30,298 bases of DNA, from positions 1 to 30,298 of the IMG/VR virus record IMGVR_UViG_3300045135_002002. One strand, given 5' to 3'. The notes below the pieces were generated by a model. That model did not search any database. It saw only the letters and a program-made list of their open reading frames with translations, and was not told the DNA's origin. A program made the position numbers and the translations under genes. Source of the stretch: a virus. Every line of letters starts with the position of its first letter. Positions within the stretch are counted from its first letter, which is position 1. This document shows, one piece after another, positions 1 to 30,298 of the stretch.

Positions 1-1
1 A

Positions 2-52
2 GAAGAAGACTTCGTAGTTGAAGAAGAAGACTTCGTAGTTGAAGAAGAACCT
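2..52 (+). repeat. In-frame 21-bp tandem repeat encoding an acidic heptad
   Basis: A 21-bp unit encoding EEDFVVE occurs about two and a half times at the left edge, in frame with the RNA polymerase. The copies are almost identical at DNA level, which suggests recent expansion. It may continue to the left of the window. It probably codes for a flexible acidic linker between domains of the large protein. Confidence 0.8.
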
Positions 53-3000
53 GTTGTGGCTAAAGACGCTTCTGTACAAGAAATGTCTGACAATAAAGCT
101 GCACTTAAAGATGTTAAGAAACGTATTGCCGAACGTCGTGCAGAACTAAGAGCTCGTAATATTACAGGCAAAGCTCAGCTAGAAGATGCAGAGCTAGTGG
201 CGTTACTAGAGCAGAAGGCTGAGCTTGACGCTACTCGTAAAGGTTTTACTAGCAAGCTTAATGACCTTACTGCTCGTAGACTAGAAGCGTTAGGGGATCG
301 TAAAGACCGTAAATTTACTCTTTACGTAAGCTATGGTGATGGTGGCAAACCTGTTGAGACTACATTAGGTGAGTTGTTTAAGACTACAGTAGCCACCGGG
401 TTTACTATTACAGAACGTACTGCGAAAAATACCTTTGCATTTACTAAAAAGTTTGCAAATAAACTTTTAGAAAACATGAAGTTAACTGGTAAGTTCCCAG
501 TTCAGATGTTTAACAAAGTCCAAGATAACCCAGCAACCTTTCTGTTGTTCGATGATAATGGTGAGTTGAACTACAATACTGTTGAAGCAATGCAATCGGC
601 AGCTTACGAGTACCTAGTTCAAGAAGCTTCTAACTTAGGCGGTGCTAATCGTACTGATGAAGAAGTAGGTGAGCTAATTGGTATTCCTGAAGAGTATGTA
701 ACTCCTGAAATGACTAATGCGTTAGCAAAAGGTGGTATTACCCTTAAATTAGCTGCAGCTGCTATTGGCGACAAAGTTATTAAGAACCTTGGCTTGCAGA
801 TTGAGTCTGTACAGGATCGTGAAGCATTAGCTACTTCCTTGGGTATTGCTACTCTTGAAGGCATTAAAGGTGACTTTGTTCAGGGCTACAATTATATTCC
901 TAGCGAAGCAGAGCGTACACGTAAACGTTACCCTATAAAAGCTAAAAGCATTCCATTTATCATTGCCTCCCCTACCTTGTTTGATCGTATGCAAGCAATC
1001 AGAGATGCTAATGACGCAGTTGAGAACACTCTAGGCGTAGAGATTGATAAAGAACGTACGTACCGTACAGCTTCTAACGCTAAGCCTCGTAAGGTAATGA
1101 TTCACCGTGCTGAATATCAAGAAGCTCCTAAGGATCATGAAGCCGTAGCTAATCGTCTTGAGCAGACTGCTTTTAGTTTTAACAGCGGACACGAAGTTCT
1201 TATGGAGATGTTCTCTAAAGAAGGTGCCCTTGATGTTAAAGCCCTTATTGAACATATCCTTGGTTCGGAAAAAGACTTTACCAACTACGATGCAAGAGAA
1301 AGCTACAAAGCTCAAAAAGAAGCTTTGAAGCGTAGTCTTATGTTCTATCAAGAAGCGTATGATGATGTTAAAGATGGTGAAATGTTCTTTAACTGGTTTA
1401 TTGCTAAAAACCACCGTATCCACCTAGATAGTAACAGACTTAACCCCCAAAATGACAAGAATCTTGCGCGTTGGTTGGTTACTACGACAAATTCCAGAAC
1501 TACAGTTTCTAAAACAGATATCAAAGAAGTACTGGATGGAAATACAGATAACATGCAAGCTAAGATGTTTGCATACGCTGTAGTACAGGCATTTGATGGT
1601 GCTAAAGGTATTCCTGGGATTGATAAAGATAATGAAGCAGAAGTACTAGCCGCTGCTAAAAAGCTTCTTGAAGAGACTCCTGAAGGTGAACTATTTAAGA
1701 TGGCTATGGATGCAGGTCATTTGGGTCATGCGGCCTTAGCAATTGCTAATATTCGTAAGTACATGGACAACGATTCATTTGAATCTGACCTAGTTCTAGA
1801 GGTAGATGGACTTACAAATGGTTTCGCGTTCAGAGCAATGCAGTTCCCTGTAGAGTCTGAAAGCAGCCCTCTTAATCCAATGCAGTGGCTTGAAAAAGTA
1901 GGTGTTATTACTGAAGAGTCAGATCTGTTTGGTTTAAGCAGTATGAATGGCGCTAGAACAGCTGGTCAAGAAGACGTATATATTTCTGTAGGCGCTATGT
2001 TCAACCAGAACATTGCAGAAGCAAAAGATAACCTGAATGAGACAAGCGCTAAATGGGTAGCGTTGTTTGAAAAACACGGTAAACTTCCAGACTTTAGCGA
2101 CTCTAATAGCGCTGATGTTAAAAAGTTTATCCGTAATCTTATGAAGTCTCCTGTAATGATCTTTAACTACGCAGCAGGTCTTGGCCGTATTGCCGGGGGT
2201 CTGGTAAATGACCAGATCATGGGTAAAGGTTATTTAAAAGGCAAAGGCCTTGTAGATTTACTTACTGCTAAAGATGAAAACAATAACTATGTTCTTACTA
2301 AAAAAGAACTAGTTGGTTCTTTTGGTGAAATGCTGGGTAACAAATACCACAAAGCTCGTGTAGCTCTTCACGAAAACAGCCTAGATAGTACACGTAATGG
2401 TGATATTACAGTACTGAAAGCTCACCTAACTAAAGCAGTTAGTGGTTTGTACACAGAGTCTTTGACAGCTACGCTAGAAACTTTGTTTAGCAAACAGACT
2501 GTTATTAACAGTACGTTTGTAAACGCTGCTCAGTTTATGTTTGACCACTTTAAAGATCAGTACAGCTTGTGGTTACTTAAGAACCCAGAAGCTACAGATG
2601 AAGCTAAGCTTGAGTTCTTGAAAGATATGGCAGCTATCATCCCAGGTGTTGGGGCAGCTAGCTCTGATGACCAGATGAATAAGATTACTTTCTTAAAGAA
2701 TGTGCTAGAACCTACTAACAATGATGTTGTAGTAAATGTTGCTGGGCAACGTATTGCAGCAAACACCGTATCTCGTACATTTGGTGAACCAGGTGTTGGT
2801 CCTGCAGTGCTAACTGTGTTATCATTAGACTCATCTGTGTTAGCCAAAACAATTAACGAATCCTACAAAGGTGTGAAAGGTCAAGCAGCGCTTCCTATTC
2901 ACGATGCTATTGTTTTAGGTATCGATGAGCATGGCGTTATTAACTCTTATAACCGTAACTTCTATACTACTAATAGAAGCTACTCTATCTCAGAAGAGTT

Positions 3001-3370
3001 TGTACGAGCTATCGAAACTTTCGAACAGAGTGTACCTGGAGCGGCTGGTATGTCTATTATTGACATTGAAGGTAAACGTGTTACTTTCAGCGAGATGAAA
3101 GCTGCTTTGGCTCAAGCTAACAACGAAATTCAAACCAAACGTAGAGAGTTGTTTGGTAAAAATGTTAAGGTTGGTCAGCTAGTAGGTCCTGAAGGAACAA
3201 TGGAATCTTACGACGTAGCTAAAATGAAAGATATGTCGAAAGCTTACATGGCTAATGTAGCAACAAATATTTTAGAAAAATTTGGTAGTGATGATGTTAA
3301 GACTGCGCTGGGCAAAGATTATGCTAAGCACATGAAAGCAATTGCCGCTATGTTAGAAGGGTGTAAGTAA
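2..3370 (+). CDS. N4-type virion RNA polymerase, C-terminal part of a protein entering from the left edge
   Basis: The frame is open at base 2, so the true start lies outside the window; 1122 residues are visible. It carries the signature of single-subunit T7/N4 RNA polymerases in the right order. A DxxR motif (DSNRLNPQND) starts at 1427. Motif A (DGLTNGF) has its catalytic Asp at 1805-1807. Motif B (RNLMKSPVMIFNY) has Arg at 2132, Lys at 2144 and Tyr at 2168, with the R-x3-K-x7-Y spacing of T7 polymerase. Motif C (PIHDAIV) has its Asp at 2903-2905. As I recall, the A-B and B-C spacings are close to those of the N4 mini-vRNAP. In N4 this enzyme is packaged, injected with the DNA and transcribes early genes; that role is inferred here. 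An acidic repeat (2-55) precedes the domain and may be a linker. The stop overlaps the next ATG by one base. A GTG at 56 is in frame but is unlikely to be the start. Confidence 0.85.
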   Translation, partial: EEDFVVEEEDFVVEEEPVVAKDASVQEMSDNKAALKDVKKRIAERRAELRARNITGKAQLEDAELVALLEQKAELDATRKGFTSKLNDLTARRLEALGDRKDRKFTLYVSYGDGGKPVETTLGELFKTTVATGFTITERTAKNTFAFTKKFANKLLENMKLTGKFPVQMFNKVQDNPATFLLFDDNGELNYNTVEAMQSAAYEYLVQEASNLGGANRTDEEVGELIGIPEEYVTPEMTNALAKGGITLKLAAAAIGDKVIKNLGLQIESVQDREALATSLGIATLEGIKGDFVQGYNYIPSEAERTRKRYPIKAKSIPFIIASPTLFDRMQAIRDANDAVENTLGVEIDKERTYRTASNAKPRKVMIHRAEYQEAPKDHEAVANRLEQTAFSFNSGHEVLMEMFSKEGALDVKALIEHILGSEKDFTNYDARESYKAQKEALKRSLMFYQEAYDDVKDGEMFFNWFIAKNHRIHLDSNRLNPQNDKNLARWLVTTTNSRTTVSKTDIKEVLDGNTDNMQAKMFAYAVVQAFDGAKGIPGIDKDNEAEVLAAAKKLLEETPEGELFKMAMDAGHLGHAALAIANIRKYMDNDSFESDLVLEVDGLTNGFAFRAMQFPVESESSPLNPMQWLEKVGVITEESDLFGLSSMNGARTAGQEDVYISVGAMFNQNIAEAKDNLNETSAKWVALFEKHGKLPDFSDSNSADVKKFIRNLMKSPVMIFNYAAGLGRIAGGLVNDQIMGKGYLKGKGLVDLLTAKDENNNYVLTKKELVGSFGEMLGNKYHKARVALHENSLDSTRNGDITVLKAHLTKAVSGLYTESLTATLETLFSKQTVINSTFVNAAQFMFDHFKDQYSLWLLKNPEATDEAKLEFLKDMAAIIPGVGAASSDDQMNKITFLKNVLEPTNNDVVVNVAGQRIAANTVSRTFGEPGVGPAVLTVLSLDSSVLAKTINESYKGVKGQAALPIHDAIVLGIDEHGVINSYNRNFYTTNRSYSISEEFVRAIETFEQSVPGAAGMSIIDIEGKRVTFSEMKAALAQANNEIQTKRRELFGKNVKVGQLVGPEGTMESYDVAKMKDMSKAYMANVATNILEKFGSDDVKTALGKDYAKHMKAIAAMLEGCK

Positions 3371-5820
3371 TGGCTCAATGTAATATTGAAGGCACACTCA
3401 AGTATATTGAGGATGTCTACAAGCAAATACCTAGCGGTAAGGAAGATCGTGAAGCTAAGCAGGTTCTAAAGACCTTGTTTGACCAGATCAATACTAACCG
3501 TGCTACTATCCAGCAAGCAGGTAGCTTTGCGGGTAGTGCTCGTATCAATATTAACAAACCCTTTGAAGTGGTAGATTACACCCCTACCCCTGCTCCTAAA
3601 ACTACTCCCGAAGTTAAGGCTAAAACCAAAGTTAAAAGCCGTAAGTTTGGTGATGTAACAGCTTATTTTTACCCTAAAGGATCTAAAGAACTTAAAGGTG
3701 CTTTGGCATTTACTAGGTATGATGAAGACGGTAATCCTTTTATTGTAATGCAAGAAGGTATTACTAAAGACCAAGTAATTAGCTACTTGCGTGGTCAAGA
3801 TGGGTCTGAAACGTCAGTACAGAAGTCAGTAGTTAATGAATTCATGATGGACGTATATGGTGTAAACCTTATTGGTGAGCTAAACAAACTTAGTGATGCG
3901 GGTATTCGTCAGTTTATTATTAAGCATGAATTAAGTCATATCCGAAATGCGGATAAAGCTGATGTGTATTACGCTAATAAAGAGCAAACAATTGCTACCG
4001 CATTTGGCAAAGATAATAGTGAAAATAAATACTTAGCAGATAGCGCCGTTAGAATCGAAACTAGGGCTAACTTAGACGCATTAGAGCTTAACCTAGATAC
4101 GCTAGTGACCCCAGACTATGCTGCAGCAGCTGCAGACGATATGGTGCCTATTGAGAATACTCTAAACCCGTTAGTAGAAGACACCCCGCCTTGGGAAGAT
4201 ACCACCACTGTTGAAGAGGCAGCAGAGACCCTAGCTAACTACACTGTTACCGGTAACATGACTACTAACGAAGGCCAGACTAAAGCGATCAATACTATGA
4301 TCGATTGGTTTAAAGGTAATAAGTCTTCAACATTTATGCTGCAAGGCCGTGGTGGTACTGGTAAGACTACAGTTATTAACGTGTTGCTTCGTGAGTTAGG
4401 TATTAAACCTCATGAAGTTATGTTTGCTACTCCTACTAATAAAGCTAAGAAAGTAATTGCTGATGCAAACAAGAAAACTGCTTATGCTGGTAGTGAGTAC
4501 AATACTGTAGCGCAAATGTTGGGTATTAAACCTGTAATGGATAGTGACGGTAATCAGTCTTTCCAAGAAGATTTGTATGCCCAAAAACCTGATATCCCTA
4601 AAATCTTGATTGTTGATGAGGCTTCTATGCTTCACAGCGATAACTATGACGCACTAGTTTCAAGAGCTCAGGAATACGGTAGTAAGATTATTTTTATGGG
4701 CGATAATGCTCAGCTTCCTCCTATTGGTGATAGAAAAGCTCCGGTTAAATCTGTAGTGTTTGAAGATAATAAAGATACTACTATTGCGCTTACCCAGCTG
4801 ATGAGACAAGAGAAAGATTCTCCTATCATCAACATGACTAGTAAGTTAATTCGTGTTGTAGACAAAGTAGAAGCGTTTCTTGACTCAAAAGGATCTGATC
4901 AACAAGCCAAGCAAAGCTTAGCCCGTATTATTTTTGATGGTGCCAAGCTTGGCAAGTTCAACCCAATTAATAACGAAGGCGCTATATTCACAACAGAGAA
5001 CTTCGAAGCATTGCTCCCTAGTTTCCTGAGCGACTACCGTAAAAGTCCTAAAGGCACCAAGTACATTAGCTTTAACAACCATAGTCATTCATTTACCGTG
5101 CAAAAGACGCAAATGATTAGACGTGCTTTGTTTGGTGAAAAAGCAGATCAGGAAGCTTTTATTCCTGGTGAGCCTTTAATGCTTAACGGTCCCTACCAAA
5201 TTGATGTACAGGAAGAAAAACCTACATTCTTGGACAATGGTGAAGAGTTCACTGTTAAGTCTAGCCGTGTTGTAAGCAAGCGTGTAGACTACAAAGTAGG
5301 CAAGAAGACCATTAGAACTGCAGAACCTATTCAAGTGCACGAAATTGTTGCGGTTGATGCGGTTACAGGTGCAGAACATGTGTTTAATAAACCAGTGGGC
5401 AACAAAGAAGCCGTAAAAGCTTTTATTGAAAATGAAAAATCTAATGCGATAGCCAATGGCGTTAAGCCAGGTGGCGCGTACATGTTGATGAGTGTACTAG
5501 CCCAGGATCTGTCACACGGCTATATTATTAATAGCCACAGATCTCAAGGTAGTACATACGATAATGTGTACATGGACCTAGGTAATATTGCTGGCCAGCC
5601 TTATGCTGGGGCTAACGATATTATTAAGGCTTTATATGTAGCAGCGTCTAGACCACGTAAGAAATTAGTGGTAGTAGACAATAGGGGCGCAGCCAGCCAA
5701 ATTACTAATCCGAGCAAAGCAGCAAGTGCTGAAGCAAAACCGGAAGTGTTTGAAAATGTTGATAATGCTGAGGCAAATGATATAATTAACAAAATAGATA
5801 AGTGTAAATCAAAAGGTTAA
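3370..5820 (+). CDS. Zincin-like metallopeptidase fused to SF1B (RecD2/Dda-like) DNA helicase
   Basis: 816 residues. The N-terminal half has a zinc-peptidase signature, HELSH at residues 186-190, with a possible third ligand in the RIETRAN segment about 40 residues later. The C-terminal half is a superfamily 1B helicase: Walker A GRGGTGKTT (326-334), Walker B VDEAS (D416-E417), motif III GDNAQLPP (444-451), an LTQLMRQ segment, motif V SHRSQG (722-727) and motif VI AASRPR (758-763). Family knowledge predicts 5'-3' DNA unwinding and, for the N-terminus, peptide-bond hydrolysis. The ATG overlaps the preceding stop (TAATG), and the next gene begins 3 bases after its stop, so the three genes are probably translated from one late transcript. 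Inference: a virion-packaged, multi-domain ('polyvalent') protein rather than a normal replication helicase, because it sits inside the RNA polymerase locus. The helicase call is firm; the peptidase call rests on one motif. Confidence 0.8.
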   Translation: MAQCNIEGTLKYIEDVYKQIPSGKEDREAKQVLKTLFDQINTNRATIQQAGSFAGSARININKPFEVVDYTPTPAPKTTPEVKAKTKVKSRKFGDVTAYFYPKGSKELKGALAFTRYDEDGNPFIVMQEGITKDQVISYLRGQDGSETSVQKSVVNEFMMDVYGVNLIGELNKLSDAGIRQFIIKHELSHIRNADKADVYYANKEQTIATAFGKDNSENKYLADSAVRIETRANLDALELNLDTLVTPDYAAAAADDMVPIENTLNPLVEDTPPWEDTTTVEEAAETLANYTVTGNMTTNEGQTKAINTMIDWFKGNKSSTFMLQGRGGTGKTTVINVLLRELGIKPHEVMFATPTNKAKKVIADANKKTAYAGSEYNTVAQMLGIKPVMDSDGNQSFQEDLYAQKPDIPKILIVDEASMLHSDNYDALVSRAQEYGSKIIFMGDNAQLPPIGDRKAPVKSVVFEDNKDTTIALTQLMRQEKDSPIINMTSKLIRVVDKVEAFLDSKGSDQQAKQSLARIIFDGAKLGKFNPINNEGAIFTTENFEALLPSFLSDYRKSPKGTKYISFNNHSHSFTVQKTQMIRRALFGEKADQEAFIPGEPLMLNGPYQIDVQEEKPTFLDNGEEFTVKSSRVVSKRVDYKVGKKTIRTAEPIQVHEIVAVDAVTGAEHVFNKPVGNKEAVKAFIENEKSNAIANGVKPGGAYMLMSVLAQDLSHGYIINSHRSQGSTYDNVYMDLGNIAGQPYAGANDIIKALYVAASRPRKKLVVVDNRGAASQITNPSKAASAEAKPEVFENVDNAEANDIINKIDKCKSKG

Positions 5821-5823
5821 AGA

Positions 5824-8800
5824 ATGAGCTGCAGCGTCAGAGGTATTACAAATTCGGTTGTTTCTGAGAACAAAGATAAGACCGAAACAAACGTCCGTAA
5901 GGCACAGAAAAGCTCTGAAGTAGACAAGGCATTAGCTACGTCTACCCCTATGGCTATTCTTACTGAATTGGTTAAGCGCACTAAGCCAACTCTTGATGGC
6001 GAAAATGTGCATATCTTAAACATCTCTCGTAACGAAGATGATCAGTTTGTTCTTAAATTCAAAGTTGGCAAGAGCAGCGAAATTATTGAAATGGTTGCGG
6101 AAGATTTCTCGTCATTTATGACAGAAGCAGAAAACTTCCAATTAGACAAAAACCATTTAGAGCGTTTCCATTCAGACTTTGACTCTATCCATACTCATGA
6201 CGATTTTGAAGAGCTGGCGCTTGATATTACTAACAACCCTGAAAAGATTTTAGAGGTTGCTCAGTCCCTTATCGATGCAGACAATTACCACAATGATGGA
6301 GAACATAACCGAGTCTTGTGGGATCAGCTAGGCCTTATTACGAACTCCCTAGTTGAGATGGTACCTAACCTTAACGTGCATATTAATAATGCAGGTAAGG
6401 CTAATTTTGGTACTATTGATGTAAACACCAATGACATCTATATTGCTAAAGGTGTAGGTGGCTCTAAGAGTTTGATGGAAATATATGTCCACGAGCTTTA
6501 CCACGCCGTAACTCACTACGCAATCAGCAGCAAAGAAACTTCTGTTCGTAAAGATACTGCTCGTATTGAACAAGTACGTGAGTATTTCTTGGCTAACACC
6601 AAAGAGTCGGACTTAGTGCGTATGTCAGGGGGTAAGATTACCACTGAACAAGCAGCTAGTTTGCTGAACCATTTGACTAACCCAGAGGTTGGTCTTCATG
6701 AATTCGTAGCACTGGCTATGACTAACAAAGCTATTATGAATCAGCTTAAGACGTTAGACATTACACAAAAGCCAATGTTTACTGAAGCTTCTCTGTTCCA
6801 CAGAATCTTGGACGCAGTATACCGTATCTTTGGGTCTATTAGCCGTAGATTAGCAAATGAGCCAGAAGGTGATGATTTGCAGCGTATGGTATTCCTAGTA
6901 ACTAGGCTCCATACGGCTCACAAAAAACCGATGGAAGCTAAGCGTTTGCTTGGTATTCGTAACCTACTGTCAATCTTTAACCCTATTGAACGTAGATTTG
7001 TAGATTATGTAAATAAGAAGATTGAAGAAGGTAAGAAAGATATTGGCCGTAACGCACCTAAAGAGGGTGAGGGTAACGCCAAGTTCTACGCTAGACTAGC
7101 TGTAAGATCTTTTTACGATGATCAGGCCAGAGATATTATTGGTAATACTCTTAGCTTAGCTACGTTTAGAGGTGGGTATTCACCATTCGCACCTGAAGGT
7201 ACCGTACGCACTATTTTAAGAGATTCTTTTGAATCAGATATGACCCAGGACCAGGTTGAGGCCCAGGGTATGATTTCGCAGAATATCGACCAGCAGCGTG
7301 AGTTTAGAGCTATCCAGACTGCTGAAGTAATTCTAAAAAGTTTTAGTCGTGATTTGACTGAAGAAGAAGAAATTGCACTAACAGATACGGTACTGGATAC
7401 CGATTTATCTGCAATTTACTACAACTATGATGTTGCTTCTTTATTGGAAGACAATAACAATATCCGAAAAGCAGAAGACGCCGTAATTAAAAAGTTAAAA
7501 GCTTTAACTGATGGTGAAAGTGTAAACTTTTACGAGGCTCAGACTGAACTGTTAGCTGCTTACATGATTCAAGGTACTGATAATATTGCGTTGCTATTGA
7601 ATGCAGATAACATTGCTAAGAAGCTTGATACTGTTAATGAAGATCTGAACGTGTCTAAAGAAATTATTAATCTAGTAGACGAACTCGCTAGTTTAAAAGC
7701 TCTTAGACGTGTCAATAAAAAACAAAAAGCTACTTTACGTAAGCTCATTGATGAAGAAGCAGGCGGTATTGATAACTTAGTAGCATTCCAATTTGGCCAG
7801 AAAGAGTATGCGGAACGTGAAGTGTTCCCAACTATGACTGATAAAATGAAGATTATTAAAGGTTACTCTGCTCAAATTACTGATCCAGATATTGATGTAA
7901 CCATTGCCCCTGTATCAAAACAGGCTGAGCTTAAAGCACAAGGTTTTGTACTTAAGAAGACCCTAGTTAAGCATAACATGGATGGTAATAAGACCCCAAT
8001 GGCTCTGTATGTAAATAACAGATTCATTAGTCAAAGATTCCATAGAGTTGGTTTGAGAATTACGGACAAAGCCCGTAGAGGTACTACTGTAACGGAAAGC
8101 TACAGTATGGGTAGTGACAGTAACCCTACATTAAAAGCTGCTGCAGACATTCGTAAAATGCGTGAGCGCCGTGCTGAAGTGGTTAAGCTTATGATGAGCG
8201 GCCAGTATAAGGCCGAGGATGTGGAAAGTGATGGCTTAGTAACACCAAACCTAAACAATAGTGGTCGTGTTAAGGACTTCCGTTATGGTATGGATAAACA
8301 AGTTAAGCTTGATATCTTAGATATGGAACGGAAAGTAAGTACCGTCATGGGACGTACTGCGGCATCTACTTACGATAAGAAAGCTACAGACAACTTTAAC
8401 AAACAGTTGCTAGATCTTATTGTACAGGATGCAACCGATAACCTGAAGCCAGGACAGGTTAGCGTTATTGGTAAAAACCAAAAAGAATATATTAAAATCG
8501 AAAAGAATTCGCTTAATAAACAAGTTGCTGATTTGTGGAGAATTTTACCAGAAGCGGTGAAGAAAGAGTTCCCAGAAGGGTTTACTCTTAGAAGAGACTT
8601 GATGCACTCGTACCTAGGTTACAGGGAAATGAGTATTACGGATATTCCTGTTCTTAAAGGATTCCTAGAGACTAACCCTAGAGCTTATAAAGCAGCTATC
8701 AAGTATGCATTACAGTTTGCTGAAAAACTGTGGCAAGAACTAATTAAGATATCTAAAGCAGATATCATTATCAGAACACCAGGCGTATTCATTGGCAATG

Positions 8801-9612
8801 TAGTTAGTAACTTCATGCTAATGTATGTGTCAGGGTATTCATTTAAAGAAATTACAAGATTAAAATATCAGGGAGTGAAGGAGCTTAAGTTGTATGTAGA
8901 CGGACTAAAAGAGTCTCTACAGCTAGAAGCTAAAGACAACGCTGGTATCTTGACTGTTACAGAAAGAAGACGCCTTAACGTTATTAAAAACAACTTAATT
9001 AATAGCCCAGTAAAAGACCTAGTTGATGAAGGTTTTTACACTACTATTATGGAAGAAATGGAGCATGGGAGTGACTCAGGAAGTTACTTCAATAAACTAG
9101 CTAAGAAGAAGCTACAGAAAGTTCCTAAGATTTTTAGTGACGGCGTTGATTTACTTTATATTACAGAGAACACAAAGTTATTCAAGCTTATTGAGAAAAG
9201 CATCCAGGCGTCTGATTTTGCTGCGCGTTACGCTCAGTATCACCTGATGATTGAGAAGGGTGTTAAAAAAGAAAAGGCTGTTAAGATTGTGCGTGATAAC
9301 TTTATCAACTACAACAAACCTAACAGCCGATTTATGGAATGGGCTAACCAAATGGGCTTTGTAATGTTTACTAAGTACTTTACACGTATTCAACGAGTAA
9401 TTCGTGACTACGGTAAAAACCATCCTGCTAAAGTAATGCTTTCGATTCTTGCACAGGATTATGTCTTAGGCGATATTGATGACTTTACAGATCAATCAGT
9501 ATTAACTAAAGACATGGGTAACTTATTCTACAACCCGTTTGATAACCTACTCCGAGTAATTACCCCAACCTCAGCCGAAGCTGTAGATTGGGTGTTAAAC
9601 GGTGGACGTTAA
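5824..9612 (+). CDS. Giant probable virion protein with N-terminal zincin-like domain
   Basis: 1262 residues. The N-terminal third contains HELYH (residues 223-227) followed by an HEFVALA segment (292-298), whose Glu fits the third zinc ligand of gluzincin-type peptidases. The remainder, about residues 370-1262, is rich in charged helices and matches no family I can name by eye. A stretch near 980-1000 (TPGVFIGNVVSNF and following) is the most hydrophobic part. The start follows an AAAGG-like ribosome-binding sequence, 3 bases after the helicase gene. Its place as the last gene of the + strand block, where N4 encodes the C-terminal encapsidation domain of its virion RNA polymerase, suggests it may be the detached equivalent of that domain. 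This is inference from position only. Its stop overlaps the stop of the convergent gene. Confidence 0.65.
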   Translation: MSCSVRGITNSVVSENKDKTETNVRKAQKSSEVDKALATSTPMAILTELVKRTKPTLDGENVHILNISRNEDDQFVLKFKVGKSSEIIEMVAEDFSSFMTEAENFQLDKNHLERFHSDFDSIHTHDDFEELALDITNNPEKILEVAQSLIDADNYHNDGEHNRVLWDQLGLITNSLVEMVPNLNVHINNAGKANFGTIDVNTNDIYIAKGVGGSKSLMEIYVHELYHAVTHYAISSKETSVRKDTARIEQVREYFLANTKESDLVRMSGGKITTEQAASLLNHLTNPEVGLHEFVALAMTNKAIMNQLKTLDITQKPMFTEASLFHRILDAVYRIFGSISRRLANEPEGDDLQRMVFLVTRLHTAHKKPMEAKRLLGIRNLLSIFNPIERRFVDYVNKKIEEGKKDIGRNAPKEGEGNAKFYARLAVRSFYDDQARDIIGNTLSLATFRGGYSPFAPEGTVRTILRDSFESDMTQDQVEAQGMISQNIDQQREFRAIQTAEVILKSFSRDLTEEEEIALTDTVLDTDLSAIYYNYDVASLLEDNNNIRKAEDAVIKKLKALTDGESVNFYEAQTELLAAYMIQGTDNIALLLNADNIAKKLDTVNEDLNVSKEIINLVDELASLKALRRVNKKQKATLRKLIDEEAGGIDNLVAFQFGQKEYAEREVFPTMTDKMKIIKGYSAQITDPDIDVTIAPVSKQAELKAQGFVLKKTLVKHNMDGNKTPMALYVNNRFISQRFHRVGLRITDKARRGTTVTESYSMGSDSNPTLKAAADIRKMRERRAEVVKLMMSGQYKAEDVESDGLVTPNLNNSGRVKDFRYGMDKQVKLDILDMERKVSTVMGRTAASTYDKKATDNFNKQLLDLIVQDATDNLKPGQVSVIGKNQKEYIKIEKNSLNKQVADLWRILPEAVKKEFPEGFTLRRDLMHSYLGYREMSITDIPVLKGFLETNPRAYKAAIKYALQFAEKLWQELIKISKADIIIRTPGVFIGNVVSNFMLMYVSGYSFKEITRLKYQGVKELKLYVDGLKESLQLEAKDNAGILTVTERRRLNVIKNNLINSPVKDLVDEGFYTTIMEEMEHGSDSGSYFNKLAKKKLQKVPKIFSDGVDLLYITENTKLFKLIEKSIQASDFAARYAQYHLMIEKGVKKEKAVKIVRDNFINYNKPNSRFMEWANQMGFVMFTKYFTRIQRVIRDYGKNHPAKVMLSILAQDYVLGDIDDFTDQSVLTKDMGNLFYNPFDNLLRVITPTSAEAVDWVLNGGR

Positions 9613-9842
9613 GGTGGAGATGGTAGTTTTATTCTTGGAGGACTAAAGAATAAATAAATGCTAATAATAGCGGAAGCTATTGTAGCAACTACCAATCCAG
9701 CATAAGAACCACCAAACAAAATGGAGACAGTGGCTAGCAAAGTAATGTCTAATCCGGCATCTAAGTACCGTTTATTCATTGCTTTTGCGTAAATAACTAG
9801 AAAGTTAAAAGCCACTACCACTCCAATAAGCGCTAGTTCCAT
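9609..9842 (-). CDS. Small membrane protein, possible holin-like
   Basis: 77 residues, mostly hydrophobic. One membrane segment lies at about residues 3-20. A second hydrophobic stretch at about 31-67 is long enough for two more segments and is separated from the first by the charged AMNKRYLDAG loop. The tail is SPPRIKLPSPP. Its ribosome-binding sequence (GAGGTAATT before ATG) lies in the last codons of the MazG gene, 2 bases upstream. It is the last gene of the - strand block. Three short helices and small size are compatible with a holin, but no lysis gene is near and the function is not shown. Its stop overlaps that of the giant + strand gene. Confidence 0.6.
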   Translation of the reverse strand: MELALIGVVVAFNFLVIYAKAMNKRYLDAGLDITLLATVSILFGGSYAGLVVATIASAIISIYLFFSPPRIKLPSPP

Positions 9843-9844
9843 AA

Positions 9845-10189
9845 TTACCTCACTGGATAATAAACAGCTTTATACAAGGTCATAGGATCTTGAGCTTTGT
9901 CTTTTTCCCATTTTCCTGTATCAGGGTTATATTCCCCTTGTCTACTTGTAACTTCAAGTACAGTCTCAATAAGGGCTTCATTAGGGTCATACCCTAGTTT
10001 ATAGATAGCCCCTGTTGCGACTACAATAAGGTCACAAAGAGCGTCGACCATTTCATATTCGTCATCGGCTTCACATGCAGCTTTGAACTCTTGTAGTTCT
10101 TCTGCAAGCATGTTGTATTCAGATTCTGCTCTAAATACTTTTAGATGCCTGTCAATGTTAAAGTCAACAATTCCTTGGATTGGATCCAT
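9845..10189 (-). CDS. mazG: MazG-like nucleoside triphosphate pyrophosphohydrolase
   Basis: 114 residues from the ATG at 10189. The all-alpha NTP-pyrophosphatase signature is present: AEELQEF (EExxE) followed by DALCDLIVVATG (E/D-x2-D-x3-D), which bind the Mg2+ ions and the nucleotide phosphates. The family hydrolyses (d)NTPs to monophosphates. In phages it is linked to clearing odd nucleotides or altering (p)ppGpp, though the phage role remains debated. I chose 10189 because AAAGG lies eight bases upstream; a start at 10231 would add 14 residues running back into the previous gene. It follows that gene's stop by one base. Its neighbourhood with RNR fits nucleotide metabolism. Confidence 0.8.
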   Translation of the reverse strand: MDPIQGIVDFNIDRHLKVFRAESEYNMLAEELQEFKAACEADDEYEMVDALCDLIVVATGAIYKLGYDPNEALIETVLEVTSRQGEYNPDTGKWEKDKAQDPMTLYKAVYYPVR

Positions 10190-10190
10190 T

Positions 10191-10415
10191 TTATTTGCCT
10201 TTCGAAGTAAGTAATGCCGATAACAACACAACCTGAGCAGCAGTTAATTCTTCTTGGCTCAGTAAACCGCAGATGTTGTCATCTACAAGTTTATTAATAT
10301 CGGTTCCACTGGAGTCTTTAGAAGCTAACACAATTGTGTCAGCCCCTACCATGCCTCGCAATGATTCCATTACTCCGCCGAGTATATCTGGATCTAGTGG
10401 TGGCATTTGATTCAT
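10191..10415 (-). CDS. Small acidic protein of unknown function
   Basis: 74 residues beginning MNQMPPLDPD. The ATG at 10415 overlaps the stop of the ClpP-like gene (TAATG) and has AGGAG seven bases upstream, so the longer version beginning at 10454 is unlikely. No motif is recognised. The C-terminal LLSQEELTAAQVVLLSALLTSKGK region is an amphipathic helix candidate. It is tightly coupled to the ClpP-like gene, so it could act with it, but that is only context. Confidence 0.6.
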   Translation of the reverse strand: MNQMPPLDPDILGGVMESLRGMVGADTIVLASKDSSGTDINKLVDDNICGLLSQEELTAAQVVLLSALLTSKGK

Positions 10416-10999
10416 TAAACTTCTCCTTTCACATAGGTAATACGGTTGGACCAACGTTCAGTTACTTCGTCAGTACCCATCCACAGATCGGTGCCTTCAA
10501 TAACTTTTTCCATTTCTTCGTCAGAAAGAAAACCAGAGTAGTAGTATTTAAAAGCATCGTTTAGGTGATCGTCAGTAAACTTTTGACGAGCTTTCATTTC
10601 GTGACCTTTACCAGCCATACCACCTGAATAGTTATGAATCATAAACGACAAGTGTGGTGTAAGATCTAACTCATCACAAGCCATAGAAATCAAAGTACCT
10701 GCAGATGCTACAGTACCGGATAGATGACCAATCACCTTAGCCTTAGAGTTTTTGATAGCATTGGTAATCATAAACGCTGAGTCGATAATACCACCAGGGG
10801 TATTCAAATAGATATCAACAGTAGTATTTTCTTCTGCTGTATCAAGTAAATAACACATCTCATTATAATGATATGGTTCTTCAATGGCACCAGTAAGGTA
10901 CACTTTAATATTATTGTTCTCTTTGTCTACAACAACAGGAACATCTAGATCCCAGATACGCGTTGCGTCACGCGGCAGTTCAAACGAAATTTCGGACAT
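10415..10999 (-). CDS. ClpP-like serine protease
   Basis: 194 residues, the usual size of ClpP. The catalytic Ser lies in GTVASAGT (S99), the His in MIHNYSGG (H122), and the likely Asp in GTDLWMG (D171). TPGG (67-70) matches the substrate-binding SPGG-type strand. The family forms barrel-shaped peptidases that usually need an AAA+ unfoldase; none is encoded in this window, so a host ClpX/ClpA partner or independent action is possible. Phage ClpP folds are often prohead proteases next to portal and capsid genes. Here the gene sits in the nucleotide/replication block with no head gene nearby, which argues against that role. The ATG overlaps the preceding stop, with an AGGGGAAG ribosome-binding sequence. 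Confidence 0.85.
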   Translation of the reverse strand: MSEISFELPRDATRIWDLDVPVVVDKENNNIKVYLTGAIEEPYHYNEMCYLLDTAEENTTVDIYLNTPGGIIDSAFMITNAIKNSKAKVIGHLSGTVASAGTLISMACDELDLTPHLSFMIHNYSGGMAGKGHEMKARQKFTDDHLNDAFKYYYSGFLSDEEMEKVIEGTDLWMGTDEVTERWSNRITYVKGEV

Positions 11000-11304
11000 T
11001 ATTCTTCCCCTTCTGTTAGTTCTGTTTTAATTTGCTCTTTTGACTTTTCCAGTATATCAACAACTAGTTGTGAATATCCAGAAATATCTATCCAACTATC
11101 TGTATACATGGGGTTACCATTAACAATTCTTGCAATTTTATGGCAAATCATAGCTAAAGACTCAGCCATAAAATGAGGCATAGCACCACCATGAACACTA
11201 GCGTAATGCTGATTAATAATAGCTTTTAAAGTTTGTGACAAATTAGCTTGTGTATGAAAGTCACCGTAGTTATTACTACGTTCTTCTAAAATTTGGTCAA
11301 TCAT
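10999..11304 (-). CDS. DUF6378-like phage protein
   Basis: 101 residues. The pattern LEERSNNYGDF at the N-terminus and ARIVNGNP...DSWIDISGYSQL in the middle is one I associate with DUF6378-type phage proteins, which often sit near nucleotide-metabolism genes; their reaction is not known to me. It is the first gene after the terminator at 11327-11346. The start has AGAGG about eight bases upstream. The 17 bases around the start are identical to those at the rIIA-like gene start (25216-25232). Confidence 0.65.
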   Translation of the reverse strand: MIDQILEERSNNYGDFHTQANLSQTLKAIINQHYASVHGGAMPHFMAESLAMICHKIARIVNGNPMYTDSWIDISGYSQLVVDILEKSKEQIKTELTEGEE

Positions 11305-11319
11305 AGTATGTTCCTCTAA

Positions 11320-11348
11320 AATAATTAAGGGGACCGAAGTCCCCTTTG
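11320..11348 (-). terminator. Intrinsic terminator with UUCG tetraloop after nrdB
   Basis: On the - strand AAGGGGAC, loop TTCG, GTCCCCTT forms an 8-bp hairpin (arms 11327-11334 and 11339-11346) with an extra-stable cUUCGg loop, followed by AATTATTTT. It lies between nrdB and the next small genes, so it may reduce transcription into the ClpP-like and MazG genes. The U-tract is imperfect, so partial read-through is likely. Confidence 0.8.
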
Positions 11349-11355
11349 AGCAAAA

Positions 11356-11425
11356 ATGTGCATTATATTTAACATTTTACACTTTTTTGCGCATAATGTT
11401 GCACATAATTTACATTTTTCTGCGC
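11356..11425 (-). repeat. AT-rich 3' UTR of nrdB with inverted and imperfect direct repeats
   Basis: Between the nrdB stop and the terminator there are two imperfect copies of a GCGCARAAAARTGTAAA motif. There is also an inverted repeat, ATGTGCATTAT (11356-11366) against ATAATGTTGCACAT (11393-11406). The sequence is very AT-rich. It could fold at the 3' end of the nrdAB mRNA or serve as a protein site; neither is shown. Confidence 0.5.
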
Positions 11426-12355
11426 TTAATAAGTGAATTCACCTTGCATACCTGCAACAGAGTAGTCTGTTACACGCTTCTCAAAGAAGTTAGCTAGTGA
11501 GCTACCGTTGTTAAGTTCATCCATCCAAGGTAGAGGGTTTACCTTACGATCAAAGTTAGGCTTAAGACCTAGTTGCAATAACCTACGATCTGCAATGTAT
11601 TCAAGATAGTCTTTTACGTCTTCTTTATTCAGCATTGGCGGCTGGTATGTACCAAAAGCAAAATCTACAAAGCGTTTTTCTAGCTCAACGATCTCACGAG
11701 CCATGCTGTAAATATGCATTTTAAACGTGTCATTAACTTCGTTAGGGTTTTCCTTACACCAGGTACGGAATAGCCAAGCATTGCCTTCTACGTGCAAAGA
11801 TTCATCACGTAACGACCACTCGTTAATTGTACACATACCCAAATATTTACCAACACGCTCAAAGTTTTTAAGCATGATAAAACTACCAAACAGACTAATA
11901 CCTTCAAGCAGGATACCTTTAGCTAGTTTTAGGCCAAAGCTTTCAAAGATAGCTTCAGCCATGTAAGAGTCTTTAGCAAGCGTTTCCTGATGTTTTAGGA
12001 AGTCTGTATAGTATGAGTCTGGGAAACCCAAAGACTCGTTAAGATGAGCGTAGCCTTCTTGGTGAATGAACTCACGAGCCATAAAGCTAGTGAGCATACC
12101 ACGGACTTCATTGTTTTTGATCTTGTTGATCAAAGGTAAGTAACCAGCAGCTACGTTAAAGTCTGACTGAGTAAAGATAGATAAGATGTTTTTAATGAAT
12201 TCTTTTTCTTCTGGCGATGCAGCTTTAAAGTCTTCAACATCTTTAGTCATTTCGACTTCTTTTACAATCCAGTGGATGTCCTCGGACTGAAGACGATATT
12301 CTTCAGCCTGAGGGTAACGTAGTGGTTTGTAAGTTTTACTTGTTTCATTTAGCAT
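11426..12355 (-). CDS. nrdB: Ribonucleotide reductase class I, small (radical-generating) subunit
   Basis: 309 residues. The metal ligands are in register with NrdB: D65, E95 and H98 in EFIH, E151, then E185 and H188 in RDESLH; the E151-E185 gap of 34 equals that of E. coli E204-E238. The radical Tyr is Y102, four residues after H98, as in E. coli H118-Y122. The enzyme generates the radical passed to the large subunit for reduction of ribonucleotides to deoxyribonucleotides. The gene follows nrdA by 5 bases, with GAAGGA as ribosome-binding sequence, so the two subunits are made together. The C-terminal tail (GEFTY) would dock on NrdA. No intein or intron interrupts it. It is somewhat shorter than the E. 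coli protein. Confidence 0.95.
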   Translation of the reverse strand: MLNETSKTYKPLRYPQAEEYRLQSEDIHWIVKEVEMTKDVEDFKAASPEEKEFIKNILSIFTQSDFNVAAGYLPLINKIKNNEVRGMLTSFMAREFIHQEGYAHLNESLGFPDSYYTDFLKHQETLAKDSYMAEAIFESFGLKLAKGILLEGISLFGSFIMLKNFERVGKYLGMCTINEWSLRDESLHVEGNAWLFRTWCKENPNEVNDTFKMHIYSMAREIVELEKRFVDFAFGTYQPPMLNKEDVKDYLEYIADRRLLQLGLKPNFDRKVNPLPWMDELNNGSSLANFFEKRVTDYSVAGMQGEFTY

Positions 12356-12360
12356 TATTA

Positions 12361-14088
12361 TTATCCTTCACAAGCGAGACATGCATCAAGAGAACCTTGA
12401 ACTCCATCCTGTAAAGCTTGGCGTTCAATCTTGATATTTACTTTTTCTGTTTTCTTGCTAGATTCTGTACGGAGGTAGTACACACCTTTAAGTGGTACAC
12501 CTACATCATCAGCAGGTTTAAATGCTCTACGATGTACAGCATTTACATAACTCTTATTAGCTCCAGCAGGGAAAAACAGGTTAACTGACTGGCCTTGACA
12601 GACCCACTCCTGGCGACTACGAGCCATCTCTACAACCCAGTGCTGGTCAATCTCAAAAGCTGTTTTAAACGTATTACGTTCATCAGAAGATAACCAGCTT
12701 AGATGTTGTACAGACCCATCATTAGCCATAATGTCAGCCCAAGTATCGTCATCATTCATACCGTACTGTTCTAGTACAGGAATTAATGCTGGGTTCTTAA
12801 CTAGGTGAGAACCTACACGAGTTTTATGGGTGTAGCAGTTAGACGCACGAGGCTCTATAGAAGGAGATACACCAAGGATAATACTACTATTGGCGTTAGG
12901 AGCAATAGCAAGTAAGTGTGTATTTCGAACTCCATACCCAATGGCATCGGGTGCTTCGCCTCTCGTATAAGCCAGTTCTTGAGTTTTTGCATAAGCAGCC
13001 TCTTTAATGTTTTTAAACATACGTTTGTTAACAGAGATAGCCAAACTAGACTCAAAAGGAATTCCTTTTGACATTAAATAGTCGTGGAAACCCATAGCAC
13101 CTAGGCCCAAAGAGCGTTCGCGTTCTGCGGAGTACCTAGTTCTGCTAAGCTCATCTGGAGCATTATCAATAAAGTATTGTAGTACGTTATCTAATAGTTC
13201 AATAAGGTCAGCAATAAACTGAGGGTCATCTTTCCACTCGTCAAACTTAGCTAAGTTTACAGAAGATAGACAACAAACTGCCGAGCGATCTTCGTTAGTT
13301 GGAAGATGAATCTCATTACACAGGTTAGACCCATTAATTTTAAGACCTAGTTCCTGGAGAGCAGGGTGCATCTGACGGTTAGCTTCGTCAAGATAATTGA
13401 TGTACGGCTCACCTGTACGGAATCTAGTTGTAAGAATCTCTTCCCATAGGTGACGAGCACGAATAGTCTCAACAACTTCTTTGCTATGCGGGTCAATTAA
13501 TGACCACTCAAGATCTTCATTAACTGCTTCCATAAAAGCATCAGTAATATTAATGCCGTGGTGCAGGTTTAAGTTCTTGCGGTTTAAATCACCAGTAGGC
13601 GTACGCATCTTAATAAATTCTACGATCTCTGGATGATCAATGTTAAGGTATGCTGCGTAGCTACCACGACGCGTCTTGCCTTGACGGTACGCAACCATGT
13701 CAGCGTCCACTGTATGCAAGAAACCATTAACCCCAGGCGTCTTATCAGAGATAGCACGAACGTCGCTCCAGTGGCCTCCTACGCCGCCTCCTTTGACTGA
13801 GAGCCAACGCTCTTCAGTAGTATGATTACACAAACCTTCAATACTGTCTGGTACATACGTTAGAAAACAACTGATAGGCAAGCCTTTAGGTTTTTCTCCT
13901 TTGGCGGGAGCGTTGCTAAGGATTGGCGAGCTGAACATAAACCACTCTTTTTTAAGGTAGTCTTGGATACGTTCGCTGTGCAGCCCGTCAGTAGAGTAGC
14001 AATCACTAGCACGTTTAAAAGCTTCAGCAATCGACTCATTAGGTCGACAATAATGTTTTTTGAGTAGTTCTTTTGCAAAATCAAGCAC
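12361..14088 (-). CDS. nrdA: Ribonucleotide reductase class I, large (catalytic) subunit
   Basis: 575 residues. The active-site strand is NLCNE (N255, C257, E259). The redox pair is C74 (PISCFLT) and C272 (VCCLSS). The paired radical-relay tyrosines lie in GVYYLRT, and the C-terminal shuttle is C570-x2-C573, which thioredoxin or glutaredoxin would re-reduce. PNANSSIILG is the phosphate-binding loop. The N-terminal ATP-cone is absent, as the protein starts directly in the catalytic part, so activity control by dATP is probably lost. The start codon is GTG (14086-14088) with AGGAG seven bases upstream. Together with nrdB, thioredoxin and MazG it supplies dNTPs during replication. Confidence 0.95.
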   Translation of the reverse strand: MLDFAKELLKKHYCRPNESIAEAFKRASDCYSTDGLHSERIQDYLKKEWFMFSSPILSNAPAKGEKPKGLPISCFLTYVPDSIEGLCNHTTEERWLSVKGGGVGGHWSDVRAISDKTPGVNGFLHTVDADMVAYRQGKTRRGSYAAYLNIDHPEIVEFIKMRTPTGDLNRKNLNLHHGINITDAFMEAVNEDLEWSLIDPHSKEVVETIRARHLWEEILTTRFRTGEPYINYLDEANRQMHPALQELGLKINGSNLCNEIHLPTNEDRSAVCCLSSVNLAKFDEWKDDPQFIADLIELLDNVLQYFIDNAPDELSRTRYSAERERSLGLGAMGFHDYLMSKGIPFESSLAISVNKRMFKNIKEAAYAKTQELAYTRGEAPDAIGYGVRNTHLLAIAPNANSSIILGVSPSIEPRASNCYTHKTRVGSHLVKNPALIPVLEQYGMNDDDTWADIMANDGSVQHLSWLSSDERNTFKTAFEIDQHWVVEMARSRQEWVCQGQSVNLFFPAGANKSYVNAVHRRAFKPADDVGVPLKGVYYLRTESSKKTEKVNIKIERQALQDGVQGSLDACLACEG

Positions 14089-14104
14089 TTAGAGTCTCCT
14101 AGGA

Positions 14105-14506
14105 TTATTCTTGTTCTTGTTCGATTATTGATATTAAGCATCGTGGGTTGTCTTTGTCTTGGTCAACGACTTTCCATGAGCTGCCTTTGTGGTACTGAAC
14201 GTTATCATTTATGATAACTTTTTCTTCCTGTAAAGCGTCTAATACAAATTTTTCTATTAGAGCAGCTATATTAGCACCATCACAGTTAGAATTCTTATAG
14301 TATATTTCTATAGCTAGGTTAAACTTCCCCACCTGCGGGTTTTTATTTCCTACCTGGGTAGACACTAGTTCATGGAAATGTTTCTTCATGGCGTTTTGCG
14401 CATGAAAGTGGGCATTACGATACCAGTTCATACCAACAAGGACTGTTTTATCATTTTTAGTCTTGAAGTGCTGCGTCCAGTATATTGGTAATTCAATAGT
14501 ATTCAT
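14105..14506 (-). CDS. RusA-like Holliday-junction endonuclease (probable)
   Basis: 133 residues from the ATG at 14506. The segment CDGANIAALIEKFVLDAL followed by INDNVQY resembles the RusA core, in which Asp residues and a Lys (here D, N, K, D and D/N positions) cut four-way junctions in a metal-dependent way. Length fits RusA proteins of about 120-140 residues. Canonical RusA has a D-x-D-N pattern, and here the first part reads CDGAN, so the match is imperfect. The longer start at 14632 would run through the terminator and into the previous gene. The ribosome-binding sequence before 14506 is weak. Resolving branched replicating DNA before packaging would fit the setting. Confidence 0.6.
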   Translation of the reverse strand: MNTIELPIYWTQHFKTKNDKTVLVGMNWYRNAHFHAQNAMKKHFHELVSTQVGNKNPQVGKFNLAIEIYYKNSNCDGANIAALIEKFVLDALQEEKVIINDNVQYHKGSSWKVVDQDKDNPRCLISIIEQEQE

Positions 14507-14525
14507 AAAGTATCTTATTTTAGGG

Positions 14526-14552
14526 GCAAAAAAACCGCCCGAAGGCGGTTCT
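14526..14552 (-). terminator. Intrinsic terminator with UUCG tetraloop
   Basis: On the - strand AACCGCC, loop TTCG, GGCGGTT forms a hairpin (arms 14533-14539 and 14544-14550) followed by a run of T. It lies just after the ferritin-like gene and before the RusA-like gene, and would end the transcript begun at the promoter at 15022-15057. Confidence 0.9.
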
Positions 14553-14567
14553 TCGGAGGAGTTAAGA

Positions 14568-14996
14568 TTACTCTTGTGTAATCTGGTATTTAGCGCTATG
14601 CAGCACTGCGATGATATCCATAATAGAATCACGCATAAAAGAGTATTTAGGGTTATCCTCTACAAGACCTAAACCTTTCTGGGCACGACGAGTAATCTCA
14701 TCTACTAAAGCAAGAATATCAGCTTCTGACTTAATTACTTTGTAATAACGTGCTTCTTTAACACCTTCTGAAAGGTTTAAAGCTTCTTCAGGTTTCATTT
14801 CAGGAAGACAAGCACCTAAGAACTGCTCAGCCAACTCATCTAGTTCGCTTTCTAGTTCTTCATAAAGTTCACCAACAACAACATGATGATGGTTTTTTAG
14901 GGTAAGCCAATGCGTAAGATGCAACTGGTTTACATAGAAAAGCATGTCGGTGATGCATCCACCAAGCATGTTTTCAATTGACATAGATTTTTTCAT
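14568..14996 (-). CDS. Ferritin/Dps-like phage protein (DUF5856 type)
   Basis: 142 residues and mainly helical. The LHLTHWLTLKNHHHVVVGEL stretch followed by YEELESELDELAEQFLG resembles the first two helices of Dps-like proteins (H..W...H....YE...D..AE), a layout I associate with DUF5856 phage proteins. Whether it binds metal, makes a cage or protects DNA is unknown; several expected carboxylate ligands cannot be assigned by eye. The start at 14996 follows AAGGA ten bases upstream; a second Met five codons on is possible. It has its own promoter-like sequence and its own terminator, unlike most genes in the block, so it may be expressed separately. Confidence 0.6.
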   Translation of the reverse strand: MKKSMSIENMLGGCITDMLFYVNQLHLTHWLTLKNHHHVVVGELYEELESELDELAEQFLGACLPEMKPEEALNLSEGVKEARYYKVIKSEADILALVDEITRRAQKGLGLVEDNPKYSFMRDSIMDIIAVLHSAKYQITQE

Positions 14997-15028
14997 GGGG
15001 GTTAAATCCTTAACGTTAAGAACCTTTG

Positions 15029-15057
15029 ATTATAGGTCAGCCCATGGAAAAAAGCAA
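15029..15057 (-). promoter_or_regulatory. Sigma-70-like promoter for the ferritin-like gene
   Basis: On the - strand TTGCTT (15052-15057) and a perfect TATAAT (15029-15034) are separated by 17 bases. Transcription would start near 15022, about 25 bases before the ATG at 14996. The -10 box is consensus; the -35 box is only partial (TTG matches). It would be read by the host polymerase. Confidence 0.6.
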
Positions 15058-15059
15058 TA

Positions 15060-15190
15060 GGTCCTGGTGATTATCGAGCACCCCACCAGGAAGGCTAACA
15101 GGCCGGAAAACGTAGCCTTGCTCTAATACCACAGGAGGCAACTGTTATACACAATATACTCTCTCTCAGGTTTACGCTAACCTGTGGTAT
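15060..15190 (-). ncRNA. Candidate structured intergenic RNA downstream of the DNA polymerase gene
   Basis: The 201-base gap 14997-15197 has no gene. Read on the - strand it can form a 10-bp outer helix (15181-15190 with 15126-15135, ATACCACAGG/CCTGTGGTAT), a 7-bp helix (15113-15119 with 15091-15097) and a 7-bp helix (15084-15090 with 15063-15069). An alternative hairpin, CAGGTT/AACCTG at 15167-15184, uses bases of the outer helix, so the two cannot form together. A run of six T follows about nine bases after the last helix. It could be a 3' UTR element, a processed small RNA or a switch. No known family is recognised. Confidence 0.45.
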
Positions 15191-15197
15191 GCCTAAG

Positions 15198-17003
15198 CTA
15201 GAGGGAACTTAGGGCTTTTTCAATATCCTCAATAGAGGCTCCATTAGGAATACGTACCATTTCTGCCCAGTTGTAACCAATGTCGCTTTCTGCTTCATTG
15301 TGGATAGTTTGATCTTCCATAAAATCAACTAGCATAGCAGCAATTAGGTTATCATTAACCCACTTGATAATACTAGGATCTTCAGTTACTTCGATATAGA
15401 TAGAATCATAGATGGTTGAAATGACTTTTACATCATGTTCTAAACCTTCTTGGTCTATCAACTGGTGCATTTTATTAATAGTCAGTGCGGTCAATATAGA
15501 CCAGAACTGACAGGTAGCATTTGCTAACGTTCTGATATCTCTATCAGCGTCATCGGTTTTTAGACTGAAGCCAAGACCTAGGTGTATTTCACCATGTTCT
15601 TTAGCAGTAGGTAGTACATAATTTTCACGATAATCTGTAATACCTGGGTACAGTACATTATGGTAGTTGTTAAAGATTTCTTCAGCTTCTTCTATGGGGA
15701 TTTTCAAAGTAGCTGCAATCTTTGGAGGAAAGGCACCGTAGGCTAAACCAAAGGTTGGTCCTTTAGACTCCTGACGTAGTTTATCTGCGTCTGCGTTTCC
15801 TTCATCTACCAGTTTCTTGAAGTTCATGGTATCAGTGGGAGTATCCCCAGTGAGCGGCATAAGAGTTTTGATCTTGTCGTGAAAATAACCCAACGCATTT
15901 AGGGAGTGACCATCCAGATTTTTTAGAAATATGTCACATTTGTTGGTGTCACGAGACAAAGATGCAATAACTCTATCTTCTAGAGCACTGTAATCTGCTG
16001 TTAGAATAATGGTACCTGGAGGTGCAGTAAAGCACTTCTTAACAGGTTTAGCAAACCTAGATCCTGTTGACGGCGCATTGAGCATATTTGGGTTAGAGCT
16101 AGTAAAACGGCCAGACTTAGCTCCTAAAAGCTTGTACTGGCCATAAAGTCGACCATCTACACTGTAATTGTAAAAAGCTTCAATGAAGTTATTTTTAATA
16201 ATTGCAGCAAAAGAATAGTCAATGAAACATTGAGTGAAGTGCCTCACATCTTCATCATCTGTTTCTTTATTTACACGTTCTACTTGGGCCCTATCCCACT
16301 TGGGCAGTCCTGTCTCCTTAGACGTTGCTTCTGACTCAATTCCAAGCATGTCAAACAATTCTTGTTTCTGTTTAGAAGATCCCGGATTAAATGTCGGGAA
16401 TGGTACTGTCGGCTGCTTCACTTGTTCAACGTATTTTTCGTTGTACATCCTAGCTTTGTCTTCTGCTAGACGTTGCATAGCAGTGACTATAGCTGGAGTG
16501 TTAGCCGGTATAGTTCCATCGAGCAACATTTGGAGAAGCCTGTTTGACTTAGCATATTTTTTAACTAAGTTTACAGGCCACTTACCTACTCCTGTTGGGA
16601 GTTTTTCGTCAGGACTGCCCCATCCCTGAACCTTTGCATATTCATCCATAAAATAACTTCTATGGTTCATGTCATTAGGTTTAAAGGGGACTAAATAATA
16701 ACTAGGGTCACGCATTTTAGACTTACGGTCTTCAATGTATGCTTTTATTTCATTGGCATATCGAGACTCTAGATATTGTTTAATAATAGGGTTAGCAGCT
16801 AGTTCTGTTTCTACCTCAGCAAGCTGCTCAGCTAAGGTTTCCTCCAATTCAATTACTTTATCAATATCGATATGGAGACCGTTGTCCATAATACGTACAG
16901 TATCTTTAATCAAGTACTTAGCCGTATTTTGGTAGAAATGCCCTAATGGGTATTCCGTAAGCCGAGGCTCTGGGGCTGGTAATTGATCATGTGGGCTGTA
17001 CAT
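15198..17003 (-). CDS. DNA polymerase family A, polymerase domain only
   Basis: 601 residues with the palm and fingers motifs of Pol I/T7 enzymes. GRFTSSNPNMLNAPS lies near residue 298. Motif A is ADYSALEDR with catalytic D337. Motif B has R410, K414, F418 and Y422-G423, spaced exactly as in Pol I. Motif C is IYDSIYIE with D533, where most family members have HDE. The first 280 residues are thumb-like and lack any exonuclease motif; the 3'-5' exonuclease is encoded two genes upstream as a separate protein. Together they total 824 residues, a normal size for a phage Pol A. The start has AGGAAATAAT before the ATG. It replicates the phage DNA. Phe at 418 predicts discrimination against dideoxynucleotides. 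Confidence 0.92.
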   Translation of the reverse strand: MYSPHDQLPAPEPRLTEYPLGHFYQNTAKYLIKDTVRIMDNGLHIDIDKVIELEETLAEQLAEVETELAANPIIKQYLESRYANEIKAYIEDRKSKMRDPSYYLVPFKPNDMNHRSYFMDEYAKVQGWGSPDEKLPTGVGKWPVNLVKKYAKSNRLLQMLLDGTIPANTPAIVTAMQRLAEDKARMYNEKYVEQVKQPTVPFPTFNPGSSKQKQELFDMLGIESEATSKETGLPKWDRAQVERVNKETDDEDVRHFTQCFIDYSFAAIIKNNFIEAFYNYSVDGRLYGQYKLLGAKSGRFTSSNPNMLNAPSTGSRFAKPVKKCFTAPPGTIILTADYSALEDRVIASLSRDTNKCDIFLKNLDGHSLNALGYFHDKIKTLMPLTGDTPTDTMNFKKLVDEGNADADKLRQESKGPTFGLAYGAFPPKIAATLKIPIEEAEEIFNNYHNVLYPGITDYRENYVLPTAKEHGEIHLGLGFSLKTDDADRDIRTLANATCQFWSILTALTINKMHQLIDQEGLEHDVKVISTIYDSIYIEVTEDPSIIKWVNDNLIAAMLVDFMEDQTIHNEAESDIGYNWAEMVRIPNGASIEDIEKALSSL

Positions 17004-17011
17004 ATTATTTC

Positions 17012-17272
17012 CTAGACTAATATTTCTGGAGCAAACTTTTTAGCAGCTGCCACCAGTTCGTAGTATTCATCACTAAGATCGTCAAATGCCGTTTCTAGCT
17101 CTTCTTTTTCTACGAATAATTCAGAAAAGTACTGTCTTATATCACAGAAAGGACAATAGCATGTGGTAAATGCTATAAATGGGTGAGCATCATCACAGTA
17201 GTAGAATTTGTTATCATATTCTCTTTGATCAAATACTTCAAACTCCTGATTTGTATTCTCTGATGAACTCAT
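17012..17272 (-). CDS. Small acidic protein with CxxC knuckle, between exonuclease and polymerase genes
   Basis: 86 residues. Two cysteine pairs can be seen: FYYCDDAH early and CYCPFCD at about 38-44, so a zinc-binding knuckle (C-x2-C plus another Cys/His) is possible. A charged helix, KEELETAFDDLSDEYYEL, follows. The start overlaps the end of the exonuclease gene by 35 bases and has GGAG seven bases upstream, so translation is coupled. It lies exactly where the polymerase is split, so a role joining the two parts is conceivable, but this is inference only. Confidence 0.6.
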   Translation of the reverse strand: MSSSENTNQEFEVFDQREYDNKFYYCDDAHPFIAFTTCYCPFCDIRQYFSELFVEKEELETAFDDLSDEYYELVAAAKKFAPEILV

Positions 17273-17909
17273 TCAAATACTCCCATAGTTTATAAGTAGC
17301 GCAAGCATCAATAGCAGCATATTTAATTACATGCTCATCATACTGTTGTTCTACTGTAAAGTTGTCTGCAGAGATCCCCCAGTCACCATACCAGTGTCCT
17401 GCTAGATCCTTTAGACCAGTAGCAGCTTTAAACACTTCTACATGGTTGACTAAAGTCTTTGCAAATATTTGGGTATCTTCCACGTTCTTAGCATCTTTTA
17501 ACTGGTAATACCTCAAGAACCTTCCGTCATAGGCATAGTTATGCCAGACTTGGGTTCTATCGGTATCTGTTAAAAAGTCTAAGACTACATCAGCAATTTC
17601 TTGTGCGTCAATAATGAACACGTAAGCCTCTCTTTCAGAGTAGGCAATGCTACAATGAGTAATGGTACAATGAGAAGGATGACCTAATGCTGATGATTTT
17701 GCTATAGCTTGGTATGCAACACGTTCCTTTTTAGGTAACGTTTCGTCTACCATTTTTTGCTTAGCCTCTTCTATAGTTTCTTTATCATAACGAACAGCAG
17801 TCTCGAAGTCGGCAGAAAATACTTCGGGTAGGTTATTCAGCCATTCTTTAGCTGTTTCTGGATCGTTAGTACTTTGGTACTGTACTTCAATACTGTGTTC
17901 TACTTTCAT
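17238..17909 (-). CDS. Stand-alone 3'-5' proofreading exonuclease of the DNA polymerase
   Basis: 223 residues with DEDDy exonuclease motifs: Exo I SADFET (D34, E36), Exo II NYAYDGRFL (N124, D128) and Exo III KYAAIDACATY (Y197, D201). VEDTQIFAKTL (D146) matches the conserved substrate region of Pol I/RNase D exonucleases. The Tyr at Exo III marks the DEDDy subgroup, as in Pol A proofreading domains. It is cotranscribed with the polymerase domain and probably supplies its proofreading in trans. The ATG lies 9 bases after the stop of the UvrD-like gene, whose stop codon is part of the AGGAA ribosome-binding sequence. It could alternatively act alone on single-stranded ends. Confidence 0.88.
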   Translation of the reverse strand: MKVEHSIEVQYQSTNDPETAKEWLNNLPEVFSADFETAVRYDKETIEEAKQKMVDETLPKKERVAYQAIAKSSALGHPSHCTITHCSIAYSEREAYVFIIDAQEIADVVLDFLTDTDRTQVWHNYAYDGRFLRYYQLKDAKNVEDTQIFAKTLVNHVEVFKAATGLKDLAGHWYGDWGISADNFTVEQQYDEHVIKYAAIDACATYKLWEYLNEFIREYKSGV

Positions 17910-17910
17910 G

Positions 17911-19341
17911 TTAAATTCCTACAAGATGGCTAGCATTACGCAATCTTACTAAGGCACGGGTACAAGCTACATAATAAAGGTTTAAGGACTCTTTTTCATG
18001 TGCCTGTAATTTCTTTTTAGGCTCTTGTCTAATATCCAGAAGTAGTTCTTCTATAGAAGTGTTCATATCTGGTGCAAGCATTACTTCGTCAAACTCAAGA
18101 CCTTTTGAAGAATGTGCAGTTAGAAGCATAAAATCTTGTTTTTTATTTTCATGATGTTTAGCTTCTGCATACGCATTAAATATAACAGATTTACCATGCT
18201 TAATAACCAGGTTAATAGCTTGACTAAGTGCTAAGTCTTCAGGGTATTTACTTTTAAGGTAGCCTAAAACGGAAGAATAACTTATTCTTACATTATTATG
18301 ATTTTCGTACCAATTATCAACGTCGTCTTGTAGATGTTTGTAAGCAGCATCATATATTTGACCTTGATATTTTAGTCCTGCAATCATTAAAGGTACTTTA
18401 AAGATTTCTTGAGCTTTACGAACTAGGCCATATGGGGTTTGTTCAGCATTTAATTCAATGATTTTATTGATCAAACCACCGTTAGTACGAGAAATGTAGC
18501 CCCTAGTTTTAATATCAGGAGAACTATCTGTTGCTTCAACACCAGTAAACTCCATATCTGGGTTTAGGTATTTCTGACAAAAACGTTCTACAGGTCCTGC
18601 AATGTGAGCGGGCACACGAAAAGATTTAGAAAGTTTAAAGGTAGTACCTTGTCCTTCCAGTTGTTCAAAACAATTAATTGTATGGTTGAACGTGTAAATA
18701 TTTTGATGTGGATCACCTACAGCGACTTTTACTTTACCTGATAAAGCTTTAAAGATTTCTAGTGTAACTTCATTTAAATCGCCTGCTTCGTCCAACATTA
18801 TCAAGTTGTAGTAACTTTGATTAATGTTACCTTCAACAAGCATTTTATGAAAAAACTTTAAATAAAAATCATGGGTACATTCAATTTTACCTTGAGCCAT
18901 TAGTGTAAGATAACGATTGGCTATAGGAATATTGGGACGACCATATTCGTTAGCGTAGTCTTCATAATTTAAGAATTTAGAAAGACAAAACTCTCTAATA
19001 TCTTCTACAAGGTTATACTTATCACTATATGGTATTTTTTCGTCAATTTGCTTAGGCCCAAAGAATCCTACTTTTAACTTCATAGGAACTACAGTAGCTT
19101 TGTATGCTAGCGAATGAGTTGTTCTACAATCGATATTCTTAGGAAACTTTTTGCTAGACTCAGTAGCAATGGCTTTGTTGTACGCAAGGTATAAGCCTGG
19201 TTGTGGACCTAGTTCTTCGGCAATTGCGCGAAGGAGTGTAGTCTTGCCGCTACCTGCTACAGAATCAATAAGAATTAGTTCATTAGAAGTAACTTGTTTA
19301 GCATAGTCTACAACAGCTTGTTGTTCTGATGTTAAGTTCAT
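17911..19341 (-). CDS. UvrD/Rep-like SF1A DNA helicase
   Basis: 476 residues, shorter than cellular UvrD (about 700). An N-terminal Q-motif-like SEQQAVVDYA is followed by Walker A AGSGKTTL (K33-T34), Walker B IMLDEAGDL (D184-E185, with G instead of the usual Q), motif III GDPHQNIYTF, motif IV SFRVP, motif V TAHSSKGLEFDEV and motif VI YVACTRA. The large insertions (1B, 2B) are reduced. These helicases move 3'-5' and clear forks or repair intermediates. In this cluster it is a good candidate for replication or recombination-dependent replication. The start is preceded by an A-rich, weak ribosome-binding sequence and by a GC-rich hairpin, which could lower its expression. Confidence 0.9.
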   Translation of the reverse strand: MNLTSEQQAVVDYAKQVTSNELILIDSVAGSGKTTLLRAIAEELGPQPGLYLAYNKAIATESSKKFPKNIDCRTTHSLAYKATVVPMKLKVGFFGPKQIDEKIPYSDKYNLVEDIREFCLSKFLNYEDYANEYGRPNIPIANRYLTLMAQGKIECTHDFYLKFFHKMLVEGNINQSYYNLIMLDEAGDLNEVTLEIFKALSGKVKVAVGDPHQNIYTFNHTINCFEQLEGQGTTFKLSKSFRVPAHIAGPVERFCQKYLNPDMEFTGVEATDSSPDIKTRGYISRTNGGLINKIIELNAEQTPYGLVRKAQEIFKVPLMIAGLKYQGQIYDAAYKHLQDDVDNWYENHNNVRISYSSVLGYLKSKYPEDLALSQAINLVIKHGKSVIFNAYAEAKHHENKKQDFMLLTAHSSKGLEFDEVMLAPDMNTSIEELLLDIRQEPKKKLQAHEKESLNLYYVACTRALVRLRNASHLVGI

Positions 19342-19360
19342 ATTCTTTTTATTAATATTG

Positions 19361-19380
19361 TACCCCCGGTTAAGGGGGCA
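19361..19380 (-). other. GC-rich hairpin upstream of the UvrD-like gene
   Basis: In the 51-base gap between the metallophosphoesterase and helicase genes, CCCCC (- strand, 19374-19378) pairs with GGGGG (19363-19367) around a TTAAC loop. The following bases are AT-rich but without a clean U-run, so this is a weak terminator or an mRNA processing/stabilising hairpin. Confidence 0.5.
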
Positions 19381-19392
19381 CTAGGTTGATTG

Positions 19393-20547
19393 CTAGATAT
19401 CTAACACCTGAGCAATATTTATGGTATGCCGTTCTACCTCACCATAATCCTTATGAATTACGAGTGCTTTAGAATCTTGACCAGCTCTGTAGCCACCGGC
19501 GTAAGCATAAGCATCTTTGCTTGCTAACGTTCGGAAACTTTCCACAGTACACCCAGAGTATTCTTTACGAGTGTCATGGTGAATATGGCCTGTGAGCCAG
19601 TACCTAAAGTTACTAGAACCCCATTCCTTTGGTTTATCAGTAGCCATAACAAGCGGAAGTTTATCTGCTTTACAAGTATGACCATGGTGTACACCAAAGA
19701 ATGTTTTACCATGTTGAAAGTACTGGAATACGGAACTAGTGCAGTCAATTTCTACACGAGGCTCGTATTCGTACATATGTTTTAGGGCTGCTTGTAAGAA
19801 CATAGCACCCGTATCATCATGGTTACCGATGATATTGATAACTTTAACAGTTGCATGCTGCTCTAAAGCTGACTCAATCATTTGAATCATAATCTTTAGA
19901 CCAGTATCTACCATCATCATGTAGTTACCGTCGGTGTCAAGACTATGTTTATGTCTTTCAGTAACACCGGCAACATTATCACGATGAAAGTAGTCACCCA
20001 GGTTAACAATTACGGCTTTTTCACAGCTAGGGGCTGTTTTAACTAAGCGATCAAAGACACCACAAAACACACCTTGAGCACGTTTTAGGTCCCAATCATC
20101 ACCAGCTTCGTCTTTATATGCTAGCATACCAATGTGAGGGTCGCCCAACGGGTAAACTGCCATCAAGTCAGAAGATACGTATGGTTTATCGAACTTCTTC
20201 TTTTTGAATTTAGGCAGGTCTTCAACAAGATCATCAACTAGTTCTCGTAGATTGTCTAATTGATTTTGTTTTGCAACATCTGTTTTAACCCATTGAAGTT
20301 TAATCTCACCATCTTCGTCATACAAAGTTGATGAACCTTTTAGGATTTCACCACTACTAACGTAATTCCCAGAGTCCAGGGGAAGAATCCCCTTTTCTCT
20401 GAGTTTATTAATGCGTTTAGAAAGTCTATCCTGTCTAACTTGGTAGTCAGGATATCTTTCTTGGATAGCCTCCATCATAGAAGGCAAGTGGTAATTAAAC
20501 TCCTCACATAGCTGAGCAATAGCTACATCATCTACTTTTACAGCCAT
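19393..20547 (-). CDS. Calcineurin-like metallophosphoesterase (DNA-repair-exonuclease type)
   Basis: 384 residues. The five metal-binding motifs are in order: GDPHIG (D136, H138), NLGDYFH (D185), GNHD (N242-H243), HHGHT (287-291) and TGHIHH (319-324). The family includes SbcD/Mre11 nucleases and phosphodiesterases. About 125 N-terminal residues precede the core and contain basic helices (RQDRLSKRINKLREKG) that look like a DNA-binding helix-turn-helix. No SbcC-like ATPase is present in the window, so nuclease activity on DNA ends is only inferred from context. The ribosome-binding sequence is AGAGGA, and it starts 15 bases after the ssDNA-binding-like gene. Confidence 0.85.
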   Translation of the reverse strand: MAVKVDDVAIAQLCEEFNYHLPSMMEAIQERYPDYQVRQDRLSKRINKLREKGILPLDSGNYVSSGEILKGSSTLYDEDGEIKLQWVKTDVAKQNQLDNLRELVDDLVEDLPKFKKKKFDKPYVSSDLMAVYPLGDPHIGMLAYKDEAGDDWDLKRAQGVFCGVFDRLVKTAPSCEKAVIVNLGDYFHRDNVAGVTERHKHSLDTDGNYMMMVDTGLKIMIQMIESALEQHATVKVINIIGNHDDTGAMFLQAALKHMYEYEPRVEIDCTSSVFQYFQHGKTFFGVHHGHTCKADKLPLVMATDKPKEWGSSNFRYWLTGHIHHDTRKEYSGCTVESFRTLASKDAYAYAGGYRAGQDSKALVIHKDYGEVERHTINIAQVLDI

Positions 20548-20561
20548 GTTAAGTCCTCTTC

Positions 20562-21251
20562 TTATTTACCGAATAGAGGACGTTTAGCAGAAGCTTTAGC
20601 AGTTGGCGCTGCTTTAGCTGCAGGAGCGGAACCACCAGAGGAGTTTCCATCAATACGTGCCTGGATCCAGTTTTTAATATCTTCCTCAGTCAAACCATCA
20701 CGGTAAGTGACGTTAGAAGCGTATTTTTCTTCGTCAAGCGCAAGACGCTTACCGATATTTTCACCAGACTCTGCTTCGGCAGCAGTCGCACCGTCTTCAC
20801 GGTAGAATGCTTTGATGCCTTTGCGTTCCTGGATGTCATTGTTCCAGAGAGAGTACTCCATCTGTACACGCATTTTAACAGGAAGCTCAGTCAACTCAGG
20901 AATAACTTCCATTTCCATCATTTTCTGGTCTTTACCCACTGGGAACTCTGCAGTCTCAGTTTCGATTTCCTGACCATCGTCCATACCGGCGATGATACAT
21001 AGGCGGTTCAACAAGTTCTGAGTGATCTCGTTTACTTTACCGTCTTTACCAACAAGAATAGGACCGTAAATAGTCTGATCCATACCGTTGTTAGATACGT
21101 TAAAGTTCAGCTGGTAAGCACCATTTTTGGTCTCAGCAACCTGAACATAGTTAATTACAACATCATAGATGCCAGAACGGTTAATATAGCCTGAGCCATT
21201 GCCGCCAGAATCTTTGATAGCTTCTGATTTTTTAGATACTGTCAATTTCAT
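20562..21251 (-). CDS. Probable single-stranded DNA-binding protein
   Basis: 229 residues. The N-terminal part is rich in beta strands: SGIYDVVINYVQVAETKNG followed by AYQLNFNVSN, a pattern I associate with phage DUF669/SSB-like proteins of OB-fold type. The C-terminus is a low-complexity Gly/Ser/Ala/Pro/Lys tail (GNSSGGSAPAAKAAPTAKAS) ending in RPLFGK. A tail of this kind is common in ssDNA-binding proteins, although it is basic here rather than acidic. It lies between the Sak4-like ATPase and the metallophosphoesterase, as expected for an SSB in a phage replication/recombination set. No catalytic motif is visible. Confidence 0.65.
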   Translation of the reverse strand: MKLTVSKKSEAIKDSGGNGSGYINRSGIYDVVINYVQVAETKNGAYQLNFNVSNNGMDQTIYGPILVGKDGKVNEITQNLLNRLCIIAGMDDGQEIETETAEFPVGKDQKMMEMEVIPELTELPVKMRVQMEYSLWNNDIQERKGIKAFYREDGATAAEAESGENIGKRLALDEEKYASNVTYRDGLTEEDIKNWIQARIDGNSSGGSAPAAKAAPTAKASAKRPLFGK

Positions 21252-21281
21252 AAGATTAATATCCCTTAGTTAATGTAAAAA

Positions 21282-21944
21282 TTAAAGTGCGTACTCGTCA
21301 ACCGCACTCGCGTTCCCCGCCAGAGTCTCAATATGCTGCTGAAGATTAAACTCTTCAACTGGTAGAGATTCTGGTAGATCTTCTTGCAGCGAACGTGCTG
21401 GAAGCTTAGCAGAACGGAAGTGAAGAATACGTTTGTTACTCTTAACTTCGATGAAGATAGCCTCATCAACCTCTGCTAGGAAACCACCACGTTTAGCGAA
21501 TGAGCCCTTGCCCACTAGATTGTACTTAGCTGTATCAGCGTCATACAAAGCATGTGAGATAAGAATTACATTCATGCCGCTAGCGATCAGCGAGTTCTCG
21601 ATAAAGCCTGTGAAAGCCACAACTTCTTTGTCGAGTTCGCTGTAGATTGTAAAACCTTTGTATTTTTCATTACAGTTTGTATGAATAGTATCAAAGATCT
21701 TAGATACCGAGTCAAATACCACAGTTTCTGGATACTCACCGAATTTATCTTTGTAAGCTTCGATTTTTTCAACAGTTGTGTTAATAAGTTCGTTCACACT
21801 CTCAAATGAAGGAACCATTACATGTGGTACTGGAAACGGATAACGTTTACCGTCGTGGCTAATTACTAAAGAATTCTTAAGATTCTTAGTAAGGGTAGTT
21901 TTACCCGAGTTAGCTTCGGCGGAGATTAGTAGTTTTACTGACAT
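21282..21944 (-). CDS. Sak4-like RecA-fold ATPase
   Basis: 220 residues. The P-loop reads AEANSGKTTL (G14-K15-T16), a variant without the usual first Gly. Walker B is TVVFDSVSKI (D78). NVILISHAL near residue 125 is the sensor strand of the RecA fold, and an FRSAKLPAR stretch lies near the C-terminus. Sak4 proteins are short RecA-core ATPases that promote single-strand annealing with a partner SSB. The partner candidate is the next gene, and the Cas4-like nuclease is the gene before, forming a recombination trio. The ribosome-binding GGGAG spans the preceding stop codon. Confidence 0.75.
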   Translation of the reverse strand: MSVKLLISAEANSGKTTLTKNLKNSLVISHDGKRYPFPVPHVMVPSFESVNELINTTVEKIEAYKDKFGEYPETVVFDSVSKIFDTIHTNCNEKYKGFTIYSELDKEVVAFTGFIENSLIASGMNVILISHALYDADTAKYNLVGKGSFAKRGGFLAEVDEAIFIEVKSNKRILHFRSAKLPARSLQEDLPESLPVEEFNLQQHIETLAGNASAVDEYAL

Positions 21945-21947
21945 AAA

Positions 21948-22757
21948 TTACTCCCTTGTGAATAAAATAGGTTTAGCTTTAGGCTTAAGACGCATGTCTT
22001 GTGCCAAGAGATGGCGCAATTCTGGTTTATCGTGCCATGTTTGCACGGATTGCGCCACTAGTTCTAGGCACGATCCAATAAGATCTAGACCCTCTTGTGT
22101 AACCTCTTCGGTTACAACAGATACCTGTGAAGGGTAATCTTTTAGAGGCTTGCCTGTTTTCTCACTTACTCTTCCAGTTTCATTTTGTGTAATATACACA
22201 AGTTTAAGATAACGAATATCGATACCTTGTTGCTTGAGAACCCAAGCATACGTCATCTGTTGAAACCAGTAGTTACGTGAGAACTTTGTAGGTGGAGTTT
22301 TAGCGCTTGTGGTTTTCCAATCCATGATTGTATCACCACGTAAAGCGTCAATAGATCCTCCTGCACCAATCCCTGGTAGAAGTTCGTGAAAGATAAACTT
22401 CTCGACTTCTGTAGGCATGTTAGCGTCTACAAAAGGTAGTACTGCATTAATCATATACTCATACTGAGCTTCAATATGGTACTTATCCACGTCAGGATGA
22501 TCAATAGACTCAATAAAATCTTCTAAAGCCTGCCAATCTACTGCACCTTCAGTTACGTACATTTCAATACCAGCATGTACAACAGTGCCTAGGTATGTAG
22601 CAGTATTTCCTGTAAAGCCTTCTTCCCCTAGCAAATTTTCGTGATACCATTCACTTGTTCGGTCAAAGAATTTACTTAGTTGTGAAGCACTAATACGGAA
22701 TGCGCCTTTAGTGATGTCAATTCCATCGTTATATGCAAAATAATTTTTAGTTGTCAT
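21948..22757 (-). CDS. PD-(D/E)XK nuclease, RecB/Cas4 family
   Basis: 269 residues. Motif I is YLGTVVHAGIE (H61), the catalytic core is GGSIDALRGD and IMDWKTTS (D137, D146, K148), and the QQMTY motif (Q166, Y170) is that of RecB-like nucleases. Cas4-like iron-sulfur cysteines are not seen, so it is closer to the cluster-free phage RecB nucleases. It should degrade DNA ends or flaps to make single strands for the Sak4-like ATPase. The start has AGGAAC seven bases upstream. Confidence 0.85.
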   Translation of the reverse strand: MTTKNYFAYNDGIDITKGAFRISASQLSKFFDRTSEWYHENLLGEEGFTGNTATYLGTVVHAGIEMYVTEGAVDWQALEDFIESIDHPDVDKYHIEAQYEYMINAVLPFVDANMPTEVEKFIFHELLPGIGAGGSIDALRGDTIMDWKTTSAKTPPTKFSRNYWFQQMTYAWVLKQQGIDIRYLKLVYITQNETGRVSEKTGKPLKDYPSQVSVVTEEVTQEGLDLIGSCLELVAQSVQTWHDKPELRHLLAQDMRLKPKAKPILFTRE

Positions 22758-22765
22758 GATAGTTC

Positions 22766-23137
22766 CTATATTGTGTATTCAGGCCAATCTGCAATGAGTT
22801 CAGCTTTAGAGGCGTAAACTCCCATAAACTTGATATCGTCTTTATCAAATTTACTGTCAGATGATCTGCTTAACCAATCTGTTTTAGTTTCCATCCCAGT
22901 AGGAGTTTCAACTAGGTGATTGATAAACATGATGTTTTCTTTTGGTATTAAATACGCTTGATAGATACCATCATTTAAACAAGGAGTGACAAGCAGAGGA
23001 ATAATATCTTCCTCTATTGCATCATTTCGTAGCATTCGTTTGATTTTATTAAAATTAAATGACTTACGATTTAATGTTACCATTCCTTTTGTCATATGAA
23101 TTATGTAGCTATCATCGTTAAGATGAATGTACCGCAT
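22766..23137 (-). CDS. Unknown protein downstream of rIIA-like gene, candidate rIIB-like N-terminal domain
   Basis: 123 residues. The layout of an N-terminal strand pair, then VTLNRKSFNFNKIKRMLRND and a short acidic helix, resembles the start of phage rIIB-like proteins, which follow rIIA. It lacks the long C-terminal part of rIIB, ending at residue 123 with ELIADWPEYTI. Its start overlaps the end of the rIIA-like gene by 20 bases, so translation is coupled. The rIIB link comes mainly from position and is weak. No catalytic motif can be seen. Confidence 0.5.
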   Translation of the reverse strand: MRYIHLNDDSYIIHMTKGMVTLNRKSFNFNKIKRMLRNDAIEEDIIPLLVTPCLNDGIYQAYLIPKENIMFINHLVETPTGMETKTDWLSRSSDSKFDKDDIKFMGVYASKAELIADWPEYTI

Positions 23138-25220
23138 AAAATTCCTCTAATTCTGCAATATGAGCAACTAGGTCTGGGCTAGGATCAAAATATGATCCAG
23201 ACGTACCCGTAATCATAGGCAAAGATTTTGTAAATGTAAGCTCTAGGTATTCTAGGTCTACATCCCTTTGAGGCTCATATGTTATAAAGTTAGCACCCAT
23301 CTGCCTAGCTAGGCTTCTACTAGCCTCTGTATACAAGAAAGAGCTATCAGCGTTAAATGCGTGGTAATCACGAATTTCTAGATAGTATTCTTGTATTGCT
23401 TTTGGGTACAAAGTATATGTGTCTTTGTTAATTACACGACTGGTAAGATTAGGGACCCTAGTTTCAAAAGGTACTTTGAAAGTAGTTTCTTTCATTTTAT
23501 CTTTAATATAGGTTTCGTAATCTAACCAATTATCTAACTGTTCCACAAAGTCTTGGTATTTTTTAGCGACACCTTTAACTTGAGGCATTGGGGTTACCAA
23601 CGCAAGCATGTTGTATGCTTCTTGGTATTCCTCAAAAGATAAAGTAGTATCCTCAATAATAGGAGTAGTATTTTTTAGTTTAAGGTAAAGATAAGTAGTG
23701 TTTTCAACATCATACTCATCCATCTTTTCACTTTTAAATACACTTTCGTTTTCTACTGTGCTCGCATAAAAACCTTCACGAGGAGCAATTGTTTTTAAAT
23801 CTCCTGTAAAAGTGCTTTCTTCTACAATACTAGAAGCAAGAGTATAAGGAATACCCATAGCTTCTAAGTAGTTTTTAGCTTGCGTTACTGCTTCATCCAT
23901 ATCTGTTTTCCCTGTACGCTGCCACGTCATTAGGTTTTCACCTTTGAAGTGCTCATTTAGCGCAGAGCGGAACTTAGATTTAAGATCAATAATTACATGT
24001 TTAGCATAGAAGAATTCCCGCCAGCCTTGCGAGTTATTACTGTTAAACGGTTTAGAGTTTTTGTAATAACTATTTTTGTAGGCTAGCGAAAGCATACCTG
24101 CGGTAGCTGCATCAAATGCAGTTCCTGCATACAGGTAGTTAAAAGAATTAGTAACTGATGAGCTATGGTAGTAACTACTCCTATTACCAAATAAGTTTTT
24201 AAATTCTGTTGAAGCAAATGGCGTAGGATCAATAACTTGTGCTACCTGATGAGGAGCAGCCCTAGTTAACGAACCGTATGCTGTCATAAGCTCGTAGTCA
24301 TTTTCACACATTGCAAGCGTATTGTTTGCTGCTTGAATATAGTCATCTTTAATTCTAAGAAATGCATCATTCAAGTAGTCAATAGTTGCTTTGTTTAAAG
24401 ACAAAGACTCACGACCTGGGTTAAACGTTACAGAACCAGGCTCAGCTTTAATGACAAGATTGTTAAAGCCTTGGTCGTCTACTTTAGTATTATAAGGAAT
24501 CTCGTATGCAACTTGAGACATTACTACAAAGTTAGATGTACGGTAGCCACCAGTAGGTTTAGTAATAAACCAGTTATCTGAGATGTGTTCACTAACATCT
24601 AGGTGGATGTTTACATCGCTACGATTCAGACTAGGTTTATAGTCAAAATACTTGTAAAGCTTTTCAGCTCGTTCTACGTAAGCCATGATATCATCATAGT
24701 CTACAGCAACGGCGAGTTTAAGGCCATTAGCTTTTGAAGTAGGTTCATCTCCTAAGTGCATAGTAACCGGTACACCGTTCTGCATACTGATAGCATATGA
24801 GTAACGGGTACCGTTATAGTAGGATTCTACTGTGAAAGCATCAGCTACTGCCAGACCAGCCATACGACCAATACCTAAGGTACCGTTGTAAGCGTTAGAG
24901 TTACGCTTAGTCGAGGCCCCTAGGTTGCTGAACAGTCCTACGATATCTTCTGGTGCAAGACCAGTACCGTAGTCACGTACAAAGAACTGAGGTTCTTCGA
25001 TAGTAGGCAGATGCACATCAAAATTTACATCTTTACCTGCTGCAATACATGCATCACATGCGTTAGTAGACCATTCTCGCATTACTGCAAGAGTTGGGTC
25101 ATTGTACACGTTAGATGTAAGCATCTGAAACATTGACTCATTGACTTCAATGCTGAAACCTGTAGTCTGGATGTCTCCGTTCAAATCTTGAACATTGTTT
25201 TTGTACTGCTGTTGAATCAT
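23118..25220 (-). CDS. rIIA-like protein, GHKL-type ATPase
   Basis: 700 residues. The N-terminal GHKL ATP-binding fold is clear: N-box REWSTNACDAC (E49, N53, D56), G1 box VRDYGTGL (D83-x-G-x-G), the FSNLGASTK loop and the G2 box GTLGIGRMAGLA near 113-124. In this family (Hsp90, MutL, gyrase B) the fold binds ATP and dimerises. T4 rIIA is membrane-associated and counters host exclusion systems by an unresolved mechanism; many phages carry versions. The C-terminal 450 residues have no motif I recognise. The ribosome-binding AGGAAC is part of a 17-base sequence shared with the start at 11304. It lies 17 bases after the helicase-primase gene. Confidence 0.85.
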   Translation of the reverse strand: MIQQQYKNNVQDLNGDIQTTGFSIEVNESMFQMLTSNVYNDPTLAVMREWSTNACDACIAAGKDVNFDVHLPTIEEPQFFVRDYGTGLAPEDIVGLFSNLGASTKRNSNAYNGTLGIGRMAGLAVADAFTVESYYNGTRYSYAISMQNGVPVTMHLGDEPTSKANGLKLAVAVDYDDIMAYVERAEKLYKYFDYKPSLNRSDVNIHLDVSEHISDNWFITKPTGGYRTSNFVVMSQVAYEIPYNTKVDDQGFNNLVIKAEPGSVTFNPGRESLSLNKATIDYLNDAFLRIKDDYIQAANNTLAMCENDYELMTAYGSLTRAAPHQVAQVIDPTPFASTEFKNLFGNRSSYYHSSSVTNSFNYLYAGTAFDAATAGMLSLAYKNSYYKNSKPFNSNNSQGWREFFYAKHVIIDLKSKFRSALNEHFKGENLMTWQRTGKTDMDEAVTQAKNYLEAMGIPYTLASSIVEESTFTGDLKTIAPREGFYASTVENESVFKSEKMDEYDVENTTYLYLKLKNTTPIIEDTTLSFEEYQEAYNMLALVTPMPQVKGVAKKYQDFVEQLDNWLDYETYIKDKMKETTFKVPFETRVPNLTSRVINKDTYTLYPKAIQEYYLEIRDYHAFNADSSFLYTEASRSLARQMGANFITYEPQRDVDLEYLELTFTKSLPMITGTSGSYFDPSPDLVAHIAELEEFYAVHSS

Positions 25221-25237
25221 AGTATGTTCCTATTTTG

Positions 25238-27499
25238 TTAAAATAAGCGTCTACCTTGGTCACGTAGTTTCTCTAGACGCTCTTCTGGCATTGGTGAATC
25301 CCAGTAGTCGTTTACATCTTCAAGCAGCTGTAGCACTTCTTCCTGGGTAGCCCCCAGGTCTTGTGCATGTCGCATCATACGATACATTGAACGTGAGCCT
25401 TCACCATGACGGGCTTCAAAACAGTATTCAAATGTAGTTGTAGGATCGTTCAGCTGTGCACGTTTTTGTGCAGTAGACATTACTTTACCTTGTGCTTCCC
25501 TATCTGCAGCACGTTCTTTAGCATGCATTAGGTAGTCACGGGTTTCGATAGGTTGAGCGTCCAAATTGCTATAAACTTTGCGTCCACCATACGAATAGAA
25601 GATCTGTGCTTGAGGCAGAGGGTCTGCTCTAAGGCCTAGATCATCGGCAATCTTAAGGTAGAAATGTTTCCAAGCAATAGGATCTAAGTACACTTCAGAA
25701 TCGAGTTCGAGAAGAACACGGAACTTAAAGGCATTAGAATTATCACTTGTAAGCGCAATGTGGTGATTGATATCACCCAGCATCATATGAGCTTCTTCAG
25801 CTGACAATGGAGAATCGTCTATATCCAGTACAACCCATTTGGTACCGGACTCTAGATTTTCTTTACGGCGTACACCATCCTTGAAACGGAAGGGAGAAAA
25901 CGCGTAATCATGTGCCAACAACTCAGGTAAATCGGCAAACGTAGTGTCTGCGCAATCAAAGCCGTAGTTAACTGTAGTAGCAATGTCATGCTTAGCTTGG
26001 CGAACCTTATCATAGTCACCTGCTTCGATAGCTGCGTTTAGAACAGAGCAATCGATTTCTTTGTAGGTAACGTTAATAACGTCTGTTTTAACGATAGGTT
26101 CATACTGAATAGCAGCACCATCGTTAATGATAGAGTAAACTGACTCACGGTCATAGCCTGCACAAAGAGCAACCATTTCTTTAAGCTTAGGTTTAGAAAC
26201 ATTGTTCATAAACCCTTGTTTCTTAAGGTCATGGGTACTGATTTCTGTCATACCGCCAACAAGAGTTTTGGTATGGAAGAAGTCTACAAGTAGCTCGTGA
26301 GGAGACTTGTTAAGGTCACGTTCGAATATCTCCATATCTTTATCGAGAGTTTCGCAAAAACGAATAGCTTCAATATAAGACTGTGGAGTAATTTCGTGCT
26401 CACACTTCATGATGGTAAATGCACCCGCTAGTTTAAGGGCTTTCCATTGAAGGTGACGACGAATCAATGCATAAGTAGATTCCTGATTAGGCATAAGATC
26501 TGCCCAATCGTTGTTGTAACGCTTGTAAGTTTTAAACAAACGTTCAACATCTTTAGAGATGGTAATCTCTTGACCTTGGTATTTAAGGTTATGCTCTGCA
26601 ATATTATGGCTTTCAAGGTCCATACCTACGCGAGCATGTTTAGATTTGTTTTCAATTTCTTCTTCGTAAGCCCAGAAGTCATCTAGGTTATCAAACACTT
26701 GCTCATCGATTTTGTCTGGTGCATAACAAAACCAGCTACGGCGAGCTAGTTTAGACATAAATGCAATGTGAAACTTTTTCTTAGTAGCTTCATCATACAA
26801 GATATGACCAGGTGAGCCTACAAATAGAGCAGATACCGGCTGACCGTTAATTGCCTTAGAACGAAACTCAAGAGACTTGGTGTATTTAACTTCTTTATCA
26901 CCAGTGTCGTAAATTTCGGAAAGGGTCTTAATGTTTTCTACCATATCTTGGTTGTAAGCCAGCTCGTCAGAGAATTCGCCTGAGTACATGAAACCTGCAC
27001 CAAGACCGATTTCACCAATATCATTGATGTGCTGAATCAAACCTGGACCTGTAGTTGGCATAATGTCCACAGGAGGCACAGGTTTGAGGTATGTGCGATA
27101 CATTGCTTCGTCTTCAGGATTGGGTAGGCCTTCTTCTTTAGCCTCTTCTATGGCCAGCTGAACCGCTTTAGCAAGGGCTGCTTGTTCAACTAGCTCGTAA
27201 CCCATCTTGAAACATTTACGTGCTGCTTTAACTGAGGAGTCTTTACCAGCACCTGAGCCAGTAATTACAAATGAGATAGCATTAACAGGTACCTCAGTTA
27301 CTTCATCCCACAACTTAATGTTGCGACGAAACTGACTTGCAAACGCAGTGATCTGTGCAACAGCCACTACGGATTTCATGCGAGGGTCAATAGTTGGAAA
27401 GCTGATTGCTTTAACTACATCCTGCAGGTGTTGGTTCTGCTCCCCAGAAAAAGCTCCTTCTTTCTTAAGAAGTTCTTTAGTTTGGGCTAGCATACTCAT
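25238..27499 (-). CDS. Helicase-primase: N-terminal P-loop ATPase (DUF3987-like) and C-terminal AEP-type primase
   Basis: 753 residues. The N-terminal half has a P-loop variant, TGSGAGKDSS (K86-D87-S88), like those of DUF3987-type replicative helicases, and an FVGSPGH stretch that may be the sensor region. The C-terminal part has VVLDIDDSPL (D559, D561) followed by a TSDNSNAFKFRVLLEL strand pair and an IFYSYGG region, resembling the catalytic core of archaeo-eukaryotic primases. The last 70 residues (EGSRSMYRMMRHAQDLG and following) resemble PriCT-type helical tails. The helicase precedes the primase, the reverse of T7 gp4. Such a protein would unwind and prime the fork for the Pol A. The ATG overlaps the preceding stop (ATGA), with GGAG upstream. 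The primase assignment is less firm than the ATPase. Confidence 0.7.
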   Translation of the reverse strand: MSMLAQTKELLKKEGAFSGEQNQHLQDVVKAISFPTIDPRMKSVVAVAQITAFASQFRRNIKLWDEVTEVPVNAISFVITGSGAGKDSSVKAARKCFKMGYELVEQAALAKAVQLAIEEAKEEGLPNPEDEAMYRTYLKPVPPVDIMPTTGPGLIQHINDIGEIGLGAGFMYSGEFSDELAYNQDMVENIKTLSEIYDTGDKEVKYTKSLEFRSKAINGQPVSALFVGSPGHILYDEATKKKFHIAFMSKLARRSWFCYAPDKIDEQVFDNLDDFWAYEEEIENKSKHARVGMDLESHNIAEHNLKYQGQEITISKDVERLFKTYKRYNNDWADLMPNQESTYALIRRHLQWKALKLAGAFTIMKCEHEITPQSYIEAIRFCETLDKDMEIFERDLNKSPHELLVDFFHTKTLVGGMTEISTHDLKKQGFMNNVSKPKLKEMVALCAGYDRESVYSIINDGAAIQYEPIVKTDVINVTYKEIDCSVLNAAIEAGDYDKVRQAKHDIATTVNYGFDCADTTFADLPELLAHDYAFSPFRFKDGVRRKENLESGTKWVVLDIDDSPLSAEEAHMMLGDINHHIALTSDNSNAFKFRVLLELDSEVYLDPIAWKHFYLKIADDLGLRADPLPQAQIFYSYGGRKVYSNLDAQPIETRDYLMHAKERAADREAQGKVMSTAQKRAQLNDPTTTFEYCFEARHGEGSRSMYRMMRHAQDLGATQEEVLQLLEDVNDYWDSPMPEERLEKLRDQGRRLF

Positions 27500-27774
27500 A
27501 TCATATTCTCCGGATATTCTTTACGGTTAAAATCTAATTGTTTATCAATTACTAAGATTTGATCAGGACGTTTACGAATTTGTTTACGCCCTGTTGTATG
27601 GATGTATTTTTGCTGTTCTTTATCCCAGTAACCACCCCAGTAGTTAACTGTAACAATAACAGCTTTTGGGGTAACACGGTCTACTGTTGTGATCTCACCC
27701 ATAGTAGCTGTATAGTACTTATTTGTGAGGACTGTCATACCAGCCTCGATTGGATGCCCTAGCATATCAATCAT
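27496..27774 (-). CDS. Small basic protein with SH3/KOW-like barrel (unknown function)
   Basis: 92 residues. A beta-rich N-terminus (IEAGMTVLTNKYYTATMGEITTVDRVTPKAVIVTV) looks like a small SH3-like barrel, followed by WGGYWDKEQQKYI and a basic stretch GRKQIRKRPDQ. It ends by overlapping the helicase-primase start by 4 bases. AAGGAGG seven bases before the ATG is the strongest ribosome-binding sequence in the window. It is the first gene after the terminator at 27799-27813. No function is recognised. Confidence 0.6.
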   Translation of the reverse strand: MIDMLGHPIEAGMTVLTNKYYTATMGEITTVDRVTPKAVIVTVNYWGGYWDKEQQKYIHTTGRKQIRKRPDQILVIDKQLDFNRKEYPENMI

Positions 27775-27783
27775 TTTGTCCTC

Positions 27784-27818
27784 CTTAAAAACAAAAAACC
27801 CGCATAAAGCGGGCTTTG
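27784..27818 (-). terminator. Intrinsic terminator
   Basis: On the - strand AAGCCCGC, loop TTTAT, GCGGG is followed by TTTTTTGTTTTT (hairpin arms 27809-27813 and 27799-27803). It separates the tRNA/thioredoxin/ncRNA section from the replication genes downstream, so the helicase-primase section should have its own promoter or depend on read-through. Confidence 0.9.
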
Positions 27819-27831
27819 TAACTAGTGTAAT

Positions 27832-28026
27832 TTACTGCCTATCAATTGAGTTATACACATTCCGCTTTACTAGAAAAGAAACTGCCTCGTTGTCAGCAGA
27901 AATAGTTGATTTACCTATCTCTATAGAGTTATGTAGGTTTTCAACTAACTCATCTGCTTCTTTAATATGTCGGCCATGTTTATCAAAGTAAAGTAGAGTA
28001 TAAACTCCTTCTTGGTTCTTGTGCAT
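27832..28026 (-). CDS. Small protein of unknown function
   Basis: 64 residues, charged, with no motif I recognise. A YTLLYFDKHGRHIKEADELVE stretch suggests a strand-turn-strand-helix fold. The ATG at 28026 is preceded by GAGAC, a weak ribosome-binding sequence, and it starts 19 bases after tRNA-Leu. It is supported by coding direction, tight spacing and the terminator right after its stop. Confidence 0.5.
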   Translation of the reverse strand: MHKNQEGVYTLLYFDKHGRHIKEADELVENLHNSIEIGKSTISADNEAVSFLVKRNVYNSIDRQ

Positions 28027-28044
28027 AATATAGTCTCAATTAGT

Positions 28045-28128
28045 TGGTGCGGGTAGTGGGAGTCGAACCCACATGCCAAAGGCAAGGGATTTTAAGTCCC
28101 TCGTGTATACCAATTCCACCATACCCGC
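28045..28128 (-). tRNA. tRNA-Leu (anticodon TAA)
   Basis: A complete class II tRNA: acceptor GCGGGTA/TACCCGC, D-arm, anticodon stem AGGGA/TCCCT with loop CTTAAAA, an 11-base variable arm (TGCC TTT GGCA) typical of Leu, T-arm with GTTCGACTC, and an encoded CCA at 28045-28047. The anticodon (28092-28094) reads UUA codons, which an AT-rich phage uses often. Confidence 0.97.
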
Positions 28129-28133
28129 TGGAA

Positions 28134-28382
28134 TTAGGCTGCTATAAATTTAGCCTCAATGTCTTTTTTAGACATCATACCAATAGATGTGGTAACAGGC
28201 TCACCTTCTTCATCAATAAGAATTAAGGCTGGTACACCACGTACGCCATACTTAATAGCTAGTTCCATATTTTCATCAATGTCTACTGGAACAACATCGT
28301 ACGGAAATTCAATGTCTTCCATAGTTTTAGAAAGCATTTTACATGGATTACACCAAGTAGCGTGAAATTTAAGCAATTGCAT
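28134..28382 (-). CDS. Thioredoxin-like protein
   Basis: 82 residues. The redox motif is WCNPCK, and the cis-proline loop is GVPAL, as in thioredoxin, with an HATWC strand before it. At 82 residues it is shorter than E. coli thioredoxin (about 108): it begins directly at the strand before the active site, so the N-terminal strand-helix of the fold appears missing. The likely role is to reduce the C-terminal Cys pair of NrdA. The ATG at 28382 is preceded by AGAGG; a TTG eight codons further up is a poorer choice. It overlaps the preceding gene by 14 bases, and its stop lies just 5 bases from tRNA-Leu. Confidence 0.85.
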   Translation of the reverse strand: MQLLKFHATWCNPCKMLSKTMEDIEFPYDVVPVDIDENMELAIKYGVRGVPALILIDEEGEPVTTSIGMMSKKDIEAKFIAA

Positions 28383-28608
28383 ATTTTTTAACCTCTTTAA
28401 GTTCAAGCCCTGAAAGCTTATAAATACATGGAGGGAATGCTAGATTAACAGCTTCCCAACAAAAAAATTCTAATGTTCCATTAACTACGGGGATTTTGTT
28501 TTCTGGAGTTTCGTGTTCTGACTCCCAAACATGTTTTTCTCGGTTACGATAAGGCGTAGTAAACCATAAGTACTCGCCGGTTAAATCCCAGGTTAAGTAA
28601 CATTCCAT
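28369..28608 (-). CDS. Small protein of unknown function
   Basis: 79 residues from the ATG at 28608 (MECYLTWDL), preceded by AGAGAA and 13 bases after the stop of the previous gene. A start at 28674 would add 22 residues but overlaps that gene by 53 bases. The sequence is rich in aromatic residues (WDLTGEYLWF and FFCWEAVNLAF), suggesting a compact beta domain. The C-terminus ELKEVKKYAIA overlaps the thioredoxin start. No family is recognised. Confidence 0.55.
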   Translation of the reverse strand: MECYLTWDLTGEYLWFTTPYRNREKHVWESEHETPENKIPVVNGTLEFFCWEAVNLAFPPCIYKLSGLELKEVKKYAIA

Positions 28609-28621
28609 AAGTAATTCTCTA

Positions 28622-28819
28622 TTATTTTTGGTTATTGATACATACAAGTTGGGTACCATTTGGAGGTAACCCATTGTAAGCGCCTAGGTGTACTAGGGCT
28701 TCATCTCGTCCAGCAAAACACTCTTCCATAGTGTCAAATTGCCACCATGCGTCAATATGAGGTTCGTCATAGCCGGAAGGGTAGGTTAGCATAACATTAA
28801 TGAATACAAGCATCCACAT
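28622..28819 (-). CDS. Small protein of unknown function
   Basis: 65 residues. It begins with a short hydrophobic run (MWMLVFINVML), too short for a clear membrane helix, followed by a WWQFDTMEECFAGRDEA segment. The ribosome-binding AAAGGAC is well spaced. It is the first protein gene after the 1.1-kb RNA region. Its function cannot be seen. Confidence 0.6.
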   Translation of the reverse strand: MWMLVFINVMLTYPSGYDEPHIDAWWQFDTMEECFAGRDEALVHLGAYNGLPPNGTQLVCINNQK

Positions 28820-28848
28820 GTTAATGTCCTTTCTTTAGAAAAAATAAG

Positions 28849-28886
28849 TGAAGCACTCGACCAGGTAGTCCTAATCCTTATCTTCA
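28849..28886 (-). repeat. Hairpin module, copy 1, of the large RNA
   Basis: The stem TGAAG/CTTCA (28849-28853 with 28882-28886) encloses a 28-base loop that contains ATAAGGATTAGGACTAC on the - strand (28865-28881). GATAATG precedes it in both copies. A U-rich stretch follows, so it may act as a terminator as well as a structural module. Confidence 0.65.
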
Positions 28887-29194
28887 TTATCAACCTGACG
28901 ATCTGCTCAGGGAACTCTGCGACTATACAGCAATCGTGCAAGTCTCGTTAATTACAAAGTGGGTCTTCTCGGGCTAAGCTTGGGAGGTGTTGTTAATAGT
29001 AACCTCCACGATTTAAGCATCACCGTGAATAAGGTAAAGAGCATCGCTACACTTTTAAGGGCACATCTTGTCCCACCTTAATGAGCAACTTTAAGCTTCT
29101 TGCCACCACAGCTTCAGCAAACCCAGTACCTAGGGTGTTGAATTAAGGCTACTCTCCCTCAGCGATTAGGGTTGGTTAGTCTTTAGTTGCGCTC

Positions 29195-29278
29195 TTTAGA
29201 ATAGACACTGGGTCTGGGCCACGTCATGAGGGCATCGACCATCCTCCCTCGACTAATCACCACAATGTCTATTCTAAA
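29195..29278 (-). repeat. 13-bp long-range helix closing a domain of the large RNA
   Basis: TTTAGAATAGACA (29195-29207) is perfectly complementary to TGTCTATTCTAAA (29266-29278), enclosing 58 bases. Its arms nearly match those of the helix at 29592-29755. Confidence 0.7.
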
Positions 29279-29591
29279 AAGTGAGGGTTTTATTATTTAA
29301 GGACGGATAACCCACAACCATGTCCACATAGGTTCTGTTAACAAGCATCTTCCGCTCTTCACCACGCTTAGTGGACAGAACCTCGGGTAACACCTTTACC
29401 GTCACGGACTTGACCTTGTTACAGGTAGTGTGCAATCATGTTTCCATGTACCCTGTTGCAATACTCCGAATCCAAGAAACCGCAATCGTGTTTCTTATCT
29501 AACCACCTGCCTATTTCGCTGGCGTTAGTGGATCGGGAAAGGCACACTGGAGAAACCCGCAGTTTGTGACGAGCCCCTTGATCCAATGTGC

Positions 29592-29755
29592 TTTAGAATA
29601 TACACTTATTTTTATTGCCCGATAGCCTAGGATTTGGCAGGGTCTGGATAGTGCGTCAACGAGGTAGCTACTCCTCTTCAAAGACTGGCTATTACATTTA
29701 CCGTTCACGCCTGGGATCAACCACACTGAACGCAACCCTAAGTGTATATTCTAAA
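29592..29755 (-). repeat. 17-bp long-range helix closing a second domain of the large RNA
   Basis: TTTAGAATATACACTTA (29592-29608) is perfectly complementary to TAAGTGTATATTCTAAA (29739-29755), enclosing 130 bases. Compared with the helix at 29195-29278, one position differs on both strands (G-C there, T-A here), keeping the pairing. Confidence 0.75.
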
Positions 29756-29760
29756 AAAAG

Positions 29761-29800
29761 TGCGGAGGTACGACCGAGTAGTCCCAATCCTTATTCCGCA
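29761..29800 (-). repeat. Hairpin module, copy 2, of the large RNA
   Basis: The stem TGCGGA/TCCGCA (29761-29766 with 29795-29800) encloses a loop holding ATAAGGATTGGGACTAC on the - strand (29778-29794), identical to copy 1 in 16 of 17 bases. The stem sequence differs from copy 1, but pairing is kept. Confidence 0.65.
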
Positions 29801-29949
29801 TTATCTGCCCATGTGTACATCACAGGACTTACAATACCAGCCGACTCACCACTGTCGTAGTCTGCCACACTACAACCATTTACCTCACCACCCTTGAGCG
29901 TGAGCGCCGATTTGAGCATCGTTGAGAGGCTTGGCGGGTGCCTTTAATT

Positions 29950-30025
29950 TGGCTCCCCGAGCTGGACTCGAACCAGCGACATACGGATTAACAGTCCGGT
30001 GTTCTACCAACTGAACTATCGGGGA
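29950..30025 (-). tRNA. tRNA-Asn (anticodon GTT)
   Basis: A complete cloverleaf with acceptor TCCCCGA/TCGGGGA, anticodon stem CCGGA/TCCGT (last pair a mismatch or wobble) with loop CTGTTAA, T-arm GTTCGAGTC, and encoded CCA at 29950-29952. The anticodon lies at 29990-29992. Its 3' end directly abuts the large structured RNA, and its 5' end is 9 bases from the stop of the upstream gene, so both are probably released from one transcript by tRNA processing. Confidence 0.97.
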
Positions 30026-30034
30026 ATAATGGTT

Positions 30035-30271
30035 TTAATACTTAGTTACGCGTTCTACGTATTTTTTAGATTCTTCACTAACAAAAGAGTACATTTTCTG
30101 TGCTTCTTTCATTAGATCTTCTAAAGAATACATTTTAGGCATATCAGCAACGGCTTTTTCGCCAGCTTCAATTGCTTTACGTACAGCTTCAGTATTAAGT
30201 TCTAGTTGTTTATCCATGTAGTCTTTAGCCATAGCTAGGACGTCTGAACGAATTTCATATGCATTTTTCAT
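30035..30271 (-). CDS. Small helical protein conserved in phages (unknown function)
   Basis: 78 residues, almost entirely helical and charged, with heptad-like spacing (AYEIRSDVLAMAKDYMDKQ and SLEDLMKEAQKMYSFV). The start AYEIRSDVLAMA resembles small proteins I recall from marine T4-like phages, but no function is known to me. AAAGG lies about seven bases before the ATG. It is the most upstream gene of the - strand block in the window. Confidence 0.6.
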   Translation of the reverse strand: MKNAYEIRSDVLAMAKDYMDKQLELNTEAVRKAIEAGEKAVADMPKMYSLEDLMKEAQKMYSFVSEESKKYVERVTKY

Positions 30272-30298
30272 AATTTTACCTTTAGTGTGTGTGTTTAA

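Follow-up and report, generated by a model that had tools for sequence, protein, structure and literature searches.

A split N4-type virion RNA polymerase with an inserted helicase gene and cysteines at the facing protein ends

Results and discussion

In the window, by which we mean the entire virus contig of 30,298 bases analysed here, an N4-type virion RNA polymerase (vRNAP) departs from the rule that such enzymes form one polypeptide (~3000-4000 aa): it is distributed over three genes instead, the middle one of which encodes a Dda-like helicase. Contrary to the rule that vRNAPs are free of cysteine, the three products contain 4 Cys in 3200 residues, all located at the two junctions, and these junction cysteines are the most telling feature of the locus. 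The vRNAP was cut at a flexible linker and gained a helicase at the cut, and we consider it fairly probable that cysteines, most likely as disulfides, join the ends so that the pieces form one chain for injection. The locus represents an N4-type vRNAP that is split and carries an inserted helicase, and the principle of linkage would be new if the bond were confirmed.

Three genes of a virion RNA polymerase

Three long ORFs on the + strand start from the left end of the window (2-3370, 3370-5820 and 5824-9612). Genes 1 and 2 share a 1-base overlap (TAATG) and genes 2 and 3 are separated by a 3-base gap, so that the ORF coordinates agree with the spacing of giant genes given in the initial annotation. 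The genes and their motifs are as follows.

2..3370, + strand: gene 1, N4-type vRNAP catalytic domain (PHROG 2206 match; N4 mini-vRNAP fold)
1406..1420, + strand: motif T/DxxGR (KNHRI, Arg 472; Arg 472 invariant in 16 relatives)
1799..1822, + strand: motif A (EVDGLTNG, Asp 602; invariant)
2144..2170, + strand: motif B (KSPVMIFNY, Lys 715 and Tyr 723; invariant)
2894..2908, + strand: motif C (PIHDA, Asp 968; invariant)
3370..5820, + strand: gene 2, Dda-like SF1 helicase with an HExxH-bearing N-terminal region (profile and fold matches)
3925..3939, + strand: HELSH motif (zincin-like) in the N-terminal part of gene 2 (motif only)
4345..4371, + strand: helicase Walker A (GRGGTGKTT; invariant in four copies)
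4609..4626, + strand: helicase Walker B (IVDEAS; sequence motif)
5824..9612, + strand: gene 3, N4 gp50 C-terminal domain, zincin-like C1 plus C2 (profile and PDB matches)
6490..6504, + strand: HELYH motif of the zincin-like C1 domain in gene 3 (motif; homology to N4 C1)

Gene 1 represents the C-terminal 1122 aa of a longer protein that is open at the left end of the contig; the N-terminal domain of the vRNAP lies beyond this end, and in the relative L021 the first ORF comprises at least 2352 aa. Gene 1 matched PHROG 2206 (virion RNA polymerase) at profile positions 963-1925 of 3406 (E 1e-58). Neither phmmer with gene 1 nor a profile of 16 relatives found the N4 polymerase among PDB sequences, and the lone weak sequence match from these searches, a repeat protein, was discarded. 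N4 was found by fold search instead: the AlphaFold model of gene 1 (pLDDT 80) matched N4 mini-vRNAP over ~1060 columns (E 5e-23), that is, over nearly its full length. Alignment of the 16 relatives revealed that Arg 472, Asp 602, Lys 715, Tyr 723 and Asp 968 are invariant, and these five residues correspond to catalytic residues named for N4 (PMC2784036). Alignment and model together identify a single-subunit RNAP domain of the N4 type carrying the T/DxxGR, A, B and C motifs.

Gene 3 (1262 aa) matched PHROG 2206 at positions 2334-3388 (E 5e-143) and, in the PDB, the C-terminal part of N4 gp50 (E 2e-24), and it encodes the gp50 C-terminal domain (CTD). The initial suggestion that an ancestral giant protein had been split is supported by genes 1 and 3 matching one vRNAP profile. 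By homology, gene 3 contains both domains expected of an N4-type vRNAP at this end, namely C1 with HExxH, a motif present in the C1 domain of N4 gp50 (PMC12633501), and C2. Gene 2 (816 aa) matched a Dda-like helicase profile (E 1e-71). Its model is poor overall (pLDDT 51), and the helicase part gave T4 Dda as the best PDB match; with Walker A and B motifs and a Dda fold, gene 2 encodes a Dda-like SF1B helicase.

Leftward genes for a Clp-like protease, a ribonucleotide reductase and a DNA polymerase with a separate exonuclease face the trio, and further leftward genes encode a UvrD-type helicase, a Sak4-like protein, an RIIA-like protein, a primase and a thioredoxin. This gene order is largely matched beyond the vRNAP region of Alteromonas phage AD45. 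A promoter scan gave no excess. The locus resembles that of N4 gp50 (Schitoviridae) in its RNAP fold, catalytic residues, C1 HExxH plus C2 and adjoining leftward replication genes; N4 gp50, however, is a single chain of 3500 aa with neither Cys nor helicase.

Age and distribution of the split

The same three-gene order was present in three other contigs (L001, L021 and L022; gene identities to the window 36-62%), and 14 further non-redundant genomes carried the split without a helicase gene, giving 18 split non-redundant genomes in total, AD45 among them. Because of this recurrence, the split can be attributed neither to chance nor to an assembly error. These relatives were found with alignment queries, whereas no relative was confirmed when gene 1 or gene 3 served as a single query against viral contigs. 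In a tree of 74 non-redundant CTDs, all splits between RNAP and CTD fell into one deep clade that includes AD45 (23-62% identity to the window). The split is genuine and ancient. The window, L001, L021 and L022 form a helicase-bearing subclade nested inside this larger clade, whose other members lack the helicase, and this nesting indicates that an already existing split site acquired the helicase gene in the subclade of four. Of the two courses considered initially, insertion or replacement by a helicase, the tree supports insertion; nothing was replaced, RNAP and CTD both being complete.

In L106 a different gene (408 aa) occupies the same place between RNAP and CTD. Where no gene is inserted, the RNAP and CTD ORFs overlap by at most 11 bases or leave a gap of at most 26 bases, in varying frames, and each downstream ORF has its own start codon, mostly preceded by a purine-rich stretch. 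The break separates the profile match of the RNAP from that of the CTD, at a position that maps approximately onto the N4 linker; in N4 gp50 this linker of 23 residues (2102-2123) is disordered and invisible in the structure (PMC12633501). L079 probably represents a second kind of split, at the other linker: its RNAP ORF starts with MACEINK, and the upstream ORF ends with ECNV and is otherwise Cys-free. BLAST of this upstream piece yielded no match to other N-terminal domains.

The vRNAP of AD45 (Efbeekayvirus) belongs to the same split clade and has the same adjoining gene order as the window. Its RNAP ORF ends with HCKQ and its CTD ORF starts with MTIC, with no helicase gene between them, unlike in the window. 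The break had been annotated as a potential frameshift and was ascribed to a gene-calling mistake or readthrough (PMC10654107); the vRNAP of Shigella phage pSb-1 was called as three ORFs (PMC10654107).

Cysteines at the junctions

The absence of cysteine from vRNAPs is already known and has been thought to aid injection (PMC3715699, PMC2784036, PMC3915230, PMC4837373). Among unsplit vRNAPs (50 non-redundant ORFs, some cut by contig ends) we counted 3 Cys in 158,284 residues, all of which sit in TTG-started extensions of L040 and L067 that are probably upstream of the true start. The four cysteines of the window are listed below.

3362..3364, + strand: junction 1, upstream side, Cys 1121 of 1122, the sole Cys of gene 1 (invariant in 16 relatives)
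3379..3381, + strand: junction 1, downstream side, Cys 4 of gene 2 (invariant in four copies)
5803..5805, + strand: junction 2, upstream side, Cys 812 of 816 of gene 2 (invariant in four copies)
5830..5832, + strand: junction 2, downstream side, Cys 3, the sole Cys of gene 3 (invariant in 13 aligned relatives)

Across the 18 split genomes, Cys was found on both sides of every junction (23/23), no more than 6 residues from the C-terminus and from the N-terminus; the limit was set at 6 residues, the helicase Cys of L001 and L021 being sixth from the end and thus beyond a limit of 5. Since many of these junctions descend from one split, they are not independent and trace to a few events: the ancestral split, the gain of the helicase gene, that of the 408-aa gene in L106, and the break in L079. 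Inside the split chains we observed a single Cys in 66,030 residues (L027, residue 1031), and their outer ends contained 0 Cys. As a control, 193 other genes of such phages showed a Cys rate of 0.98%, with Cys in the first six residues of 3.1% and in the last six of 6.2% of the genes. The inserted pieces, both the helicase and the 408-aa protein of L106, have Cys at each of their ends and lack it in between. A search of the open-access literature found no description of terminal cysteines in ejected proteins.

The helicase itself follows the same pattern. The three other copies are 36-45% identical to that of the window, and all four (816-1010 aa) have 0 internal Cys, as against 6 Cys in the UvrD-type helicase of the window. 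This absence from four divergent copies, as in other ejected proteins, lends indirect support to the view that the helicase is injected.

Facing cysteines in crAss-like phages

The helicase search also reached giant ORFs that close with a Dda-like helicase and a terminal Cys, the next gene having Cys at residue 3-6; many of these ORFs match proteins of crAss-like and Flavobacterium phages. In Cellulophaga phage phi14:2 the only Cys of g067 is residue 1797 of 1797, g066 (RNAP) has Cys only at 3 and at 2179 of 2180, and g065 only at 3; the three have been reported as separate virion proteins. In crAss001, gp47 ends with RCNS, gp49 starts with MAKKC, and gp50 starts with MSKRC, contains one internal Cys and carries its final Cys at 2404 of 2412. 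Although gp47 and gp50 are encoded on opposite strands, the facing-end Cys are present. Mass spectrometry places all three among the virion cargo of this phage, whose portal vertex and tail also showed inter-subunit disulfides (PMC10172136).

The same end-Cys pattern was seen in FpV4, DAC15, cr126_1, cr60_1, cr55_1, cr118_1, LMMB and crAss002, with cut positions that differ among crAss-like families. The gp33 of crAss002 is probably annotated 32 residues too long, MSC being the likely start. Cysteine avoidance is weaker in gut crAss phages, as some of their proteins carry internal Cys, and the terminal Cys of LMMB QIN93289 and of FpV4 ALN97143, both crAss proteins, is unpaired. A profile built from only two crAss gp49 homologues was too thin. 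The phi14:2 and crAss001 trios (g067/g066/g065 and gp47/gp50/gp49) resemble the locus of the window in consisting of giant, Cys-poor pieces with Cys at the facing ends. These pieces are found in the virion, and a Dda-like helicase forms part of some crAss-like ones. Their RNAP, however, is of another, two-barrel type with a DxDxD motif (PMC7886860) and not N4-like, and because of this difference the terminal cysteines likely reflect independent use of the same solution.

Two further cases show what happens at fused positions. L004 and L005 are ~80% identical across a shared giant protein. L004 is broken, with a Cys pair at the break (NECGI on one side, MSC on the other), whereas L005 reads through into another domain and has no Cys there. 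In L014 a Dda-like helicase lies between RNAP and CTD, as in the window; unlike in the window, it forms one Cys-free chain with the RNAP, on a separate branch of the tree.

A proposed chain joined by disulfides, and its alternatives

In the chain that we propose, the order would be RNAP-Cys~Cys-helicase-Cys~Cys-CTD. All three proteins are presumably packaged in this virus. The linked chain would act as a single polypeptide within the virion, in the tail and in the oxidising periplasm, the rear pieces threading behind the front one, and the reducing cytoplasm of the host would open the bonds and free the helicase. The latter would perhaps expose single-stranded template for a polymerase that prefers such template. 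In N4 the RNAP, an enzyme with specificity for single-stranded template, is inhibited by the CTD (PMC12633501); given this inhibition, opening the link could also free the polymerase from the CTD and switch it on. Ejected cargo proteins are held to be at least partly unfolded for passage through the tail (PMC12633501, PMC10172136), and since they must partly unfold there, non-covalent contacts alone may not hold the pieces together. In favor of linkage are the Cys pairs at every junction of chains that otherwise avoid Cys, their presence at both ends of the inserted pieces, the recurrence of the pattern in crAss-like phages and the inter-subunit disulfides of the crAss001 tail. Moreover, L004 is broken with a Cys pair and L005 unbroken without one, and the site of the breaks corresponds to a disordered linker of N4. 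Against a disulfide stands the fact that virions assemble in the reducing cytoplasm and that the hosts of crAss phages are anaerobes. In addition, one chemistry is found at all ends, which does not explain how mispairing would be avoided. The unpaired terminal Cys and the internal Cys of some crAss proteins also count against it, as does the common descent of many of the 23 junctions.

Among the alternatives, a metal-ion site or non-covalent docking site formed by the paired cysteines, with the pieces ejected as a complex without a disulfide, fares best, yet we regard it as unlikely. It would suit a single Cys per side at facing ends, as well as the position of these residues beside predicted helices (residues 1106-1118 of gene 1; residues 4-19 of gene 2, the latter modelled with low confidence). 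No conserved His, Cys or acidic partner is found nearby, however, and the residues flanking the junction Cys vary freely while the Cys stays invariant; a docked complex would, moreover, probably fall apart once its chains unfold in the tail. Slightly less probable again is that the terminal cysteines bind another virion protein or a second copy of the same protein rather than the next piece. In crAss001 disulfides do join other virion proteins, and a few terminal Cys are without a visible partner. In the split vRNAPs, by contrast, Cys occurs only at ends that face the neighbor in the ancestral chain and never at the outer ends, and the Cys pair is missing wherever the pieces are fused.

The other explanations are very improbable. 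Ligation of the pieces to a single protein, whether through split inteins or by some other enzyme, would be in keeping with the abundance of inteins in crAss-like phages (PMC7886860) and with the use of Cys in protein splicing, but the stretch beyond each Cys, at most 5 to 8 residues, is too short for an intein half, and the facing ends thus carry none. Nor would removal of Met expose the N-terminal Cys, as it stands at position 3-6, and the phi14:2 and crAss001 proteins were reported as separate virion proteins. Drift, by which Cys would have gathered in flexible tails where it is harmless, accords with the variable sequence of the tails; it does not account for Cys on both sides at 23/23 junctions, for its invariance amid changing neighbors or for its absence from the free outer ends of split and unsplit chains. 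Finally, errors of the kind supposed for AD45 (readthrough, frameshifting, sequencing or gene calling; PMC10654107) do exist, but a break seen in 18 non-redundant genomes with differing frames, own start codons and whole genes in the gap is hardly one of them, the linked pieces of crAss001 being on opposite strands and the real errors being without Cys. The latter concern L014, L069, L113, L117, L124 and L125, which we rejected as splits: their breaks are inside domains, have no Cys and look like frameshift errors. Base-by-base inspection identified frameshift errors in L113 and L117, and the ORF break of L014 lies near an N.

Returning to the proposed disulfide-joined chain, we lean, if only somewhat, towards a general rule for at least two groups of tailed phages whose virion RNA polymerases are unrelated, the N4-like and the crAss-like: giant ejected proteins would avoid Cys save at their inner ends, where one Cys per side would allow reversible disulfides to join them head to tail into a chain that falls apart in the host cytoplasm and can take up modules such as a helicase. 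Such a rule bears on how giant proteins pass a channel of ~35 Angstrom and on what sets the order in which several of them are ejected. If true, this end-cysteine code would explain why vRNAPs avoid cysteine; ejected cargo would be recognizable from sequence alone, and the giant proteins of one chain could be identified even from distant genes. The code is testable in the cultured phages phi14:2, crAss001 and AD45. As a side observation, T7 gp15 and gp16 contain 0 Cys, and T7 gp14 contains one, at position 2.

Inserts and splits in related virion RNA polymerases

The N4-like virion RNA polymerase (vRNAP) of L014 (4781-12112; this contig is one and the same as L037) has two further parts within its chain, a DprA-like domain and, next to it, a Dda-like helicase, both lying between the polymerase domain (RNAP) and the C-terminal domain (CTD); the fused chain contains no Cys. 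Here a Dda-like helicase is paired with an N4-like polymerase a second, separate time. In the related contig L106, a 408-aa protein (8298-9524) is inserted between RNAP and CTD; its only Cys are residues 3 and 407, and it had no Pfam match. A second kind of split, separating the N-terminal domain from RNAP, is probable in L079, where unrelated genes intervene between two pieces:

2-958, putative first piece of the L079 vRNAP
6278-13444, second piece of the L079 vRNAP

Cys is present on each of the two facing ends. The window itself opens inside a repeated EEDFVVEEE linker (2-50), whose low complexity may account for the assembly break and the absent N-terminal domain.

Terminal cysteines in crAss-like and T7 proteins

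Two crAss-like proteins encoded 5′ of the RNAP genes have a single terminal Cys, at residue 860/861 in LMMB (L132:1539-4124) and residue 5 in FpV4 (L099:3797-5593), with no partner visible for either. Annotation of crAss002 gp33 (L130:12151-24888) probably makes the protein begin 32 residues too early; MSC is its likely true start. Among the ejection proteins of T7 (L136), the 2065 residues of gp15 and gp16 include no Cys, and gp14 has a single one, at position 2; avoidance of Cys may be general among ejected proteins.

Other genes of the window

DNA polymerase I (15198-17909) is likewise split into separate genes, as in Alteromonas phage AD45:

15198-17003, polymerase
17238-17909, 3′-5′ exonuclease-like protein

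A further gene adjoins a tRNA-Leu gene, and its product possibly serves ribonucleotide reductase:

28134-28406, thioredoxin-like protein, CNPC motif

Follow-up and report, generated by a model that had tools for sequence, protein, structure and literature searches.

The gene-free stretch at 28840–29949 of an uncultured phage genome is best explained as an accessory, tRNA-linked mosaic array of structured-RNA modules that are exchanged separately and lie on the minus strand. Its first unit, an abiF RNA hairpin followed by a terminator-like T element, is probably an antitoxin decoy against host AbiF/AbiD toxins (probability about 0.6). The window, that is, the whole stretch of DNA analysed, is a 30,298-base IMG/VR virus record. 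The phage is marine and related to known Alteromonas phages. Its DNA polymerase shares 68% identity with the enzyme of Alteromonas phage vB_AmaP_AD45-P1, a phage with an N4 gp43-like primase annotation, and this match points to Alteromonadales as the likely host order. Two very large ORFs without any Pfam match (window 2–3370 and 5824–9612, plus strand; 1122 and 1262 aa) face the replication genes. In AD45-P1, a group I intron (L024:3525–3789; RF00028, 105.7 bits) separates two thymidylate synthase fragments and is adjoined by HNH and GIY-YIG nuclease genes.

The original prediction described a stretch without genes, directly behind a tRNA, in DNA whose other gaps are small, and this description held throughout. 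Neither strand carries a gene: between the tRNA and the gene starting at 28819 no ORF, whatever its frame, exceeds 81 aa, and ten ORFs taken from the stretch gave no protein homologues among PHROGs at E ≤ 0.1. Other gaps in the ORF list reach about 200 bases at most, the largest being 14997–15197, and tRNA-Asn immediately precedes the stretch on the same strand (Table 1). A 280-nt segment shared with IMG/VR contig L003 is 91% identical and is unlike coding DNA, because the differences are single-base indels. The syntenic thioredoxin/primase/rIIA neighbourhood of AD45-P1, the nearest isolate, has neither a tRNA nor gene-free DNA, and we therefore regard the stretch as accessory cargo.

Read along the minus strand, the array is made of two units. 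The first (29939–29753, ~190 nt) is the abiF RNA with its terminator-like T element; the second (29755–28840) joins the further modules and again ends in T. Since both T elements are followed by U runs, at least two transcripts, of ~190 and ~900 nt, are suggested. A simple terminator scan listed neither T element, because their loops are long. The arm sequence of I2 recurs in H and in the u1 and u4 units of relatives. The abiF-core-like repeat near the low end scores below the Rfam thresholds, and no second abiF motif is claimed at 29027–29007.

Table 1. Features of the array and the basis on which each was delimited, from the tRNA to the array end.
Feature	Position	Strand	Basis
tRNA-Asn (GTT), array head	29950..30025	-	ARAGORN; Rfam RF00005, 70.5 bits
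abiF RNA hairpin (antitoxin motif)	29905..29939	-	RF03085, 45.4 bits against a gathering score of 37
Linker between abiF hairpin and T element, kept in L004	29837..29904	-	79% identity over the entire abiF+T unit, L004
T element copy 1: two covarying stems (core 29799-29762), then U run	29753..29836	-	copies in L002, L003, L004, L005, L026
I2 unit: perfect 17-bp helix TTTAGAATATACACTTA/TAAGTGTATATTCTAAA around 130 nt	29592..29755	-	inverted repeat I2
u2 unit (GCACATTGG...CCAGTGTGC)	29530..29591	-	L026 100% identical over 57 nt; 3' end also in L003
V module, core 29428-29393 CTACCTGTAACAAGGTCAAGTCCGTGACGGTAAAGG	29380..29465	-	Vibrio, T4-like and rV5-like phages, T4 itself; covariation
V-H intervening stretch	29286..29379	-	conserved in L003 (96%), partly in L026
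H module: long outer helix TTTAGAATAGACATTG/CAGTGTCTATTCTAAA, conserved core inside	29193..29285	-	covariance model R1, 109.6 bits
Stretch on the low side of H	29028..29192	-	only the low end (~31 nt) matches L003
CACGGTGATGCTTAAATCGTG, abiF-core-like	29007..29027	-	repeat D2; also in L003; below Rfam thresholds, not an RF03085 match
T element copy 2 (core 28886-28849), U run, array end	28840..28962	-	24-nt core 88% identical to copy 1

Complementary segments had also been claimed for the stretch and are present, as a perfect 17-bp inverted repeat (29592–29608/29739–29755) and a 17/19 repeat (29192–29210/29263–29281). Folding energy of the whole region on the minus strand (z = −3.0) was considered as proof of structure and rejected: seven coding stretches of the same phage, taken as controls, gave z −1.6 to −7.4, equally low or lower, so the value is not unusual. 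Structure is proved instead by the way relatives covary, at least in the case of module H. This module was located in IMG/VR contigs L003, L017, L026 and L027, in E. coli phage flopper (L028), in the Chaseviridae Faunus, SSEM1 and 4HA13, and in the Gamaleyavirus N4-like coliphages Mimir124 and VTCCBPA_322. The H covariance model (R1), built on six sequences, recovered 11/11 phage loci at E < 1e-9. In the eleven-sequence alignment, which was fitted to the model and thereby favours pairing (five of the sequences stood outside model building), 96.5% of cells are paired and 21 of 30 pairs have changed on both sides, a level that 0/500 shuffles reach; here and below, shuffle counts are not probabilities, because the aligned sequences are related. 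Slid versions of the alignment had at most 6 pairs with changes on both sides, and an unfitted six-sequence alignment had double-sided changes in 11/30 pairs (0/500 shuffles).

Compensatory changes in the H arms also bear on the possibility that the related arms bordering several units (I2, H, u1 and u4; TTTAGAATA...TATTCTAAA) are those of a MITE-like mobile repeat with no RNA function. We consider this very improbable, since in distant phages the arms differ in sequence but covary, around a core that is conserved.

H also lies in other gene-free DNA. Escherichia phage VTCCBPA_322 has a 1.86-kb gene-free stretch containing H (37383–39240; L043:4384–6241), where several sequences resembling tRNA T arms (GGTTCGAATCC) lie in degenerate surroundings. 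E. coli phages of the flopper/GJ1 type share a conserved gene-free stretch of ~1 kb with H and further inverted segments (L028:10000–11130, L037:2001–2928), parts of which are matched by 238 phage records.

Covariation support is weaker for V and T than for H. The 14 V sequences are 95.9% paired over seven pairs, with a covariation score of 0.29 vs 0.08 for shuffled alignments (0/500), and the 7 T sequences are 92.9% paired over 17 pairs, five of which show changes on both sides (1–2/500 shuffles). A search with V returned 931 phage records at E ≤ 0.1. V stands alone in T4-like phages, among them T4, where it is placed between denV and vs.8, and in Vibrio phages it lies in gene-free stretches adjoining tRNAs. 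In T4 record OL964735 it occupies 62398–62477 (L018:2501–2580) and is annotated in part as the beginning of a hypothetical protein; T4-like and rV5-like phage records with relatives number in the hundreds. V had no match in E. coli genomes, and the idea that it copies a conserved bacterial RNA was dropped after a pattern scan across 84,980 species yielded no more than three hits, put down to chance: two at the start of one fabG-like reading frame (Pseudoalteromonas) and one within a long coding ORF (Pandoraea). The H covariance model found nothing in 369 gammaproteobacterial genomes, a search run without a positive control genome. H and V being absent from the bacterial genomes searched, any action of theirs on the host would not be by way of copying a conserved host RNA visible to such searches.

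How the modules are arranged in other phages argues for a mosaic. L003 reads tRNA-Cys, u1, u2, V, H, u4, X, Y, T, tRNA-Met, and L026 reads tRNA-Cys, further units, u2, V, H, u4, X, abiF+T, tRNA-Met, so that the order u2-V-H is common to these two contigs and the window. L017 has the order H, X, Y, V; L004 has tRNA-Pro followed by abiF+T; and L002 and L005 have T alone, behind a protein gene. A pattern scan for Y gained no new contigs.

The stretch had been proposed as a single giant RNA of the GOLLD or ROOL kind or, failing that, as a new class of large RNA. Membership of GOLLD or ROOL was ruled out by the Rfam covariance models, which gave no match in 28780–30040 even at E ≤ 5, and the suggested cage or packaging role found no support in this analysis. 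A single ornate RNA of ~1.1 kb with GOLLD/ROOL-like architecture and swappable peripheral domains, the abiF hairpin among them, would agree with the size, the tRNA linkage and the constant u2-V-H order. It would also be in keeping with phage ICP1, whose most abundant transcript has been traced to an orf-less region of ~1 kb (PMC7567579): 40 nt are common to a 1-kb gene-free region of ICP1 (ICP1_2005_A, L013:1855–2865) and the array of Vibrio phage 1.193.O, and this ICP1 region is, from its size and place, likely the reported transcript source. Against one RNA stand the missing model match, the different order in L017, the U run after the abiF-T unit, and the solo occurrence of V (T4-like phages), abiF+T (L004) and T (L002, L005), and we rate it as quite unlikely. 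What stood of the earlier proposal is a structured, non-coding, tRNA-linked minus-strand RNA that is mostly outside Rfam. The single new class was not supported: besides abiF, a known small RNA, the stretch has no fewer than three elements without a name (H, V and T), and these parts are reordered, recombined or found alone elsewhere; 28840–29949 is probably not one giant RNA.

The known element of the array is the abiF hairpin. Positions 29936–29905 agree with the RF03085 consensus at 32/32 positions, the score lies above the curated gathering threshold (Table 1), and the loop is identical to the conserved abiF loop CCUCU-AAC-AUGCUCAAAU. In phages Thibault, Acj61, S-SZBM1 and Mimi the abiF stems differ yet, by eye, stay paired. 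ARAGORN calls of permuted tmRNA overlap the abiF motif in two IMG/VR contigs (L048:7824–8219 and L062:5209–5614; tags ANDDVYTEDFALAA and AANDDVYTEDFALAA). The RNA RCd22 of C. difficile, which has two abiF motifs, binds AbiF directly, neutralising the toxin both in cis and in trans; abiF-motif RNA neutralised AbiF in both C. difficile and E. coli, and the structure of an AbiF–ncRNA complex from a Prevotellaceae bacterium has been solved (PDB 8vz6; PMC12373285).

Where an AbiF toxin–antitoxin system has its Abi_2 gene directly downstream of the RNA, the window, a genome fragment, holds no Abi_2 (PF07751), and its abiF is accordingly an orphan RNA and not an AbiF system. Abi_2 was likewise absent from nine other phage records. 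Five of these belong to isolates that carry the motif: Thibault, Acj61, S-SZBM1, PZL-Ah8 and Mimi, the Mimi copy falling below the gathering score. Among 28 IMG/VR contigs with the strict motif pattern, 26 are without Abi_2 and 2 have it. Half of the orphan motifs (13/26) lie ≤400 nt from a same-strand tRNA, with 2.3 expected by chance position; some of these contigs are mutually related and IMG/VR contigs may be fragments.

These counts weigh on a reading of the hairpin as part of a remnant or complete phage-borne AbiF defence (superinfection exclusion) whose toxin gene was lost or lies outside the fragment. Such defences are known from prophages (PMC12373285), and Abi_2 accompanies the motif in the two viral contigs; none of the five isolate records has Abi_2, and conservation of motif and T together in L004 and L026, again without the toxin, is unexpected under decay. 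We hold this reading to be improbable.

On the host side, 395 genomes of Alteromonadales, the order of Pseudoalteromonas, contained two motif matches above the cut-off under strict filters. Each sits immediately upstream of an Abi_2 gene classed by PADLOC as AbiD, and one of the encoded proteins matches AbiF bound to its RNA (PDB 8vz6) at E 7.6e-45. With only 2/395 genomes carrying the motif, AbiF defence is not common in the order by this measure, which counts against a decoy. A plasmid search returned a single weak abiF-like match.

A decoy should look like an antitoxin RNA carried by a phage without the toxin gene, and an antitoxin-like RNA of this kind was found, the window itself being only a fragment. 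The case for a decoy is built on a gene-free, mosaic region, on covarying modules, on the abiF identity, on a toxin gene that all but a few of the phage carriers lack, and on host systems of the same bacterial order in which this RNA adjoins that gene. The array would be read from the minus strand, with transcription starting upstream of the tRNA and yielding two T-terminated transcripts, the first an RNA of ~190 nt with the abiF hairpin and the terminator-like T. Upon infection of a host with AbiF/AbiD (Abi_2), in which the toxin would otherwise be freed, the phage-supplied abiF RNA would probably bind and silence it, as a counter-defence. The AbiF/AbiD (Abi_2) toxin is a HEPN RNase, and a site beside tRNAs would, we conjecture, suit a toxin whose target is RNA. 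An RNA antitoxin can be restricted to its cognate toxin, which also counts against a decoy.

The modules might instead be cis-acting elements for processing, termination or leading of the tRNA and early transcript, the hairpin being a stable 3' end that resembles abiF. T is terminator-like (stem and U run), V precedes vs.8 in many T4-like phages and all modules adjoin tRNAs; a terminator, however, needs far less than an exact 32-nt consensus that includes unpaired conserved letters, and the genes next to V and H differ between phages. On balance we judge this unlikely, and prefer a decoy for the first unit.

For the other modules we can offer guesses: H, V and T could be counter-defence RNAs, and H, V, u2 and I2 could be host-directed. 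More tentatively than for abiF itself, phages may keep arrays of RNA cassettes in their tRNA clusters, structured RNAs swapped singly between unrelated phages as a joint arsenal against host defences, with abiF the first whose target is known and H, V and T new families aimed at host factors; we think this doubtful as a whole. That the searches made gave no bacterial counterpart of H and V argues against mimicry of host RNAs. If the proposals are true, RNA decoys for AbiF toxins are widespread among phages whose hosts differ greatly, and are sited at phage tRNA places, and some unexplained gene-free phage DNA is a catalogue of host-directed RNAs. Knock-outs of H and V are feasible at once, because both occur in laboratory-growable phages (V in T4).

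The abiF RNA family, an orphan abiF in a cyanophage (PMC9964418) and RNA antitoxin mimicry for ToxIN are already known; our search of the open-licence literature found neither abiF decoys nor cassette-like exchange of such RNAs described, and H, V and T nowhere treated as RNA families. GOLLD and ROOL resemble the array in size range, phage origin and tRNA neighbourhood, but the array is modular and mosaic and has parts that stand solo elsewhere. The abundant orf-less transcript of ICP1 is likewise a ~1-kb gene-free phage RNA, linked by 40 nt to a V-bearing Vibrio array (PMC7567579); ICP1, however, has no tRNA and no direct match to the window.

Closer to the first unit are the abiF RNAs of AbiF/AbiD systems (RCd22; PbAbiF-ncRNA, PDB 8vz6). 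The hairpin and conserved loop in the window are the family consensus and the same RNA precedes Abi_2 genes in Alteromonadales, whereas the window copy has no adjacent toxin gene, is followed by a T element and sits in a tRNA-linked array; RCd22 also has two motifs against one above threshold here. The abiF sRNA of cyanophage S-CREM1 is an orphan hairpin in a lytic phage as well, but in the available part of that report it is merely listed as an Rfam match, with no decoy proposal and no array or module context (PMC9964418). RNA anti-CRISPRs (Racrs) are small phage RNAs that copy an RNA component of a host defence, although what they copy are CRISPR repeats (PMC10651486). In the pseudo-ToxI of phage phiTE, an RNA mimic of a type III antitoxin that acts against ToxIN, the mechanism is the one proposed here, a phage RNA antitoxin silencing a host abortive-infection toxin, with another toxin family and another RNA; the phiTE RNA arose in escape mutants (PMC3475682), whereas many unrelated phages carry the abiF motif as a fixed part.
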